The translations under genes and the position numbers were made by a program. From positions 186,001 to 250,000 of the forward strand of contig NZ_QOHF01000003.1 in NCBI RefSeq assembly GCF_003319115.1: a stretch of 64,000 nt of DNA, read 5' to 3'. The notes beneath the pieces are model-generated. The model ran no database searches. It was given only the letters and a program-made list of their open reading frames with translations, and was not told the DNA's origin. Each line of letters opens with the position of its first letter. The first letter of the stretch is position 1. Positions 1-64,000 of the stretch are shown one piece after another. Source of the DNA: Geodermatophilus sp. TF02-6. GTDB taxonomy: Bacteria > Actinomycetota > Actinomycetes > Mycobacteriales > Geodermatophilaceae.

Positions 1-2011
1 GCCCGGGTTCGTCGCCGAGGTGCAGGCCATGCGCCGGCGGGTGCTCGACACCATCCCCCCGGCGCAGGCCGAGCGGGAGCTCAAGCTCGGCCGCGGCGGG
101 CTGCGCGACGTCGAGTTCGCCGTCCAGCTGCTGCAGCTGGTGCACGGCCGGGTCGACCCGACGCTGCGCGTCGGCGGCACCCTGCCGGCGCTGGCCGCGC
201 TGCGCGCCGGCGGCTACGTCGGCCGGGACGACGCCGACACCCTCATCGCCTCCTACCGCTTCCTGCGCACCGTCGAGCACCGGCTGCAGCTGCTGCGGCT
301 GCGCCGCACCCACCTGCTGCCCGCCGACGAGCAGCAGCTGCGCTGGCTGGCCCGCTCGCTCGGCTACAAGCCCGACTCCCGCGGCAGCGCCGTCGACGTC
401 CTGGCCGCCGAGCTGTCGTTGCACACCCGCGAGGTGCGCCGGCTGCACGAGAAGCTGTTCTACCGGCCGCTGCTGTCGGCGGTGGCCCGCGTGCCGGCCG
501 ACGCCGCGCACCTGGGCTCCACGGCCGCCCGCGACTGGCTGCGCGCCCTCGGCTTCGCCGACCCCGACGGCGCCCTGCGGCACATGGCCGCGCTCACCGG
601 CGGGGTGTCCCGGTCGGCGTCGATGCAGCGCTACCTGCTGCCGGTCGTGCTGCAGACCCTCGCCGACTCCGCCGACCCCGACGCGGGCCTGCTGGCCTAC
701 CGCAGGGTCAGCGAGGCCCTCGGCGGCAACCAGTGGTACCTGCGGCTGCTGCGCGACGAGGGGCAGGTGGCCGAGCGGCTGGCGCGCCTGCTGGGCGCCA
801 GCCAGTACGTCGCCTCGCTGCTCACCCGCACCCCCGAGGCGCTGCGCGTGCTCGCCGACGACGCCGAGCTCGAGCCCCGCACCGCCGAGGCGCTGGCCGG
901 GGCGTGGCGGCAGGCGGCCGCGCGGGCGGCCGACCCGGCCGACGGCATCCGGGTGCTGCGCGGGCTGCGTCGCCACGAGCTGCTGCGGGTCGCGGCCGCC
1001 GACCTGCTCGGCCTGCTCGACGTCGAGCGGGTCGGCCGGGCGCTCACCGACGTCGCCGTCGCCACCCTGCAGGTCGGCCTGGACGTCGCCGTCCGCGCGC
1101 ACGCCGCCGACGCCGGCATCGACCCGGCCGACCTGCCGACCGACGTCGCGGTGATCGGCATGGGCCGTCTCGGCGGCGGCGAGATGGGCTACGGCTCCGA
1201 CGCCGACGTGCTCTTCGTGCACCGGCCGCGTGGGGGTGCGGAGGAGGCGAAGGCCACCGCCGCGGCCAACGCGGTCGCGCACACCCTGCGCCGGCTGCTG
1301 GGCGAACCGGCGCCGGACCCGGCCTTCGAGGTCGACGCCGACCTGCGGCCGGAGGGCCGGCAGGGCGCCCTGGTGCGCAGCCTGGACTCCTACCGCGAGT
1401 ACTACGAGCGCTGGATGTCGGTCTGGGAGGAACAGGCGCTGCTGCGCGCCGTCCCGGTCGCCGGCGACGAGGAGCTGGGGACGGCGTTCACCGAGCTGGT
1501 CGACCCGATCCGCTACCCGGCCGGCGGGCTGTCGGCCGAGCAGGTCGCCGAGATCCGCCGCATCAAGGCGCGGGTGGAGCGCGAGCGCCTGCCCCGCGGC
1601 GCCGACCCCACGACGCACGCCAAGCTGGGCCGCGGCGGGCTGGCCGACGTCGAGTGGACCGTCCAGCTGCTGCAGCTGCAGCACGCCGCCCGCGTCCCCG
1701 CGCTGCGGATCCCCTCCACGGTGGGCGCCCTGGCCGCGCTGCGCGACGCCGGCCTGCTCGACGCCGAGCAGGCCGGCGCCCTGCAACGGGCCTGGGAGCT
1801 GGCCAGCCGGGCGCGCAACGCGGTCTTCCTCGTCCGCGGCCGGCCCAGCGACCAGCTGCCCCGGCCGGGCGTGGAGCTCGCCGGCGTGGCCCGGGCCAGC
1901 GGCTGCGGCCCGGACGTCGAACCCGGGCAGTTCCTCGACGACTACCGGCGGGCCACCCGGCACGCGCGCAGCGTCGTGGAGCAGGTCTTCTACGGCCGGC
2001 CCCCCGGCTGA
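1..2011 (+). CDS. glnE: GlnE, glutamine synthetase adenylyltransferase/deadenylase (3' part, cut by left edge)
   Basis: Bifunctional cytoplasmic enzyme that adenylylates and deadenylylates glutamine synthetase according to nitrogen status. The frame is open from base 2, so about the last 670 residues are present. The first visible segment ('KLGRGGLRDVEFAVQLLQL') ends the deadenylylase half. The second nucleotidyltransferase domain has the signature 'GYGSDADVLF' near 1190-1215, with its catalytic aspartates, and a second 'KLGRGGLADVEW' block follows near 1620. The internal duplication is characteristic of GlnE. Its target, glnA, lies at 40861-42294 with the modified tyrosine present. In M. tuberculosis glnE and glnA1 are neighbours; here they are 39 kb apart. 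Identification is firm. Confidence 0.97.
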   Translation, partial: PGFVAEVQAMRRRVLDTIPPAQAERELKLGRGGLRDVEFAVQLLQLVHGRVDPTLRVGGTLPALAALRAGGYVGRDDADTLIASYRFLRTVEHRLQLLRLRRTHLLPADEQQLRWLARSLGYKPDSRGSAVDVLAAELSLHTREVRRLHEKLFYRPLLSAVARVPADAAHLGSTAARDWLRALGFADPDGALRHMAALTGGVSRSASMQRYLLPVVLQTLADSADPDAGLLAYRRVSEALGGNQWYLRLLRDEGQVAERLARLLGASQYVASLLTRTPEALRVLADDAELEPRTAEALAGAWRQAAARAADPADGIRVLRGLRRHELLRVAAADLLGLLDVERVGRALTDVAVATLQVGLDVAVRAHAADAGIDPADLPTDVAVIGMGRLGGGEMGYGSDADVLFVHRPRGGAEEAKATAAANAVAHTLRRLLGEPAPDPAFEVDADLRPEGRQGALVRSLDSYREYYERWMSVWEEQALLRAVPVAGDEELGTAFTELVDPIRYPAGGLSAEQVAEIRRIKARVERERLPRGADPTTHAKLGRGGLADVEWTVQLLQLQHAARVPALRIPSTVGALAALRDAGLLDAEQAGALQRAWELASRARNAVFLVRGRPSDQLPRPGVELAGVARASGCGPDVEPGQFLDDYRRATRHARSVVEQVFYGRPPG

Positions 2012-2046
2012 CCGGGGCCGCGCGGTTGCCGGGCGGCCCGGCGGGG

Positions 2047-2052
2047 CAGGCT
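2047..2052 (+). promoter_or_regulatory. -10-like box (CAGGCT), leaderless start of CDGSH gene
   Basis: CAGGCT ends 6 nt before GTG 2059, the spacing expected if transcription starts on the start codon. There is no Shine-Dalgarno in front of this GTG. The same arrangement recurs at other genes in this window. Inferred from sequence only. Confidence 0.4.
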
Positions 2053-2058
2053 GGGTGC

Positions 2059-2391
2059 GTGTCGCCACACCCCGACCTGCCCGAGGACGACCAGCCGACC
2101 CCCGTCCGCGACCGGACGGCCACCATCACCCCCTACCGGGACGGGCCGCTCATCGTCCGCGGCGACTTCCGCCTGGTCGACCAGGACGGCGAGGAGATCG
2201 ACCCCGGCCGCGAGACGGTGGCGCTGTGCCGGTGCGGGAAGTCCGGCATCAAGCCCTTCTGCGACGGCTCGCACAAGCGCGCCGGGTTCTCCGCCCCGAG
2301 CGCGCCGAGCCGTCCCCGGCCGGCTGCCCGCATCCGGCGCGAGGACCGGCGCGAGGACCGGCGCGAGGACCGGCGGGAAGACCCCTCCTGA
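2059..2391 (+). CDS. CDGSH-type [2Fe-2S] protein
   Basis: Small 110-residue protein with one CDGSH iron-sulfur domain. The cluster ligands are visible in 'CRCGKSGIKPFCDGSH': Cys57, Cys59, Cys68 and His72 (3 Cys, 1 His), the mitoNEET-type motif for a labile, redox-active 2Fe-2S cluster. GTG 2059 is chosen because a -10-like box lies 6 nt upstream; no upstream in-frame start has a ribosome site. The C-terminus is a repetitive charged tail (RRED four times) made by 12-bp repeats. In many actinobacteria such genes sit beside a haem-oxygenase-like 'iron-containing redox enzyme'; here that gene (4047-5057) is one gene away. Exact role is unknown; iron or redox handling is inferred. Confidence 0.9.
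   Translation: MSPHPDLPEDDQPTPVRDRTATITPYRDGPLIVRGDFRLVDQDGEEIDPGRETVALCRCGKSGIKPFCDGSHKRAGFSAPSAPSRPRPAARIRREDRREDRREDRREDPS
2336..2383. repeat. 12-bp tandem repeat, four units, in the 3' end of the CDGSH gene
   Basis: Unit GGCGCGAGGACC occurs three times and then once as GGCGGGAAGACC, ending 8 bp before the stop codon. It encodes a charged RRED repeat tail. Copy number is likely to vary between strains because the unit is a multiple of three. Confidence 0.9.
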
Positions 2392-2395
2392 GGCC

Positions 2396-3940
2396 TCAGC
2401 GCAGCTCGAAGGCCTTGGCCATCCGCTCCTGCTCCTCCAGCGCCGCGCCGATCCGGGCCTGGACGGCGTCGAGCTCGCCGATCACCTCGCCGGTGGCGAG
2501 GATGCCGGCCGACACCGCCTCGGCGCTGGTCTGGATGCCGGTGACCTGCGTCGACACGCGCTGGGTCGCCGCGGCGGTCTCCCGGGCGAGGTCCTTGACC
2601 TCCCCGGCGACGACGGCGAAGCCGCGGCCGAGCTCTCCGGCGCGGGCGGCCTCGATGGTGGCGTTGAGCGCCAGCAGGTTGGTCTGGTCGGCGATCGAGG
2701 AGATGATCCGGATGACGTCGCTGACCGCCGCCGACGCCCGGCCCAGCGCCTCCACCTCGGCGGTCATCGACGAGGCCCGCGCGACGGCGCTCTCGGCCAC
2801 CCGGCCGGCGTCGGCCGCGGCGTCCCGCAGCAGGGCGACGGTCTCCAGCAGCGCCCGGGAGTTGGCGGCGTCGGCCTCGGCGCGGCGCAGGATGTCCAGC
2901 CGCTGGGAGACCAGCTGCTGCACGTTGCGCAGCGCGGAGGCCCGGGACTCGGACAGGTCGATCGTCTCGGTGACGAAGAAGTCCATCGTCCCGACGACGC
3001 GCCCATCGGCCAAGATCGGGAAGCAGACGCCCGAGCGGACCCCGGCGCGCTGGGCGGCCGGCGCACGCACGCAGTCGGTGACCTCGGCCAGGTCGCGCAC
3101 GAACACCAGGTCCCGCGCCCGCCAGGCCCGGCCGGACAGGCCAACGCCCTCGGCGAAGCTGGCGGCGAGGGTGACCTTGCGGAACTCCTCACCGGCCGAG
3201 CCGGACTCGACGGAGAAGCGCAGGACGTTCTCGGTCTCGTCCAGGGCCCAGAACGAGCCGTAGGCCCAGCCGAAGGCGGTGCGCACGGTGTCCAGCGCGG
3301 TCCGCAGGGCGCTCCGCTCGTCCCGGGCCCGGCCGACCTCGGTGACGACCTCGGTGACGGCGGCCCGGTCGTCGAGGGTCTCCTGCAGCTGGATGGTGGC
3401 CAGCGCGCTGCGCCGGGCGTGCGTGAGCAGCCGGCCGATCGCCTGCCACTTCTCCGCCCGGCCGCCGAAGAAGGGCAGGTCGCTGCGGCTGTAGTACTCG
3501 AGGACGGCGGTGACCCGACCGTCCTCGACCACCGGCATGAAGCAGCCCTGGCGGGCGCCGTGGGCCCGGGCCGTGGCCCAGCGCGGGCAGGTGGCGGTCG
3601 CGGTGGCCTCGTCCATCAGGACGGTGCTGCGCTGGCGCAGGGCCTGCCCGCCGTAGCCGGCGCCGGCCGACATCGTCGTGCCCTGCCGCCACGCCGCGGC
3701 CATCGCGGGAGCCAGCTCGCCCTCGGTCACGCGCAGCTCGAAGTGCCCCTCGGCGCCGGGCAGCCAGGCCGCGCCGTAGGCCATCCCCAGGAAGTCCACG
3801 AGCGCCCGCACGCTGCGCTCGTAGGTCTCGACCTCGCTGCTGACGCCGCCGTCGAGCGACTGGACGACCCGTTCCAGGGCCTCGACGTCCCGTGGCTGCG
3901 CGGTCGGCTCCGCAGGCCGCTGGCTGTCCCGCTTGCGCAT
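2396..3940 (-). CDS. Soluble GAF-GAF-methyl-accepting signal protein
   Basis: 514-residue cytoplasmic signalling protein. It has two GAF-like sensor domains (about residues 30-175 and 200-345) and a short C-terminal methyl-accepting signalling domain. The hairpin-tip signature '[19 protein letters not shown]' and the following '[15 protein letters not shown]' are clear. No membrane segment or HAMP domain is present, and the signalling domain is far shorter than in transmembrane chemoreceptors. ATG 3940 is chosen because GGAGG lies 7 nt upstream on the coding strand; ATG 3952 has no correctly spaced site. It is convergent with the CDGSH gene, with only 4 bp between stop codons. No che or flagellar genes are nearby, so its partner is unknown; a CheA-linked or stand-alone GAF sensor role is possible. 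Confidence 0.88.
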
Positions 3941-4046
3941 GCGATCCTCCATCCCCCCGACGGTCGGCGCACGGACGTGCCCGACCGGGTCGCAGCACAG
4001 GTTTCGGCAGCCGATCCCCGATGTGCAGCCGGGACGCCGATGCTGA

Positions 4047-5057
4047 TCAGGCGGCCAGCGGCCGCTGCCCGCGCAGGCCCGAGCGGCCGGCCTCCCAGGC
4101 GCCGAGCAAGTGCGTGGCGGCCAGCCCGTCGACGGCGAGCGCGCACGCGGCACCGAAGAGGACGTCGCCGGCGAGGTCGGGCTCCTCGGCCACCAGCGAG
4201 CCGCACACGTCCACCGCGGCGATCTGCTCGTGGACGGCGTCGGCCTCCACGTGCTCGTCGTAGAAGACGGTGGTCGACTCGTCGAAGCCCAGCCGGCGCA
4301 GCCCGGCCGAGTACCGGCGGGACGGCTCCGAGGAGGTCATCTCGACCGCGGCGAGGTGCCCGAGCGCGGCGCCCCGCCAGCGGCGGTGCAGGCCGAACAG
4401 CGACATGGTGTTCACCGAGGCGAACGCCGCCGCGGGGGCGGCGTCCCACAGCGCGCCGTAGGCGGCGTCGAGGCCGAGGTCGCGCATCAGCCCGGCGAAC
4501 AGCTCGCTGTGCATGCGCCCCGGAGCGCCGCCGCCGTACTCGTCGGCCTGGATCTCGACCATGGCCGCCTTGGCCCGCCCCGACAGCCGCGGGACGGCGA
4601 AGGTGTGCGGGTCGGCCTCCTTGAGGTGGTAGACCGAGCGCAGGGTCAGGTACTCGCGCCACTGCTCGAGGTCGCCGCGGCGGGCCATGAACGACGACAG
4701 CGAGGGCCCGTCGTCGGCGGCGACGAGCGCGCTCAGCTGCCGGTCGACCGGTTCGTCGGTTCCCTCGAGGTCGCCGACCAGGGCGCGCAGCGCCTCGGTG
4801 TGCCGCCGCTCCAGGTGTGCACGCAGCCCGATCAGCTCCGGGTCCCACTCCCACGCGTCGTCGACCTCGGCGAAGCCGCGGTAGTGCAGCTCGTAGCAGA
4901 CGGCCAGGGCCAGCTGCAGGTCCTCGTCGCCGAGCGGGTCGGTGCAGGTGGCCGCCGTCCGCCGGGCGAGGTCGACGGTGGCGGGGGACAGCGCGCCGGC
5001 GGTCAGGTCGGCGCGGAGGGCGCGGGTGAACGGGCCCCGGGGTTCGGGCAGGTGCAT
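4047..5057 (-). CDS. Iron-containing redox enzyme, haem-oxygenase-like fold
   Basis: 336-residue all-helical protein resembling the haem-oxygenase-like family often labelled 'iron-containing redox enzyme family'. Recognisable parts are '[20 protein letters not shown]' near the N-terminus and the His/Glu-rich helices '[14 protein letters not shown]' towards the C-terminus, which fit a di-iron or iron-binding helical bundle. ATG 5057 (MHLPEP) is the most plausible start because the upstream extension is low-complexity and overlaps tandem repeats. Ribosome binding is weak. The family often accompanies CDGSH proteins in actinobacteria (recalled, not computed). Substrate unknown; an oxidative enzyme acting on an amino- or fatty-acid-like group is only a guess. 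Confidence 0.72.
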
Positions 5058-5093
5058 GCCGGGCCCATGCCCACCGCCCGTCGGTTCGATGCG

Positions 5094-5139
5094 CGGGCAC
5101 GGGACCTCGCCCGCGGTAGCGGGCACGGGACCTCGCCCG
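5094..5139. repeat. 26-bp-period direct repeat in a divergent promoter region
   Basis: CGGGCACGGGACCTCGCCCG occurs at 5094-5113 and again, identical, at 5120-5139. Each copy carries an inner GGGC/GCCC dyad. The pair lies between the starts of the divergent iron-enzyme gene (5057) and the SDR gene (5156). It could be an operator pair or a duplication; nothing in the sequence decides between these. Confidence 0.7.
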
Positions 5140-5155
5140 TGGGTAGGGAAGCGGC

Positions 5156-6004
5156 ATGAGTCCGAGCAGCGCGACCCGGGTCGTCCTGGTGACCGGCGGC
5201 AGCGCCGGCATCGGCCGCAGCACCGTCGAACGCCTGGCCCGGGACGGCGCCCGGGTGGTCACCTGCGCCCGGGGCGGCGACCGGCTGGCCGCGGCCGTCG
5301 GCGGGTTGCCCGGCGTCATCCCGGTGGTGGCCGACGTCGCCGACGCCGCCGACCGGGCCCGGCTGGTCGACCGCGTCCTCGACGAGCACGGCCGGCTCGA
5401 CGCCGTCGTCCTCAACGCCGGGCTGGGCTGGGCCGGCCTGGTGGAGGACATGCCCGGCGACGTCGTCGAGCGCCTGGTCGCGGTCAACCTGACCGGCGTG
5501 GTCGACCTCGCCCGCATCGCGCTGCCCTCCCTGCTGGCGGCCGCGGCGCGGGAGGGCCGGGCCGACGTGGTCACCGTCGCCTCCGCCGCCGCCTGGTCGC
5601 AGGTGCCGCCGCTGACGGTGTACTCGGCCACCAAGGCCGGCGTGCAGGGCTTCGTCAAGGGCCTGCGGCGGGAGGTGACCGCCCGGGGCGTGCGGGTGCA
5701 CACCGTCAACCCCGGCCCGGTGGCGACCGAGTGGCTGGCCCGCGGGCACGGTTCCCCGCCGGCGTCGGACGCCGACGCCCGCGGCCGGCTGTCCCCGGGC
5801 GTGCGCACCGAGCGGGTGGCCGACCAGGTCGCCGGCTGCCTGGGCGCCCGCTGGTCGCGCACCGTCGCCGTCCCGCGGTGGATGGGGCTGGCCCGGCTCG
5901 GGGAGGTGCCGCCGGTCGACCGGGTGCTGGACCTGGTGCTCTCCCGGCAGGCCGGTCGGATCCGCCGCGTCGCCGCCCGGATGGTCGAGGAGCGCACCGG
6001 CTGA
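5156..6004 (+). CDS. Short-chain dehydrogenase/reductase
   Basis: 282-residue cytoplasmic NAD(P)-dependent oxidoreductase of the classical SDR family. Visible motifs: cofactor loop 'TGGSAGIG' near residue 14, 'LNAGLG' (the NNAG position, slightly altered), catalytic Ser in 'VASAAAWS', and catalytic 'YSATK'. The C-terminal 70 residues include a segment typical of actinobacterial SDRs with an extended tail. ATG 5156 follows an AGGGAAG ribosome site. It is transcribed divergently from the iron enzyme and is followed by a secreted nucleotidase 80 bp on. Substrate cannot be told from sequence. Confidence 0.9.
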   Translation: MSPSSATRVVLVTGGSAGIGRSTVERLARDGARVVTCARGGDRLAAAVGGLPGVIPVVADVADAADRARLVDRVLDEHGRLDAVVLNAGLGWAGLVEDMPGDVVERLVAVNLTGVVDLARIALPSLLAAAAREGRADVVTVASAAAWSQVPPLTVYSATKAGVQGFVKGLRREVTARGVRVHTVNPGPVATEWLARGHGSPPASDADARGRLSPGVRTERVADQVAGCLGARWSRTVAVPRWMGLARLGEVPPVDRVLDLVLSRQAGRIRRVAARMVEERTG

Positions 6005-6084
6005 CCGGGTCCCCGGCTTGACGGGCCGGTTCGGCCCCACCACGGTGGGTCCACGGTTCGGGACCACCACCGCCGGGAGAGCTG

Positions 6085-7815
6085 ATGCAGACGACCGTCC
6101 TCCGCCGCCTGAGCGTCGCGGCCGCCGCGTCGACCACGCTGGCCGCCCTGGGCGTGGCCGCCGCGGCGCCCGCGACCGCGCAGTCCTCCGGTCCCGAGCC
6201 GGTCGAGGTGCAGCTGCTGGCGCTCAACGACTTCCACGGCGCGCTGGAGCCGCCCACCGGCTCGGGCGGGCGCATCCAGACCGGCGTGAACCCGGACGGC
6301 ACGCCGGTGACCGTGGACGCCGGCGGGGTCGAGTACCTCGCGACCCAGCTGGCCGCGCTCACCCAGGCGCAGCGGGAGGGCAACACGGTCACCGTCGCCG
6401 CCGGCGACCTGATCGGGGCCTCGCCGCTGCTCTCGGCGGCCTTCCACGACGAGCCGACCATCGAGGCGCTCGGCCTGGCCGGCCTCGACTACGCCAGCGT
6501 CGGCAACCACGAGTTCGACGAGGGCGCCGCGGAGCTGCTGCGCATCCAGAACGGTGGCTGCCACCCGGTGGACGGCTGCGCCGACGGCACGCCCTACGAC
6601 GGCGCGGACTTCCAGTACCTGTCGGCCAACGCCTTCGTCACCGACACCGGCCAGCCGCTGCTGCCGCCGTACGCGGTCAGGCGGGTGCAGGGCGTGGAGA
6701 TCGGCTTCATCGGGATGACCCTCGAGGGCACCGGGTCGATCGTCAGCCAGCAGGGCGTGGCCGGGCTCACCTTCGCCGACGAGGTGGAAACCGCCAACCG
6801 CTACGCCGCCGAGCTGAAGGAGCAGGGCGTCGAGGCGATCGTCGTCCTGCTGCACCAGGGCGGGCAGCAGACCGGCCCGGACGCCTGGGACGTCGACGGC
6901 TGCAACGGGCTCACCGGGCCGATCGTCGACATCGCCCACGGCATGTCCGACGCGATCGACGTCGTCCTCAGCGGGCACACCCACCAGGCGTACGACTGCG
7001 AGATCGACGGCAAGCGGGTCACCAGCGCCGCCTCCAACGGCCGGCTGGTCACCGACGTCGACCTGTCGGTGGACCGGATCACCGGCGACGTGGTCGACGC
7101 CGTCGCCGACAACCGGATCGTCACCCGCGACGTCGCAGCCGACCCCGCCCAGACCGCGCTGATCGCCCACTACCGCGAGGTCCTCGGCCCCATCGCCGCC
7201 GAGGTGGTCGGCTCGGCCGCGGTCGACCTCACCCGGGTGCAGGAGGACCCGCTGGACGGCGCCGAGTCGCCGCTCGGCAACGTCATCGCCGACGCCCAGC
7301 TCGCCGCCACCGACGACGAGGCGGGCGCGGTCGCGGCGTTCATGAACCCCGGCGGCGTGCGCGCCGACCTGGCCGCCGGTGACGTCACCTACGAGGAGGC
7401 GTTCACCGTCCAGCCGTTCGCCAACAACCTGGTCACGCTGGACCTGACCGGCGCCCAGCTGAACTGCCTGCTCGAGCAGCAGTACCAGGTGGGTCGGGTG
7501 CTCTACGCCTCGGCGGGCGTCACCTACTCGGTCGACCCCGCGGGCACGCCCGCGGCGGCGGGGGCGGACCCGTGCACCGGCACCCGGGTCGTCGACTCCT
7601 CGCTGCGGATCGGAGGCACCCCGGTTCCGCCGGAGGGCGTGTACCGGGTCACGGTGAACAACTTCCTCGCCGGCGGCGGGGACGGCTTCTCCGTGCTCAC
7701 CGGCGGGACGAACGCGGTCACCGGGCCGATCGACCTCGACGCGTTCACCGCCTACCTCGGCGCGAACTCCCCGGTGCCGGCCCCGGCGCTCGACCGCATC
7801 ACCCGGGCCGGCTGA
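6085..7815 (+). CDS. Secreted bifunctional metallophosphatase / 5'-nucleotidase
   Basis: 576-residue exported enzyme of the UshA/5'-nucleotidase family, which hydrolyses nucleotides or related phosphoesters outside the membrane to release phosphate and nucleosides. An N-terminal signal peptide (about 33 residues, ending ATAQS) is clear. The metallophosphatase domain shows 'LNDFHG', 'AAGDLIG', 'GNHEFDEG', 'LLHQGG' and 'SGHTHQ', giving the two-metal ligand set. The C-terminal 5'-nucleotidase domain shows 'NPGGVRADL' and 'FANNLVTLDLTGAQL'. There is no LPXTG or membrane anchor, so it is probably released or loosely wall-bound. The start has GGGAGA 4 nt upstream. Released nucleosides could feed the purine enzymes encoded 4 kb downstream, but this is only suggestive. 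Confidence 0.93.
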   Translation: MQTTVLRRLSVAAAASTTLAALGVAAAAPATAQSSGPEPVEVQLLALNDFHGALEPPTGSGGRIQTGVNPDGTPVTVDAGGVEYLATQLAALTQAQREGNTVTVAAGDLIGASPLLSAAFHDEPTIEALGLAGLDYASVGNHEFDEGAAELLRIQNGGCHPVDGCADGTPYDGADFQYLSANAFVTDTGQPLLPPYAVRRVQGVEIGFIGMTLEGTGSIVSQQGVAGLTFADEVETANRYAAELKEQGVEAIVVLLHQGGQQTGPDAWDVDGCNGLTGPIVDIAHGMSDAIDVVLSGHTHQAYDCEIDGKRVTSAASNGRLVTDVDLSVDRITGDVVDAVADNRIVTRDVAADPAQTALIAHYREVLGPIAAEVVGSAAVDLTRVQEDPLDGAESPLGNVIADAQLAATDDEAGAVAAFMNPGGVRADLAAGDVTYEEAFTVQPFANNLVTLDLTGAQLNCLLEQQYQVGRVLYASAGVTYSVDPAGTPAAAGADPCTGTRVVDSSLRIGGTPVPPEGVYRVTVNNFLAGGGDGFSVLTGGTNAVTGPIDLDAFTAYLGANSPVPAPALDRITRAG

Positions 7816-7906
7816 GGCCGCCGCCCCGGATCGCGTCGGGGCGCGCCGACCGGGTAGGACAGGGAGCGGGACGCCCACCCGCTCTCCGACGACGCGAGGA
7901 CCACCC

Positions 7907-10285
7907 GTGACCGCTCCGACTCTCGACACCGCCCCGTGGCTGGTTCGCGAGCCGCACGTGGATCCCGAGACGCTCGCGGTCGCCGAGTCCGTCTTCAGCC
8001 TCTCGAACGGCTACGTCGGGATCCGGGGGACGCTCGACGAGGTCGAGCCCTGTGCCGTGCGTGGCACCTACCTGTCCGGGGTCTACGAGACGCATCCGCT
8101 GTCCTATCCCGAGAGCGGTTACGGGCACCCCGAGGAGGGGCAGGCGATGATCCCCGTCGCCGACGGCACGCCGCTGCGCCTCCTCGTCGACGGCGTCCCG
8201 CTCGACGTGCGCCAGGTCGAGCCGCAGGTCCACGAACGCACGCTGGACCTGCGCGCCGGCACGCTCGACCGCCGCGTGCGCTGGACCGCGCTGTCGGGCA
8301 CGTCGCTGGAGGTGTCCTCGCGGCGGATCGTCTCCTTCGCGGAGCGGTCGGTCTGCGCCGTGCGGTACGAGGTCCGCGCCCTGGACGGGCCCGCGCACGT
8401 CGTCGTGCGGTCCGAGCTGGTCGCCGAGGAGGTCATGCCCACGGGCGTGGACAACGACGACCCGCGGGTCGCAGAGGCCCTGGACGACGCCTTCGAGCCG
8501 CTCGTCCACGTCCGCGCGGCGACCGGTGGCGCCCTCGCGTCACGGACGCGCCGGTCGGGCATCACGGCCGCCGCCGCGGTCGGCCATGACATCGACGGCG
8601 GGGACATCGACGGCGGGGAGATCAACGGCGGGGAGAGTGACGGCGGGCGGGTGAGCACACACGTCGACCAGGACCACGTCGTCACCACGGTCGCCGCCGA
8701 CCTGCTCCCCGGGGAGAGCCTCACGATCGTCAAGGCCGTCGGGTACAGCTGGTCGCACGACGCCGGACCCGACTCTCTCGTCGGGGAGGCATCGGCCGCC
8801 GTGAGTTCCGCACTCGACCTCGGGTGGGAGGGTCTGCTCGCCGGTCAGCGGGCCGTGCTCGACGAGCTGTGGGCGGCGGCGGACGTCGAGGTCGACGGCG
8901 ACCCCGAGCTGCAGCAGGCGCTGCGCTACGCCGTCTTCCAGCTGTTCTCCTCCGCCGCCTGCATCTCCGGTGCCCCGGTCGGCGCCAAGGGACTGACCGG
9001 CACGGGCTACAGCGGCCACACCTTCTGGGACGTCGAGGGGTTCGTCCTGCCCGCCCTGACGCTGCTGCACCCGGACGCGGCGGCACGCCTGCTGCGGTGG
9101 CGCTACACCACGCTCGACCTCGCTCGCGAGCGTGCCGAGACGCTGGGGCTGCAGGGCGCGTCCTTCGCGTGGCGCACCATCAGCGGGCGTGAGGTCTCCG
9201 CGTACTGGCCTGCCAGCACGGCGGCGATGCACGTCAACGCCGACATCTCCCGCGCCTTCTGGCTCCACCGCAACGTCACGGGCGAGGATCTCGACTCCGT
9301 CGGGGGCCTGGAGGTGCTCGTCGAGACGGCGCGGCTGTGGATGTCCATGGGCCACGAGGACGCGGCCGGCGGGTGGCACCTGTTCGGCATGACCGGGCCG
9401 GACGAGTACACCGGGGTCGTCGACGACAACGTCTTCACCAACCTCATGGCCCGGCGCAACCTCCTGCGCGCCGCCGACGCGTGCCGGAGGCTGCCGGCGC
9501 GCGCGTCGGAGCTGGGCGTGGACTCCGCCGAGACCTCCGCCTGGCGGTCCGCGGCCGACGCCGTCCACGTCCCGTGGGACGAGGGCCTGCGCGTGCACCC
9601 GATGAACGAGAACTTCACGACCTACCGGGAGTGGCGGTTCGAGGACAAACGCGACTCCTACCCGGTCCAGGAGCACCAGCACTACGCCAAGTTCTACCGG
9701 CGGCAGGTGCTCAAGCAGGCCGATCTCGTCCAGGCGCTGTGGTGGTGCCGCGACGACTTCACGGCCGAGGAGGTGGCGCGCGACCTGGACTACTACGAGG
9801 CGCGCACCGTCCGGGACTCCTCGCTCTCGGCCGCCGTCCAGGCGGTCGTGTGCGCCCAGGCGCAGCACCCCGACCTCGCCCTGCGCTACCTGCGGGAGTC
9901 CGCCCTCGTGGACCTGCGCGACGTCCAGGGCGACACCGCCAAGGGGCTGCACCTGGCCTCGCTCGGAGGGACGTGGCTGGCGTTCGCCGCCGGCCTCGGC
10001 GGGCTGCGGGAGGACCACGAGGACCTCGAGATCGCGCCCCTGCTGCCGTCCTCGCTCTCGCGCACCGCCTACTCCGTCACCTGGCGCGGCAGGCTGCTCC
10101 GCGTCGAGACGACGCGGGAGGGCACCACGGTCACGCTGACGCGCGGCGAGGGGCCGGTGACCGTCGTCGTGGACGGCGCACCCCTGTCGGTTCCGGCCGC
10201 CGCACCCGTCTCCGTGCCGCTCCGTGCCCCGACTCCGTTGCTCGACGAGCCGAGGCAGCCGGTCGGATGCGAACCGCGCACGTGA
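7907..10285 (+). CDS. Glycoside hydrolase family 65 protein (disaccharide phosphorylase-like)
   Basis: 792-residue cytoplasmic GH65 enzyme; family members phosphorolyse maltose, trehalose, kojibiose or related alpha-glucosides to glucose 1-phosphate. The N-terminal beta-sandwich begins 'ESVFSLSNGYVGIRGTLDE', the (alpha/alpha)6 core carries the general acid Glu500 in 'MTGPDEYTG', and 'KFYRRQVLKQADLVQAL' and 'DTAKGLHLASLGGTW' are family signatures. The length matches known phosphorylases. GTG 7907 follows a GAGGACC ribosome site. The usual partner beta-phosphoglucomutase and sugar transporter are not next to it. A four-fold 15-bp repeat lies inside the coding region (8588-8647). Which disaccharide is used cannot be decided here. 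Confidence 0.92.
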   Translation: MTAPTLDTAPWLVREPHVDPETLAVAESVFSLSNGYVGIRGTLDEVEPCAVRGTYLSGVYETHPLSYPESGYGHPEEGQAMIPVADGTPLRLLVDGVPLDVRQVEPQVHERTLDLRAGTLDRRVRWTALSGTSLEVSSRRIVSFAERSVCAVRYEVRALDGPAHVVVRSELVAEEVMPTGVDNDDPRVAEALDDAFEPLVHVRAATGGALASRTRRSGITAAAAVGHDIDGGDIDGGEINGGESDGGRVSTHVDQDHVVTTVAADLLPGESLTIVKAVGYSWSHDAGPDSLVGEASAAVSSALDLGWEGLLAGQRAVLDELWAAADVEVDGDPELQQALRYAVFQLFSSAACISGAPVGAKGLTGTGYSGHTFWDVEGFVLPALTLLHPDAAARLLRWRYTTLDLARERAETLGLQGASFAWRTISGREVSAYWPASTAAMHVNADISRAFWLHRNVTGEDLDSVGGLEVLVETARLWMSMGHEDAAGGWHLFGMTGPDEYTGVVDDNVFTNLMARRNLLRAADACRRLPARASELGVDSAETSAWRSAADAVHVPWDEGLRVHPMNENFTTYREWRFEDKRDSYPVQEHQHYAKFYRRQVLKQADLVQALWWCRDDFTAEEVARDLDYYEARTVRDSSLSAAVQAVVCAQAQHPDLALRYLRESALVDLRDVQGDTAKGLHLASLGGTWLAFAAGLGGLREDHEDLEIAPLLPSSLSRTAYSVTWRGRLLRVETTREGTTVTLTRGEGPVTVVVDGAPLSVPAAAPVSVPLRAPTPLLDEPRQPVGCEPRT
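8588..8647 (+). repeat. In-frame 15-bp tandem repeat within GH65 gene
   Basis: Four imperfect 15-bp units encode DIDGG, DIDGG, EINGG and ESDGG in the loop between the N-terminal sandwich and the linker of the GH65 enzyme. The acidic Asp/Gly loop is absent from my recollection of the family and looks like an expandable surface insertion. Confidence 0.85.
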
Positions 10286-10456
10286 GGGCGTGCTCCGACC
10301 GCCGGTGCCGGCTCCGACGTCGCTCAGGGCGCGAGGTGTCGGGGTGGGCGGGGAACGTCGCGATCCGGCATCGATCGCGTCCGGCGTGTTCGGCACGGGT
10401 GCCCGCCGGGCAGGGGAGTGGGGTCTGCCGACCCTTCTCTGGAGGACGTCCCGACC

Positions 10457-11056
10457 GTGCGCCGCCTCCTCCGCGCCACCGCTGCCGCCGCTCCGCTCCT
10501 GGGGCTGGCCGCCTGCGGGTCCCCGGCCGCCGAGCCGGCGCCGCGGGCGGTCGCCGCCGCGGAGCCGGCCGCGGTCGTGGAGCCGGCCGCGGTCGTCGCC
10601 CAGGGGACGGCGGACACCGCGTCCTGCACCGGCGCCACCGGCTATCCGGTCGCCTACCCCGCCGACTGGACGACCAACGAGGACGGCGTGCTGCCCGCCT
10701 GCAGCTGGTTCGGGCCGGAGGAGTTCGTCGTCCCCGAGGCCTCCGACGTCCGGACCGCGCCGGTCACCCTCGACGTGGCGGACCGCACCTTCGCCGAGGC
10801 GACCGCGCCGAACCCCGACGAGGTGGTCCGGACGGCGCTGGAGGTGGCCGGCCGGCCGGCGCTGCGGGCCGAGCTGGTCACCGGCCCCGGCCTGTACCCG
10901 GAGGGCACCCGCATCACGACCTACGCGGTCGACCTGGGCGGCCGGACCCTGCTGGCCGACGCCGTCGAGCTGCCCGGCGGCGACCACGAGCGCGCCGTCG
11001 TCGTCCTCGACGACATGATGGCGAGCCTGCACCTCTCCGGCGTCGCGCCGGGCTGA
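10457..11056 (+). CDS. Putative lipoprotein of unknown function
   Basis: 199-residue protein with a lipoprotein signal peptide: basic start MRRLLR, hydrophobic stretch, and lipobox LAAC with Cys20 as the lipidation site. An Ala/Pro/Glu-rich linker is followed by a globular domain beginning 'GATGYPVAYPADW', which resembles actinobacterial cell-surface lipoproteins with a PsbP/Mog1-like fold; that resemblance is weak. GTG 10457 is preferred over an upstream ATG because GGAGGAC lies 9 nt before it and the signal peptide then starts properly. It stands alone between the GH65 gene and the xanthine dehydrogenase operon. No function can be assigned. Confidence 0.8.
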   Translation: MRRLLRATAAAAPLLGLAACGSPAAEPAPRAVAAAEPAAVVEPAAVVAQGTADTASCTGATGYPVAYPADWTTNEDGVLPACSWFGPEEFVVPEASDVRTAPVTLDVADRTFAEATAPNPDEVVRTALEVAGRPALRAELVTGPGLYPEGTRITTYAVDLGGRTLLADAVELPGGDHERAVVVLDDMMASLHLSGVAPG

Positions 11057-11060
11057 CGGA

Positions 11061-11210
11061 GGACCCCGTCCTCCCCATGAAGGACCCCCTTGCCCCCCAC
11101 CACTCGCAGGCTCGTGGCGGGACCCTGCAAGGGGGCCGTCAGGGCTCAGGCCGGGACCCGGGACGGGGCCTGCGGCGGGACCCTGCAGGAGGGCCAGCCG
11201 CCGGTCGCTC
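11061..11210. repeat. Dispersed palindromic intergenic element, copy A
   Basis: The element is bounded by CCCCGTCC (11064-11071) and its complement GGACGGGG (11161-11168). It contains the core CCCCTTGCCCCCCACC followed by ACTCGCAGGCT. Positions 11064-11112 match 47743-47791 over 49 identical bases, and 11124-11170 match 47851-47897 with one difference. It follows the lipoprotein stop and could form a strong hairpin that ends transcription. Confidence 0.85.
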
Positions 11211-11242
11211 ACGCGGGTGCTTGTCACCACGCGCCACGGGCT

Positions 11243-11258
11243 GTTTCCTGCTCGTCAC
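11243..11258 (-). promoter_or_regulatory. Candidate GlnR box upstream of xanthine dehydrogenase operon
   Basis: On the minus strand this reads GTGAC, six bases, GAAAC, an exact match to the GlnR half-site pair GTnAC-n6-GnAAC known from actinobacteria. It lies 54-69 bp before the first xanthine dehydrogenase start. Only one pair is convincing, so it is weaker than the four-half-site operators elsewhere in this window. Confidence 0.45.
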
Positions 11259-11311
11259 GTCCTTGGTGCACGGTCCCCGTGCACACCGGGCGCGATGGGC
11301 GAGGAGGGGCG

Positions 11312-12172
11312 ATGGACTTCCTGCAGCCGTCGTCGTGGGACGACGCGCTGGCGGCGCGGGCCGAGCGGCCCGACGCGCTGCCGATCGCCGGCGGCACCGA
11401 CGTGATGGTCGAGCTGAACTTCGACCGCCGCCGCCCGGGTGCGCTGCTGGACCTGACCCGCGTCCCCGAGCTGCGCGAGTGGACGCTCGCGGACGGGGTG
11501 GTCCGCCTCGGCGCCGGCGTCCCCTACGCCCGGGTGATCGGCGAGCTGGGCGACCGGCTCCCCGGCCTGGCGATGGCCGCGCGCACCGTCGGCTCGCCGC
11601 AGATCCGGGCGCGCGGCACGGTCGGCGGCAACCTCGGCTCGGCGTCCCCGGCCGGCGACGCGCACCCGCCGCTGCTGGCCGCCGGCGCGCAGGTCGAGCT
11701 GGTCTCCGCGGCCCGGGGCGCCCGCCGGGTCCCGGTCGCCGACTTCTTCGCCGGCGTCAAGCGCAGCGTCCTCGAACCCGACGAGCTGATCGCCGCCGTC
11801 CTCGTGCCGGAGGCCGCCGGGCCGCAGCAGTACTGCAAGGTCGGCACCCGCAACGCCATGGTGATCGCGGTGTCGGCCTTCGCCCTCGCCCTGCACCCCG
11901 ACCGGCAGGAGGTGGGCACCGGCATCGGGTCGGCGGCGCCGACGCCGCGGCGGGCGCCCGAGGCCGGGCAGTTCCTCGCCGGCGAGCTGAACTGGGCCGC
12001 GCGGACCCCGCTGCCCGAGACCCTCGCCGCCGAGTTCGGACGGCGGGTGGCCGACGCCGCCTCGCCCATCGACGACGTCCGCGGGAGTGCGGCCTACCGC
12101 CGGCACTCGCTGGCGGTGATGGCCCGCCGCGCCGCGACCTGGGCCTGGGACGACCTGAGGAGGGCGGCCTGA
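11312..12172 (+). CDS. Xanthine dehydrogenase FAD-binding subunit
   Basis: 286-residue FAD subunit of a three-component molybdenum hydroxylase. It passes electrons from the iron-sulfur subunit to NAD. FAD-contact motifs 'PIAGGTDVMVE' (near residue 28) and 'TVGSPQIRARGTVGGNLGSA' (near residue 95) are typical of CoxM/XdhB-type proteins. ATG 11312 has a strong GAGGAGGGGC ribosome site. Its stop overlaps the next start by one base (TGATG), so the subunits are translationally coupled. The order FAD, 2Fe-2S, Mo subunit is common for actinobacterial purine hydroxylases. A GlnR-like box lies upstream, suggesting induction when nitrogen is short. Confidence 0.92.
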   Translation: MDFLQPSSWDDALAARAERPDALPIAGGTDVMVELNFDRRRPGALLDLTRVPELREWTLADGVVRLGAGVPYARVIGELGDRLPGLAMAARTVGSPQIRARGTVGGNLGSASPAGDAHPPLLAAGAQVELVSAARGARRVPVADFFAGVKRSVLEPDELIAAVLVPEAAGPQQYCKVGTRNAMVIAVSAFALALHPDRQEVGTGIGSAAPTPRRAPEAGQFLAGELNWAARTPLPETLAAEFGRRVADAASPIDDVRGSAAYRRHSLAVMARRAATWAWDDLRRAA

Positions 12173-12642
12173 TGCGGGTCACCACCACCGTGAACGGCAC
12201 CGAGCGCACCGCCGACGACGTCTGGCCGGGGGAGAGCCTGCTCTTCCTGCTGCGCGAGCGGCTGGGCCTGCCCGGCGCGAAGAACGCCTGCGAGCAGGGC
12301 GAGTGCGGCTCGTGCACCGTCTACCTCGACGGGGAGCCGGTGTGCGCCTGCCTGGTCGCCGCCGGGCAGGCGACCGGCCGGGAGGTCACCACCGTCGAGG
12401 GGCTGGCCGAGGGGGGCCGGCTGCACCCGGTGCAGGAGGCCTTCGTCGAGGCCGGCGCCGTCCAGTGCGGCTTCTGCACGCCCGGGCTGGTCGTCATGGC
12501 CTCCGACCTGCTCGAGCGGGTCCCGGAGCCCTCCGACCCGGAGATCCGCGAGGCGCTGGCCGGCAACCTGTGCCGCTGCACCGGCTACGAGAAGATCCTC
12601 GACGCCGTGCGGCTGGCCGCGGCGAGGCAGGCCGCCCGATGA
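12172..12642 (+). CDS. Xanthine dehydrogenase [2Fe-2S] subunit
   Basis: 156-residue electron-transfer subunit with two 2Fe-2S clusters. The plant-ferredoxin-type cluster is ligated by cysteines in 'CEQGECGSC' and the downstream 'VCAC'. The second, all-helical cluster uses 'CGFCTPG' and 'CRCTGY'. This is the standard CoxS/XdhC-type layout at full length. The start overlaps the preceding stop by one base and its own stop overlaps the next start (ATGA), making a coupled three-gene unit. Together the three proteins should oxidise hypoxanthine and xanthine to urate in the cytoplasm, though other N-heterocycles or aldehydes are possible substrates. Confidence 0.95.
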
Positions 12643-14921
12643 CCACCACCGAGGCCACGGCCCGGCAGACCGGCCGGATCGGCGAGAGCGCGCAGCGTCC
12701 CGACGGCACGCTCAAGGTCACCGGCGAGTACGCCTACGCCAGCGACCTGTGGCACGACGACATGGTCTGGGGCGTCACGCTGCGCAGCCCGCACCCGTCG
12801 GCCCGCATCCGCCGGATCGACGTCGCCGAGGCGCTCACCGTGCCCGGGGTGACCGCCGTCCTCACCGCCGACGACGTCCCCGGCGAGAACGCCTACGGCC
12901 TCGAGCACGCCGACTCACCGGTGCTGGCCGCCGACGTCGTCCGCTACGTGGGGGAGCCGGTGGCGCTGGTCGCCGCCGACCACCCGGAGACCGCCCGCCG
13001 CGCGGCGGCGCGGATCCGGGTCGACTACGAGGTGCTGCCGGCCCTCACCGACCCCCGCCGCGCCCTGGACGACGACGCCCCGCGGGTGCACCCCGGCGGC
13101 AACCTGGTCCGCCACCAGCGCCTGCGCCGCGGCGACCCCGACCCCACCGCGCCGGTCGTGGTCAGCCTGGACTTCTGCGTCGGCATGCAGGACCAGGCCT
13201 TCCTCGGCCCGGAGTCCGGGCTCGCCGTCCCGGCCGAGGACGGCGGCGTCGACCTCTACGTCGCCACCCAGTGGCTGCACATCGACCAGCGGCAGGTGTG
13301 CCTGGCCCTGGGCATGCCGCCCGAGAAGGTGCGGCTGACCCTCGCCGGCGTCGGCGGGGCGTTCGGCGGCCGCGAGGACCTCTCGGTGCACGTGCACGCC
13401 TGCCTGCTGGCGCTGCGCACCGGCCGGCCGGTGAAGATGAGCTACGGCCGCGAGGAGTCCTTCTACGGCCACGTGCACCGCCACCCGGCGACGATGACCT
13501 ACGAGTTCGGCGCCGAGCGCGACGGCACGCTGGTCTACGCCAGGGCGCACGTGCTGCTCGACGGCGGCGCCTACGCCTCGTCGACGGCGGCGGTGGTGGG
13601 CAACGCCGGGTTGCTCGGCCTGGGGCCGTACCGCATCCCGTCGGTGGCGGTCGACGCCTACGGGGTGTTCACCAACAACCCGCCGTGCGGGGCGATGCGC
13701 GGCTTCGGCTGCGTGCAGGCCGCCTTCGCCCACGAGGCGCTCATGGACGAGCTGGCCGACGCCGTCGGCGTCGACCCGGTGGAGATCCGCCGGCGCAACG
13801 GCCTGCGCGAGGGCGAGCGCACCATCACCGGCCAGGCCGTCGACTCGCCCGCCCCGGTCGCCGAGCTGCTGCAGCGGGTGGCCGACCTGCCGCTGCCCCC
13901 ACCCGCGGACACCGCCGACATCCGGTCCCTGCCGGGCGCGGTCGGCAACACCACCCACGGCGAGGGCGTGCGCCGCGGCGTCGGCTACGCCGTGACGATG
14001 AAGAACGTCGGCTTCTCCGAGGGCTTCGACGACTACTCCACCGCCCGCGTGCGGCTGCAGGTGACCGGCGGCGAGGCGGTCGCGTCGGTGCACACCGCGG
14101 CCGCCGAGGTCGGCCAGGGGCTGGTCACCGTCCAGCAGCAGATCGCCCGCACCGAGCTCGGGGTGGAGCGGGTCGTCGTCGTCCCGGCCGACACCACCGT
14201 CGGCTCGGCCGGTTCGACGTCGGCGTCCCGGCAGACCTACGTGACCGGCGGGGCGGTCCAGGCGGCCTGCGGGGCGGTGCGGACGGCGGTGCTGCAGCGG
14301 GCCGCGGTCGCGCTCGGGCTCTCCCCGGCCGCTCTCCGGTTGGACGGGGACAAGGTCGTCGGCTCCTCCGGCGAGGTGCTCGCCGACCTGGCCGAGGTGC
14401 TCGGCGGCGACGCGGTCGAGGAGACCGTCGAGTGGCGGCACCGGCCCACCCACGCCGTCGACCCGGAGACCGGCCAGGGCGACGCGCACGTGCAGTTCGC
14501 CTTCTCCGCGCACCGGGCGGTCGTCGACGTCGACGTCGAGCTCGGCCTGGTCAAGGTGGTCGCCCTCGACACCGCCCAGGACGTCGGGAAGGCGATCAAC
14601 CCCGATGCCGTCGTCGGCCAGATCCACGGCGGGTCGGCCCAGGGCATGGGGCTGGCGCTGATGGAGGAGGTCGTGGTCACCGACGGGCACGTGCGCAACC
14701 CGTCGTTCACCGACTACCTGCTGCCGACCGTCCTCGACGTGCCGCCGATGCGGGTGGAGGTGCTCGAGTACGCCGACCCGCACGCGCCCTACGGCGTCCG
14801 CGGGGTGGGGGAGCCGCCGACGATCTCCTCCGGCCCGGCGGTGGCCGCCGCCGTCCGCGCCGCGACCGGCCGGCCGCTGCGCCGGGTGCCCATCCGCCCC
14901 GAGCACATCACCGGCACATGA
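12639..14921 (+). CDS. Xanthine dehydrogenase molybdopterin-binding subunit
   Basis: 760-residue catalytic subunit binding the molybdenum cofactor. It starts with the aldehyde-oxidase/xanthine-dehydrogenase a/b hammerhead ('RPDGTLKVTGEYAYASDL'). It then shows the Mo-pterin loop 'GVGGAFGGRED', a substrate-pocket arginine at about residue 354 in 'GAMRGFG', and the catalytic glutamate at about residue 725 in 'GVGEPP'. The presence of the Arg and Glu at these places fits purine hydroxylases better than CO dehydrogenases, which carry a VAYxCSFR loop not seen here. It resembles proteins annotated PucD. No XdhC-like cofactor-insertion gene lies in the window, so maturation must be encoded elsewhere. 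Confidence 0.93.
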   Translation: MTTTEATARQTGRIGESAQRPDGTLKVTGEYAYASDLWHDDMVWGVTLRSPHPSARIRRIDVAEALTVPGVTAVLTADDVPGENAYGLEHADSPVLAADVVRYVGEPVALVAADHPETARRAAARIRVDYEVLPALTDPRRALDDDAPRVHPGGNLVRHQRLRRGDPDPTAPVVVSLDFCVGMQDQAFLGPESGLAVPAEDGGVDLYVATQWLHIDQRQVCLALGMPPEKVRLTLAGVGGAFGGREDLSVHVHACLLALRTGRPVKMSYGREESFYGHVHRHPATMTYEFGAERDGTLVYARAHVLLDGGAYASSTAAVVGNAGLLGLGPYRIPSVAVDAYGVFTNNPPCGAMRGFGCVQAAFAHEALMDELADAVGVDPVEIRRRNGLREGERTITGQAVDSPAPVAELLQRVADLPLPPPADTADIRSLPGAVGNTTHGEGVRRGVGYAVTMKNVGFSEGFDDYSTARVRLQVTGGEAVASVHTAAAEVGQGLVTVQQQIARTELGVERVVVVPADTTVGSAGSTSASRQTYVTGGAVQAACGAVRTAVLQRAAVALGLSPAALRLDGDKVVGSSGEVLADLAEVLGGDAVEETVEWRHRPTHAVDPETGQGDAHVQFAFSAHRAVVDVDVELGLVKVVALDTAQDVGKAINPDAVVGQIHGGSAQGMGLALMEEVVVTDGHVRNPSFTDYLLPTVLDVPPMRVEVLEYADPHAPYGVRGVGEPPTISSGPAVAAAVRAATGRPLRRVPIRPEHITGT

Positions 14922-14932
14922 GCGGCCGCACC

Positions 14933-15003
14933 CCGCCGTGGTCATCGTCGAGTGGCTAGCGTCTGCGGCGTGTCGGCGAGCCACTCGACGATGATCACGG
15001 CGG
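14933..15003. repeat. 25-bp inverted repeat spanning a promoter and start region
   Basis: Arms 14933-14957 and 14979-15003 are complementary at 24 of 25 positions, with the single exception a G-U pair in RNA. The loop is 21 nt. The hairpin follows the Mo-subunit stop by 11 bp. The loop holds the GTG 14970 start and most of the -10-like box of the next gene; the right arm holds its alternative start ATG 14991. It may terminate readthrough from the xanthine dehydrogenase operon while embedding a new promoter. Confidence 0.92.
14957..14962 (+). promoter_or_regulatory. -10-like box (TAGCGT), leaderless start of MtnA-like gene
   Basis: TAGCGT ends 7 nt before GTG 14970, with no ribosome site between. 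It begins on the last base of the left arm of the 14933-15003 inverted repeat, so promoter opening and cruciform or hairpin formation would compete. Confidence 0.45.
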
Positions 15004-16022
15004 ACGTCACCGTCCCGACGCTCGTCGGGCAGAGCGTGGTGGTCGAGCCGGACGCCGTGCGGATCCTCGACCGCCGCGTGTTCCCCTTCGAGCGCGCCTG
15101 GGTGACCTGCCGCTCGTACGAGGACGTGGCCGAGGCGATCGAGGACATGGTCACCCAGAGCCTCGGCCCGCTGTTCGCCGCGGCCGGCGGGATGACGCTG
15201 GCCGCTCGCGAGGCCGACCGGCTGCCCACCGCACGGGCGCGGCGGGAGCTCGTGACCGCCGCCGGCCGCCGGCTGGTCGCCACCCGGCCGACGAACAACG
15301 GCATCCGGGACGTCGTCGCGGAGCTGCTCGCCGTCGCCGCGGCCACCGTGGACGCCGGCGAGCCGCTGGGCCCCGCGGTCGAGCGGGCCGCCCGTGACCT
15401 CGAGGACCGCTGCCGGGCCGGCTACCGGCGCCTCGGCGAGCACGCCGCCGCGCTGGTCCCGGACGGCGCCACGGTGCTGACCCACTGCTGGGCCGACGCC
15501 TACCTGACCGAGACGGTGGCGGCGGTGCTGCGCTCGGGCAAACGGATCGACGCGGTGTGCACCGAGACCCGGCCCTACCTGCAGGGCGCCCGGCTGACCG
15601 CGGAGAGCCTGGCCGAGATGGGCGTGGCCACCCGGCTGATCACCGACGGCGCGGCCGCGCACCTGATGAGCCGGGGCGAGGTGAGCGTCCTCGTCACCGG
15701 CGCCGACCGGGTGACGATGGACGGCGCGGTGGTCAACAAGATCGGCACGCTGCAGATCGCCGTCGCGGCGCACGCCTTCGGCGTGCCGTTCGTGGCGCTG
15801 GTGCAGGCGCCCGACCGCCAGGCGCCCACGGCCGCCGCCGTCGAGCTGGAGGACCGTGACGGCCGGGAAGTGCTGCACTGCCTGGGCCGGCGCACCGCCT
15901 CGGAGCGGGCGACGGGGGTCTACCCGGCCTTCGACGTCACGCCCCCGCGCTTCGTCAGCGTCGTGGTCACCGACCGCGGCCGGTTCGCGCCGGGCGACAT
16001 GGCCTCCTACTTCGCCGGATGA
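14970..16022 (+). CDS. MtnA-like sugar-1-phosphate aldose-ketose isomerase
   Basis: 350-residue member of the eIF2B-alpha/MtnA isomerase family, which convert 5-methylthioribose-, 5-deoxyribose- or ribose-1-phosphates to the ketose form. Visible features: 'TRPTNNG' (the RPT signature), catalytic Cys173 in 'LTHCWAD', 'ETRPYLQGARLTAESL', and catalytic Asp246 in 'TGADRV' followed by 'NKIGT'. GTG 14970 is chosen as a leaderless start; ATG 14991 would remove 7 residues. Its stop overlaps the downstream aldolase start (ATGA). An MtnA-type isomerase paired with a class II aldolase is the core of the DHAP shunt that salvages 5'-deoxyadenosine and methylthioadenosine. The methionine-salvage enzymes MtnC/MtnD are absent. 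True substrate unproven. Confidence 0.75.
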   Translation: MSASHSTMITADVTVPTLVGQSVVVEPDAVRILDRRVFPFERAWVTCRSYEDVAEAIEDMVTQSLGPLFAAAGGMTLAAREADRLPTARARRELVTAAGRRLVATRPTNNGIRDVVAELLAVAAATVDAGEPLGPAVERAARDLEDRCRAGYRRLGEHAAALVPDGATVLTHCWADAYLTETVAAVLRSGKRIDAVCTETRPYLQGARLTAESLAEMGVATRLITDGAAAHLMSRGEVSVLVTGADRVTMDGAVVNKIGTLQIAVAAHAFGVPFVALVQAPDRQAPTAAAVELEDRDGREVLHCLGRRTASERATGVYPAFDVTPPRFVSVVVTDRGRFAPGDMASYFAG

Positions 16023-16666
16023 GGGCGCCCAGGACCCGGGGCGAGGCCGTCGACCAGCTGGTCGAGGTGGGCCGCCTGGCGGTCGAGCGCGGCCTGGTGC
16101 TGGCCAGCGGCGGCAACCTGTCCGCCCGGCTGCCCGGCGCGGCCGAGTTCGTGGTGACCGCGGCCGGCACCTGGCTCGACCGGCTCACGCCCGCGGACCT
16201 CAGCGTGGTGACCCTGGACGGCGAGGTCGTCGGGGGAGCGGCGCGGCCGTCGAGCGAGTGGAAGCTGCACCAGCGCACCTACCTCGTGCGACCGGACGTG
16301 GGCGCCGTCGTCCACCTGCACCCGCAGCACGCCGTCCTGGTCGACGCCCTCGGCCACCGCATCCGGCTGCTCACCCTCGACCACGCGGTCTACGTGCGCT
16401 CCGTGGGGACGGTCCAGTTCCTCCCGAACGGCTCCGACGAGCTCGCCGACGCCGCCGCCGAGCAGACCCGGGAGCACGACTGCGTCGTGCTCTCGCACCA
16501 CGGCTGCTCCACCGTCGGCCCCGACGTCGGGACGGCCTTCCGGCGGGCGCTGAACCTGGAGGAGGCGGCGACCGCGACCTACCGCGCCCTGCTGCTCGGG
16601 GACATGACCACCGACTTCCCCGCCGACTTCACCGCCGACGCCGACCTCCGCCACGGGCCGCCGTGA
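16019..16666 (+). CDS. Class II aldolase/adducin family protein
   Basis: 215-residue zinc-dependent aldolase of the fuculose-phosphate aldolase fold. Family residues are present: catalytic Glu80 in 'SSEWKLH', zinc ligands His99 and His101 in 'VHLHPQ', and His161 in 'SHHGCST'. The glycine-rich 'ASGGNLSAR' phosphate loop is at residues 29-37. ATG overlaps the isomerase stop by four bases, implying co-translation and a shared pathway. The likely reaction is cleavage of a 5-substituted ribulose-1-phosphate to DHAP and an aldehyde (DHAP shunt). MtnB-type dehydratases share this fold, but the dehydratase's partner genes are missing. It is the last gene of the unit; a convergent small gene follows. 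Confidence 0.82.
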   Translation: MRAPRTRGEAVDQLVEVGRLAVERGLVLASGGNLSARLPGAAEFVVTAAGTWLDRLTPADLSVVTLDGEVVGGAARPSSEWKLHQRTYLVRPDVGAVVHLHPQHAVLVDALGHRIRLLTLDHAVYVRSVGTVQFLPNGSDELADAAAEQTREHDCVVLSHHGCSTVGPDVGTAFRRALNLEEAATATYRALLLGDMTTDFPADFTADADLRHGPP

Positions 16667-16679
16667 CGTCGTCCCCCGG

Positions 16680-16949
16680 TCAGCGGGGCAAGTCGTCGAG
16701 GTAGTCCGGATAGCTGGCGATGACGTCCTCGAGATCGACGATGCGGGGGAAGTCCGGCACGTCCTGGTGGCGCAGCAGAAAGCGGACGGTGTGCCGGACG
16801 ACCGCCTCCTCGTCGTCCTCGGCGACGCCGATGCGGTCGAGGAGGTCCGGGGACAGCTCGACCCAGGACTCCACCTCCTCGACCTCGCCCCGCAGGCGGA
16901 CGACGTACTGGTGGTCGCCCTGCGCCTCGATCCCGAAAGGCTCGCTCAT
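16680..16949 (-). CDS. Small acidic hypothetical protein
   Basis: 89-residue acidic protein beginning MSEPFGIEAQ, with no membrane segment or recognised motif. It reads as a compact alpha/beta domain: an N-terminal strand-rich part ('YVVRLRGEVEEVESWVELS') and a helical part with 'VRFLLRHQDVPDFPRIVDLE'. ATG 16949 has GGAGGG close upstream on its strand, with spacing shorter than ideal. It converges on the aldolase gene (13 bp between stops) and is divergent from the DUF1353 gene. It resembles conserved small actinobacterial proteins that I cannot name. No function assigned. Confidence 0.75.
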   Translation of the reverse strand: MSEPFGIEAQGDHQYVVRLRGEVEEVESWVELSPDLLDRIGVAEDDEEAVVRHTVRFLLRHQDVPDFPRIVDLEDVIASYPDYLDDLPR

Positions 16950-17039
16950 GCCCTCCGGGCTACCCGGTGTCCGGGCGCGGACACCGGCGTCGCGGGCTCC
17001 GCCCGGGCTCGCCGCGGCGCGGCCGCGTGTCGGGCCTGA

Positions 17040-17045
17040 CAGCAT
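17040..17045 (+). promoter_or_regulatory. -10-like box (CAGCAT), leaderless start of DUF1353 gene
   Basis: CAGCAT ends 6 nt before GTG 17052, with no Shine-Dalgarno between. It is the same geometry as at several other genes in this window. Confidence 0.35.
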
Positions 17046-17051
17046 CCGGGT

Positions 17052-17648
17052 GTGCCCTTCGAGTCCGCCGCGCTGCTCGTCCGGCAGGTCGACGCGTCGA
17101 CGTGGGCGGTCGTCGACCCGCTGGTCTACCGGGGCGACCGCGACCGGTTCTTCGTCCCGGCCGGTTTCCGCACCGACTTGGCCACGGTGCCCCGGCTGGT
17201 CGCCTGGCTGGTCCCGCGGTTCGGTGCCTACACGCGGGCCGCGATCCTGCACGACTGGCTGTGCACCGAGGGCATCCGGTCGGGGGTGGTCACCTCGCGG
17301 GAGGCCGACGGGCTGTTCCGGCGGGTCATGCGCGAGGCCGGCGTCCCGGTGCTGCGCCGGTGGCTGATGTGGACCGGCGTCCGGTGGGGGGCGCTGGCCA
17401 GCCCGCTGCGGCGGCCGGGCTGGGCGCACAGCGCTCCCGGCGTCCTCGCCATCTCGGTGCTGGCCGCGCCGCTGGTCGTCCCGCCGGCGCTGGTGATCGC
17501 GCCGGGGCTGGTGGTGTACATGCTGGCCGAGTGGGTCGTCGGCCGGTTCGCCCCGACCTCCGGGGAGCGGCTGGTCGTCCCGACGGAGGATCTGGTCGTC
17601 CCGACGGAGGGGGCAGCGCGCCGGGTCGTGCGCCGACCGGACGGCTGA
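17052..17648 (+). CDS. DUF1353 family protein with C-terminal membrane segment
   Basis: 198-residue protein. Residues about 5-110 match DUF1353, a family common in phages and bacteria, by 'FFVPAGFRTDLATVPR' and 'AAILHDWLC'. After that a hydrophobic stretch ('GVLAISVLAAPLVVPPALVI') suggests one or two membrane spans, which phage members lack. The C-terminus contains a duplicated LVVPTE motif made by a 21-bp repeat. The start is an apparent leaderless GTG. No neighbouring phage genes are seen, so it is probably a domesticated chromosomal gene. Function unknown. Confidence 0.82.
   Translation: MPFESAALLVRQVDASTWAVVDPLVYRGDRDRFFVPAGFRTDLATVPRLVAWLVPRFGAYTRAAILHDWLCTEGIRSGVVTSREADGLFRRVMREAGVPVLRRWLMWTGVRWGALASPLRRPGWAHSAPGVLAISVLAAPLVVPPALVIAPGLVVYMLAEWVVGRFAPTSGERLVVPTEDLVVPTEGAARRVVRRPDG
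17571..17612 (+). repeat. 21-bp tandem duplication near the 3' end of the DUF1353 gene
   Basis: CTGGTCGTCCCGACGGAGG occurs at 17571 and 17592, identical over 19 of each 21-bp unit, and encodes LVVPTED then LVVPTEG. It is in frame and 36 bp before the stop codon. Confidence 0.85.
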
Positions 17649-17660
17649 GAGTCCGCGGCC

Positions 17661-18956
17661 TCACCCGGGCGGCGGCTCGGCGGTGGCCGGCAGCAGCAGG
17701 GTGAACAGCGGGGGCCGGGCCCGGGTCAGACCCAGCCGGCCGCCCTCGGCCTCGGCCAGGCTGCGGGCGAGGGCCAGGCCGATGCCGTGGCCGGTGGCGC
17801 TCTCGGCCCGCCGCCGGAACAGCGCCTCGACGTCGGCCGGCCCGGCCCCCTCGTCCCCGACGTCGACGGCCAGTGCCGCGCCCGCGTCGCGGACGGCGAG
17901 CGAGACGGTGCCGGCGCCGTGCGTGGCGGCGTTGTCCAGGAGCACGGCGACCACCTGGCGGACCGCGGCCGCCGACGCCCGGCTCTCGGGCAGTTGGTCC
18001 TCCACGTGCACCTGCAGGGCCCGTCCCTGCGCGGCCAGCACCGGAGCCCACACGGCGGTCCACTCGGCGAGCAGGTCCGCCGTCGGCAGCAGCGCCCCCT
18101 GGGGCCGGGTGTCGCGGGCCAGCTCGAGCAGGTCCTCGATGGTGCGCTGCAGCCGGTCGGCCGACCCGATCGCCGCCGCCAGCGCGGCGCGCTGCCGGTC
18201 GGGAGGCAGCTCCAGGGCCGTCTCCAGCTCCAGCCGCAGCCCGGTGAGCGGGGTGCGCAGCTGGTGGGAGGCGTCGGCGGAGAAGGCGCGCTCGCGCCGG
18301 ACCAGCTCGCCGATCCGGCGTGCGGTCGTGGTGAGCGCGTCCCCGGCGGCGTCGATCTCCGGGATGTCGCTGGGGGTGGTGCGCACGCTGAAGTCGCCGT
18401 TGCCCAGCCGCTGGGCACTCGCCGCCAGCGCCTCCAGCGGGCCGGCCAGCCGGCGCGCCTGCCGCCGGGCGAGCAGCCAGGTCACCAGGACCGCGCCCAG
18501 GCCGAGGGCGAGCATCGACCCCCAGGCGGAGACGATCCGCAGCCGCACCGCGGAGTAGTCGCTGGCGGCGCGGACGACGCCGAGGACTCCGGCGCCGTCG
18601 GTCACGGGCACGGCCACGACCAGCTGGCCGTCGACGTCGTCCGCGCTGGCCACCTCGCCGCCGGCCGCCCGCCGCACCACGCCGTCCTGCCGCGGCGGGC
18701 CGGAGCCCGACCGCAGCGCGCCGTCGACGTAGAGGGCGACGGTGATGTCGTCCCGCAGCGCGTGCAGGTGGGTGGGGGTGCGGCCGCGGACGAGGTCGAC
18801 GGCGGCGGCGATCGCGCCGACGTCGGCCGACTGCTCGACCTCGGTGCGCTCGTCGCCGAGGAGGTACTGGGAGGCGCCGTAGGCCAGCGGGACGCCGAAC
18901 AGGGTGATCGCCAACACCGCCGCGAGCAGGCTGAGCCCGACGATGCGTCTGCGCAC
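17661..18956 (-). CDS. Sensor histidine kinase (HAMP, HisKA, HATPase)
   Basis: 431-residue membrane sensor kinase. Two membrane spans (about residues 8-28 and 145-162) flank a roughly 115-residue extracellular sensor. HAMP follows at about 163-220. The phospho-acceptor is His231 in 'FSADASHQLRTPL'. The ATP-binding domain shows 'LLDNAATHG' (N box), 'DVGDEGAG' (G1) and 'GHGIGLALARSLAEAEGG' (G2). It starts with GTG 18956 and lies 31 bp downstream of its response regulator on the same strand, making one operon. The stimulus is unknown; divergence from the glycolipid-type operon at 19794 suggests a cell-envelope signal. Confidence 0.95.
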   Translation of the reverse strand: MRRRIVGLSLLAAVLAITLFGVPLAYGASQYLLGDERTEVEQSADVGAIAAAVDLVRGRTPTHLHALRDDITVALYVDGALRSGSGPPRQDGVVRRAAGGEVASADDVDGQLVVAVPVTDGAGVLGVVRAASDYSAVRLRIVSAWGSMLALGLGAVLVTWLLARRQARRLAGPLEALAASAQRLGNGDFSVRTTPSDIPEIDAAGDALTTTARRIGELVRRERAFSADASHQLRTPLTGLRLELETALELPPDRQRAALAAAIGSADRLQRTIEDLLELARDTRPQGALLPTADLLAEWTAVWAPVLAAQGRALQVHVEDQLPESRASAAAVRQVVAVLLDNAATHGAGTVSLAVRDAGAALAVDVGDEGAGPADVEALFRRRAESATGHGIGLALARSLAEAEGGRLGLTRARPPLFTLLLPATAEPPPG

Positions 18957-18987
18957 GGTGCGCAGTGTGCCCAGGGTCCCTGGGAGG

Positions 18988-19680
18988 TCAGCCGGACGAC
19001 GGCTCGAGCCGGTAGCCGTGCCCCCGCAGGGTGGTGATCCGCGGCGCCCCCGAGCCGCCCGCCGCGGCGAGCTTGCGCCGCACCGCGGCCACGTGGACGT
19101 CGAGGGTCTTGGTGGAGCCGAACCAGTGCGCGTCCCACACGTCGGCCATGAGGGTCTCGCGGCTGAGCGCGGTGCCGGCGTCGGCGACCAGCCGGGCCAG
19201 CAGGTCGAACTCCTTGGTGCGCAGCGCCACCTCGGCGCCGCTGACGGTGACCCGCCGGGCGGCGACGTCGACGACCAGCGCGTCGACAGTGAGCACGGTG
19301 TGCGCCGGGGGCAGCGCCGCGCTGCGCCGCAGGTGGGCGCGTACGCGGGCGAGCAGCTCGGCGAACCGGAACGGCTTGGTCAGGTAGTCGTCGGCCCCGG
19401 CCTCGAGGCCGACCACGACGTCCATCTCCTCGGTGCGGGCGGTGAGCACCACGATCACCGCGGTCGGCTGTGCCGCCCGGACCCGGCGGCACACCTCCAC
19501 CCCGTCGAGGTCGGGCAGGCCCAGGTCGAGCAGCACCAGGTCGAACCGGCGGCCGGCGACCGCCTCCAGCGCGCCGCGGGCGGTGCGCTGCCAGGAGACG
19601 GAGTGGCCGTGGCTGCGCAGACCGGAGGTGAGCGCGGCGCCGATCGTCTCGTCGTCCTCGACCACGAGCAGGTCAGCCAC
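18988..19680 (-). CDS. OmpR/PhoB-family response regulator
   Basis: 230-residue response regulator, partner of the adjacent kinase. The receiver domain has the acidic pocket 'VVEDDE', phospho-acceptor Asp52 in 'VLLDLGLPDLDG', and Lys102 in 'LTKPFRF'. The C-terminal winged helix (about residues 130-225) has 'ALRTKEFDLLARLVADAG' and 'VDVHVAAVRRKL'-like features of OmpR DNA-binding domains. The GTG start has a -10-like TACGTT 6 nt upstream, so the message may be leaderless. It is divergent from the glycosyltransferase operon with 113 bp between, and may control that operon as well as itself. Confidence 0.95.
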   Translation of the reverse strand: MADLLVVEDDETIGAALTSGLRSHGHSVSWQRTARGALEAVAGRRFDLVLLDLGLPDLDGVEVCRRVRAAQPTAVIVVLTARTEEMDVVVGLEAGADDYLTKPFRFAELLARVRAHLRRSAALPPAHTVLTVDALVVDVAARRVTVSGAEVALRTKEFDLLARLVADAGTALSRETLMADVWDAHWFGSTKTLDVHVAAVRRKLAAAGGSGAPRITTLRGHGYRLEPSSG

Positions 19681-19686
19681 GGCCCC

Positions 19687-19692
19687 AACGTA
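19687..19692 (-). promoter_or_regulatory. -10-like box (TACGTT), leaderless start of response regulator
   Basis: On the minus strand TACGTT ends 6 nt before the GTG start at 19680. Confidence 0.45.
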
Positions 19693-19693
19693 G

Positions 19694-19707
19694 CCGCCGG
19701 CCGGCGG
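19694..19707. promoter_or_regulatory. Palindrome in divergent promoter, possible regulator site
   Basis: CCGCCGGCCGGCGG is a perfect 14-bp palindrome just upstream of the response-regulator promoter and about 90 bp before the glycosyltransferase start. GC-rich palindromes arise easily in this genome, so the role is tentative. Confidence 0.3.
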
Positions 19708-19793
19708 TGTTCACCCGCCGCTAACCCGCGGCTGGCCGGTCGGTGGGGTCGCGCTGCCCAGCATGGGGGGCCGGACCCAGGAGGTGGTCGTCC

Positions 19794-20918
19794 ATGGTCG
19801 CACCGGTGGTGGAGGCGCCCCGGTCGCCCGCGGCTGCGGGAGCGCGGGTGCTCGTCGTCAGCGGCAGCGTCGGCGCCGGGCACGACGGTGCCGCGCGGGA
19901 GCTCGCCGACCGCCTGGGCCGTGCCGGAGCCGTCGCCTGCGTGCGCGACCTGCTCGACGCGCTGCCGCGGCCGGTCGCCCGCCTGCTGCGCGACGGCTAC
20001 GCCGGGACCGTCGGGTACGCCCCGGCGGCCTTCGAGTTCCTCTTCCGGCGCCTGGAGCAGCACGGCCTGCTGTGGCGGGCCGAGCAGCGGCTGTGCGCCA
20101 TGGCCGAGGACACGGTGGCCGGCTGGGTCGGCGACGTGGATCCGGACGTGGTGGTGTCCACCTACCCCCTCGCCGGCCAGGTCCTCGGGGCGCTGCGGGC
20201 CGCAGGGCGGCTGGCCGCGCCGGTGGTCACCTACGTCACCGACCCCGCGGTGCACACCAGCTGGCTGCACCCGGCGGTCGACGTCCACGCGGCCGTCACC
20301 GCGGCCACCGCCGGCCAGGGCGCCGCCCACTACGGAGCACACCTCGACGTCGCCGGGCCGCTGGTCCCCGCCCGCTTCGCGCAGGTGCCCGGCCCGGCGG
20401 AGCTGGCCGACCTGCGCGGCGACCTCGGCCTGCCGCCGGGCCGGCCGGTGGCCCTGCTGGTCGCCGGGTCGCTGGGCCTGGGCGACCTGCTGCCCTCGGT
20501 GCGGGACGTGGCGGCGGCCGGGTTCACGCCGCTGGTGCTCTGCGGTCGCAACGCGGCGCTGCGGCGGCGGGTCGGCGGCGCGCCGGGGGTGGTGGCCCTG
20601 GGCTGGCGGACCGACGTGCACCGGCTGGTGCACGTCGCGGACGTCCTGGTCCACAACGCCGGGGGCCTGTCCTTCACCGAGGCGTACGTGGCCGGTCTGC
20701 CCGCGGTGACCTACCGGCCGATCCCCGGGCACGGCCGGGCCAACGCCCGGGTGCTGGACGCCGCCGGCCTGGCGCCCTGGGCCCGGACGCCGGCCGAGCT
20801 GGGCGAGCTGCTGTGGGCCCGCGCAGCCGGCGAGCGCACGCTCCCGGCCGTCGCGGACCCCACGGACCTGGTCCTGGCCGTGCTCCCGGCCGCCCGGCGT
20901 CCGGGACGGGCGGCGTGA
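19794..20918 (+). CDS. MGDG-synthase-like / UDP-sugar diacylglycerol glycosyltransferase
   Basis: 374-residue glycosyltransferase of the MurG/MGDG-synthase type (GT28-like). The N-terminal half has the acceptor-side motif 'SGSVGAGHDGAARELADRL' typical of MGDG synthases and processive diacylglycerol glucosyltransferases. The C-terminal half has the nucleotide-sugar region ending 'DVLVHNAGGLSFTEAYVAGLP', where GG..E is the donor-binding signature. It should transfer a sugar to a lipid on the inner membrane face. ATG 19794 has GGAGG 9 nt upstream. Its stop overlaps the next start (GTGA). It is the first of four coupled genes that together look like glycolipid or envelope-glycan modification. Confidence 0.85.
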   Translation: MVAPVVEAPRSPAAAGARVLVVSGSVGAGHDGAARELADRLGRAGAVACVRDLLDALPRPVARLLRDGYAGTVGYAPAAFEFLFRRLEQHGLLWRAEQRLCAMAEDTVAGWVGDVDPDVVVSTYPLAGQVLGALRAAGRLAAPVVTYVTDPAVHTSWLHPAVDVHAAVTAATAGQGAAHYGAHLDVAGPLVPARFAQVPGPAELADLRGDLGLPPGRPVALLVAGSLGLGDLLPSVRDVAAAGFTPLVLCGRNAALRRRVGGAPGVVALGWRTDVHRLVHVADVLVHNAGGLSFTEAYVAGLPAVTYRPIPGHGRANARVLDAAGLAPWARTPAELGELLWARAAGERTLPAVADPTDLVLAVLPAARRPGRAA

Positions 20919-21631
20919 GGGCGCGGTCGCTCGGCGTCGTCGCACCGCTGCTCGCCGGCGGCGCGCTGCACGCGCTGCCCGCGCTCGCGGCGCGCGGACC
21001 CCTGCGGTCGCTGCGGCCGTCGCTGGCCGGCCGGGGACGGCCCGGCGGGGTGGCGCTCACCTTCGACGACGGCCCGGACGCCGCCGGGACCCCGGCGGTG
21101 CTCGCCGCGCTCGACGCGCTGGGCTGGCAGGCCACCTTCTTCCTGCTCGGCCGCCAGGTGCGCCGGCACCCGGACGTGGCCCGGGCGGTCGTGGCGGCCG
21201 GCCACGAGGTCGGCCTGCACGGCGACGTGCACGCCAACCACCTGGTCCGGTCACCGCGGTGGGTGCGACGCGACCTGGCGGCCGGGTGCGCCGCGGTCAC
21301 CGCCGTCACGGAGGTCCGGCCGCGGTGGTTCCGGCCGCCCTACGGCGTGCTGTCCGCCGGCTCCCTGCACGCGGCGGCGGCGCTCGGGCTGACCCCGGTG
21401 CTGTGGACGGCGTGGGGGCGCGACTGGGAGGCCGGCCCGCCCGCCGCGGTGCTGGCCACCGTGTGCCGGTCCCTGGACGACGGCGGGACGGTGCTGCTGC
21501 ACGACTCCGACTGCACGAGCCGGGCGGGGTCGTGGCGGTCGACCGTCGCCGCGCTGCCGCTGCTCGCCGGCGAGCTGGACCGGCGCGGGCTGGCGGTGCG
21601 CCGCCTCGGCGACCACCTGGGCGCCGGCTGA
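20915..21631 (+). CDS. Polysaccharide deacetylase (NodB domain)
   Basis: 238-residue carbohydrate esterase 4 protein, probably membrane-anchored by a single N-terminal hydrophobic segment (about residues 5-25). NodB motifs are present: 'TFDDGPD' (catalytic base and metal Asp), 'GHEVGLHGDVHANH' (metal histidines), 'RPPYG' and 'LLHDSD'. Family members remove N-acetyl groups from cell-wall or lipid-linked glycans. GTG 20915 overlaps the preceding stop by four bases; its own stop overlaps the next ATG by one base. Coupling to an MGDG-type glycosyltransferase suggests it deacetylates an N-acetylhexosamine on a glycolipid, which is an inference. Confidence 0.88.
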   Translation: MRARSLGVVAPLLAGGALHALPALAARGPLRSLRPSLAGRGRPGGVALTFDDGPDAAGTPAVLAALDALGWQATFFLLGRQVRRHPDVARAVVAAGHEVGLHGDVHANHLVRSPRWVRRDLAAGCAAVTAVTEVRPRWFRPPYGVLSAGSLHAAAALGLTPVLWTAWGRDWEAGPPAAVLATVCRSLDDGGTVLLHDSDCTSRAGSWRSTVAALPLLAGELDRRGLAVRRLGDHLGAG

Positions 21632-22527
21632 TGGCCGCCGCCGTCCTGCTGGCGCTGGCCTCGGCGGCGACGTACGCCGTCTCGACGGTGCTCCAGCACT
21701 CCGTCGCGGCCGCGCCCGCCCTGCGCGGCCGCGGGGCGCTGTCGTTCGCCGCCGGCCTGCTGCGGCACCCGGCCTGGCTCCTCGGGCAGGCGGCCGCCGC
21801 CCTGGGCCTGGTGCTGCACGCGCTGGCCCTGCGGTTCGGGCCCGTGGTCATCGTCGCGCCCCTGCTGTCCACCGGGCTGGTCTTCGGGCTGGTGCTCGGC
21901 GCCCTCGTCGACCGCCGCCACCCCGACCGCCGGCTCCCCGACCGCGGGCAGTGGGTGGCCGCCGGGGTCGTGGTCGTGGGGCTGGCCCTGTTCACCGCGT
22001 CCGCCGATCCCCGGGGGGGCCGAGCCACCGCGCCCCCGGCCGGGCTGGCCGTGTGCGTGCTGGCCGCCCTGCTGGTCGCGGGAGCCGCTATGCTGTGGGC
22101 GCGCCGTCCGACCGCGCCCTCCCGGGCCACGGTGCTCGGGGTCGCCGCCGGCACGGGGTTCGGGATCACCGGGCTGCTGCTCAAGGAGTTCGTCGGCCTC
22201 CGGCCGGCCGCCTGGCCGACGAGCTGGACGACGCCGGCGCTGGTCGTGGTCGGTGGCATCGCCGTCTACGAGTCGCAACGGGCCTTCCAGGCCGGCCCGC
22301 TCATCGCGTCGCTGCCGGTGATGACCGTGCTCGAACCGCTCGTGTCGACGGTCCTGGCCGGCCCTCTGTACTCCGAGCGGCTCGCGCCGGGGCCGCTGGC
22401 CTCCACCGCCCAGCTGGTCGGTGCGCCGACGCTGGCGGTCGGCCTGTTCGTCCTCGCCCGCTGCACGGCCAGGGCGTCGCCGGCCGTGCGCGGGACGGCG
22501 TCGGACCGCAACCGGGCGCCCGCGTGA
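21631..22527 (+). CDS. DMT/EamA-type membrane transporter
   Basis: 298-residue integral membrane protein with about ten predicted spans in two related halves, as in the drug/metabolite transporter superfamily. It opens 'MAAAVLLALASAATYAVSTVLQ' (first span) and includes the internal-repeat features 'GPVVIVAPLLSTGLVFG' and 'AGPLIASLPVMTVLEPL'. The start overlaps the previous stop (TGATG), and the stop overlaps the next GTG. In this operon it could flip or export the glycolipid, or its precursor, made by its neighbours; EamA proteins are promiscuous, so the substrate is open. Confidence 0.85.
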   Translation: MAAAVLLALASAATYAVSTVLQHSVAAAPALRGRGALSFAAGLLRHPAWLLGQAAAALGLVLHALALRFGPVVIVAPLLSTGLVFGLVLGALVDRRHPDRRLPDRGQWVAAGVVVVGLALFTASADPRGGRATAPPAGLAVCVLAALLVAGAAMLWARRPTAPSRATVLGVAAGTGFGITGLLLKEFVGLRPAAWPTSWTTPALVVVGGIAVYESQRAFQAGPLIASLPVMTVLEPLVSTVLAGPLYSERLAPGPLASTAQLVGAPTLAVGLFVLARCTARASPAVRGTASDRNRAPA

Positions 22528-23000
22528 GCGCGCTCGTCGTCGCCGCCGCCCGGTACCTGCTCTACGGGCTGGTCCTGGTCGCGGCGCTGGTGTGGGTGAC
22601 CCGCGACCGGGCGGGCCGGCTCGCGATGCTCGGGCAGGCCGCGCTCGGCCTGGCTCTGGTGGGGGCCGGGATCGTCGTCGCCGGCGCCCTGCACGTCGAC
22701 CCCAGGCCGTTCGTGACCGATCCGGCGTCGACACCGCTGTTCCCGCACCCGGCGGACAACGGCTTCCCCTCCGACCACGCCGCCGCGGCCGGCCTGCTGA
22801 CCGCGCTGGTCGGCGCCCGCCGGCGGGCCCTGGGGCTGACGGTCGGGGTCGGGGCGGTCCTGATCGCGGTGGCCCGGGTCGCGGCCCACGTCCACCACGC
22901 CCAGGACGTCGTCGCCGGGCTGGCCATCGGCCTGCTCGCGGGCGCCTGCGCCGTCGGGGTCGTCGACCGGGTCGCCCGCCGCCGCACCACCGGCAGGTGA
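22524..23000 (+). CDS. PAP2-family lipid phosphatase
   Basis: 158-residue membrane phosphatase of the PAP2 superfamily. Four or five hydrophobic segments surround the conserved 'FPSDHAA' motif and the second histidine motif 'RVAAHVHHAQDVVAG', which form the acid-phosphatase site. The KxxxxxxRP first motif is weak, as in undecaprenyl-diphosphatase-like members. GTG 22524 overlaps the transporter stop. As the last gene of the operon it may dephosphorylate a lipid carrier (undecaprenyl pyrophosphate or phosphatidate), supplying diacylglycerol or recycling carrier for the glycosyltransferase. Confidence 0.87.
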   Translation: MSALVVAAARYLLYGLVLVAALVWVTRDRAGRLAMLGQAALGLALVGAGIVVAGALHVDPRPFVTDPASTPLFPHPADNGFPSDHAAAAGLLTALVGARRRALGLTVGVGAVLIAVARVAAHVHHAQDVVAGLAIGLLAGACAVGVVDRVARRRTTGR

Positions 23001-23023
23001 GCCACCGCCCCGGTGGTCGTCCC

Positions 23024-23074
23024 TCCCGATCAGCCGCCCCTGCCGATCAGCCGCGCCTCCCGATCAGCTGCGCA
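23024..23074. repeat. 17-bp tandem repeat duplicating the 3' end of the acyl-CoA synthetase gene
   Basis: Three 17-bp units (start TCCCGATCAG or TGCCGATCAG) run from 23024 to 23074. The unit includes the terminal Ser codon and TGA stop of the minus-strand acyl-CoA synthetase; two extra copies lie downstream of the real stop. The same layout appears at the DUF4191 gene (46801-46864). Confidence 0.88.
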
Positions 23075-24779
23075 GTGCCGGGAACTGGTCGTCGCGCCAC
23101 TCGCCCGGCCGTGGCCGGGCGCCGGCCTGCTCCTCCTCGCGGCCGCGCAGCTCGACCCGGCGGATCTTCCCGGAGATCGTCTTGGGCAGCTCGGCGAACT
23201 CGATGCGGCGCACCCGCTGGAACGGTGCCAGGTGCTCGCGGGCGTAGCGCAGGATGTCCTGCGCGGTCTCCTCGGTCGGCTCGAACCCGGGCGCCAGGGC
23301 GACGTAGGCCTTCGGCACGGCCAGGCGCACCGGGTCGGGCGCCGGGACGACGGCGGCCTCGGCCACCGCCGGGTGCTCGATGAGCACCGACTCCAGCTCG
23401 AACGGGCTGATCTTGTAGTCCGACGCCTTGAAGACGTCGTCGGTGCGTCCCACGTAGGTGATGTACCCGTCGGTGTCCCGCCCGGCGATGTCGCCGGTGT
23501 GGTAGTAGCCGCCGGCCATCGCCTCGGCGGTGCGCTCCGGGTCGTCCTGGTAGCCGGTCATCAGCGGCAACGGCCTCCCCGACCCACCCGACGCCGAGAG
23601 GTCCAGGCAGATCTCGCCCTCGCCGGGTCCGTCGACCCGCTCCCCGGTCAGCGGGTCGACGAGCACCACGGGGACGCCGGGCAGCGGCCGCCCCATCGAG
23701 CCGGGCCGGACCTCGCAGTCGGGCGGGTTGCCGATCTGCGCGGTGGTCTCGGTCTGGCCGTAGCCGTCCCGGACGGTCAGCCCCCACGCCCGCCGGACCT
23801 GCTCGACCACCTCGGGGTTGAGCGGCTCACCGGCGCCGACCACCTCGCGCAGCGCGCCGGGGCCGCCGGAGAGGTCGCTGGTGAGGAGCATGCGCCACAC
23901 CGTCGGCGGAGCGCAGAACGAGGTCACCCCGTGCTCGCGGATGCGCTGCAGCAGGACGCCCGGGTCCAGCCGGGTGTAGGCGTGCAGGAAGACGGTCGCC
24001 TCGGCGATCCACGGCGCGAAGAAGCAGGACCAGGCGTGCTTGGCCCAACCGGGCGAGGAGACGTTGAGGTGCACGTCGCCCGGGCGCAGGCCCAGCCAGT
24101 ACATCGTCGACAGGTGCCCGACCGGGTAGGAGACCTGGGTGTGCTCGACCAGCTTGGGCCGCGAGGTCGTGCCCGAGGTGAAGTAGAGCAGCAGCGGGTC
24201 GCCCGGCGCGGTGCCCGGGTGCGCGGCCGGCCCGGCGTCGAGCGTGTCGGCGTCGTGCAGGTCGGCCCACCCGTCGGCCGGGCCGACGCTGATCCGGGTG
24301 TAGTCGCCGGGGACGTCGGTGAACTTGCCGGTGTCGGCGGGCGCGCAGACCACGTGCCGGCCCCGGCCCCGGGCCACCCGGTCGGCGAGGTCGGCCGGGC
24401 CGAGGGCGGTGGTCGTCGGCATGATCACCGCGCCCAGCTTCGTGATCGCCAGCATCGACTCCCACAGCTCGACCTGGTTGCCGAGCATGAGCAGCACCCG
24501 GTCACCCCGGCGCACGCCCTGCCCGGCGAGCCAGGCCGCGACCCGGTCGGAGCGGCGGGCCATCTCGTCGAAGGTCCGCGTGGTGACCGCGCCGTCCTCG
24601 TCGGCGAGCACCAGCGCCGGCCGGTCGTTGCCCCGGGCCACGGCGTCGAACCAGTCGACCGCCCAGTTGAAGCTCCTCCCCAGGTCGGGCCAGCCGAACT
24701 CGGCCACCGCGCGGTCGGGCTGCCCGCGCAGGGCGAGCAGCTGGTCACGGGCGGCCCGGAAGGCGTCGGTCGCGCTCAT
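23064..24779 (-). CDS. AMP-binding acyl-CoA synthetase
   Basis: 571-residue adenylate-forming enzyme that activates a carboxylic acid to its CoA thioester with ATP. Core motifs: P-loop 'LLYFTSGTTSRPKLVEHT', 'DGYGQTETT', 'YYHTGDIAGRDTDGYITYVG', hinge 'RTDDVFKASDYKISPFELE', and catalytic lysine region 'LPKTISGKIRR'. The pattern resembles short or medium-chain and aryl acyl-CoA synthetases of the acetyl/benzoate-CoA ligase branch. ATG 24779 overlaps the upstream membrane-protein stop (ATGA). Lying downstream of an amine oxidase, it may activate the acid obtained from the deaminated amine; no aldehyde dehydrogenase gene is present locally, so this is inference. Confidence 0.9.
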   Translation of the reverse strand: MSATDAFRAARDQLLALRGQPDRAVAEFGWPDLGRSFNWAVDWFDAVARGNDRPALVLADEDGAVTTRTFDEMARRSDRVAAWLAGQGVRRGDRVLLMLGNQVELWESMLAITKLGAVIMPTTTALGPADLADRVARGRGRHVVCAPADTGKFTDVPGDYTRISVGPADGWADLHDADTLDAGPAAHPGTAPGDPLLLYFTSGTTSRPKLVEHTQVSYPVGHLSTMYWLGLRPGDVHLNVSSPGWAKHAWSCFFAPWIAEATVFLHAYTRLDPGVLLQRIREHGVTSFCAPPTVWRMLLTSDLSGGPGALREVVGAGEPLNPEVVEQVRRAWGLTVRDGYGQTETTAQIGNPPDCEVRPGSMGRPLPGVPVVLVDPLTGERVDGPGEGEICLDLSASGGSGRPLPLMTGYQDDPERTAEAMAGGYYHTGDIAGRDTDGYITYVGRTDDVFKASDYKISPFELESVLIEHPAVAEAAVVPAPDPVRLAVPKAYVALAPGFEPTEETAQDILRYAREHLAPFQRVRRIEFAELPKTISGKIRRVELRGREEEQAGARPRPGEWRDDQFPALRS

Positions 24780-25159
24780 GGCCCGGCAGTCTGCTCCGCC
24801 TCGGCGCCGCACGGGCGGCCGGCCGCCGTCCGGACGGCGCCGGTGAGCACGACCAGCCCGAGCAGCAGGGACGCCGTGACCAGGACCAGCCCCGGCCACG
24901 GCACCGTCCCGTGCCCGGCAGAGCTCGTCGTCGGCGCGTGGACGGCCAGCATGCCCAGGTCGAGCAGCACGGTGGTGGCCCACACCGACCGGGACGGCGC
25001 GCGCCACAGGTGCCAGGCGCAGGGCAGGCAGGCCAGCGCCATGCCGGCCGCGGCCAGGGACCCGAGCGAGGCGGCGTGCAGCGACGCCACGTGCACCGCC
25101 GCCGACCCGAGCGCGAGCGCCGCCGCGACCCGACCGGCCGCTCCCTCCCAGGTGATCAT
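24776..25159 (-). CDS. Small integral membrane protein, unknown
   Basis: 127-residue protein with four predicted membrane spans and no recognised family motif. Hydrophobic segments are near residues 10-30, 33-50, 60-75 and 88-108, and the last 18 residues are hydrophilic. ATG 25159 lies inside the left arm of a 15-bp inverted repeat; the start codon is part of ATGATCAC. Its stop overlaps the acyl-CoA synthetase start, so the two are coupled. A transport or redox-support role is possible, but no residues suggest which. Confidence 0.7.
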   Translation of the reverse strand: MITWEGAAGRVAAALALGSAAVHVASLHAASLGSLAAAGMALACLPCAWHLWRAPSRSVWATTVLLDLGMLAVHAPTTSSAGHGTVPWPGLVLVTASLLLGLVVLTGAVRTAAGRPCGAEAEQTAGP

Positions 25160-25221
25160 GGGGTTGGTGCACGGGACACGGGGCGACACGCCGCGGCGGC
25201 CGGCCACAACCCCATGATCAC
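25152..25221. repeat. 15-bp perfect inverted repeat upstream of the small membrane gene
   Basis: GTGATCATGGGGTTG (25152-25166) is matched by its exact complement at 25207-25221; two more pairs form with a one-base bulge. The left arm contains the start codon of the minus-strand gene. It separates the amine oxidase (stop at 25249) from the membrane gene and may terminate or attenuate readthrough. Confidence 0.88.
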
Positions 25222-25248
25222 GGCCGGAGGAGCGGCCGGAGGTCGTCG

Positions 25249-27165
25249 TCACGCCTCGTGCGAGGCGCAGTGCGCCGAGGCCGACCGGGGCACCCCCAGC
25301 GCCGGGTTGCGGTCGAAGAAGCCGACCGGCTTGAGGGTGAAGCCGGCGTAGTCGGTCGGCATGACCGGCCAGTCCTCCGGGCGCGGGAAGTGGGTGAGCC
25401 CGAAGGTGTGCCAGAGCACGACGTCGGCGTCCTCCAGCGGCGCGTCGTCGGCGACGAACGACGGCAGGCCGCCGGAGCCCGGGTGCTGGTTGACGAAGTC
25501 GCCGGCCGGATACCGCTCGGCCGGGTCGTACTCGCTGACCCACAGGCTCTTGGTGGCGAAGGTCGCCCGCTGGTGGATCGAGGACTCCTCGTCGGCCAGC
25601 ATCAGCGGCAGGTTCTCCGGGTGCAGCGCGTAGCCGACCGGCTGGCCCAACCGGTTGGTCCGCGACGGGTTGACCACGTGCCAGGTCCGCCCGACCGTGC
25701 CGTCGGTGACCCGCTGGGCCTCGGACTCGCGGGTCAGCGGGGTCAGCCGGCGGCGGAAGGAGTTTCCGTAGGGATTGGTGTCGCTGACCGGCTCCCGGAC
25801 GGCGTCCACCTCGTAGACGGTGTTGCGCTGCCCGTCCACGGCCATGTCCAGCCGCGCCGAGAACAGGTGCTGGTGGAACGGCGCCCCCAGCCCGGGGGCG
25901 ACCTCCGTGGCGTAGGGGTGCTCGTCGCCGCGGTAGGAGGAGGTGAACACGATCCCGGTGGCCTTGGACTCCAGCTGGATGGTGCCGTCGGTGTAGAGGT
26001 ACCAGTAGAAGCCGTAGTCGTAGTTGCCGATCGTGGTGAAGAAGCTGATCACCAGCCGGCGCGAGCGGCGGGTCTCGGCCATCCCGTTGAACAGGTCGGT
26101 GTGCTTCCAGCCGACGCCGTAGTCCTCCTCGTGCAGGCAGATGGCGTTGCGGATCACCTTCGGCGCGCCCTCCTCGTCGGCGATGGTGGCGTCGAAGTAG
26201 TGGATCTCGCCGAGGCAGTCGCAGCCGAGCTCGAGGGAGTTGCTGTAGCGGGCGAACAGGTACTCGCCGGTGTCGAAGTAGTTCTGCCAGAAGCGCACCG
26301 GTGAGGGGTCGGCGTAGGGCACGACCATCTCGGCGATCGACGCCCGGTAGACCACCGACCGGCCGTCGATGGACAGCTGGTGCAGGGTCAGCCCCTCGCG
26401 GACGTCGAACCCGACCCGGAACTCCCACCCGGCCCAGCGGACGACGTCGTCCTCCACGGTGAAGCTCGGCCCCTCGGGCTGGGTGATCTCGATCGGCTTG
26501 AGGTCGCGGGTCGGCGCCGGGTGGGCGTCGGAGTCCCACTCGCCGCGCTCGGCGGGCACCGGCAGGTCGAAGTGGTCGTGCACCGCGGTGGTCACCCCGC
26601 GGGTGATGTCGACGTAGGCGACCACGCCGTCCACCGGGTGGGCCCACGGCAGGTCGGCCGGGTCGGACTGGGCGAAGCCGAGCACCCGCACGACGCGGTG
26701 GCCGTACTCGTCGGGGAAGTAGGAGCCGGCCGAGAGGGGGACGGCGCGCACGTCGGCGACGTCCAGGCCGCGCTTGGCCATGGCGGCGACCCAGCGCTCG
26801 TCCTGCGCCAGGATCGGCTCGATCGCCTCGAACTCGGCGTCCAGGATCGGCACCTGCCCGTCGGCGGCGGCGTCGAGGGCGACGTCGCGGACGACGGACC
26901 GCTGGGTCACCGACACGGTGAGGTCGCGGCCGTCGCCGGTGGCCCGGTCCAGCAGCAGCACCCGCAGCCGGCGCTCGATCGGCTGCTCGGGTGTCCAGTC
27001 GAGGACGTCGCGCTTGTGCGGCTCGTCGAGGCCGACGTAGACGAACTTGGTGTTCTCGCCGAGGAGCCCGGCGGCCTCGACCACCTCGCGGGCGGCGGTG
27101 ATCTCCTCAGGCGTCAGCCGGGACAGCGGGTGGGTGGCGGTGGACTGGGCAGCGGTGAGGGTCAT
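25249..27165 (-). CDS. Copper-containing primary-amine oxidase
   Basis: 638-residue copper/topaquinone amine oxidase, which oxidises primary amines to aldehydes with release of ammonia and hydrogen peroxide. Catalytic features are complete: the self-modified topaquinone tyrosine is Tyr382 in 'TIGNYDYGF', catalytic base Asp298 in 'NYFDTGEYLF', and copper ligands His431, His433 ('HQH') and His592 ('THFPRPEDWPVMP'). There is no signal peptide, so it is cytoplasmic, as in Arthrobacter enzymes. The start has GAGGAGA 6 nt upstream. It lies 12 bp after an APC permease in the same operon, and a GlnR-like operator sits at the operon's promoter. Preferred amine (tyramine, phenethylamine, histamine) is not readable. 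Confidence 0.97.
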   Translation of the reverse strand: MTLTAAQSTATHPLSRLTPEEITAAREVVEAAGLLGENTKFVYVGLDEPHKRDVLDWTPEQPIERRLRVLLLDRATGDGRDLTVSVTQRSVVRDVALDAAADGQVPILDAEFEAIEPILAQDERWVAAMAKRGLDVADVRAVPLSAGSYFPDEYGHRVVRVLGFAQSDPADLPWAHPVDGVVAYVDITRGVTTAVHDHFDLPVPAERGEWDSDAHPAPTRDLKPIEITQPEGPSFTVEDDVVRWAGWEFRVGFDVREGLTLHQLSIDGRSVVYRASIAEMVVPYADPSPVRFWQNYFDTGEYLFARYSNSLELGCDCLGEIHYFDATIADEEGAPKVIRNAICLHEEDYGVGWKHTDLFNGMAETRRSRRLVISFFTTIGNYDYGFYWYLYTDGTIQLESKATGIVFTSSYRGDEHPYATEVAPGLGAPFHQHLFSARLDMAVDGQRNTVYEVDAVREPVSDTNPYGNSFRRRLTPLTRESEAQRVTDGTVGRTWHVVNPSRTNRLGQPVGYALHPENLPLMLADEESSIHQRATFATKSLWVSEYDPAERYPAGDFVNQHPGSGGLPSFVADDAPLEDADVVLWHTFGLTHFPRPEDWPVMPTDYAGFTLKPVGFFDRNPALGVPRSASAHCASHEA

Positions 27166-27177
27166 GTCGATCTCTCC

Positions 27178-28674
27178 TCAGATCAGCGGTGCGTTGTCGG
27201 CCGGGGAGGCCGTGGTGAGGTCGCGGGCGGCGTTCGGGCGTGCCGCGGCGACGAGCCAGCCGGCGGCCAGCGCGACGGCGAGCAGCACGCCGGCGCCGAC
27301 GCCGAGCGGTGTGGAGCCGCCCATCAGCAGCGGCAGGTTGTCGACGAGCAGGAGGAGGATCGCGGCCAGCCCGAGCAGGCCCAGGGCGGGCGCGATCAAC
27401 GAGTGCCAGGGCCGCCGGTCGAGCCCGGTGCGGCGGAAGAAGACGATCACCGCGAGGCAGGCCAGCAGCATGAGGACGACGATGCCGACGCTGGCGATGC
27501 CGGCCAGCCAGGTGAAGACCTCCAGCACCGGGTCCAGCCCGGCGAGGGCGCAGACGGCCATCAGCGCCACGCCGATCGCCGTCGTCACCAGGGAGGCGAC
27601 GTGCGGCGAGGCGTGCCGGGCGTGGCTGTGGCCGCAGGCGACCGGCAGCACGCCGGTGTTGCCCAGGGAGAACACGTAGCGGGCCAGCACGTTGTGGAAG
27701 GCCAGGATCGCGGCGAACAGGCTGGTCACGAAGAGCACCTGCATGACGTCGGCGGCGACCGCCCCGACGTACCGGTGGGCGGTCGTGATCACGATCCCGC
27801 CGGGGTCGGCGGCGGCCTCCTCGACGATGCGGCTGTCGCCCCATGCACTCACGATGGCCCATGCCGACACCGTGTAGAAGACCCCGATGATGACCAGCGC
27901 GGCGTAGGTCGCCCGCGGGATGGTGCGTTCGGGGTCGCGGGCCTCGTCGCGGAAGATGGCGGTCGCCTCGAAGCCGATGAACCCGGCGATGGCGAACATC
28001 AGCCCGATGCCGGGGGCGCCGGAGAGCACGTCGCCCGGGGTGACCAGCGCCGAGGACAGCCCCTCCTGGCCACCGCCCCGGCCGATCACCGCGGTGTCCA
28101 TCACCAGCACGATGCCGACCTCGGCGACCAGCAGGACGGCGAGCACCCGGCTGGACAGCTCGATGTGCCGGTAGCCGAGCACTCCGGTGACGGCCAGCAC
28201 CAGCGCGGTCCACAGCCACCAGGGCAGGGCCGGCCCGCCGTGGCCGGCCACCAGGTCGCCGATCAGGTAGCCGATGTAGCCGTAGACGGCGCCCTGCACG
28301 GCGATGTAGCTGATCAGCGCCACGAGGGCGCTGCCCAGGCCGGCGCCGCGGCCCAGCCCGGTGCCGATGTAGGAGTAGAAGGCCCCGGCGTTGGGGACGT
28401 GGCGGGTCATCGCGGTGAACCCGACGGCGAAGAACAGCAGCACGACGGCGGCGGCGACGTACATGGCCGGGTAGCCCGCGCCGTTGCCCGCGGCGATGCC
28501 GATGGGCACCGAGCCGGCGATGACCGTCAGCGGCGCCGCGGCGGCGACCACCATGAAGACGATGCCGGCGGGGCCGAGGGTGCCGTGCAGACGGCGCTCG
28601 GGTGCGGCCGGGCCGCCGGGGTCCCGGGCGGCCGGGCCGCCGGAGGTGGGTGGCGGGTCGGAGACGGTGGCCAT
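27178..28674 (-). CDS. APC-superfamily permease, probably an amine or amino-acid importer
   Basis: 498-residue transporter with about 12 membrane spans. The first span carries 'MVVAAAAPLTVIAGSVPIGI', the APC helix-1 substrate motif region, and 'GAFYSYIGTGLGRG' in span 3 and 'GFIGFEATAIFRDEARDPERT' in span 6 are family signatures. ATG 28674 is preferred because GGAGGTG lies 5 nt upstream and a short polar N-terminus then precedes the first span. It is first in an operon with the amine oxidase, so uptake of primary amines is the natural inference. The four-half-site GlnR-like operator lies 83-120 bp upstream. Confidence 0.9.
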   Translation of the reverse strand: MATVSDPPPTSGGPAARDPGGPAAPERRLHGTLGPAGIVFMVVAAAAPLTVIAGSVPIGIAAGNGAGYPAMYVAAAVVLLFFAVGFTAMTRHVPNAGAFYSYIGTGLGRGAGLGSALVALISYIAVQGAVYGYIGYLIGDLVAGHGGPALPWWLWTALVLAVTGVLGYRHIELSSRVLAVLLVAEVGIVLVMDTAVIGRGGGQEGLSSALVTPGDVLSGAPGIGLMFAIAGFIGFEATAIFRDEARDPERTIPRATYAALVIIGVFYTVSAWAIVSAWGDSRIVEEAAADPGGIVITTAHRYVGAVAADVMQVLFVTSLFAAILAFHNVLARYVFSLGNTGVLPVACGHSHARHASPHVASLVTTAIGVALMAVCALAGLDPVLEVFTWLAGIASVGIVVLMLLACLAVIVFFRRTGLDRRPWHSLIAPALGLLGLAAILLLLVDNLPLLMGGSTPLGVGAGVLLAVALAAGWLVAAARPNAARDLTTASPADNAPLI

Positions 28675-28756
28675 GCGCACCTCCGGAGGTCGGCAGCCCG
28701 GTGCTGCCGGGGCGAGGACGACGCAATACACCTTGGTCTCCGGAGCGGCGGATGCG

Positions 28757-28794
28757 GTCACACCGTCGTAACACCGTCGAAACATCTGCGTAAC
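28757..28794. promoter_or_regulatory. Four-half-site GlnR-like operator between divergent permease operons
   Basis: GTCAC, GTAAC, GAAAC and GTAAC start at 28757, 28768, 28779 and 28790, exactly 11 bp apart, each separated by six bases. This is the spacing of actinobacterial GlnR a/b boxes (GTnAC-n6-GnAAC, tandem). It lies between the amine permease/oxidase operon (start 28674, minus) and the second permease/IclR operon (start 28901, plus) and could serve both. GlnR itself is not in the window. Confidence 0.7.
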
Positions 28795-28900
28795 CCCGAA
28801 TGGGAGGCCGGTTCCACTTTTCTCATTCGGGAGGTGCCTCGCCGACGCCGGGGCTGGTTACGCTCCCCGACCAGCGAGGCCGAGGAAGGGCTGGTGGGCG

Positions 28901-30388
28901 ATGGGGCGGGGATCCCGGGCCGCCTCCCGGCCGACCCCGGCCGGCCCGCTGCCCGTCTCTTCGCCGGTGACCGGGCTGCGGCCCCGACGGCTGAGCTTCC
29001 CCGAGGTCCTGGCCCAGTCGGTCTCCGCGCTCGCACCCTCGGCGGCGATGGTGACCGTGCCCTCCATCGTGCTGGTCACCTCCGGCGCGGCGACCCTGCC
29101 GGCGCTCGCCGCGGCGACGGCACTCGTCCTGCTCGTCGGCTGGTGCCTGACCCAGTTCGGCCGGCGGATGGCCGCCGTCGGCGGCACCTACAGCTACACC
29201 GCCAAGGGCCTGGGGCCCGTGGGCGCGCTCGTCGGCGGCTGGGGCCTGCTCGTGGGCTACGCCGCGGTGGCCACGGCCGCGCTGGTCGGGGCGGCGGTCT
29301 ACCTGTCCGGGGTGCTCGGGCTGCGGCCCTCCCCGCTGGTCGTCGCCGGGCTGGGCGCGCTGCTGGGAGCGGCGGCCGCGTTCTGCACCGTCCGCGGCAT
29401 CCAGCTGTCGGCACGGGTCGCGCTGGCCCTCGAGGTCGTCTCCATCGGCGTGGTGCTGGCCGTGCTCGGCGTGCTCCTGCTGGTCCCCCGCGGCGGGCCG
29501 GGCGGCGCGGGGGCCGTGGTGGACGGCGGGGCTGCGTGGGGCGCGGTCGCCGTGGGGGTCGTGCTCGGCGTGACCGCGTTCATGGGCTTCGAGAGCGCGG
29601 CGACCCTCGGCGTCGAGGCCCGCCGGCCGCTGGTCGCCGTCCCCCGGGCGGTGCTGTGGACGCCGGCGGTGGCCGGGGTGCTGCTCGTCGCGGCCGCCGC
29701 GGCGCAGGTGGTGCTCCTGCGGGCCGCGCCGCTGGACGTGCTCACCAGTCCCGTGCCGGTGGCCGAGCTGGCCGACCGGCAGGGCCTGGGCCTGCTGCGC
29801 CGGGTGCTGGACGTCGGCATCGCGGCGTCCTTCCTCGCCTGCGTCACCGGCTCGGCCAACGCGCTGGGGAGGGTGCTGTTCTGCATGGGTCGGGAGGGGG
29901 TGCTCCCGTCCGCGCTGGGGCGCACCCATCCCCGCTTCCAGACCCCGCACGTGGCGCTGGCCGTCGTCCTGCCGGCGGTGGTCGGCGTGCCGGTGGTCGC
30001 GCTGGCCGCCGGCGGTGCGCCGCGGACGGTGCTGACCGCCGCGCTCACCGTCTCGGCGCTCGGCTACGTCGTCGCCTACGTGCTGGCCTGTCTGGCGATG
30101 CCGGTCCTCCTCCACCGGATCGGTGAGCTGACCGCGCTCCCGGCGGTCGGCGGCCTGGTCGCCGGGGTCGGCGGGCTGCTGGTGCTGCTCGGCGCGCTGG
30201 CCGGTGCCGCCTGGTCGGGACGGGGCGTCGTCGTGGCGGTCTTCCTCGCCGCGATGGCGCCGGGGCTGGCGTGGGCGGCCTGGCTGCGGCGGCGGGCACC
30301 CGACCGGCTGGCCGCGGTCGGGGTCTACGACCAGGCCACGGCCAGCAGCGTGCTCCCCGGCAGCCTGCCGACCCGGCCGCGCCGATGA
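28901..30388 (+). CDS. Second APC-superfamily permease
   Basis: 495-residue transporter with about 12 spans, diverged from the one on the opposite strand. Span 1 includes 'QSVSALAPSAAMVTVPSIVL', span 3 has 'GGTYSYTAKGLGPVGALV', and span 6 has 'TAFMGFESAATLGVEARRP', the APC helix-6 signature. ATG 28901 is followed by a 30-residue polar leader. Its stop overlaps the IclR start (ATGA). Divergent arrangement with an amine permease and a shared nitrogen-type operator suggests uptake of another nitrogen compound. Substrate unknown. Confidence 0.88.
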   Translation: MGRGSRAASRPTPAGPLPVSSPVTGLRPRRLSFPEVLAQSVSALAPSAAMVTVPSIVLVTSGAATLPALAAATALVLLVGWCLTQFGRRMAAVGGTYSYTAKGLGPVGALVGGWGLLVGYAAVATAALVGAAVYLSGVLGLRPSPLVVAGLGALLGAAAAFCTVRGIQLSARVALALEVVSIGVVLAVLGVLLLVPRGGPGGAGAVVDGGAAWGAVAVGVVLGVTAFMGFESAATLGVEARRPLVAVPRAVLWTPAVAGVLLVAAAAAQVVLLRAAPLDVLTSPVPVAELADRQGLGLLRRVLDVGIAASFLACVTGSANALGRVLFCMGREGVLPSALGRTHPRFQTPHVALAVVLPAVVGVPVVALAAGGAPRTVLTAALTVSALGYVVAYVLACLAMPVLLHRIGELTALPAVGGLVAGVGGLLVLLGALAGAAWSGRGVVVAVFLAAMAPGLAWAAWLRRRAPDRLAAVGVYDQATASSVLPGSLPTRPRR

Positions 30389-31140
30389 GCCCGGTGGTCG
30401 ACCGCGGACTCACCGGCCGCCAGCCCAAGGCGGTGCAGAGCGCGCTGGCCATCCTGGAGGCGGTGGCCCGCGCCGGCGCCGGGGTCACCGCCAAGGAGGT
30501 CGCCGAGGACGTCGGCCTGCCGCCGGCGACGGCCTACCGGCTGCTCAACCTGCTGGTGGGCGAGGAGTACCTCGTCCGGCTGCCCGACCTGCACGGGTTC
30601 GCCCTGGGCCGGAAGGTCGCCGGACTGTCCCGGGGCACCGGCCCGCCCCCGGTCTGCACGGCGGCGCGCGAGGTGCTCGCCGACTTGCGCCGGCGGGTGC
30701 GCTTCGGGGTGCACCTGGTGCTGTACTCCGGGCCGGTGCTGCGCTGCGCGGACGTCGACCCCGACCACCCGCTGCGCTCCCCGGAGGCGGTGGAGCGACA
30801 CCTGCACGCCACCGCGGTGGGCAAGCTGCTGCTGGCCGAGCAACCGGACTGGCGGGAGGTCGTCCACCCCCACCGGCTGCACGCGCTCACCGCGCGCACC
30901 GTGACCCGCCCGGCCGAGCTGGACGCCGAGCTGCGCCGGGTCGCCGAGCGCGACGTGGCCCTGCAGGCCGGGCAGCTGCACGAGGGCGTCTCCTGCGCCG
31001 CGGTGCCGGTGCGCGCGCCCTCCGGCGTCCTCGTCGCGGCGATCGCGGTCACCGCACCGGGGGAGGACGAGTCCGTGGTCGGCGCCCGCACCGCGGATGC
31101 CGTGGACTCCGCGCGGCGCCTGGGCCCGTTGCTGGGCTGA
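30385..31140 (+). CDS. IclR-family transcriptional regulator
   Basis: 251-residue regulator. The N-terminal winged helix (residues about 12-70) reads 'AVQSALAILEAVARAG' then 'KEVAEDVGLPPATAYRLL', the IclR HTH signature. The C-terminal effector domain (about 85-245) contains 'HATAVGKLLLAEQP' and 'EGVSCAAVPVRAPSG', both typical. It is translationally coupled to the permease gene, so it probably responds to that transporter's substrate and controls one or both neighbouring operons. Confidence 0.93.
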   Translation: MSPVVDRGLTGRQPKAVQSALAILEAVARAGAGVTAKEVAEDVGLPPATAYRLLNLLVGEEYLVRLPDLHGFALGRKVAGLSRGTGPPPVCTAAREVLADLRRRVRFGVHLVLYSGPVLRCADVDPDHPLRSPEAVERHLHATAVGKLLLAEQPDWREVVHPHRLHALTARTVTRPAELDAELRRVAERDVALQAGQLHEGVSCAAVPVRAPSGVLVAAIAVTAPGEDESVVGARTADAVDSARRLGPLLG

Positions 31141-31349
31141 CGGTGCCGCCGTGCCGGGCGCGCCGACGTCTGCGCCCCGCCGCTCCACGCGCCTGCCGTA
31201 CCGAGCCTCTCCCACGCGGAACCGGATACGGCGCCTCCTCGGCCACTGCGCTCCGCTTCCGGACGCCGACCGTGCGTGAGCGGCATCACGGCGACAATGC
31301 ACATGACGTCTCGTAGCGTTTTGGCTGCGCTCAGCAAAGGAGAGCGCGG

Positions 31350-32648
<1,299 letters not shown>

Positions 32649-32722
32649 GCCACCCGGGACACGACCGCCGACTCCGCGGCACACCGGGAGTCCTGACGGC
32701 CTGGTCCCGGCTCGTCACACGT

Positions 32723-32764
32723 GCGAGCGACCCCCTGCCCGCGGACGGGCAGGGGGTCGCTCGC
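32723..32764. terminator. Strong hairpin terminator after the Rpf gene
   Basis: A perfect 19-bp stem (32723-32741 with 32746-32764) closes a 4-nt CGGA loop, 75 bp after the stop. There is no T-run, which is usual for GC-rich actinobacterial terminators. Confidence 0.85.
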
Positions 32765-32791
32765 GTACCGACGGTGCACCCGGCCCCACCC

Positions 32792-34145
32792 CAGGGCGTC
32801 TGCAAAGTCATGAGTGGCGGGGCTGAGCTGCACCGATCGCGGAGATGATCATGCTGCGGCGAGGGCGGGGCCGATGAGGTGGGGTTGGTCGGCGTAGTGC
32901 CGGTGGGCCGCGGCGATGTTGTCGTGTCCGTCGAGCCGGAACATGTTGATCACCAGGCAGCGGAGGGCGGCGAGGTTGTGGGGGCGTGGCCGGTCCGCAC
33001 CTGGCAGGCGTCCTCACTCAGGGTCACGTCGCGCACCCAGTGCAGCCCGTTCTCGATCGTCCATTGCCCGCGGACCCAGCCGGCCAACTGTCCGGCGCTG
33101 TCCTGCCGGTGGGTCAGCGAGGTGACGATGTACACGGTCTCCTGCGACCGCTTCCCGTCCCCGCGGGTGCGCACGCGGACGATCTTGGCGATCTGGGCGG
33201 CGTGCGGGAACAGCGCCTGCAGGGCCGGTTGCCCGTCGGTGGCGAGGACCTTGATCGAGCGGGACTCCCGGCGGCCGTGTCCGACCTCGACCGTCTTGAC
33301 GCCGGGCACCGATCCCCAGGGCTGGGCGGCCAGCGCGGCATGCAGCTTGGGCCTGGTTCGCTTCATCACGGTGAATACGTAGTGCGCGCCGCGGGCGGCC
33401 AGCCAGTGCGCGTGGGAGTCCTGACAATGCAGAGCATCCGCGGTCACTACCAGGCCGTGCAGCTCACCCACGGTGTCCAGGACCGCGGGCAGGGCGGCGA
33501 TCTCGTCGCCTGCCTGCACGGCCATCTGGCCGCGGACCAGCCCGGCCTGCTGGTCGTAGGCGGCGACCAGCTTCACCTGGCCGTCGGCGGTGCGGGCGCC
33601 GCGCAGCACCTTCCCGTCCACAGCCATCACCTCGGCCCCCGCCGGCGAGGGTGAGGAGCCGGCGTCGGCCAGACGGGCCGCGGTCCACCGGTCGATGGCC
33701 CGCTGCACGGCGATCGGATCGACCGCGGCCAGCACCCGGCCGAACGTCGACGTCGACGGTCGCCGGCCGATCGGCACGAGTTGGTGATCGGCGCGGGCGG
33801 CCCAGCCGGCGATCGCCACCAGCGAGGTCTTCCCGGCCATAACCGCCCCGATCGCCAGCAGCAACACCGATTGCACGGAGTAACGAACACCTCGACGCTC
33901 CCGTGGGTCCGGCACCCCCGCCAGAGCGGTCAGCAGCTGCACCGACTCGCGCAGCGAGAGCCCATCGGGCGGCACCTCGCCGTCGGAGACGGCGACGGCG
34001 AGCGCGGTCAGGGAAGATGGCAGAGCGGGCACGGGGACTCTCCGGCGATCGGGCGACTTCAGACATCACCAGATCATCACGGGCTCCGTGCCCGCGCCCA
34101 TATCAGCAGCTCAAAGCCCTACACCACGACTTTGACGCTGCCCTG
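32792..34145 (-). mobile_element. ISAs1-family insertion sequence, degenerate
   Basis: 1354-bp element with about 40-bp imperfect terminal inverted repeats at 32792-32831 and 34106-34145; both begin CAGGGC, share AAAGTC at positions 13-18, and end TGAGCTGC. It carries one transposase gene disrupted by a frameshift. No flanking target duplication is seen: the left flank is ...CCCCACCC and the right flank is CGGTGGAGCC. The right end abuts a truncated IS630 transposase gene, suggesting insertion into that gene followed by deletion of its other half. Confidence 0.85.
32849..34032 (-). pseudogene. ISAs1-family transposase, frameshifted
   Basis: DDE transposase of the ISAs1 family. Family regions are visible: 'DPRERRGVRYSVQSVLLLAI', first aspartate in 'MAVDGKVLRGAR', second in 'VVTADALHCQ', and glutamate in 'RGQWTIENGLHWVRDVT'. 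After 'QVRTGHAP' the frame breaks at a five-C run (plus-strand 32980-32984) and stops early. One extra C restores 'HNLAALRCLVINMF' through 'PALAAA' and a stop at 32849, giving a normal 394 residues. The lesion makes it probably inactive; programmed frameshifting cannot be excluded but is not known for this family. Confidence 0.85.
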
Positions 34146-34147
34146 CG

Positions 34148-34318
34148 GTGGAGCCGGTGTGGTCGCACCTGAAGCGGTCGCTGACCAATCTGACCAAGCA
34201 CACCATCGCCGAGCTGACCGTGCTGGTGAAGACCCGACTCAAACGGATGCAGTACCGCTCCGGGCTGCTGGTTGGCTTCCTCACCAGCACCAAACTCGAC
34301 TACCGACCGTACCTGTAA
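34148..34318 (+). pseudogene. IS630-family transposase, C-terminal remnant
   Basis: Translation from 34148 gives 56 residues starting 'VEPVWSHLKRSLTNL' and ending 'LDYRPYL' before TAA, matching the C-terminal end of IS630-type DDE transposases (the NPxEPVWSHLKR region). Everything upstream is missing because the ISAs1 right end lies immediately before it. The N-terminal two-thirds is not found on the other side of ISAs1, so a deletion accompanied or followed insertion. It is non-functional. Confidence 0.82.
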
Positions 34319-34433
34319 CTCCCTCCGTTAACGATCTTTAGAGCAGACCGACGACCACTTTGACCGCGACGGTCACGGGCAATCGACTGGCTGAGCACCG
34401 TGCGGCCCTGTCGACGTGCGGAGTAATTTGTCA

Positions 34434-35033
34434 TTACGTGGCGGCAAACGAGGTCAGGTGAGAAAAGCCGGCTGCAAGTGCGTTGCGCATGGGAGCCGCG
34501 TCCCGCTTGGTCGCGGACAGAAGATAACCGCCTTGCACGATGGCGATAGTGGCCTGCGCGAGAACCGCAGGGTCGGCGTCCTGACGCAGCAAGCCCCCAG
34601 CCTGTATCACGCTCAGCCATTGCGTCATCGAGGATTCCCAGCGGGTGAAGGCTTCGGCGGCAAGGAGGCGCAACGGGTCGCTCTGACCGAGCACCTGACT
34701 CGCGATCGAGCCGAGCGGGCATCCGTGGAATCCTCGCTCGGCCTCGTGCCTGCTCACCAGCGCATCGAACCAGGACCGAATACCCGCCCAGCTGTCCGAC
34801 GGAAAGGAGTTCTGCTCCTCGAGAATCTGGTTCAGCTGATAATCCAGGATCTCGGCAACGAGATCTTCTTTGCTGGAGAAGTAGTGATAGAATTGGCCTT
34901 TCCCCGTTTCCGAGGCGTCGAGGACGTCCTCGACACTGGTGGCACTGACGCCGCGCTGGTACATCAGCTCGGCGGCCGCCGCGATGATCCGTCGCTTGGT
35001 GTCCCTGCCGCGCTGTGTGGTTGGTTCGGACAT
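34434..35033 (-). CDS. TetR/AcrR-family repressor
   Basis: 199-residue regulator with the TetR helix-turn-helix at about residues 12-58: 'IIAAAAELMYQRGVSATSVE' then 'SETGKGQFYHYFSSKEDLV'. The ligand domain resembles the LmrA/YxaF-type group ('FHGCPLGSIASQVLGQSD'). Base composition is clearly lower in GC than neighbours, with codons such as GAA, ATA and TTT in use, a sign of recent transfer. A 16-bp palindrome at 35214-35229 in the upstream gap may be its operator. The divergently placed membrane gene at 35369 is the likely target. Confidence 0.9.
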   Translation of the reverse strand: MSEPTTQRGRDTKRRIIAAAAELMYQRGVSATSVEDVLDASETGKGQFYHYFSSKEDLVAEILDYQLNQILEEQNSFPSDSWAGIRSWFDALVSRHEAERGFHGCPLGSIASQVLGQSDPLRLLAAEAFTRWESSMTQWLSVIQAGGLLRQDADPAVLAQATIAIVQGGYLLSATKRDAAPMRNALAAGFSHLTSFAAT

Positions 35034-35368
35034 CCACCGCAGCCTTGATCATGCCTGGCGACGTACCGCCAGGACGGAACCGCCGGGCCCCCCGCGGCGC
35101 TCAAGCGTATCTGCCGCCACCCGCCTACGGATCGGTGCCCGCGAGAGCCCGCCGACAGCGGCGCCGATAGCGGTGACGACGGTTCACGCCTGCTGGTGAG
35201 CCAACACAGACTCTGTACCGATGGGTACAACGGGTCGAGCGTGGGCATGAAGTCCTGTGTGCACCAGCAGCCGTGCGCGCTTCTCGAGCCTTGAGGCCGG
35301 TCCACGACCACGTTCCATCCAGGGCTTCGGTTCCCGCGTAGCGCCCTTGCCTCCAGAGAAGAGATCCC
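35034..35368. other. Non-coding gap between TetR gene and membrane gene
   Basis: 335 bp with no convincing reading frame. It contains the palindrome at 35214-35229 and presumably both divergent promoters; no tRNA or longer repeat is seen. Confidence 0.7.
35214..35229. promoter_or_regulatory. Palindromic candidate TetR operator
   Basis: TGTACC, spacer GATG, GGTACA forms a perfect 6+6 dyad between the TetR gene and the divergent membrane gene. Size and position fit a TetR-family operator. No binding evidence. Confidence 0.45.
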
Positions 35369-35842
35369 ATGCAGCCGACCAACACGATCAGCGTGACGGC
35401 AAACATCGGCCGCGGTGTTCTGGCCGGTCTCGTGGGCACGGTGGTGATGACTGCCTTCCAGAAGCTCGTCGAGATGCCGCTCACCGGGCGCGAGAACAGC
35501 TACGCCCCGGCCGACTTCGCCGAACGGGTCCTGCCTGTGCACCCGACCACCGCTGAAGGCCGCGAGCGGCTGAACAACGCCACGCACTTCGCTCTCGGCG
35601 GCATGTGGGGCACTGCCTACGGCATCGCCGCCTCGAGGGGGCTGCGCGGGCAGAAGGCGGTCAACACGGTATTCGCCGTCGTCTACACCGGGGACGTGCT
35701 GCTCAACACCGCTCTCGGTCTCTACGAGCCCAGGAAGTGGTCGATGCAGGACTGGGTCGTCGACGTCGTCGACAAGTACGTGCAGGCCCAGGCCACCGGC
35801 CTGTTCTTCGACCGTCTTCTCGACCCCGCCCGACGGTCGTGA
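35369..35842 (+). CDS. Hypothetical membrane-associated protein
   Basis: 157-residue protein. An N-terminal hydrophobic helix ('GRGVLAGLVGTVVMTAFQKL', residues 14-33) is followed by 'MPLTGRENSYAPADFAERVL' and two further hydrophobic stretches ('HFALGGMWGTAYGIAA', 'VFAVVYTGDVLLNTALGLY'). The pattern recalls DUF1440-like or YagU-like inner-membrane proteins, but the match is not firm. Start ATG 35369 has a GAAGAGA ribosome site. It lies in the decayed island, divergent from the TetR gene, which may regulate it. Function unknown. Confidence 0.7.
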   Translation: MQPTNTISVTANIGRGVLAGLVGTVVMTAFQKLVEMPLTGRENSYAPADFAERVLPVHPTTAEGRERLNNATHFALGGMWGTAYGIAASRGLRGQKAVNTVFAVVYTGDVLLNTALGLYEPRKWSMQDWVVDVVDKYVQAQATGLFFDRLLDPARRS

Positions 35843-35910
35843 CCGGTCCACCATCCGCGCCGTACCGACGAGCGGTGAACGCGCGTGCGGTGACGGAGGA
35901 CGCGGCGCAC

Positions 35911-37941
35911 GTGGCCGGGTCGGGCCCGCGCGCGCACGTAGCCAGACTCCACGCAGGTCTGGCGAGTACCAGTGACGACGGTGATTCCCCGGGGTACCAC
36001 GACGGCGGCCCGCACCGCGGCCCTCAGGTCCGGCGAGAGGATCCAGCCCCGGCTGCTGCGCGCTTCCGCGACTCCCCGCCGGGACGCCGGCCGCCCGCCA
36101 TCGGCGATTACGGATTCCTCTCCGACTGCACGTCGGCGGCGCTGGTCGACCGCTCCGGCTCGGTCGACTGGTGGTGCGTCCCGCGGTTCGACTCGCCGTC
36201 GGTGTTCGGCCGGCTGCTCGATGCGGAGGCCGGGCACTGGACGCTGGCGCCGGTCGACCCCTTCGAGTCCTCGCGGGAGTACGTCGAGGACTCCCTGGTC
36301 CTGCGGACGGTCTTCCGGACAGCGAGCGGGGTGGTGGAGGTCAGTGACGCCCTGGCGTTCGAGCCCGGGGCCAGGGGCCACGACATCGGTCTGCGCAGTC
36401 CGCACGTTCTGCTGCGCCGGGTGACGGGGCTCGTCGGCGCAGTGCGGATGGGCAGCGAGCTGGCGCCGCGGATGGAGTACGGGCGTACCGAACCGCACTT
36501 CCGGCCCGCCGGTCACGAGGTCGAGGCCCGCGGCGGTCCAGTGCGGCTAGTGTGCACCGGCCCGGTCGACTGGTCCTGCGGGGGCGGCGCCGCACGCGTC
36601 TCCTTCCGCGTCTCGGCCGGCGAGACCGTCAACCTCCGCCTCCGCTACGCCCCGGCCTTCGCTCCCCCGGACGCGTCTGACTCGGGTGGCGAGCGTCCGA
36701 GCGTGCAGGACACTGTGGAGGGCTGGCGGTCCTGGGCCCGCGGTCACACCGGCTACGACGGCGCCTTCCCCGCCGAGGTGCGCCGGAGTTCGATCATGCT
36801 GCAGGGCTTGACCTACCGGCCGTCCGGGGCGGTGGTCGCCGCGGCGACGACCTCGTTGCCGGAGTGGCCGGGGGGCGACCTGAACTTCGACTACCGATTC
36901 GCGTGGCTGCGCGATCTGAGCCTGACCGTCCGCTCGCTGTGGATCGCCGCCTGCCCCGACGAGCCGCACCGGCTCTTCGACTGGTTCGCCACCGCCGCCG
37001 GCCACAACGGTGGCGAGCTCGTGCAGATCATGTACGGCGTCGAGGGCGAGCGAGACCTGACCGAGCGCGAGCTGCCGCATCTGGCCGGCTACCGCGACAG
37101 CCGGCCGGTACGCGTGGGCAACGAGGCGTGGCGGCAGAAGCAGCTCGACGTCCTCGGAGAGGTGGTCGACGCCGCCCACGTCCTGCGTGACCACCTCGGC
37201 GACCTCGACGAACCGGTCCGCCAGATGCTCGTCACGCTCGCCGATCGGGCCGCCGACGACTGGACTGCGCCGGACGCCGGCATGTGGGAGGCCCGGGACG
37301 CCGAGCGGCACTACACCTCCTCGAAGGTGATGTGCTGGGTGGCCCTCGACCGCGCCTGCGACCTGGCGCCACGGCTGGGCGACGGGGCGGACGTGGCCCG
37401 CTGGACGGCGGCCGGCCACGCCATCCGCGCGGCGGTCCTGAGCCAGGCCTGGAGCGAGCGGACCGGCGCCTACACGGGTGCCTTCGGCTCCGACGAGCTC
37501 GACGCATCGGTGCTGCTGCTGCCCCTGGTCGGCTTCCTCCCGGCGACCGACGAACGGATGACAGCGACCATCGACGCCGTCGAGCGGGAGTTGGGCGCCG
37601 ACGGCCTGGTCCGGCGGTGGTCGGCCGACCGCAGCGGATTCTTCATCTGCACCTATTGGCTCACCGAGTGCCTTGCCCTCGCCGGACAGGCCGAGCGCGC
37701 CGGGGAGTGGTTCCGGCGCGCCACCTCCTACGCCAACGACCTGGGGCTGCTGGCCGAGGAGGCGGATCCCGCCACCGGGCAACTGCTCGGCAACATGCCA
37801 CAGGCCTTCTCCCACATCGGGCTGATCAATGCCGCGTGGCGGCTGGCGCACCCCTCGCCCGCCCCGGCCCCGAACTCCCCCGTCCCCGGCACCGCCGCCA
37901 GCACGGGCGCGGATCCGGAACACGGAGGAGCCACCGACTGA
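35911..37941 (+). CDS. Glycoside hydrolase family 15 protein (glucoamylase/trehalase-like)
   Basis: About 676-residue cytoplasmic enzyme; GH15 members hydrolyse alpha-glucosidic bonds (glucoamylase, dextranase or mycobacterial-type trehalase). The N-terminal domain starts 'PPAIGDYGFLSDCTSAALVD', and 'FDYRFAWLRDLSLTVRSLW' opens the (alpha/alpha)6 barrel. 'DAGMWEARDAERHYTSSKVM' carries the general-acid glutamate in WE, and 'EEADPATGQLLGNMPQAFSH' the second catalytic region. GTG 35911 follows GGAGGA with 10-nt spacing but leaves a 65-residue poorly conserved leader, so the start is uncertain. The gene begins 68 bp after the membrane gene and is intact despite the decayed surroundings. Confidence 0.87.
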   Translation: MAGSGPRAHVARLHAGLASTSDDGDSPGYHDGGPHRGPQVRREDPAPAAARFRDSPPGRRPPAIGDYGFLSDCTSAALVDRSGSVDWWCVPRFDSPSVFGRLLDAEAGHWTLAPVDPFESSREYVEDSLVLRTVFRTASGVVEVSDALAFEPGARGHDIGLRSPHVLLRRVTGLVGAVRMGSELAPRMEYGRTEPHFRPAGHEVEARGGPVRLVCTGPVDWSCGGGAARVSFRVSAGETVNLRLRYAPAFAPPDASDSGGERPSVQDTVEGWRSWARGHTGYDGAFPAEVRRSSIMLQGLTYRPSGAVVAAATTSLPEWPGGDLNFDYRFAWLRDLSLTVRSLWIAACPDEPHRLFDWFATAAGHNGGELVQIMYGVEGERDLTERELPHLAGYRDSRPVRVGNEAWRQKQLDVLGEVVDAAHVLRDHLGDLDEPVRQMLVTLADRAADDWTAPDAGMWEARDAERHYTSSKVMCWVALDRACDLAPRLGDGADVARWTAAGHAIRAAVLSQAWSERTGAYTGAFGSDELDASVLLLPLVGFLPATDERMTATIDAVERELGADGLVRRWSADRSGFFICTYWLTECLALAGQAERAGEWFRRATSYANDLGLLAEEADPATGQLLGNMPQAFSHIGLINAAWRLAHPSPAPAPNSPVPGTAASTGADPEHGGATD

Positions 37942-37958
37942 CTACTTGCAGGACTGGC

Positions 37959-38741
37959 ATGAGCGGCGGACGGCTGACCGGCAAGGTCGCATTCAGCACC
38001 GGGTCGGACTCCGGGATCGGACAGGCGACGGCGAGGGAGTTCGCGGGGGAGGGAGCCGACGTCGTCGTCCAACTACCTCGACGACGCCGACGGAGCCGAG
38101 CGGACCAGGGCCGACGTCGAGGCATGCGGACGGCGGAGCCTGGTCACCCAGGCCGAAGTCCAGGACGAGGAGGCGGTGGGCGCGATGTTCGAGGCGGCCC
38201 TGGCCGAGTTCGGCACCCTCGACGTCCTGATGAACAACGCCGGCGTCGATGCGTCCGGAACTCCGGTCGCCGAGCTGTCCACCGAGGTGTGGGACCGGGC
38301 GATCCGCACCAACGTCTACGGCTACTCCTTCTGCTGCCGCCGGTTCGCCAGGAGCGGCTGGCGCGAGGTGGCGGCAGGCAAGATCATCAACCTGTCCTCG
38401 GTGTACGCCGACAATCCCCACCCCGCCGGCTCGGACTACGACTGCTCGAAGGGCGCCATCCGGTGCTGACCCGGACCTTGGCGCTGGAGCTCGCTCCCCA
38501 CAAGATCAACGTCAACAGCCTCGCGCCGGGCATGGTGCTGACCCCGGTCAACCAGCCGGCGATCGGCGACCCGGCCGTGCTGGAGGAGCAGGTGTAGAGC
38601 ATCCCCTGGAAGCGGGCGGCCCAGCCGGAGGAGATGGCGCGGCTCGCGGTGTTCCTCGCCTCGGCAGACGCCGACTACGTCACCGGCGCCTCGTACGTGA
38701 TGGACGGCGGGCTCATGATCAACCTTGGCCAGGGAGCGTGA
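37959..38741 (+). pseudogene. Short-chain dehydrogenase, broken by two frameshifts and a stop
   Basis: The N-terminus 'GKVAFSTGSDSGIGQATARE' is the SDR cofactor loop. At about 38070 one extra base (GTCGTCGTCC before AACTAC) shifts the frame; the correct continuation 'NYLDDADGAERTRADVEACG' and 'LDVLMNNAGVDASG' lies one frame over. At about 38463 one base is missing (CGG-TGCTGACC for CGGATGCTGACC), moving to 'LTRTLALELAPHKINVNSLA'. TAG at 38595-38597 then interrupts, followed by the readable end 'YVTGASYVMDGGLMINLG'. Restored length would be about 260 residues. It resembles glucose-1-dehydrogenase-type SDRs. Three independent lesions make it a clear pseudogene. Confidence 0.9.
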
Positions 38742-39175
38742 CCAGGTGTGGCGCCGGCGTACTCCGCCACTGCGCTCGGTAGATGGCGCCGGCGCGGTGA
38801 GGGCTGCAACCATGACCCTCAATCAGCATGTGGGAGTGTCGCTGTCGGAACGAGTGCCCAGCACGGTCCCGAGCAGGACGGCGCCCATCTGCACCTCGGT
38901 GCCGACCCGGCTCGCCGGCGAGGTGCCCGCCTGGACGGCCCGGTCCCCTTGGGGCACGGGTTGCCAGGGCGCCCGGGGCAACGTCTGCGACGTCGCGCGC
39001 CTGCACGGGCACGGTCCGCGGCTAACGCGGCTAACGCGGCGCACTTCACTCTCCGGGAAGGCGGAGACGCCCTGCACCACTCTCCGGGAAGGCGGAGACG
39101 CCCTGCACCGGGCGCTGGGATCGCCGAGGCGCCCTGGCGCGGGAGCGCCCACGTACTCGGGCCTGATCTGATGCC
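38742..39175. other. Non-coding gap with a 31-bp duplication
   Basis: 434 bp between the broken SDR and the DUF427 gene. No reading frame with protein-like composition is visible. It contains the perfect tandem duplication at 39048-39109 and a short TAACGCGGC repeat just before it. Confidence 0.7.
39048..39109. repeat. Perfect 31-bp direct tandem repeat
   Basis: The 31-bp unit beginning ACTCTCCGGGAAGGCGGAGA is repeated without change at 39048-39078 and 39079-39109. Each unit contains CTCCGGGAAGGCGGAG, which can fold into a small hairpin. It is non-coding. Confidence 0.92.
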
Positions 39176-39976
39176 TCACAGCCGGAGGGCGTCGTGGACC
39201 TCCAGGTCGACGCGGTCATCGACGAAGGACATCAATCCTCTCACCGCTTCCGCGTCGTGGAACGGCTCGGGGTAGGTCCAGACGATGTCCTTCTCCAGCC
39301 GGCCGTCGAGCCGCAGCGACCAGTAGTGTGCGACGCCCTTGTAGGGGCAGCGCGTCGTGGAGTAGCTCGGCTCGAGCAGGTCGGTCCGGACGTCCTCGCG
39401 CGGGAGGTACCAGCGGACTGGCAGACCGCTTTCGAGGAGCATGCGCGGCCGGGTGGAGTCGGCGACGAGCGTGCCGTGCAGCCGGACTCGCACCCGGCGG
39501 GAGCTACGCAGCACGTCGACCCGGGTGTACGGGTCGCGCGGATGGACGAACACCTCCTCGTCCTCCTCGAACACCCCGTCCATCGAGTCCCAGTCGAAGG
39601 CGATGAGCCCGGCGATCGCCGAGGCGTTCTCTGACGGCTGGTGCCACGAGTAGGCGGCGTCGGGCGCGCTGCGGTCGCCTACCCGCACGTTCCAGTACGT
39701 CGCCGGGCCGATGCCCGGGTCCGTCCGCCGCCGTTCACCGGGCTCGAACAGGTCCATCCGGACGTCCTGCGGTGGGAACAGGTACGTGGGCGTGCGCCCT
39801 GGCGGATGCAGCAATTGCACGCCGGTGCTGTCCGCGATCGTCTCGCCGGCCAGGACGACGCGGACCCGCCGTGGGCAGCTCTCGACGTATAGAACGTGCT
39901 CCGGCCTCCCGGGATCGAAGTTGAACGTCCCCGCGGGGCGCTCGCCGAACGGCCCCGTGCCCTTGGTGAGGCTCAT
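39176..39976 (-). CDS. DUF427 protein with two DUF427 domains
   Basis: 266-residue protein containing two copies of the DUF427 beta-rich domain. The first (about residues 30-125) has 'VESCPRRVRVVLAGETIADS' and 'YWNVRVGD'; the second (about 140-255) has 'RVRVRLHGTLVADSTRP', 'WYLPREDVRTDLLEPS', 'CPYKGVAHYWSLRLDG' and 'WTYPEP'. The CPYKG...Y motif is the family hallmark. Function of the family is not established. The start ATG 39976 has no ribosome site; TAGCTC lies 6 nt upstream, so it may be leaderless. It looks intact despite lying in the decayed island. Confidence 0.9.
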   Translation of the reverse strand: MSLTKGTGPFGERPAGTFNFDPGRPEHVLYVESCPRRVRVVLAGETIADSTGVQLLHPPGRTPTYLFPPQDVRMDLFEPGERRRTDPGIGPATYWNVRVGDRSAPDAAYSWHQPSENASAIAGLIAFDWDSMDGVFEEDEEVFVHPRDPYTRVDVLRSSRRVRVRLHGTLVADSTRPRMLLESGLPVRWYLPREDVRTDLLEPSYSTTRCPYKGVAHYWSLRLDGRLEKDIVWTYPEPFHDAEAVRGLMSFVDDRVDLEVHDALRL

Positions 39977-40199
39977 GTTTTGGAGCTACCCAGCGGCCTC
40001 GAAGAACATCCGAGGCCCGCCGCTCCCCCGAAGGGGAAGGGCTGCGACCATGGTCTCGCCGCCCAGGCGGACCGGCCGCGGCGCAGGCTGACGCACTGAC
40101 CCTGGGCGACGCCTGTGCTGACGGCACCTTCCGAGGACGCGGACGCCAGCTCGAGCGTCCCTGTCAAGGGCTACCAGGGAGATTGCTTGGAGGTTGACT

Positions 40200-40640
40200 T
40201 CAAGCCATGGCAGTGATGTAGGCCGGCTCCCGGTCGGCGAAGAAGCCGCGGACGATGTGCGGCAGGCGTCGCAGCCGGCGCAGCCGGGCGGTGACGACCG
40301 CCTTCATCTGCTTGGGTCCTTTCGGAGCCGCAGGAGCCACGCCGTCGGCCTTGACGTTGTTCCACACCCATTCGTCGGGGTGGAGCTGCCGGGAGTAGGC
40401 CGGTAGCCGGTGCAGCCGCAGCGCCCCGTCCGTTGACCGCACGAAGTCGTCGACGGCCGTGGCGCGGTGCACCGGGTGGCCATCGACGATGACGAACACC
40501 GGCCCGCTCCGGTGCTGCCCAGCGTCGTGCCGCAGCCGGGTGAGGAAGGCGATGAACCCGGCGGCGGTCAACGTGCCGGCGAACAGCGAGAACCGCAGCG
40601 CGCCCTGCGCGCTGATCGCGGAGATCATGTGCAGGGCGAA
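40200..40640 (-). pseudogene. IS630-family transposase, C-terminal half
   Basis: About 147 residues of an IS630-type DDE transposase of a different subgroup from the remnant at 34148. It begins at 'FALHMISAISAQGALRF' and includes the catalytic segment 'FVIVDGHPVHRA' and 'LPAYSRQLHPDEWVWNNVKA' (the NPxE motif reads HPDE), ending 'REPAYITAMA'. The N-terminal DNA-binding half is missing, replaced by an oppositely oriented integrase fragment at 40643. It is probably inactive. Confidence 0.82.
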
Positions 40641-40642
40641 CT

Positions 40643-40780
40643 GGGCTGCTCATCGGCAGCGGCCTCGACGTCAAGGCCGTCCACCACGGGCTCCGGCTCG
40701 GCGGCGCCAAGACGACGCTGGACACGTGCGGACGCCTGTGGCGCGACAGCTACGAATCCGCGCGGCCGGCGTCGGTGCTG
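40643..40780 (+). pseudogene. Tyrosine recombinase (phage/ICE integrase), C-terminal fossil
   Basis: Translation from 40643 gives 'GLLIGSGLDVKAVHHGLRLG' then 'GAKTTLDTCGRLWRDSYESA'. This aligns by eye with the end of actinophage and ICE integrases (typically DVKTVQARLRHxSAKTTLDTYGHLWPDxDE). The catalytic tyrosine (DTY) is replaced by cysteine (TGC at 40727-40729), and the usual GH is GR. No start or upstream catalytic domain remains. It marks the right end of the island next to glnA. Confidence 0.75.
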
Positions 40781-40860
40781 AGCTGGCCGCTCGTGGGGAT
40801 CGGTTGGGGACCAAGCGGGCTGACCTGCGGTCAAACCGCAGGTCAGCCCGCCAGCGCAGA

Positions 40861-42294
40861 TCAGATGTCGTAGTACATCGCGAACTCGTGCGGGTGCGGG
40901 CGGAGGCGGATCGGGTCGATCTCGTTCTCCCGCTTGTACTCGATCCACGTCTCGATCAGGTCGGGGGTGAACACCCCACCGTCGATCAAGTACTCGTTGT
41001 CGGTCTCGAGGGTGTCGAGGACGGCGTCGAGCGAGGCCGGCACCTTCTCGATGCCGAGAGCCTCCTCGGGCGGCAGCTCGTAGAGGTCCTTGTCGACCGG
41101 CGCCGGCGGCTCGATCTTGTTCTTGATGCCGTCGAGGCCGGCCATCATCATCGCCGAGAAGGCGAGGTAGGGGTTGGCCGACGGGTCGGGCACCCGGAAC
41201 TCGATGCGCTTGGCCTTGGGGCTGTCGCCGGAGATCGGGATGCGGCAGCAGGCCGAGCGGTTGCGGGCCGAGTACACGAGGTTGATCGGGGCCTCGTAGC
41301 CGGGCACCAGGCGGTGGTAGCTGTTCACCGTCGGGTTGGTGAAGGCCAGCAGCGACGGCGCGTGGGCGAGCAGGCCACCGATGTAGTGGCGGGCGGTGTC
41401 GGACAGGCCCGCGTAGCCGGTTTCGGCGTGGAAGAGCGGCTCGCCGTCCTTCCACAGCGACTGGTGGGTGTGCATGCCCGAGCCGTTGTCACCGAAGAGC
41501 GGCTTCGGCATGAAGGTCACGGTCCTGCCGGCCTGCCAGGCCGTGTTCTTGATGACGTACTTGAACAGCATCAGGCTGTCGGCCGCCCGCAGCAGCGTGT
41601 CGAACTTGTAGTTGATCTCGGCCTGGCCCCCGGTGCCCACCTCGTGGTGCCCGCGCTCGAGCTCGAGCCCGGCGTTGGTCAGGTTGACCATCATCTCCGC
41701 GCGCAGGTCGCTGAAGTGGTCGAACGGCTCGACCGGGAAGTAGCCGCCCTTGGCGCGGGTCTTGTAGCCGAGGTTCGGCCCGCCGTTCGCGCCGGTCAGG
41801 GCCCCGCTGTTCCACGACCCCTCGACCGAGTCGATGTGGTAGTAGCCCTCGTTGATGCCGGTGCTGTGCCGGATCGAGTCGAAGATGTAGAACTCCGCCT
41901 CGGGGCCGAAGTACGCGGTGTCGGCGATGCCGCTGGCGGACAGGTACGCCTCGGCCTTCTTCGCCACGTTGCGCGGGTCGCGGCTGTAGGCCTCCCGCGT
42001 GATCGGGTCGTGGATGAAGAAGTTCATGTTCAGCGTCTTGCGGGCCCGGAACGGGTCGAGGTAGGCGCTGTTGGCGTCGGGCAGCAGCAGCATGTCCGAC
42101 TCGTTGATCGTCTGGAAACCGCGGATCGACGAGCCGTCGAAACCGAGCCCGTCGCTGAACGTGTCCTCGCCGAACGTCGACGCCGGGATGGTGAAGTGCT
42201 GCATGACGCCGGGCAGGTCGCAGAAGCGCACGTCGACGAACTCGACGTCGTTGTCGCTGATGTAGGCGGCGACTTCGTCGGGGCTGGTGAACAT
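40861..42294 (-). CDS. glnA: Glutamine synthetase type I
   Basis: 477-residue cytoplasmic enzyme making glutamine from glutamate, ammonia and ATP, and the main ammonia-assimilation step. Beta-grasp N-terminus '[20 protein letters not shown]', metal and glutamate motifs '[11 protein letters not shown]', '[12 protein letters not shown]' and '[17 protein letters not shown]', and 'NRSACCRIP' are all present. Tyr405 in '[11 protein letters not shown]' is the adenylylation site used by GlnE, whose gene starts this window; this is the I-beta type. A four-half-site GlnR-like operator lies 51-88 bp upstream. It is divergent from the RDD gene, as in M. tuberculosis glnA1. Confidence 0.98.
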
Positions 42295-42344
42295 CGATCC
42301 TCCGGGAGTGGGCGGACGGCCGAGCCGAAAGCTACGTGCGGGGG

Positions 42345-42382
42345 GTTGCCCTCGGGTGTCCCGAGTGTTTCCGACCGGTAAC
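42345..42382 (-). promoter_or_regulatory. GlnR operator of glnA
   Basis: Read towards glnA, half-sites GTTAC, GAAAC, GACAC and GCAAC start exactly 11 bp apart (plus-strand positions 42378, 42367, 42356, 42345), each separated by six bases. The first pair matches GTnAC-n6-GnAAC perfectly and the second differs by one base. This is the known architecture for GlnR at actinobacterial glnA promoters. Confidence 0.8.
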
Positions 42383-42429
42383 AGCGCCCCCGGCGTCTCG
42401 CCGGCACGTCTCGACCATCCTCCAGCAGA

Positions 42430-42580
42430 CCCCGTCCTCCCCAGCCCTCACGAGCTCGGGCCGGTGCCCCGGACGGGGCCGGAGCCTCGGCACGGGGCCG
42501 GGAGCCTGCGAGGCGGGGGGAGGATTGGCCCCCTGCAGGGGCCCGCCGCGAGCCTGCGAGCGGTGGGGGGGCAGGGGGTC
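42430..42580. repeat. Dispersed palindromic intergenic element, copy C (compound)
   Basis: CCCCGTCC (42430-42437) faces GGACGGGG (42471-42478). A second part, 42527-42580, reads on the minus strand as the same CCCCCTGCCCCCCACCGCTC core found at 53851-53906. It separates glnA from the RDD gene. Confidence 0.75.
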
Positions 42581-42587
42581 CCTTCTC

Positions 42588-42593
42588 TACGCT
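42588..42593 (+). promoter_or_regulatory. -10-like box (TACGCT), leaderless start of RDD gene
   Basis: TACGCT ends 7 nt before ATG 42601, with no ribosome site. Confidence 0.5.
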
Positions 42594-42600
42594 GACGGTC

Positions 42601-43020
42601 ATGGTCGGCGGAGCACAGCCACCCCCTCAGGAGCGCCCCCGCGGCGTCGCACTCGGGCTGCCCGCCGACGGTCCGGGGTCCCTGGCCAGCTTCTCCGGCC
42701 GGGTCGGCGCCTTCCTCGTCGACGCGCTCGCCGCGGCCCTCGTCGCCGGCCTGTTCACCGCACCCCGGCTGCCCGGCAACTGGAGCCTGGTGTCGTTCGG
42801 GCTGGTCACCGTGGTCACCCTCGTCGCCTTCGGGCAGACCCCGGGCATGCGGCTGCTGGGGCTGCGCCTGGCCCACCCGCGGGCGGGCGCGCGGCTGGCG
42901 CTGTGGCGGGCCGTCGTCCGCACGGCGCTGCTCATGCTGCTGCTGCCGGCGCTGGTGGTCGACTCCGACGGCCGCGGGCTGCACGACCGGCTGACCGACA
43001 CCGCCGTCATCCGGTCCTAG
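42601..43020 (+). CDS. RDD-family membrane protein
   Basis: 139-residue protein with three predicted membrane spans and RDD-family motifs: 'SGRVGAFLVDALAAALVAGL' with the Arg/Asp pair in the first span, 'GQTPGMRLLGLRLAHP' before span 3, and 'GRGLHDRLTDTAVI' at the C-terminus, a classic RDD ending. It corresponds to M. tuberculosis Rv2219A, which sits at the same place beside glnA1. Function is unsettled; some RDD proteins affect ion transport. Its stop overlaps the convergent NarL-type regulator by 14 bp. Confidence 0.92.
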   Translation: MVGGAQPPPQERPRGVALGLPADGPGSLASFSGRVGAFLVDALAAALVAGLFTAPRLPGNWSLVSFGLVTVVTLVAFGQTPGMRLLGLRLAHPRAGARLALWRAVVRTALLMLLLPALVVDSDGRGLHDRLTDTAVIRS

Positions 43021-43672
43021 GAGCCTGCAGCCCCGACTCGATCGCGAACACGACCAGCTGGGCGCGGTCCCGCGCGTGCAGCTTGAGCATCGCCCGGCCG
43101 ACGTGCGTGCGGACCGTCGCCGGGCTGACCACGAGCTCCTCGGCGATCTCGTCGTTCGAGCGCCCCGTCGCGACCCAGGCGACGATCTCCCGTTCCCGCT
43201 CGGTGAGCTCGCCGATCCCCGGGCGGGGCGCGCTCCGCCGCGCCGGCGCCGTGGCGAACTGCGCGATCACCCGGCGGGTCACCGAGGGCGACAGCAGCGA
43301 GCCGCCGTCGGCCACGACCCGGATGGCCCGCAGCAGCTCGGTCGGCTCGCCGTCCTTGAGCACGAACCCGCTGGCGCCGGCGGCCAGCGCCTCGAAGACG
43401 TACTCGTCGAGCTCGAAGGTGGTCAGCACGACCACCCGCACGGCCGCCAGCGCCGGGTCCTCGGTGATCCGGCGCAGCGCGGTCAGCCCGTCCGTGCCGG
43501 GCATGCGGACGTCCATGAGGACGACGTCCGGCACGGTCGACCGGACCAGGTCCACGCCGGCGGCGCCGTCGGCCGCCTCGCCGACCAGCTCGGTGTCCGG
43601 CTCGCTGTCGAGCAGCACCCGCAGGCCCATGCGCACCAGTGCCTGGTCGTCGACGACCGCCACCCGGATCAC
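43007..43672 (-). CDS. NarL/LuxR-family response regulator
   Basis: 221-residue regulator. The receiver domain has 'AVVDDQALVRMGLRVLLDSE', phospho-acceptor Asp54 in 'VVLMDVRMPGTDGL', and 'FVLKDGEPTELL' with the conserved Lys. The C-terminal LuxR HTH (about residues 155-215) reads 'LTEREREIVAWVATGRSNDE' and 'SPATVRTHVGRAMLKL'. GTG 43672 overlaps the kinase stop by four bases. The pair probably controls the adjacent ABC exporter (44973-46735), an arrangement common for antimicrobial-response systems. Confidence 0.95.
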   Translation of the reverse strand: MIRVAVVDDQALVRMGLRVLLDSEPDTELVGEAADGAAGVDLVRSTVPDVVLMDVRMPGTDGLTALRRITEDPALAAVRVVVLTTFELDEYVFEALAAGASGFVLKDGEPTELLRAIRVVADGGSLLSPSVTRRVIAQFATAPARRSAPRPGIGELTEREREIVAWVATGRSNDEIAEELVVSPATVRTHVGRAMLKLHARDRAQLVVFAIESGLQAPRTG

Positions 43673-44838
43673 GACGAGTCCCGGCCTGCCGGGGACGCGA
43701 CGGCGAGAGGCAGCTCCGCCCGGACGACGAAACCGCCACCGGCCGCGGGCCCGGCGGTGAGCCGGCCGCCGACCGCGGCTGCCCGCCCGCGCATGCCGGC
43801 GATCCCGGACCCGGCACCCGGCCCCCGGGTCGGTGCGGCGGACCCGGAGTCGCGGACCTCGACCGTCAGCCGCCCCTCCGCGCAGCACACCGACACCCGC
43901 GCCGGGGCCTGGCCCGCGTGCCGCAGCACGTTGGTGAGCGACTCCTGCACGATCCGGTAGGCGGCGGCGCCGACCGCGTCGGGCACGCCGGAGCAGGGGT
44001 CGACCTCGGCGCGCAGCTCCAACCCACCGGCGCGCATGCGGGCCAGCAGCCCGGGCAGGTCGGCCAGCGCCGGGACGGGACGGCGGGCGGCCGCGTCGTC
44101 GGCCGACCGCCACCGGTCGAGGTCGGCGCGCAGCCCGTCGAGCGCCTCGCGGCTGGTCGCCTGGATGGCGGCCAGCAGCTGCCGGGCACGGTCGGTGTCG
44201 CGGTCGAGCACGTGCAGGGCGACGCCGGCGTGCATCGCCACGACCGCCAGCGCGTGGCCGACGCCGTCGTGCACGTCCTGCGCCATCTGCAGCCGTTCCT
44301 CCGAGACGGCCCGGCGGGCCTGTTCGGCACGGACGCCCGCCTCCGACCGTCGGCGCACCTGCCGGGCGGCGCCGATCGCCGCCACCCCGCCGACCGCCGC
44401 CGCCCACCCCGCGCCCCAGGCCAGGTGGGTCAGCCACCCCTCACCGGGAGCGCGGCCCATCGCGGGAGCCGCGCCCGTGAGCACGACGAACGCACCCGTC
44501 CACGCCGCCGCCTGCCGCCACGGCACCGAGGAGGCGACCGCCCACACCGCCACGGGAGCGCACAGCAGCACCGGACCGTTGGCGTACCCGGCGCCGAGGT
44601 AGGCGGTCGTCGCCAGCGCGCACACGACCAGCCCGGGCACCGGCGCCCGCCGGCGCAGCACGAGGGCCAGCGCGGCGACGGCGACCAGGACGTAGGCCCA
44701 GGTGTCCGGCGGGCGCACCCAGTCGGGCTGGTCGGCCGACGCGCGAGCCGTGCCGACCAGCCCGACCGCGAGCAGGGGCAGGGCGGGCACCAGGTCCCGC
44801 CATCCGGAGGGCGGTGCGGCCGCGGTCGCGGAGGCCAC
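43669..44838 (-). CDS. Sensor histidine kinase (HisKA_3 type)
   Basis: 389-residue membrane kinase. Four to six hydrophobic segments fill residues about 15-155 and no large extracellular domain is present, as in intramembrane-sensing kinases. The HisKA_3 phospho-acceptor is His190 in 'QMAQDVHDGVGHALAVV'. The HATPase domain has 'AYRIVQESLTNVLRHAG' and 'GAGSGIAGMRGRAAAVGG'. The GTG start has a -10-like TAGGGT 6 nt upstream. It is coupled to the response regulator and divergent from the ABC transporter operon. Confidence 0.94.
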   Translation of the reverse strand: MASATAAAPPSGWRDLVPALPLLAVGLVGTARASADQPDWVRPPDTWAYVLVAVAALALVLRRRAPVPGLVVCALATTAYLGAGYANGPVLLCAPVAVWAVASSVPWRQAAAWTGAFVVLTGAAPAMGRAPGEGWLTHLAWGAGWAAAVGGVAAIGAARQVRRRSEAGVRAEQARRAVSEERLQMAQDVHDGVGHALAVVAMHAGVALHVLDRDTDRARQLLAAIQATSREALDGLRADLDRWRSADDAAARRPVPALADLPGLLARMRAGGLELRAEVDPCSGVPDAVGAAAYRIVQESLTNVLRHAGQAPARVSVCCAEGRLTVEVRDSGSAAPTRGPGAGSGIAGMRGRAAAVGGRLTAGPAAGGGFVVRAELPLAVASPAGRDSS

Positions 44839-44844
44839 GCCGCG

Positions 44845-44850
44845 ACCCTA
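44845..44850 (-). promoter_or_regulatory. -10-like box (TAGGGT), leaderless start of sensor kinase
   Basis: On the minus strand TAGGGT ends 6 nt before the GTG start at 44838. Confidence 0.45.
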
Positions 44851-44972
44851 GACGGCGCCGGAGGCCCTCGTCCTCCGCTCCGCAGCGGCCCTCGCGTACG
44901 CAGATCCGCGTAGCCGCGGAGCCGCCCGCCGGCCGACGCGGGAGACCGAGACCGGGCAGGACGCTGCTCGGC

Positions 44973-45881
44973 ATGGACGAGACCGTGGTGACCACCGACT
45001 CCCTGACCAAGCGCTTCGGGGACCGGTTGGCCGTCGACTCCGTCAGCCTGACCGTGCGGCGCGGCGAGGTCTACGGCTTCCTCGGCCCCAACGGCGCGGG
45101 CAAGACCACGACCCTGCGGATGCTGCTGGGGCTGGTCCGCCCGACCTCGGGCCGGGCTCGCGTGCTGGGTGCGCCGCCGGGCACCCCGGCCGCCGTCGCC
45201 GGCACCGGGGCCCTGGTGGAAGGCCCGGGCTTCTACCCGTACCTGTCGGGCCGCGACAACCTGCGGGTGCTGGCCCGCTACCGCGGCCTGGACGACCGAG
45301 CCGTCGACGCCGCGCTCGACCGGGTGGACCTGGCCGCGCGCGGGCGGGACCGCTTCCGCGCCTACTCCCTGGGCATGAAGCAGCGGCTCGGGGTCGCGGC
45401 GGCGCTGCTGGGCGAGCCGGAGCTGCTGGTCCTCGACGAGCCCACCAACGGGCTCGACCCCGCCGGCATGGCCGACATGCGGGCGCTCGTCGTCGACGTC
45501 GCCGCGGGCGGGCAGACCGTGATCCTCTCCAGCCACCTGCTCGCCGAGGTCCAGGAGATCTGCGACCGCGTCGGGGTGGTCTCCGACGGCCGGCTGGTGG
45601 CCGAGAGCACCGTGGCCGAGCTGCGCGGGGCGACGGCCGTCCTGGTGCGGGCCGAGCCGCTGGACGCCGCGCTCGCCGTGGCCATGCGGGTCGCCGGCGA
45701 CGACGCGGTGGCCGTCGTGGGGGAGGGCCACGACAGCGGGCTGCGGCTGCAGGCCGGCGCCCCGGTGGTGCCCGAGCTCACCCGCGCGCTGGTCGCGGAG
45801 GACGTCGACGTGCTGGAGATCCGGCCGGTCGAGCGGTCGCTGGAGGAGGTCTTCTTCGAGATGACGGAGGTGGCGCGGTGA
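44973..45881 (+). CDS. ABC transporter ATP-binding protein
   Basis: 302-residue ATPase of an ABC-2 type exporter (CcmA/DrrA-like). Walker A is 'GPNGAGKTTTLR', signature 'YSLGMKQRLGVAAALLG', Walker B 'LLVLDEPTNGLDPAG', and the H-loop is in 'TVILSSHLLAEVQ'. The C-terminal extension (about residues 215-302) is typical of DrrA-like exporters. ATG 44973 gives the canonical N-terminus; its ribosome site is weak. It is coupled by GTGA overlap to the permease gene. Divergence from a two-component system suggests inducible export of a peptide, lipid or antibiotic. Confidence 0.95.
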   Translation: MDETVVTTDSLTKRFGDRLAVDSVSLTVRRGEVYGFLGPNGAGKTTTLRMLLGLVRPTSGRARVLGAPPGTPAAVAGTGALVEGPGFYPYLSGRDNLRVLARYRGLDDRAVDAALDRVDLAARGRDRFRAYSLGMKQRLGVAAALLGEPELLVLDEPTNGLDPAGMADMRALVVDVAAGGQTVILSSHLLAEVQEICDRVGVVSDGRLVAESTVAELRGATAVLVRAEPLDAALAVAMRVAGDDAVAVVGEGHDSGLRLQAGAPVVPELTRALVAEDVDVLEIRPVERSLEEVFFEMTEVAR

Positions 45882-46735
45882 GCGCGCTGTACGCGAGCAC
45901 GAGAGCCGAGCTGCTGCGCCTGCGCCGCTGGCCGGCGCTGTGGGTGCTGCTGGGGGTGTGGATCACCCTCAACGTGACCTTCGGGTACGTCTTCGACTAC
46001 GTCGCCTACCGCCGCGGCGACGCCTCGCCGATCGGTGACGGCGCCCCGCCCGACGCCCTGCTGGCCGGCCTGCTGCCGGCCGCCGCGCCGGTCACCCTCG
46101 TGCAGGGGATGCCGCTGTTCGGCGGCGCACTGGTGATGATCATGGGGGCGCTCACGGTGGGCAGCGGCTACGGCTGGGGCACGTGGAAGACGGTGCTCAC
46201 CCAGGGGCCGGGCCGGGGAGCGGCCTTCGGCGGCACCCTCGTCGCGCTGTCGGTGTTCGTGACCGGACTGGTGCTCGCCTCGGCCCTCGTCGACCTGGGG
46301 ATCTCGGTCGGGATCGCCGTCCTGGAAGGGCAGCCGGTCGACCTGCCGGCGGCCGGTGACGCGGTGCAGGCGGTCGGGGCCGGGCTGCTCGTGCTCGGCA
46401 TGTGGGCCGCGGCGGGCGTGCTGGTCGGCGTCCTCACCCGCAGCCCCGCGCTGGGGGTCGGGCTCGGACTGGTGTGGGCGCTGGTCGTCGAGACGCTGCT
46501 GCGCGGAGTGGTGGGGGTGCTCCCCGGGATCGCACCGGTGACCGACCACCTGCCGGGCACCGCGGCCGGGTCGCTGGTGGGCGCGCTCGGTGGCGTCGCC
46601 GAGGGCACCGGGGACGGTACCCCGGGGGTGCTCGACGTCCTCGGCGGTGCGACGGCGACCGGGTGGCTGGTCGGCTACCTCGTCGGGTTCGCCGTCCTGG
46701 CGCTGCTGCTGGTGCGCCGCCGCGACGTCAGCTGA
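45878..46735 (+). CDS. ABC-2 type permease
   Basis: 285-residue membrane protein with six predicted spans, the usual size for a DrrB-like permease. It begins 'ASTRAELLRLRRWPALWVLL', the cytoplasmic helix and first span of this family, and ends 'VGFAVLALLLVRRRDVS'. A roughly 35-residue loop follows the first span. GTG 45878 overlaps the ATPase stop, so the two form a transporter. A strong 22-bp inverted repeat 8 bp after its stop probably terminates the operon. Confidence 0.9.
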   Translation: MSALYASTRAELLRLRRWPALWVLLGVWITLNVTFGYVFDYVAYRRGDASPIGDGAPPDALLAGLLPAAAPVTLVQGMPLFGGALVMIMGALTVGSGYGWGTWKTVLTQGPGRGAAFGGTLVALSVFVTGLVLASALVDLGISVGIAVLEGQPVDLPAAGDAVQAVGAGLLVLGMWAAAGVLVGVLTRSPALGVGLGLVWALVVETLLRGVVGVLPGIAPVTDHLPGTAAGSLVGALGGVAEGTGDGTPGVLDVLGGATATGWLVGYLVGFAVLALLLVRRRDVS

Positions 46736-46743
46736 CCGATGTG

Positions 46744-46802
46744 GGCATGGGAAGCGATACGTGCGTTCTGCCCGCGAGGACGCACGTATCGCTTCCCATG
46801 CC
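46744..46802. repeat. Perfect 21-22-bp inverted repeat after the ABC permease
   Basis: GCATGGGAAGCGATACGTGC (from 46745) and its exact complement (ending 46801) form 21 perfect pairs, extended by one G-C at 46744/46802, around a 15-nt loop. It lies between convergent genes and probably acts as a bidirectional terminator. Its AT-containing arms look unlike the surrounding GC-rich DNA. Confidence 0.92.
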
Positions 46803-46864
46803 TGGTTCAGCGGCGGCCTGGTTCAGCGGCGGCCTGGTTCAGCGGCGGCCTGGTTCAGCGGCGG
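46801..46864. repeat. 16-bp tandem repeat, four perfect units, over the stop of the DUF4191 gene
   Basis: CCTGGTTCAGCGGCGG is repeated four times without change. On the minus strand the last unit holds the final Arg codons and TGA of the DUF4191 gene, and each extra unit carries another in-frame-looking CGC-TGA beyond the stop. The array touches the inverted repeat at 46744-46802. Confidence 0.95.
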
Positions 46865-47694
46865 CGGACCTGCCGCTGGCTCACCGACATCTGCCGGCCG
46901 CCGGGCAGCGGGCCGCCGGGCACCGGCATCCGCGTGCCGCCGAGGGCCGACAGCCGCTTGCGCAGGGCGTTGAGCTCGGCGCCGGAGAGGTTGCGCGGCA
47001 GCTTCATGACGTGCGCGCTCAGCTTGCGCAGGGGCACCTGCCCCTCGCCGTCGCCGACCAGGACGTCGTAGATCGGGGTGTCGCCGGCGACGCGGGCGAT
47101 CCGCTTCTTCTCCTGGGCCAGCAGCGGGCGCACCCGGGAGGGCACCCCCTCGCCGACGAGGATCACCCCGGGGCGGCCGAGCACCCGGTGGACGGCGTCC
47201 AGCTGGGTGGTGCCGGCGACGCCGGAGGACACCTGCCAGTCCCCGCGCATGCCCTCGAGCACCCAGGCGGCCGCTCCGGGCTGCCCCTCCACCTGCCGGT
47301 AGGCCGAGCCCTGCGCGCGGCGGCCGAAGACGACGAGCGCGGCGAGCGCCCCGAGGACGACCGCCAGCGGGAGGAAGAGGAACGGCGAGCCGAGCAGGAT
47401 GCCGACCAGCTCCACGACCGCGGCCACCGCGACGAAGGCGATGAGCATGAACCAAGGCAGCCTGGGGTCGTTCCTGCGGGTCAGCGAGTAGGCCTGCTTG
47501 AGCATGCGGGCCTGGTTGCCGACCCGTTTGAGCCGGCCGGCCTTCGGTTCCCCGGTCGTGCCGCGGCCGGCCGCTCGCCCCTTGGCCCCGACGGCGGTCG
47601 CCCCGCTCCGGCCGCGTCCCCGGGCCGGGCGCCGGGTCGCGCCGTCGCCGGTGCCGGACGGCGCGGAGGAGTCGGTGGACCTGCTGCGTGCCAT
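46855..47694 (-). CDS. DUF4191 membrane protein (Rv2219 homologue)
   Basis: 279-residue protein. A basic, Ser/Gly-rich N-terminus (about 65 residues) is followed by 'LKQAYSLTRRNDPRLPWFML', two membrane spans (about residues 80-123), and a cytoplasmic domain with 'VLEGMRGDWQVSSGVAGTTQ', 'HRVLGRPGVILVGEG' and 'DVLVGDGEGQVPLRKL'. This is the DUF4191 pattern, and the gene sits upstream of lipA as in M. tuberculosis. Function is unknown. ATG 47694 has a -10-like TATCCT 7 nt upstream, suggesting a leaderless message. Its 3' end has been duplicated in a 16-bp tandem array. Confidence 0.9.
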   Translation of the reverse strand: MARSRSTDSSAPSGTGDGATRRPARGRGRSGATAVGAKGRAAGRGTTGEPKAGRLKRVGNQARMLKQAYSLTRRNDPRLPWFMLIAFVAVAAVVELVGILLGSPFLFLPLAVVLGALAALVVFGRRAQGSAYRQVEGQPGAAAWVLEGMRGDWQVSSGVAGTTQLDAVHRVLGRPGVILVGEGVPSRVRPLLAQEKKRIARVAGDTPIYDVLVGDGEGQVPLRKLSAHVMKLPRNLSGAELNALRKRLSALGGTRMPVPGGPLPGGRQMSVSQRQVRRR

Positions 47695-47701
47695 GCCCTA
47701 G

Positions 47702-47707
47702 AGGATA
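47702..47707 (-). promoter_or_regulatory. -10-like box (TATCCT), leaderless start of DUF4191 gene
   Basis: On the minus strand TATCCT ends 7 nt before ATG 47694. It is one of the best -10 matches in the window. Confidence 0.5.
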
Positions 47708-47714
47708 GAGAAAG

Positions 47715-47930
47715 GACCCTCCTGCCCCCCACCGTGGAAGGGCCCCGTCCTCCCCATGAAGGACCCCCTTGCCCCCCACCACTCGCAGGCTGGCCTCGCC
47801 CGGAGGCTCAGCCCGAGCTCGCGAGGGTTGAGAGGGGCGAGGTCCTTCTACCTGCAAGGGGGCCGTCAGGGCTCAGGGCGGGACCCGGGACGGGGCCGCG
47901 CCGGGACCCTGCAGGAGGGCCGTGGCCGAC
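47715..47930. repeat. Dispersed palindromic intergenic element, copy B
   Basis: Bounded by CCCCGTCC (47743-47750) and GGACGGGG (47888-47895). It shares 49 identical bases and a second block of 46 of 47 bases with copy A at 11061-11210, but carries 59 bp in the middle where A has 11. That middle includes the dyad GGCCTCGCCC/GGGCGAGG. A further core fragment lies at 47715-47735. It fills the gap between lipA and the DUF4191 gene. Confidence 0.88.
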
Positions 47931-47941
47931 CCCGGCGCCGT

Positions 47942-48907
47942 TCAGACCGAGCGGGTCAGGCCGCGGGCCTCGACGGCCTGCCGGTAGAGCCGCCCGGCCC
48001 GGTAGGAGCTGCGCACCAGCGGCCCGGCCAGCACGCCGGGGAAGCCGATCTCCTCGGCGGTCCGCTGGAACTCAATGAACTCGTCGGGCTTCACCCAGCG
48101 CACCACCGGGTGGTGCCGCGGTGAGGGCCGCAGGTACTGGGTGATGGTGAGCAGGTCGCAGCCGGCGTCGTGCAGCGCCTGCATCGTCTCGACGACCTCG
48201 TGCGGCTCCTCGCCCATGCCGAGGATGAGGTTGGACTTGGTCACCAGCCCGGCCTCGCGAGCGGCGGTGAGCACCGACAGCGACCGCTCGAAGCGGAAGC
48301 CGGGGCGGATGCGGCGGAAGATGCGCGGCACGGTCTCGACGTTGTGCGCCAGCACCTCGGGCCGCGAGGAGAAGACCTCGGCCAGCTGGTCTGGCTCCGC
48401 GTCGAAGTCGGGGATGAGCAGCTCCACCCCGCAGCCGGGGACGGCGGCGTGGATCTGCCGGACGGTCTCGGCGTACAGCCACGCTCCGCCGTCGGGCAGG
48501 TCGTCGCGCGCCACACCGGTGACGGTCGCGTACCGCAGCCCCATCGTCGCGACGCTCTCGGCGACCCGGCGCGGCTCGTCGGCGTCGAAGGCAGCCGGCT
48601 TGCCGGTGTCGATCTGGCAGAAGTCGCAGCGGCGGGTGCACTGGTCACCGCCGATGAGGAAGGTGGCCTCGCGGTCCTCCCAGCACTCGTAGATGTTGGG
48701 GCAGCCGGCCTCCTCGCAGACGGTGTGCAGGCCCTCGCGGCGGACCAGCGACTTCAGCTCGGTGTACTCCGGGCCGGTCCGCAGCCGGGTCTTGATCCAC
48801 TCGGGCTTGCGCTCGATCGGCACCTGGCTGTTGCGGACCTCCAAGCGCAGCAGCCTGCGGCCCTGGGGCGCCGGAGAGGCAGGGGTCGGGGCCACCGTCT
48901 CGCTCAC
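47942..48907 (-). CDS. lipA: Lipoyl synthase
   Basis: 321-residue radical-SAM enzyme that inserts two sulfurs into protein-bound octanoate to make lipoate. Auxiliary cluster cysteines are Cys64, Cys69 and Cys75 ('[12 protein letters not shown]'). The SAM cluster uses Cys90, Cys94 and Cys97 ('CTRRCDFC'). The C-terminal 'RSSY' supplies the conserved serine ligand. Length and motifs are complete. The GTG start has a -10-like TACCGT 8 nt upstream. Its usual partner lipB is 5 kb away (53969) with leuS and two other genes inserted. Its substrate, the E2 protein, is encoded at 59472. Confidence 0.97.
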
Positions 48908-48915
48908 GGTCGATC

Positions 48916-48921
48916 ACGGTA
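48916..48921 (-). promoter_or_regulatory. -10-like box (TACCGT), possible leaderless start of lipA
   Basis: On the minus strand TACCGT ends 8 nt before the GTG start at 48907, one or two bases longer than at the other genes. Confidence 0.35.
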
Positions 48922-48985
48922 CTCCGGCAGACGGCCGCGCCCGCCCGGTCGAGGCGGGCGCGGCCGTCCGCGCGGCGGTGCAGGG

Positions 48986-50131
48986 TCAGGACGCCGGGTT
49001 GCGCTCGTCGTCGGCGTCGGAGCCGATCCCGGCGCTGCCGGTCTGCGGCTGGCCGGTCGGCGAGGCCGTGGCCGTGTCGAGCGCCGGGTCGTCCCGGCTG
49101 GTCGTCGCGGTGCCGGGGGTCGCGGCGTTCTCCGCGTCGCCGTAGGCCAGCTGCTGCGGCTGCTCGCCGAGGTCGGTGTCCGGGGGTGTGGCGTCCCCGG
49201 GCGTGGTCTGGGCGGTCGAGACCGTCTTGCCGGAGTCGTTCGGTGGAGTGGGCACGGGATCCTCTCGGTAACTGGGGACGGGGCCGTCGCCGACGACGGC
49301 CGGGGACCACAGGTCATCGGTGCCGCGGCGGCGGCGCAGCACCACGAAGACGACGGTGGCGGCGCCGAGGAACGCGCCCAGCCACGGCCACCGCCGCGGC
49401 TCGGACTGCGCACCGACCCTCCGCCGGGCCTTGCCGCCGGCCTTGGCCGCCTTCTTCGTCAGGGCGCGGCGCCTCCCGGCGGCCTGCTTCCTCGCCCCGG
49501 CGGTGGTGGCGGTGAGCTCCCGCCGCCGGACGTCGAGCTCGCCGAGGGCGCCGTGCAGCCCCGCGGCGATCGACTCCCGCGTGCTCGCCAGCACCGGGGT
49601 GACGGTCTCGCGGGCGGCCAGCACCTTCGGCACCGCGTAGGTCAGGGCCGCGGTCTGGGCGGCGGTGAGCCGGGGGACGACGTCCTCCCCCAGGGCCTTC
49701 CGGGCCGCTCCCACCCGGGGCGCGAGGTCGGCCGCGGCCCGGGTGGCCGCCGTCTGGGCGGCCGTCACCGCCGAGGAGACCCGGGGCGCGGCGGCCTCGC
49801 GGGCAGCCTCGACGTGGGGGGTGAGCGCGACGCGGGCGGCCTCGACCCGCGGGGTGAGCGCGTCGCGGGCGGTTCCCACCTGCGCGGTGAGCGTGTCGCG
49901 GGCGGTCTCGACGGCCGGCGCCGCGACCGCGGCCGCGGCCGCCATCCTGGGCACCACCGCCAGCTTCGCCGCCTCGAGGGTCGGGCCGGTCGCCTCGCGG
50001 GCGGCCTCGACGCGCGGGGCCAGCTGTTCGGCCGCCGCCCGGCCGGCCTCCGCCAGCGCCGCCTCGATGTGGGCGAGGCCCTCCTGCAGCTCCTCGCCGA
50101 TGATCTGGCCGTGCGTCTTCTTGCGGGCCAC
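48986..50131 (-). CDS. Ala-rich amphipathic-repeat membrane protein
   Basis: 381-residue protein with an N-terminal half (about residues 15-215) made almost entirely of alanine-rich helical repeats of 11 residues, such as 'ARDALTPRVEAARVALTPHV', giving a long apolipoprotein-like or coiled-coil rod. A basic segment and one membrane span ('WPWLGAFLGAATVVFVVL', about 267-284) follow, then a disordered acidic tail. It recalls DUF5324-like actinobacterial proteins, but I cannot confirm this. GTG 50131 has GGAGGTG 6 nt upstream. It may bind or shape the membrane or cell wall; no catalytic residues are seen. Confidence 0.75.
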   Translation of the reverse strand: MARKKTHGQIIGEELQEGLAHIEAALAEAGRAAAEQLAPRVEAAREATGPTLEAAKLAVVPRMAAAAAVAAPAVETARDTLTAQVGTARDALTPRVEAARVALTPHVEAAREAAAPRVSSAVTAAQTAATRAAADLAPRVGAARKALGEDVVPRLTAAQTAALTYAVPKVLAARETVTPVLASTRESIAAGLHGALGELDVRRRELTATTAGARKQAAGRRRALTKKAAKAGGKARRRVGAQSEPRRWPWLGAFLGAATVVFVVLRRRRGTDDLWSPAVVGDGPVPSYREDPVPTPPNDSGKTVSTAQTTPGDATPPDTDLGEQPQQLAYGDAENAATPGTATTSRDDPALDTATASPTGQPQTGSAGIGSDADDERNPAS

Positions 50132-50209
50132 GGGATGCACCTCCGGTTGATCGTCTCGGCGGTCATCCTGCCCGTTCGTCGCGGACGGCACACCCCGAAC
50201 GCGGAGCCG

Positions 50210-50662
50210 TCACCGCCCGCCGAGGTCGCCGGCCTCGGCGGGCGACCGGAGGTCACCGCGCCGGCGGACGCCCGCGTGGAAGCGGGCCACGCGGGCACGG
50301 ATCAGGGCCACGAGGGCGACGTACAGCGGCAGGTGGTGGGCGAGGTAGAAGGCGTCCGCGACCGACGGGAACGGCTTCTCCGGCATCCTCGCGACCACCA
50401 GGGTGTAGACGAGGTTGCCGGCCACGCCCAGCGCGTGGGCGCAAGCCAGGGCCCACCACGCCACCCGGTCGGCACGGGCCCGGCGCGCGGCGGTGGTACA
50501 GACGAGCGCCGCGCCGACGAAGACGGCGTTGTAGAGGACGACGTCGTACACGGCCGCCCAGGCACCGCCGTCCGGGCGCCCGGCCACCCCGGTGGTGAAC
50601 GCCGCCAGGGCGGCGAGGGTCGCGCCCAGGTACCACCGGGAGCGGCGTCCGGCCCCGGTCAC
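50210..50662 (-). CDS. Four-span membrane protein, possibly a truncated diguanylate-cyclase sensor
   Basis: About 150 residues with four membrane spans. 'GNLVYTLVVARMPEKPFPSV' followed by 'ADAFYLAHHLPLYVALVALI' resembles the N-terminal sensor region of actinobacterial GGDEF/EAL proteins, which normally continues for many more spans and then catalytic domains. Here the frame ends 25 residues later with a low-complexity tail, so it may be a remnant. GTG 50662 is chosen because GGGGAC lies 8 nt upstream; starts further upstream would run through the leuS leader promoter on the other strand. Function unknown. Confidence 0.55.
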   Translation of the reverse strand: MTGAGRRSRWYLGATLAALAAFTTGVAGRPDGGAWAAVYDVVLYNAVFVGAALVCTTAARRARADRVAWWALACAHALGVAGNLVYTLVVARMPEKPFPSVADAFYLAHHLPLYVALVALIRARVARFHAGVRRRGDLRSPAEAGDLGGR

Positions 50663-50777
50663 CGCCCGCCGTCCCCGTCGCACCCGACCGGTCTCGGCCG
50701 ATCGGGTCCCGTTCTGCACCGGGAACCGCCGGGAAGTGCCCCTCGCGGGTGAGATCGGCCCGCCGGCCCGAACGGGG

Positions 50778-50783
50778 TAGGCT
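50778..50783 (+). promoter_or_regulatory. -10-like box (TAGGCT) of the leuS leader
   Basis: TAGGCT ends 6 nt before GTG 50790, which starts the leader peptide, so the transcript would begin with that codon. Confidence 0.5.
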
Positions 50784-50789
50784 CGACGG

Positions 50790-50825
50790 GTGACCAGGCG
50801 GCTCCTCCTCGCCCGGCCGTGCTGA
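50790..50825 (+). CDS. Leucine leader peptide of leuS
   Basis: Short frame GTG to TGA encoding MTRRLLLARPC (11 residues). It holds three consecutive CTC leucine codons at 50802-50810 and stops at the beginning of a hairpin that precedes a T-tailed terminator. This is the layout of a classical amino-acid attenuator, matched to the downstream leucyl-tRNA synthetase. Such leaders are known before branched-chain amino-acid genes in actinobacteria. Translation is inferred. Confidence 0.7.
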   Translation: MTRRLLLARPC

Positions 50826-50849
50826 CCTGACACCTCCAGTCAGCACGGC
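50816..50849 (+). promoter_or_regulatory. Attenuator hairpin overlapping the leader-peptide stop
   Basis: An 11-bp stem pairs 50816-50826 with 50839-50849 around a 12-nt loop. Its left arm covers the last codons and the stop of the leader peptide, so ribosome position decides whether it folds. I could not identify a single alternative antiterminator pairing with the terminator arms. Confidence 0.65.
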
Positions 50850-50875
50850 GACCCCTCCTGCGTGAGGGGTCTTTT
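50850..50875 (+). terminator. Intrinsic terminator/attenuator upstream of leuS
   Basis: GACCCCTC and GAGGGGTC form an 8-bp stem with a 6-nt loop, directly followed by TTTT (50872-50875). T-tailed terminators are uncommon in such GC-rich DNA, and this one stands 41 bp before the leuS start codon, i.e. inside the transcript. Confidence 0.85.
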
Positions 50876-50915
50876 GCTGTCCGCCGCCGGTACCGCAGAC
50901 CTGGGAGCGCGAACG

Positions 50916-53846
50916 ATGAGCCAGACGGCCGACAGGCCCGACGTCGAGCAGACGGCGGGCGGCGCCGCGGACGGGGCGGTCCCGCCGCACCGGTACACCC
51001 CGGCGCTGGCGCAGCAGATCGAGCTGGCGTGGCAGGACCGGTGGGAGCGCGAGGGCACGTTCCACACCCCGAACCCGACCGGGCGCCTCTCCGAGGGGTT
51101 CGACGAGGTCGCCGACCGGCCCAAGTTCTTCGTGATGGACATGTTCCCCTACCCCTCGGGCACCGGCCTGCACGTCGGCCACCCGCTGGGCTACCTGGGC
51201 ACCGACGCCACCAGCCGGTTCCGCCGGATGGACGGCGACAACGTGCTGCACCCCATGGGCTACGACGCCTTCGGCCTGCCCGCCGAGCAGTACGCCGTCC
51301 AGACCGGGCAGCACCCGCGCACCACCACCGAGGCCAACATCGCGGCGATCAGGGGGCAGCTGCGCCGGCTGGGCGTCGACCACGACGAGCGCCGGACCTT
51401 CGCCACGATCGACCCGGGCTACTACAGGTGGACCCAGTGGATCTTCCTGAAGATCTTCGGGTCCTGGTTCGACGCCGACGCCGGCCGCGCCCGCCCGATC
51501 GCCGAGCTGGTCGCCGAGCTGGACGCCGGGACCCGAGAGCCCGCGCCCGGAACCAACGAGACCGGCCGGCCGTGGCCCGAGCTGGACGACGTCGAGCGGC
51601 GCAGGGTCGTCGACGCCCACCGGCTGGCCTACCTGCACCAGGCGCCGGTGAACTGGTGCCCGGGTCTGGGCACCGTGCTGTCCAACGAGGAGGTCACCCC
51701 CGACGGGCGCTCCGAGCGGGGCAACTTCCCGGTGTTCCGGCGTCCGCTGACCCAGTGGATGATGCGGATCACCGCCTACGCCGAGCGGCTGCTGGCCGAC
51801 CTGGACCGGCTGGACTGGTCGGACTCGGTCAAGCAGATGCAGCGCAACTGGATCGGCCGCTCGACCGGCGCGCGGATCGGCTTCTCCGTCGGGGTGGCGG
51901 GGCGGGCGGACGACGCGGCCGACCAGACCATCGAGGTCTTCACCACCCGGCCGGACACCCTCTTCGGCGCCACCTACGTGGTGCTGGCGCCCGAGCACCC
52001 GCTGGTCGACGCGCTGACCGCCGGCTCCTGGCCGTCCGGCGTCGACCCGCGGTGGACCGGCGGGGAGGCCACCCCCCGCGAGGCGGTCACCGCCTACCAG
52101 CGGCAGGCGTCGCGGCGCTCGGAGCTGGACCGGCAGAACGAGAACCGGGAGAAGACCGGCGTCTGGCTGGGCGTCACCGCGGTCAACCCGGTCAACGGCC
52201 GCGAGCTGCCGGTGTTCGTCGCCGACTACGTGCTGACCGGGTACGGCACCGGCGCGATCATGGCGGTGCCCGGTGAGGACACCCGCGACTGGGACTTCGC
52301 CGAGGCCTTCGGGCTGCCCGTCGTCCGCACCGTGCAGCCGCCCGCGGACTTCGCCGGCGGCGCGTGGACCGGCGCCGGTCCGGTGATCAACTCGGCGAAC
52401 GACGACATCTCGCTGAACGGGCTGGACAGGGCGACGGCGATCGCGACGGTCACCGAGTGGCTGGTGCGGCACGGCTCCGGCGAGGCGACGACCACCTACA
52501 AGCTGCGCGACTGGCTGTTCAGCCGGCAGCGGTACTGGGGCGAGCCGTTCCCGGTCGTCTACGACGAGCACGACCTGCCGGTCGCCGTCCCGGAGTCGAT
52601 GCTGCCGGTGCTGCTACCGGACGTCGACGACTACTCGCCGAAGACCTTCGCCGACGACGACGCCGAGTCCGCGCCCGAGCCGCCGCTGTCCCGGGTCACC
52701 GACTGGACGACGGTCGAGCTCGACCTGGGCGAGGGCCCGAAGAAGTACCGCCGCGAGACCAACACGATGCCCAACTGGGCCGGCTCGTGCTGGTACTACC
52801 TGCGCTACATCGACCCCGACGACGACCGGCGCATGGTCGACCCGGACAACGAGCGCTACTGGCTGGGGCCGCGCGAGCCCGGGGACGTCGGCGGCGTCGA
52901 CCTGTACGTGGGCGGCATGGAACACGCCGTGCTGCACCTGCTGTACGCCCGGTTCTGGCACAAGGTGCTCTTCGACCTGGGCTACGTGTCCAGCGAGGAG
53001 CCGTTCCGCCGGCTGGTCAACCAGGGCTACATCTCCGCCTACGCCTACACCGACGAGCGGGGCTTCTACGTGCCCGCCGCCGAGGTGGAGGAGCGCGACG
53101 GGCGGTTCTTCTTCCAGGGCCGGCCGGTCAACCGCGAGTACGGGAAGATCGGCAAGAGCCTCAAGAACATGGTCACGCCCGACGAGATGATCGGCGCCTA
53201 CGGGGCCGACACCTTCCGGGTCTACGAGATGTCGACCGGGCCGCTGGAGCAGTCGCGGCCGTGGGAGACCAAGGCCGTCGTCGGCTCCCAGCGGCTGCTG
53301 CAACGGATCTGGCGGGTGGTCGTCGACGAGTCGTCGGGCGTTGCCCGGGCGGCCGACGTCGAACCGGACGAGGACACCCTGCGGGCGCTGCACCGGACGA
53401 TCGCAGGCGTCCGCGACGGGATGGCGACCCTGCGGTTCAACATCGCGGTCGCCCGGATCACCGAGCTGACCAACCACCTGACGTCCGCCTACGGCGCCGA
53501 CCGGCCCGTGCCGCGGTCCGTGGCCGAGCCGCTGGTGCTGATGGTGGCGCCGCTGGCCCCGCACATCGCCGAGGAGCTGTGGTCGCGCCTGGGCCACAGC
53601 CGGTCGCTGGCCTGGCACCCGTTCCCGGTGGCCGACGAGCGCTGGCTGGTCGAGGACACCGTGCAGGTCGCCGTCCAGGTCAACGGCAAGGTGCGGGCAC
53701 AGGTCACCGTGCCGGCGGACGCCGACGCCGCCGCGCTGGAGGCCGCCGCCCGCGCCGACGAGAAGGTGGCCGGGCACCTGGCCGGCAGGACGGTGCGCCG
53801 CGTGGTCGCCGTCCCCGGCCGGCTGGTCAACTTCGTCGTCGGCTGA
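50916..53846 (+). CDS. leuS: Leucyl-tRNA synthetase
   Basis: 976-residue class I synthetase charging tRNA-Leu. The HIGH motif is HVGH within '[20 protein letters not shown]'. The editing domain carries '[20 protein letters not shown]' and '[20 protein letters not shown]'. The KMSKS loop reads KIGKS in '[17 protein letters not shown]'. The C-terminal anticodon-binding and leucyl-specific regions are complete ('[17 protein letters not shown]'). ATG 50916 has GGGAG 8 nt upstream. Expression is probably set by the leader-peptide attenuator at 50790-50875. It sits between lipA and lipB, an insertion relative to M. tuberculosis order. Confidence 0.97.
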
Positions 53847-53850
53847 CAAA

Positions 53851-53906
53851 GAGCCCCCTGCCCCCCACCGCTCGCAAGCTCGCGGCGGGACTCTGCAGGA
53901 GGCCGT
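53851..53906. repeat. Dispersed palindromic intergenic element, copy D
   Basis: Core CCCCCTGCCCCCCACCGCTC followed by GCAAGCTCGCGGCGGGACTC and CTGCAGGAGG. The arms CCCCTGC/GCAGGAGG and CCGC/GCGG make a nested hairpin. It lies between the convergent leuS and lipB genes, where a terminator is expected. Confidence 0.8.
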
Positions 53907-53968
53907 CGTGCTGAGCCGTTCCGTCACGCCTGCGCGGACCCCTGCGGGCCCACTGGGCGCGACACCGG

Positions 53969-54631
53969 TCAGACGGTGGCGGGCTGCGGAGCCAGCACGC
54001 GCCGCACCGCCGCCTCGACCGCGTCGATCACCTCGGCGACGGTCACGTCGCGGCCCAGTTCGGCCGACAGCGAGGTGACGCCGGCGTCGGCGATGCCGCA
54101 CGGGACGATCGCCCCGAAGGCGGCCAGGTCGGGGTCGCAGTTGAGCGCGAAGCCGTGCATCGTGACCCCGCGGGCGACCCGCACGCCGATCGCGGCGATC
54201 TTGCGCTCGGGACGGAACCGGCTGGCCGGGCCCGGCTCGTCGGCCGCCACCCACACGCCGCTGCGGCCCTCGACCCGCAGGGTGGCGACGCCGAACCCGG
54301 CGCAGACCTCCATCAGCGCCTCTTCCAGCCGGCGGACGTGCGCGACGACGTCCACCGGGGCGGGCAGCGCGACGATCGGGTACCCGACCAGCTGACCCGG
54401 CCCGTGCCAGGTGATCTTCCCGCCGCGGTCGACGTCGACCACCGGCGTGCCGTCCTGGGGGCGCTCGTGCGGCTCGGTCCGCTTGCCGGCGGTGTAGACC
54501 GACGGGTGCTCGAGCAGCAGCAGCGTGTCGGGGCCCTCGCCGGCGACGCGGGCGGCGTGCAGCTCACGCTGCCGGGCCCAGGCTCGCTCGTAGTCGACGG
54601 TGCTCAGGCGGAGTACCTGCAGGTCGGTCAC
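53969..54631 (-). CDS. lipB: Octanoyl-[ACP]:protein octanoyltransferase
   Basis: 220-residue cytoplasmic acyltransferase that moves octanoate from acyl carrier protein to lipoyl domains, the step before LipA. Catalytic Lys144 ('[10 protein letters not shown]') and Cys178 ('[16 protein letters not shown]') form the known dyad. '[17 protein letters not shown]' is the conserved substrate-binding segment. GTG 54631 has GAGGAG 5 nt upstream. It lies 5 kb from lipA and 5 kb from the E2 gene, whose product carries the lipoyl domains. Confidence 0.97.
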
Positions 54632-54700
54632 GTGTGCTCCTCGCTCGCGCTGGTGCTCCCGGCGACACGCTCCTCGGGTGCGGCCACCCGGTCCAGCCTA

Positions 54701-54753
54701 GGCCCCGTCCGGGGCACCGCCCCGAGCGTGCGAGGGGTGGGGAGGACGGGGCC
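54701..54753. repeat. Dispersed palindromic intergenic element, copy E
   Basis: GGCCCCGTCC at 54701-54710 is matched by its complement GGACGGGGCC at 54744-54753, enclosing 33 bp. The outer motif CCCCGTCC/GGACGGGG is the same as in copies A, B and C. It sits between the peptidase E stop and the lipB start. Confidence 0.75.
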
Positions 54754-54755
54754 GC

Positions 54756-55496
54756 TCAGCGCAGCCGGCGCGGCTCGATGCGGGTCTCCACCGCGGCGCC
54801 GTCCGGGCCCCGCTCGACCCGGTAGGCGGCCCTGCCCGGCCGGTCGGCCACGGCCTCGACCAGGTCGGTGCTCCGGTAGACCAGCCCGACGCCGTCGTCG
54901 GTGGCGTGCCCGGGCGGCAGCGTGCCGTCGGCGACGAGGCGGTGGTAGAGCGGGCGGCGCTGCTCCTCGCTGTCGAAGTGGACGCCGTTGGAGGCCGGGA
55001 TCAACCCCAGCCCGTCGGTGACCGGCCGCAGCTCGGGGCCGTAGGAGTCCGTCGTCCCCCCGACGTGCCAGCACAGCGACCCGGCCGACACCCCGCCGAG
55101 CACCACCCCGGCCGTCCAGACCTCCCGGAACACCTCGTCCAGGCCGTGCACCCGCCAGACCGCCAGCAGGTTGGCCACGCTGCCACCGCCCACCCACACG
55201 ACGTCCTGGGCCAGCAGGTGCGCGCGCACGTCGGGCACCGTGGGCATCGGGAACAGGCTGAGGTGACTGACCTGTACCGCGCTGCCCGCGAAGGCGCCGT
55301 AGACGCCGGCCACCCGCACCGGGTCGTCGCCCGTGGCCGTCCCCAGGTAGCACAGCCGCGGCCGCTGCGGTGCGCCCGCCAGCTCGACGGCGAGGTCGAA
55401 GACCGGCCCGGGCGCCCAGTCGTAGGGGCCCCGGCCGCGCGAGTCGAAGCCGATGCTGGTGGCCAGGATGGTCGGCGCGGTGGCGGGCACGGTCAC
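54756..55496 (-). CDS. Peptidase E-like (S51, class I glutamine-amidotransferase fold)
   Basis: 246-residue protein of the peptidase E group. The nucleophile elbow is 'GVSAGSLC' with Ser137. Other family segments are 'VVWVGGGSVANLLAVW' and 'LGLIPASNGVHFDSEEQRR', the latter holding the catalytic His. Classical peptidase E cleaves Asp-Xaa dipeptides; actinobacterial relatives are less well defined. GTG 55496 overlaps the upstream FAD oxidoreductase stop by four bases, so they are co-translated, though the functional link is unclear. Confidence 0.87.
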   Translation of the reverse strand: MTVPATAPTILATSIGFDSRGRGPYDWAPGPVFDLAVELAGAPQRPRLCYLGTATGDDPVRVAGVYGAFAGSAVQVSHLSLFPMPTVPDVRAHLLAQDVVWVGGGSVANLLAVWRVHGLDEVFREVWTAGVVLGGVSAGSLCWHVGGTTDSYGPELRPVTDGLGLIPASNGVHFDSEEQRRPLYHRLVADGTLPPGHATDDGVGLVYRSTDLVEAVADRPGRAAYRVERGPDGAAVETRIEPRRLR

Positions 55497-56737
55497 GCAG
55501 CTCCGCGCAGGCCGGGACGCACGGCGCGCAGGACGGCGCGGGCGGCTCTCGCCCCGCTGGCCATGGCCCCCTGGATGGACGGGGTGTCGCGGTGGTCGCC
55601 GGCGACGTAGAGCCCGCCGCCGAGGTCGACCGGCTGCCGCAGTCGCAGCGGCGGGACGGCGGCCGGCTGGGCTCCGGGCACGGTGACCGACGTCAGGTGT
55701 TCCAGGTCGCCGGCGCCGACCCCGTGCAGCGCGGCGACCTCGGCGCGCACCTCGTCCTCACGCGTGGGGGCGAGGCTCGAGCTGGCCACCAGGGCCCGCC
55801 GGTCGGGGCTGTAGGCGGGTTGGGCGTCGGTGAGGACGACGCTGTTGACCAGCCGTCCGCCGGGTGAACCGAGCACGATGAGCGGGTCGCCGCTCGGGGA
55901 GGCCGGCAGCACGTGCAGGTGCGTCGTGACCTGCCGGGGCGCCGACGCCGCCACGCCGGGGACGAGCGCGGCGGCCGTGTCCGGGTCGGTGGCGACGACG
56001 ACCGCGTCCGCGCGCACGCCGCCGCTGTCGGTGGTGACCGCACCGCCGCGCACGGCGGTGACCCGGACCCCCAGGTGCACGCGGTCCGCGCCGACGCGGG
56101 CCGCCAGCTGCTCGCCCACGGACTGCATGCCCCGGGCGGGCAGCCCGATGGGTCCGCGGGCGAAGCTGCGCCAGAGCAGGTCGAGGTACCGGCTGGAGGT
56201 CTCCAGCCGGTCCTCCAGCAGCACTCCGGCCAGGAACGGCCGGAAGAACCGCTCGAGCGCGGCGTCGCCGACCCCGGCCGCCCGCAGCCGTTGCTCGGCG
56301 GTGGTCTCGGGCGCCCGGAGCAACCGGTCGACCGGCGCGTAGGCCGCCCGGACGGAGTATGCGGCGATGGCCGCCTTGTGCAGCGGGGAGCCGATCGGGG
56401 CGCGCAGCGTGTCCAGGGCCGCCGACGGCCGTCGGCGCGGGTCGACGACCCGGTGCGCACGGCCGCCGACCCGCACCACGGCGCCGGGCCAGAACCAGCC
56501 GAGGTCGAGAGCGGGCAGGTCGAGGTCGGCGGCGCGCGGGTAGCCGGTGTTGAGCACCTGGAAGCCCCGGTCGACGACGAAGCCGTCGATCCGCTCGGTG
56601 GCCAGCCGGCCGCCCGTGTACTGCCCGGCCTCCACGAGGTGGACGTCGCAGCCGGCGGCGACCAGCCGCACGGCCGCCGACAGCCCGGCCAGCCCGGCTC
56701 CGACGACCACGACCTCGGCACGAGCGGGGAGCGGCAT
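55493..56737 (-). CDS. FAD-dependent oxidoreductase (amine oxidase/phytoene desaturase-like)
   Basis: 414-residue flavoprotein. The N-terminal Rossmann motif 'VVVVGAGLAGLSAAVRLVAA' with the acidic end 'HLVEAG' and 'GGRLATERIDGFVVDRGFQV' place it in the NAD(P)-binding/phytoene-desaturase-like group. The C-terminal FAD motif is 'GGLYVAGDHRDTPSIQGAMA'. There is no membrane anchor or signal. ATG 56737 has a -10-like TAGGTT 7 nt upstream. It is divergent from a Ser/Thr kinase gene. Substrate unknown; carotenoid, porphyrin and amine oxidases share this fold. Confidence 0.88.
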   Translation of the reverse strand: MPLPARAEVVVVGAGLAGLSAAVRLVAAGCDVHLVEAGQYTGGRLATERIDGFVVDRGFQVLNTGYPRAADLDLPALDLGWFWPGAVVRVGGRAHRVVDPRRRPSAALDTLRAPIGSPLHKAAIAAYSVRAAYAPVDRLLRAPETTAEQRLRAAGVGDAALERFFRPFLAGVLLEDRLETSSRYLDLLWRSFARGPIGLPARGMQSVGEQLAARVGADRVHLGVRVTAVRGGAVTTDSGGVRADAVVVATDPDTAAALVPGVAASAPRQVTTHLHVLPASPSGDPLIVLGSPGGRLVNSVVLTDAQPAYSPDRRALVASSSLAPTREDEVRAEVAALHGVGAGDLEHLTSVTVPGAQPAAVPPLRLRQPVDLGGGLYVAGDHRDTPSIQGAMASGARAARAVLRAVRPGLRGAA

Positions 56738-56744
56738 GGCACCG

Positions 56745-56750
56745 AACCTA
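56745..56750 (-). promoter_or_regulatory. -10-like box (TAGGTT), leaderless start of FAD oxidoreductase
   Basis: On the minus strand TAGGTT ends 7 nt before ATG 56737. Confidence 0.5.
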
Positions 56751-56843
56751 GGCCGCGCGGCCGCCGTGCACCCGTCCGGTGCGGCGGCTGTGGATGGGGA
56801 CGCCGCCTGTGGACGACGCCGGCGGGACGGCCGACAGGAGCTC

Positions 56844-56849
56844 TACGGT
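56844..56849 (+). promoter_or_regulatory. -10-like box (TACGGT), leaderless start of Ser/Thr kinase
   Basis: TACGGT ends 7 nt before ATG 56857. A competing reading uses GTG 56848 with AGGAG 7 nt upstream. Confidence 0.4.
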
Positions 56850-56856
56850 GCCCGCC

Positions 56857-58452
56857 ATGCCGACGTCCGTGCCCGCGTCCCCTCCCGCGCCCGTCGTCCC
56901 CGGCTACCGGCTGGAGCAGCTGCTGGGCCGCGGCGGGTCCGGGGAGGTGTGGCGGGCGGTGCCCCGGGCGGGCGGTCCGCCGGTGGCGGTCAAGCTGCTC
57001 GTCGCCGGCGACCCGGAGCGGCAGGCCCGTGAGGCCGCCCTGCTCGGGGAGCTCGACCACCCGCACCTGGTCCGCCTGCACGAGGTGGTTCACCAGCCGC
57101 GCCGGGGTGGGCAGCCGCGGGTGGCCCTGGTGCTCGACCTGCTGCCCGGCGGCAGCCTCGCCGCGCTGCTCGCCCGACGTGGGCGGCTGCGCCCGGGCGA
57201 GGTGGTCACCGCCACCGCTCCCGTGGCGGCTGCCCTGGCGCACGCCCACGAGCGCGGGGTGGTCCACGGCGACCTCTCACCCGGCAACATCGTCTTCACC
57301 GCCGAGGGGCGGCCGGTGCTCACCGACCTGGGGGTGGCTCGGGTCCTCGGGGAGAGCGCCGCGGGGGAGGTGACCCCGGCCTACGTCGACCCGACGGTGG
57401 CCCGCGGCGGCGCACCCGGGCCCGCCTCGGACGTGTTCGGGGTGGCGGCCGCGGCGTTCCACGCGCTCACCGGCATCGCCCCCTGGAACGCCGCGACCCC
57501 TGCTGACACGCTGCGCATCGCCGCCGAGGGCCCGGTGCCCGACCTCGCCGAGCTCGCGCCGGAGGCTCCGGCGGACCTGCTGGCCGTCGTCGCCCGTGGC
57601 CTGTCGCCCGATCCGCACGAACGCGGATCCGCGGCGGCGTTCGCCCTCGACCTGCGGCACGCCTGCCGGCCCGAGCCGGTGCGGCTGCCACGACCGGGCG
57701 TGCCCGACGAGGAGCTGGGGCGCACCGGCCGGGGGCTCCGGACCGAGCTGACCCACCAGGTGCCCGGACGGCACCGCCGGCCTCCGGAGGAGCCCGAGCC
57801 GGCGGGGAGAGGCCGGGCCCGGGCCGCAGCAGCACGACCGCTGCTGCGCTGGGCCGGTGCCCTGACGGCCGCGGCCGCCGTCCTCACCGCGGTGGTGTGG
57901 CTCGGCGGCCGGTGGACGGCGCCCGCGGCACCGGTCGCCGAGCCCGCTGCGGAACTGGCCGACCGCGCAGCCGGTGTGCCGCGCCCGACGGCAGGCCCGG
58001 GAGCCGCCGTGTCGGAGTCGGCAGGGGACGGCTCCGGGTCGGAGCCGGACCGGGCCGCCGACTGGACCGCCCGGCTCACCGAGCTCTACGAGCGCCGGGC
58101 CGTCGCCTTCTGCACCGGCGCTCCACGGGCGCTGGCCGACGTGCACGCCGCGGGCAGCCCCCTGCTGGCCGCCGACCAGGAGGGCGTGTCGGCCCTCGTG
58201 GCCGCGGGGGAGCGGCTGCGCGGCTTCACGCCGGCGGTGGTCAGCGCCGCCGTGGTCGACGGCGGGGCGGAGCAGGGACGGGTGACCCTGCGGGTGGTGG
58301 ACAGCTGGCCGGCGTACGAGGTGGTGCCGGTGGCGGCCCTCGACGGCCCGGCGCTGCGTTCCGTCGACGGCCGTGGGCAGGCGGAGGTGCGGATGACGCT
58401 GGTCGAGACCGAGGGCGGGTGGCGCATCGAGGCGGCCGAGCGGATCCCGTGA
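56857..58452 (+). CDS. Transmembrane Ser/Thr protein kinase with altered catalytic loop
   Basis: 531-residue membrane kinase. The N-terminal kinase domain (about residues 14-250) has glycine loop 'LLGRGGSGEVW', ATP lysine Lys46 in 'VAVKLL', catalytic loop 'HGDLSPGN' and metal loop 'TDLGVA'. The usual HRD arginine is glycine, and DFG reads DLG; the catalytic Asp and Asn remain. One membrane span ('WAGALTAAAAVLTAVVWLGG') separates it from a roughly 170-residue extracellular part with no PASTA repeats. ATG 56857 fits a leaderless promoter; GTG 56848 would add three residues. It may have weak or unregulated activity. Confidence 0.88.
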   Translation: MPTSVPASPPAPVVPGYRLEQLLGRGGSGEVWRAVPRAGGPPVAVKLLVAGDPERQAREAALLGELDHPHLVRLHEVVHQPRRGGQPRVALVLDLLPGGSLAALLARRGRLRPGEVVTATAPVAAALAHAHERGVVHGDLSPGNIVFTAEGRPVLTDLGVARVLGESAAGEVTPAYVDPTVARGGAPGPASDVFGVAAAAFHALTGIAPWNAATPADTLRIAAEGPVPDLAELAPEAPADLLAVVARGLSPDPHERGSAAAFALDLRHACRPEPVRLPRPGVPDEELGRTGRGLRTELTHQVPGRHRRPPEEPEPAGRGRARAAAARPLLRWAGALTAAAAVLTAVVWLGGRWTAPAAPVAEPAAELADRAAGVPRPTAGPGAAVSESAGDGSGSEPDRAADWTARLTELYERRAVAFCTGAPRALADVHAAGSPLLAADQEGVSALVAAGERLRGFTPAVVSAAVVDGGAEQGRVTLRVVDSWPAYEVVPVAALDGPALRSVDGRGQAEVRMTLVETEGGWRIEAAERIP

Positions 58453-58478
58453 CGCGGCCCGAGGCCGTGGGGCCGACG

Positions 58479-59387
58479 TCAGGGGCGCTGGAGCGCCACC
58501 CGCAGCGCGTCGTCGAGGTCGGGGTGGGTCCAGGTGAACCCGGCTCGCTCCAGCACGGCCGGCACGGCCCGCTGACCGGCCAGCACGCTCGACCGGGCGA
58601 ACTCGCCCAGGACCAGGGACAGGACCGGGCCGGGGACGGGGAGGACGGCGGGCCGGTGCACCGCCCGGGCCAGGTGCTGCACGAACTCGGCGTTGGTCAC
58701 GGGAACGGGCGCGGTGAGGTCCACCGGGCCGGAGAGGTCGGTGGTGAGCAGGAAGCGGATGGCCGCGACCTCGTCGTCCAGGCTGACCCAGGGCCAGTAC
58801 TGCCGGCCCGACCCCACCCGGCCCCCGAGGCCGGCCCGGAAGACCAGGCCGAGGATGCGCACGAGCATCGCGTCCCGGTCCACCACCAGGCCGGTGCGCA
58901 GGTGGACCACCCGGACCCCGGCCTCCTCGGCCGGCCGCGTGGCGGCCTCCCACTCGACGCACAGCCGGGCCAGGAAGTCCGTACCCGGCGGTGCAGTCTC
59001 GTCGACGACCCGGTCGCCGGTGTCGCCGTAGTACCCGACGGCCGAGGCCGACAGCAGCACCCGGGGGCGCTGCGGGTCGGCCGTCGCCGCGGTGGCCAGT
59101 GCGGCGCTCACGGTGGCGGTGCTGTCCAGCCGGCTGGAGCGCAGCTGGTCCTTGTACGCGGCGGTGAAGGGCCTCGGCCGGATCGGTGTCCCGGCCAGGT
59201 TCACCACCGCGTCGACGTCGGCCAGCAGCGCCGGGTCGATCCGGTGGTGCTGCGGGTCCCAGCGGTGCTCGTCGGTGGTGCGCGGCGTCCGTCGGACCAG
59301 TCGCAGCACCTCGTGCCCGTGGGCGCGCAGGACCGGTGTCAGGCGGGACCCGATCAGTCCGGAGGAACCGGTGACCGCGACCTTCAT
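58479..59387 (-). CDS. TIGR01777-family epimerase/oxidoreductase (Rv2216 homologue)
   Basis: 302-residue extended SDR protein. 'MKVAVTGSSGLIGSRLTPVL' is the NAD(P) loop, 'VDAVVNLAGTPI' and 'YYGDTGDRVVDETAPPG' are family segments, and 'LARLCVEWEAAT' replaces the usual YxxxK region, as is normal for TIGR01777 proteins. The C-terminus contains the DUF1731-type end ('SVLAGQRAVPAVLERAGFTW'). Reaction unknown. ATG 59387 has GGAGGAG 4 nt upstream. In M. tuberculosis the homologue Rv2216 also follows dlaT; here a terminator hairpin separates the two. Confidence 0.92.
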   Translation of the reverse strand: MKVAVTGSSGLIGSRLTPVLRAHGHEVLRLVRRTPRTTDEHRWDPQHHRIDPALLADVDAVVNLAGTPIRPRPFTAAYKDQLRSSRLDSTATVSAALATAATADPQRPRVLLSASAVGYYGDTGDRVVDETAPPGTDFLARLCVEWEAATRPAEEAGVRVVHLRTGLVVDRDAMLVRILGLVFRAGLGGRVGSGRQYWPWVSLDDEVAAIRFLLTTDLSGPVDLTAPVPVTNAEFVQHLARAVHRPAVLPVPGPVLSLVLGEFARSSVLAGQRAVPAVLERAGFTWTHPDLDDALRVALQRP

Positions 59388-59428
59388 GGATCTCCTCCCG
59401 ACGGCACGGGACCGGACAGCAAAGGACG

Positions 59429-59464
59429 CGATCGGGGCCCCGGCCGTCGCCGGGGCCCCGATCG
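59429..59464. terminator. Hairpin terminator after the E2 gene
   Basis: A perfect 16-bp stem (59429-59444 with 59449-59464) with a CGTC loop lies 8 bp past the E2 stop codon. On the minus strand it is followed by CCTTTG, a weak T tail. Confidence 0.88.
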
Positions 59465-59471
59465 GTGCGGA

Positions 59472-61340
59472 TCAGGCGAGGCCGAGCTCGCCGTGGAACT
59501 GCCCGCCCTCCAGCCGCTGCCGCACCGTGGTGAGGAAGCGGGCGGCGTCGGCGCCGTCGACGATCCGGTGGTCGTAGGTCAGCGCCAGGTAGACCATCGA
59601 CCGGACCGCGATGACCTCACCCAGGTTCGGGTCCTGGACGACGACCGGGCGCTTGACCACCGAGCCGGTGCCGAGGATGGCGACCTGCGGCTGGTTGATG
59701 ATCGGCGTGTCGAACAGCGCGCCGCGGCTGCCGGTGTTGGTCAGCGTGAAGGTGCCGCCACCGAGCTCGTCGGGGGTGACCTTGTTCGTACGCGTCCGCT
59801 CGGCCAGGTCGGCGATCTTGCGGGCCAGCCCGCCCAGGCTGAGGTCCCCGGCGTCGCGGATGACCGGGACCAGCAGCCCCCGCTCGGTGTCCACCGCGAT
59901 GCCCAGGTTCTCCGAGTCGTGGTAGGTCACCGTGCCGGCCTCGAGGTCGATCGAGGAGTTCACGGCCGGGTGGGCCTTGAGCGCCTCGACCGCCGCCTTG
60001 GCGAAGAACGGCAGGAACGACAGCTTGACGCTCTCCCGGGCCTCGAAGTCCCGCTTGGCCCGGTCACGCAGCCGCGCGATCGCGGTGATGTCGGCCTCGA
60101 CGACCGTGGTCAGCTGAGCGCTGACCGCCAGCGACTCGACCATCCGGCGGGCGATGACGGTGCGCAGCCGGGAGAGCTTCTCGGTGCGACCGCGCAGCGA
60201 GGTGTCGGGCTGCGCCGCCGGCGAGGGGGTGGGCGCCGTCCGCTCGGCCGCGGCGGCCGCCGGAGCGGCAGCTGCGGGTGCGGGCGTCGGGGCCGGGGCC
60301 GGGGCCGGGGCCTCCTCGGCGGCGGCAAGGACGTCCTGCTTGCGGATCCTCCCGCCGACGCCGGTGCCTGTGACGGTGGAGAGGTCGACGCCGTGCTCGG
60401 CTGCCAGCCGGCGCACCAGCGGCGTGACGTACTGGCCGCCGCCGTCGCCACCGGTGGCCGGCGCGGGTGCGGGTGCCTGGGGGGCCACCGCCTCGGCCGG
60501 GGAGGGGGCGGACGTGGGCGACGTCGCCGGCAGCACCCCGCTGGAGCCGTAGTCGGCGCCCGGCTGCTGGGAGGCCGGCTGGGCGCGCTGCGGGGTGGGG
60601 TCGGCCTGCGGAGTCGGAGCCGTCGCCTGCGCCGGGGCCGCCGGGGACGGGGCCTGCTGCTGGGCAGGGGCCTCCTGCTGCGCCGGAGCGGATGGCGCGG
60701 GCGCCGCCGCGGCGCCGCCACCCGCGGTGGGGGAGCCGATGACCGCGAGTCGCGTGCCGACCTCGACGGTCTCGTCCTCGTTCACCGCGATCGACAGCAG
60801 GGTGCCCGATGCCGGCGCCGGGATCTCGGTGTCGACTTTGTCGGTGGAGACCTCGAGCAGCGGTTCGTCGGCGGTCACCTCGTCGCCGACCGACTTCAAC
60901 CATCGGGTGACCGTGCCCTCGGTGACGCTCTCACCCAGCGCCGGCATGGTCACCGGCGTCCCCTCGACGTCACCGGAGCCGGCGGACGGCGCCGCGGCGG
61001 CCGGTTCCGGCTGCGCAGTCGGCTGCGGCTCGGGCGCGGGCTCGGCGGCCGGCGCCTCGGCGGCTGCCGTGCCCGCGCCGCCGGCCGGTGCGCCGCCGCC
61101 GCCGTCCCCGCCGATGACCGCCAGCTCGGCGCCGACCTCGACGGTCTCGTCCTCCGCGACCAGGATCTTGGAGAGCACGCCGGCGGCCGGCGAGGGGATC
61201 TCGGTGTCGACCTTGTCGGTGGAGACCTCGAGGAGCGGCTCGTCGACCTCGACCTGTTCACCCTCCTGCTTGAGCCATCGGGTGACCGTGCCCTCGGTGA
61301 CGCTCTCGCCCAGGGCGGGCATGGTGACGGACGTCGGCAT
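59472..61340 (-). CDS. sucB: Dihydrolipoamide acyltransferase (E2) of 2-oxoacid dehydrogenase complex
   Basis: 622-residue E2. It has two lipoyl domains with lipoylated Lys43 and Lys168, each in '[11 protein letters not shown]'. These are joined by Ala/Pro-rich linkers to an E3-binding domain ('[20 protein letters not shown]') and a C-terminal catalytic domain with '[15 protein letters not shown]' carrying the His and Asp of the active site. In M. tuberculosis the equivalent DlaT serves pyruvate dehydrogenase and peroxynitrite defence, so pyruvate versus oxoglutarate specificity is open. ATG 61340 has AAGGAG 10 nt upstream. It follows the E3 gene by 44 bp on the same strand, and lipA/lipB nearby supply its cofactor. 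Confidence 0.93.
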
Positions 61341-61384
61341 CGGGGCAGGGCTCCTTCTGGCTCTGGGGGTGGGGACGGTGCGGG

Positions 61385-62764
61385 TCAGCCGTGCACGTGC
61401 AGGGGCTTGCCGGCCAGGGCCAGGTGCGCCTCGCCGACGGCCTCGCTCTGCGTCGGGTGCGGGTGGATGAGGCTGGCCACGTCGTCCGGCTCGGCCTCCC
61501 AGTTGTAGATGAGCTGGGCCTCGGCGATGAGCTCACCGACCCGGCTGCCGACCATGTGCACGCCCACCACCGGGCCGTCGACCGCCTGCACCAGTTTCAC
61601 CGCGCCCTGCGTCTTGAGGATCTGGCTGCGGCCGTTGCCGCCGAGGTCGTAGGTGAGGGTCTTGACCTCGCCGTAGCGCTCCTTGGCCTGCGCCTCGGTC
61701 AGGCCGACCGAGGCGACCTCGGGCTCGGAGTAGGTGATCCGCGGCACGCCGGCGTAGTCGATCGGTGCCGGGTCGAGCCCGGCCAGCCGCTCGGCGACGA
61801 GGATGCCCTCCCCGAAGCCGACGTGCGCCAGCTGCAGGGTGGGGACGAGGTCGCCGACGGCGGAGATGGTCGGCACGTTGGTGCGGCAGTACTCGTCGAC
61901 GAGCACGTAGCCGCGCTCCATCGCGACCCCGACCTCCTCGTAGCCCAGGCCCTGACTGACCGGGCCGCGGCCGACGGCGACGAGCACGAGCTCGGCCTCG
62001 AACTCCTTGCCGTTCTCCAGCTTCACCTTGACGCCGTCCGCGGTGGTCTCGACACCGGAGACCTTGTTGCCCAGCTCGAAGTTGATCTTCCGGCGGCGGA
62101 ACGCGCGCTCGAGCAACTTGGAGGAGGACTCGTCCTCCAGCGGGACGAGGTGGGGGAAGGCCTCGACGATGGTCACGTCGACGCCGAAGGACTTCCAGGC
62201 GCTGGCGAACTCACAGCCGATCACGCCGCCGCCGAGGATGATCGCCGAGGTCGGCACGCGGTCGAGGTTGAGCGCGTGGTCGCTGGTGATGACCTTGGTG
62301 CCGTCGATCTCGATCCCGGGCAGGGTGCGGGCGTAGGAGCCGGTGGCCAGCAGCACGTGCCGGCCTTCGTAGCGCTGCCCGTTCACCTCGACCGCGGTGG
62401 GGGAGACCAGTCGGCCCTCACCCTCCACGTAGTGGATCTTGCGGCTCTTGACCAGGCCCTGAAGGCCCTTGTAGAGCCGGGAGATGACGCCGTCCTTGTA
62501 GGCGTTGACGCCGTCCATGTCGATGCCGGCCAACGACGTCTTGACGCCGAACTGCTCGCCCTCGCGAGCGTTGTCGGCGATCTCGCCGCTGTGCAGCAGC
62601 GCCTTGGTGGGGATGCAGCCGCGGTGCAGGCAGGTGCCCCCGACCTTGTCCCGCTCGATGAGGACGACGGACATGCCCAGCTCGGCGGCCCGCAGCGCGG
62701 CGGCGTAGCCACCCGAGCCACCACCGAGGATGACCAGGTCGGCGGGCGAGGTGGGTGCGCTCAC
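61385..62764 (-). CDS. lpdA: Dihydrolipoyl dehydrogenase (E3)
   Basis: 459-residue flavoprotein that re-oxidises dihydrolipoamide on E2 and passes electrons to NAD. FAD motif '[20 protein letters not shown]', redox-active disulfide in '[19 protein letters not shown]', NAD motif '[17 protein letters not shown]', and the catalytic C-terminal '[17 protein letters not shown]' with the His-Glu pair are all present. GTG 62764 has GAGGAG 6 nt upstream and gives normal family length. It is the first gene of the E3-E2 operon. An M. tuberculosis-like layout would have it elsewhere, so this pairing is more like Streptomyces. Confidence 0.97.
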
Positions 62765-62915
62765 GAGATCTCCTCGGGTGCAGTGGTCCCGCTCGTCTCC
62801 ACGGGCGGCGGGTGGTCCGCGCCCATCCTGCCACTCCGGGAACGCGGAAGCGGCGAGCACCGTTGCCAGCGCGGACGTCGCGGACGCGACCGCGACCGGC
62901 AGGACGGGAGCGGGC

Positions 62916-63245
62916 ATGGGGCTGTGGAGGCGACGGCGGCGGGCGCCCGGGCGCGGCACCCTCGACCGCGGGGCCGGGCGCGCCGACCTCACCCACCTCG
63001 AGCAGTTCGTCGCCACCCGCCGTGGGGTCGAGGGGTACGTCGAGCCGCGGACGGCGGTCACCGAGACCACCATCGTGCTGGTGGCCGCCGACGGCGAGTG
63101 GACGCGGCGCCGGATCGACGGCCCGGGCACCGCCCGCCGGCTGTCCCGCGACCTCGGTGTCCCCGTCTACGACGCGCAGGTCACCGGCTATCCACAGCGC
63201 ATGCGGGAGTGGAACGCCCGGCAGCGCACCGACCGGCTCGGCTGA
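62916..63245 (+). CDS. Conserved actinobacterial hypothetical protein
   Basis: 109-residue protein beginning 'MGLWRRRRRAPGRGTLDRGA'. Its conserved core is 'FVATRRGVEGYVEPRTAVTE' and 'GEWTRRRIDGPGTARRLSRD', ending 'PVYDAQVTGYPQRMREWNAR'. I recall near-identical small proteins beside lpd and leucyl aminopeptidase genes in many actinobacteria, sometimes mislabelled oxidoreductase; no domain or function is known. ATG 62916 has GGGAGC 5 nt upstream. It is divergent from lpdA and convergent with pepA, with a perfect terminator hairpin between. Confidence 0.85.
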   Translation: MGLWRRRRRAPGRGTLDRGAGRADLTHLEQFVATRRGVEGYVEPRTAVTETTIVLVAADGEWTRRRIDGPGTARRLSRDLGVPVYDAQVTGYPQRMREWNARQRTDRLG

Positions 63246-63255
63246 GGACGGTCCG

Positions 63256-63301
63256 GAGCACGCCCGCGGACCCGCGCCGGTGCAGGTCCGCGGGCGTGCT
63301 C
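63256..63301. terminator. Bidirectional terminator hairpin
   Basis: A perfect 17-bp stem (63256-63272 with 63285-63301) and 12-nt loop lie between the convergent stops at 63245 and 63309. Confidence 0.88.
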
Positions 63302-63308
63302 GCGGGGA

Positions 63309-64000
63309 TCAGCCCGCGACGAGGTCCTCGATGGTGGCCAGGAGGGTCCGCACCGGGACGCCGGTCCCACCCTTGGGCGTGTAGCCCCACGGCGCGCCGG
63401 TGTTGTAGCTCGGGCCGGCGATGTCGATGTGCGCCCACGGCAGGCCGGCCGGCACGAACTCGGCCAGGAAGTGCGCGCCGACGAGCATGCCGCCCATCCG
63501 GTCGGCGTTGGCGTTGACGAAGTCGGCGACCGGTGAGTCCAGCCCGCGGCGCAGCTCGGCCGGCATGGGCATCGGCCACATCGGCTCGCCGCTGCGACCG
63601 GCGGCGGCCACGACCGCGTCGCGCAGCTCGTCGCTGCCCATGACCCCGGCGGTGCGCGAGCCCAGGGCCACCAGCTGCGCGCCGGTGAGGGTGGAGGTCT
63701 CCAGCAGGGCGTCGGGGGAGTCCTCGGCGGCGCGGGCGATGGCGTCGGCCAGGATGACGCGGCCCTCGGCGTCGGTGTTGGTGATCTCGGCCTTCTTGCC
63801 GTTGCGGAAGGTGACCACGTCGGCCGGGCGGTAGGCGCTGCCGCTGGGCAGGTTCTCGGCGATCGGCACGGTGGCGGTGACCTCGACCGGCAGGCCGAGC
63901 TCGGCGACGAGGCAGACGGTGGCGATGACCGCCGCCGCGCCGGCCATGTCGCTGGTCATGTGGTGCATGTTCTGCGCCGGCTTGATCGACAGGCCACCGC
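63309..64000 (-). CDS. pepA: Leucyl aminopeptidase (C-terminal part, cut by right edge)
   Basis: The last 230 residues of an M17 cytosolic aminopeptidase, which removes N-terminal residues with two metal ions. The frame runs off the window; just inside are '[20 protein letters not shown]' (metal-binding Lys and Asp region) and the family signature '[15 protein letters not shown]' with its Asp and Glu metal ligands and catalytic Arg. The C-terminus '[20 protein letters not shown]' is typical. It corresponds to M. tuberculosis pepB (Rv2213), which also neighbours dlaT. Confidence 0.96.

Follow-up and report, generated by a model that had tools for sequence, protein, structure and literature searches.

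The genome of the soil actinobacterium Geodermatophilus sp. TF02-6 carries a xanthine dehydrogenase (XDH) locus followed by an isomerase gene and an aldolase gene. The best explanation, to which we give a probability of about 0.55, is a DHAP-shunt-type pair fed by a deamination-first route, from which hypoxanthine would pass to XDH. The genes lie within a window of 64,000 nucleotides, the whole stretch of DNA analyzed here. A first-pass annotation had read XDH subunits followed by an MtnA-like isomerase and a class II aldolase, and both the reading frames and the family matches agree with it.

Xanthine dehydrogenase genes and GlnR-type box

Three XDH genes were found on the plus strand, and the ends of their frames overlap one another. 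They encode an FAD-binding subunit (11312..12172; Pfam FAD_binding_5 and CO_deh_flav_C, with NCBIfam XdhB under the cut-off), a 2Fe-2S subunit (12172..12642; Pfam Fer2 and Fer2_2) and a molybdopterin subunit of the PucD type (12639..14921; Pfam MoCoBD_1/2). The molybdopterin subunit scores 834 bits against the NCBIfam model for xanthine dehydrogenase subunit D (pucD), above the cut-off of 783.65, while the FAD and FeS subunits are under their equivalog cut-offs. With the former above its cut-off and the latter two adjoining it, the locus is, judged by family matches, a xanthine dehydrogenase of the Puc type. A uricase gene is present elsewhere in the genome (contig C12). There is also a 5'-nucleotidase gene near XDH (6085-7815).

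An exact GlnR-type box, GTGAC-n6-GAAAC, was detected on the reverse strand (11243..11258), 69 nt before the start of the FAD subunit gene. Its first base, 11243, is the start of the stretch described in the first-pass annotation, where a GlnR-like box before the block had been correctly noticed. The consensus given for this box in the available text of PMC10704036 is GTnAC-n6-GAAAC. As a chance rate, 0.27% of 4000 windows of 250 bp drawn at random in related loci contain an exact box. The genome has eight exact boxes, against two for a control pattern read backwards. Three of the eight are inside the window: one before XDH, one before glnA (40861-42294) and one where two amino-acid permease genes meet head to head, with a copper amine oxidase gene following one of the two. 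The remaining five fall within or close to ftsW, a gene for a BCCT transporter, a gene weakly resembling cellulases and two further frames, and some of them are therefore surely chance occurrences. Five congeners that have XDH without the isomerase-aldolase pair show a box with one or two mismatches at the equivalent spot, and the candidate GlnR box is therefore assigned to XDH. For the same reason it was rejected as proof of nitrogen control over the pair. The nitrogen-responsive block proposed earlier is thus backed by the exact box as far as XDH is concerned, and the boxes before pair-less XDH loci speak against extending it to the pair.

The isomerase and aldolase pair

The putative sugar-1-phosphate isomerase of the MtnA family (eIF2B-like; Pfam IF-2B) is encoded on the plus strand (14970..16022), with a start at GTG 14970 or ATG 14991, and is the sole PF01008 match in the genome. 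It passed the broader model PRK05720 (275 bits, cut-off 271) and failed both TIGR00512, the canonical MtnA (208 bits, cut-off 279), and TIGR00511, the ribose-1,5-bisphosphate isomerase (170 bits, cut-off 314). Cys173 and Asp246, which we take to be the catalytic residues of MtnA, do not vary across 25 aligned sequences. By sequence, the isomerase belongs to a divergent subfamily of MtnA; most other members of this subfamily are near actinobacterial methionine-salvage genes. Between XDH and the isomerase there is a 28-nt inverted repeat (plus strand, 14933..15003, with arms 14933-14960 and 14976-15003), which overlaps the isomerase start and folds as RNA at -58.7 kcal/mol (z -9.4). It was discarded as a conserved signal, because z for the folds of six relatives lies between -2.0 and +1.3.

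The class II aldolase gene, of the FucA/DrdA type (plus strand, 16019..16666; Pfam Aldolase_II), overlaps the end of the isomerase gene by 4 nt (16019 to 16022). The best solved-structure match to its sequence is 6btd, described in the sections consulted of PMC6079011 as DrdA, a 5-deoxyribulose-1-phosphate aldolase. Scored with a profile built from 14 aldolases, FucA of E. coli reached 155 bits and DrdA 146 bits. Glu80, His99, His101 and His161 are invariant in 14 sequences. The aldolase thus keeps the catalytic Glu and the metal His and is without the MtnB signature, the MtnB stretch E-M-L-K-G being replaced by D-H-A/V-x-Y/H. The MtnB dehydratase model TIGR03328 was failed (65 bits, cut-off 137).

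The isomerase was surveyed in 112 Geodermatophilaceae genomes at a threshold of E<=1e-40 and was found in 12. The aldolase adjoins it or is within about 2 kb in 10 of these. The remaining two have MtnB/C/D near the isomerase and are the only genomes of the 112 with MtnD above the cut-off; no genome of the 12 has an isomerase with both aldolase and MtnB/C/D. Among 80 isomerase loci, MtnB, C or D was present in 70, the aldolase in six and both in none, the six aldolase loci being contigs already counted among the 10 genomes with the pair. There was no match for MtnD in the TF02-6 genome, and methionine salvage (MtnA-B-C-D) was ruled out there for this reason. Because aldolase and MtnB/C/D exclude each other beside the isomerase, the proposal of the first-pass annotation that isomerase and aldolase are the core of a DHAP shunt is well supported. 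This either/or pattern is strong support for a DHAP-shunt-type module, and the two proteins very likely function as DHAP-shunt enzymes, with activities predicted from sequence. In one MtnA subfamily, the partner would be either methionine salvage or the aldolase, as set by the neighbour genes.

Source of the sugar phosphate

MTA and 5'-deoxyadenosine have to be disposed of wherever polyamines or radical SAM enzymes work. A search for an MTA phosphorylase, as called for by the earlier annotation, gave no MtnP above the cut-off in the 112 Geodermatophilaceae genomes, TF02-6 included. At E<=0.001, the TF02-6 genome has only two PF01048 members, a purine nucleoside phosphorylase of the DeoD type and a trimeric one; since both are purine nucleoside phosphorylases, there is no MTA nucleosidase of PF01048 in this genome. 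Adenine was rejected as an intermediate on these grounds, and it is probably not the compound through which the base travels. In a genome with no MtnP above the cut-off, deamination before phosphorolysis, with direct release of hypoxanthine, fits better than the adenine route put forward previously, and we consider it about as likely as not. Either of the two purine nucleoside phosphorylases could be the source of the sugar 1-phosphate.

The best solved-structure matches of the candidate deaminase (C45) include 4f0r, an MTA/SAH deaminase; of the 25 NCBIfam models shown, the protein exceeds the cut-off of none. Three deaminase homologues are present in TF02-6, two of which were examined. Since 108 of the 112 genomes have a homologue, its presence is not specific. 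In the Blastococcus genome G029, isomerase, phosphorylase, deaminase and aldolase genes form a row, with a BMP transporter gene upstream. Five genomes of g6/g7 have an MtnA above the cut-off adjoining a homologue of the C45 deaminase (60-63% identity), one of these MtnA genes being cut by the contig end; aldolase and phosphorylase are likewise present in all five. At the two betaproteobacterial loci tested (L043 and L053), the isomerase is near an S-methyl-5'-thioinosine phosphorylase above the cut-off and a 28% aldolase.

The dedicated phosphorylase that Blastococcus and Modestobacter possess is missing from TF02-6. Its best match is the uridine phosphorylase model, under the cut-off, and where PfPNP has Tyr160 and Val73 it carries Phe and Cys, respectively. 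The structure 3fow is presumably the PfPNP triple mutant, as the letters at 66, 73 and 160 fit. Tyr160 and Val73 are tied to methylthioinosine use in the text available of PMC3885546. A homologue of this phosphorylase was found in 10 of the 70 isomerase loci with methionine-salvage genes, where its substrate should be a methylthio compound.

Association of the pair with XDH

The order XDH-isomerase-aldolase is present in seven of the 112 genomes (TF02-6 and six others), from two genera, and its recurrence in six further genomes makes it more than a chance or single event. The adjacency, whose conservation in other actinobacteria had been left as a question, is thus not unique to TF02-6; XDH is directly upstream in seven of the 10 pair genomes. 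In an eighth pair genome, Blastococcus G029 of a third genus, XDH is about 11 kb upstream. The gap between XDH and isomerase, judged by alignment ends, is about 40-75 nt in five of the seven. In G048 they are separated by an Hsp20 gene on the opposite strand, and in G107 by about 0.4 kb that contains a reading frame on the minus strand. At the equivalent locus, G057 (a G. siccatus contig) has the pair and no XDH match at E<=1e-200, with 9 of 30 first-look candidates scored. The congeners with XDH and no pair are G062, G044, G052, G061 and G055. XDH was found in 67 of the 112 genomes and in nine of the 10 with the pair, a weak association (Fisher p 0.038, with no correction for kinship). The XDH tree covered 30 of the 67 genomes that have XDH (the ones with loci), and XDH neighbourhoods beyond the seven covered nine genomes and one more g7 stretch.

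Since G057 has the pair without that XDH, the coupling is suggestive, not obligatory. The joint use of base and sugar claimed in the first-pass annotation is favored by the recurrent adjacency and the hypoxanthine fit, but G057 and the five congeners tell against it. A selected link between the pair and XDH is possible, at somewhat less than an even chance. No paper on this coupling was among the matches listed in a literature search, most subscription papers being outside its coverage.

Comparison with known pathways

The closest known systems, as portrayed in the portions seen of the respective papers, are the 5-deoxyribose salvage by DrdK-DrdI-DrdA of Bacillus thuringiensis (PMC6079011) and the DHAP shunt by MtnK-MtnA-Ald2 of E. 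coli, for which an MtnP form is also mentioned (PMC10986504). As in both, an MtnA-family isomerase adjoins a class II aldolase, and MtnD is not above the cut-off in the pair genomes. Unlike in these systems, the cluster is without kinase or MtnP and has XDH upstream, the isomerase is from a divergent MtnA subfamily, and relatives of TF02-6 would employ a phosphorylase resembling uridine phosphorylase together with a deaminase of the amidohydrolase type. Pseudomonas aeruginosa converts MTA to methylthioinosine and then to hypoxanthine and MTR-1-P (PMC6302742, in part). Deamination before phosphorolysis and hypoxanthine as the base are likewise predicted here, where an aldolase would take up the sugar phosphate. 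The haloarchaeal non-carboxylating pentose bisphosphate pathway, as outlined in the passages at hand of PMC9700705, is similar in its uridine-phosphorylase-like purine nucleoside phosphorylase (found in the relatives) and its DHAP-yielding sugar-1-phosphate aldolase; the isomerase, however, is under the ribose-1,5-bisphosphate isomerase cut-off. The module is probably a variant on a known salvage route.

Proposed route and alternatives

In the proposed route, the MTA-deaminase-like amidohydrolase (C45) would convert MTA or 5'-deoxyadenosine to the inosine form, which a purine nucleoside phosphorylase (C5 or C42) would split into hypoxanthine and the sugar 1-phosphate. The isomerase would then turn 5-deoxy- or 5-methylthio-ribose 1-phosphate into the ribulose 1-phosphate form, and the aldolase would cleave this to DHAP and acetaldehyde or methylthioacetaldehyde, while XDH and the uricase (C12) may oxidize the released hypoxanthine. 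We infer all substrates, co-transcription and the arrival at XDH of hypoxanthine from the deamination route.

The substrate of the pair might instead be ordinary ribose 1-phosphate released from inosine, guanosine or xanthosine. The isomerase would then yield ribulose 1-phosphate, the aldolase would cleave it to DHAP and glycolaldehyde, and the base would pass to XDH, the block being a general purine-nucleoside catabolic unit. This would account for XDH and the nearby 5'-nucleotidase, and haloarchaeal guanosine breakdown begins with a uridine-phosphorylase-like guanosine phosphorylase and ends with a ribulose-1-phosphate aldolase, according to the parts seen of PMC9700705. The phosphorylase of the relatives likewise best matches the uridine phosphorylase model, under the cut-off, and is without the Tyr160 of PfPNP, and the aldolase has a weak match to the haloarchaeal aldolase family (87 bits, cut-off 300). 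However, the haloarchaeal route runs via ribose-1,5-bisphosphate, and that isomerase model is far under its cut-off here (170 against 314); in addition, 70 of the 80 loci have a relative of the isomerase close to genes of methionine salvage, 10 of them with the phosphorylase homologue. We consider such a unit improbable. It is also rather unlikely that the pair is a working DHAP shunt beside which XDH is neutral or historical, each acting independently and only XDH being under nitrogen control. The pair without this XDH in G057, XDH without the pair in five genomes, the box before XDH with and without the pair, and the separation of the two by an inverted repeat, an Hsp20 gene or a long gap would be expected in that case, but adjacency in seven of 10 pair genomes across two genera, proximity in a third, the short gaps in five of seven and the metabolic fit via hypoxanthine argue against it.

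For the deamination-first route, a wider version can be offered tentatively, and is doubtful as a whole: an MtnP-less, deaminase-first DHAP shunt in Geodermatophilaceae would cleave one nucleoside, for instance 5'-deoxyadenosine, and send its base to a nitrogen-controlled XDH and its sugar to glycolysis, SAM by-products and scavenged deoxynucleosides would be a joint nitrogen and carbon source, and the uridine-phosphorylase-like phosphorylase of the relatives would be a new stand-in for MtnP. If the deamination-first route is true, actinobacteria without MtnP and methionine salvage would have a disposal route with a candidate enzyme for each step, and the purine half is predicted to serve as nitrogen.

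Genomic context and partners of the MtnA-family isomerase

The 64-kb window occupies positions 186001-250000 of contig C34 in the 4.73 Mb genome (53 contigs) of Geodermatophilus sp. TF02-6. A 5'-nucleotidase (6085-7815), a GH65 enzyme (7907-10285) and a small protein without known identity (10418-11056) precede the xanthine dehydrogenase (XDH) block. No match to the GH65 gene was found in loci L004, L005, L006 and L064 of the wider genome collection, which have its neighboring genes in common. XDH is encoded by three subunits with overlapping ends, and its Mo subunit exceeds the pucD cut-off. The isomerase (14970-16022) starts 48 nt (GTG, 14970) or 69 nt (ATG, 14991) 3' of the Mo stop and overlaps the class II aldolase (16019-16666) by 4 nt. 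The genes described in the first-pass annotation, namely XDH, isomerase and aldolase with a GlnR-type box ahead, were thus confirmed. An inverted repeat (14933-15003; 28-nt arms, 93% complementary, 15 nt apart) spans the Mo-isomerase junction and overlaps the isomerase start. Its RNA fold is 9.4 s.d. better than that of shuffled sequences (z -9.4), but six relatives, folding at z -2.0 to +1.3, give no clear sign of it.

Of 112 Geodermatophilaceae genomes, 12 carry the isomerase (E<=1e-40) and 15 the aldolase (E<=1e-30). MtnD is above cut-off in two (G025 and G108), with weak sub-cut-off matches in 40 more, and in these two MtnB, MtnC and MtnD are all near the isomerase. The remaining 10 isomerase genomes have the aldolase in place of MtnB/C/D. 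In the wider collection, the best 80 of 114 loci found with the isomerase were scored: MtnB, C or D is present in 70, the aldolase (at least 40% identity) in 6, both in none and neither in 4. The six aldolase-bearing loci were treated as the same DNA as six family genomes and counted once. Three of the four loci with neither are betaproteobacterial (L043, L053 and L068) and carry an aldolase of 27-28% identity; the neighboring phosphorylase exceeds the S-methyl-5'-thioinosine phosphorylase cut-off in both loci scored (L043 and L053). One isomerase subfamily therefore has two alternative partners, methionine salvage in some genomes and an aldolase in others. In a tree of 14 isomerases, the 10 aldolase-paired forms are split from four methionine-salvage forms with support of 100/100. 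The subfamily has the motifs TQSxGP and TRxTNN, where the alignment shows RGAPAL and RPTAVN in an MtnA above its cut-off from another genus (g7). The window isomerase scores under the MtnA cut-off, and most of its relatives are nonetheless near methionine-salvage genes. An acyl-CoA-dehydrogenase-like flavoprotein gene occurs in 54 of the 80 loci (L009-L077 and others; e.g. L077:6886-8022), usually immediately 5' of the MtnA homolog, with methionine-salvage genes 3'.

The isomerase-aldolase pair is most likely a variant kind of DHAP-shunt module, the route that salvages 5-deoxy- or 5-methylthio-ribose 1-phosphate. Ribose 1-phosphate may instead be its substrate.

Source of the sugar 1-phosphate

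Methylthioadenosine (MTA) phosphorylase is above cut-off in none of the 112 genomes; matches in 109 all reach 33-85 bits, against 274.85. In TF02-6 this match is its trimeric PNP, and the PF01048 members are this enzyme and a DeoD-type protein, with no others. A different phosphorylase is found in Blastococcus G029, where a BMP-type transporter gene lies upstream of isomerase, phosphorylase, amidohydrolase and aldolase, and in Modestobacter G086 (isomerase, phosphorylase, aldolase). Seven of the 112 genomes have it at 48% identity or more, and all seven belong to the 15 with the aldolase (Fisher p 1.8e-7, uncorrected for kinship); two further genomes have it at 38-39% and are without aldolase. 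Compared with the PfPNP residues for methylthioinosine, it retains Val66 and has Cys for Val73 and Phe for Tyr160; these two replacements would count against a methylthio-specific phosphorylase. This phosphorylase is absent from TF02-6, and therefore its PNP or DeoD has to be assumed for the step.

In five genomes of other genera (G070-G074), an MtnA above cut-off adjoins a 60-63% homolog of a TF02-6 deaminase encoded on contig C45. Their aldolase (L126-L130; 52-61% identity) is in all five on another contig than MtnA and deaminase, with no isomerase alongside. The phosphorylase shares a contig with the MtnA-deaminase pair in G070 and G072, at a distance of ~7 kb or less, and is on a different contig in the other three. 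Deaminase homologs (E<=1e-40) occur in 108 of 112 genomes, three of them in TF02-6, and therefore presence by itself says little. The C45 deaminase falls short of the cut-off of every NCBIfam model listed; among solved chains, its nearest matches are amidohydrolases, one of them an MTA/SAH deaminase. If deamination came first, hypoxanthine would be the released base.

Neighborhood with xanthine dehydrogenase and proposed nitrogen control

XDH (E<=1e-200) is present in 67 of 112 genomes and in 9 of the 10 with the pair, the exception being G057, without a match at this threshold. It is immediately upstream of the pair in seven (G000, which is TF02-6, G040, G048, G049, G051, G058 and G107), although an Hsp20 gene on the opposite strand (G048) or ~0.4 kb with a minus-strand frame (G107) separates Mo subunit and isomerase. 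In G029 XDH shares the strand of the pair and lies ~11 kb ahead of it, and in G086 the two are on different contigs. The adjacency therefore recurs but is neither strict nor exclusive. In an XDH tree of 30 genomes, the seven adjacency genomes fall within one 12-genome group (support 94/85, just under the tool's star), which also holds five pair-less genomes (G055, G044, G062, G052 and G061). This tree is compatible with an old adjacency and several losses, and it would also allow repeated insertion.

The block was also proposed to be nitrogen-responsive. A predicted, exact GlnR-type box (11243-11258) does precede the XDH FAD subunit. In 11 XDH loci of presumed Geodermatophilus, six of which bear the pair and five of which do not, the position 65-69 nt ahead of the FAD start matches the box exactly in one (TF02-6), with one mismatch in five and with two in four; G058 has no match there. 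In random 250-bp windows a box with two mismatches is common (19.6%), with one mismatch rare (1.5%) and with none very rare (0.27%). All five pair-less loci keep the box (one mismatch in two, two in three); the box is therefore XDH's own and is no evidence for nitrogen control of the pair. No match occurs at that spot in G107, G028, G029 and G025, while G107 and G029 have two-mismatch matches at other upstream positions and G031 an exact box 108 nt upstream. The XDH box gains credibility from the two further exact boxes in the window: one (42367-42382) lies 72 nt before glnA (40861-42294), the other (28768-28783) where two amino-acid permease genes meet. A copper amine oxidase comes after one of these permease genes (amine oxidase with permeases, 25249-28785). 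PMC3662644 names a copper amine oxidase among the GlnR targets of Mycobacterium smegmatis, along with xanthine/uracil permeases. Nitrogen genes are plentiful in the window, with GlnE (20-2011) at its left edge besides glnA and the copper amine oxidase with its permeases.

XDH and the pair form a recurrent neighborhood with sensible chemistry, which does not prove that they are expressed or selected together. The first-pass annotation suggested that the block could use both halves of the nucleoside, the adenine base through hypoxanthine oxidation and the sugar through aldol cleavage. Adenine as intermediate is disfavored by the lack of MTA phosphorylase above cut-off, but the coupling of purine and sugar is plausible once hypoxanthine from a deaminated nucleoside takes its place.
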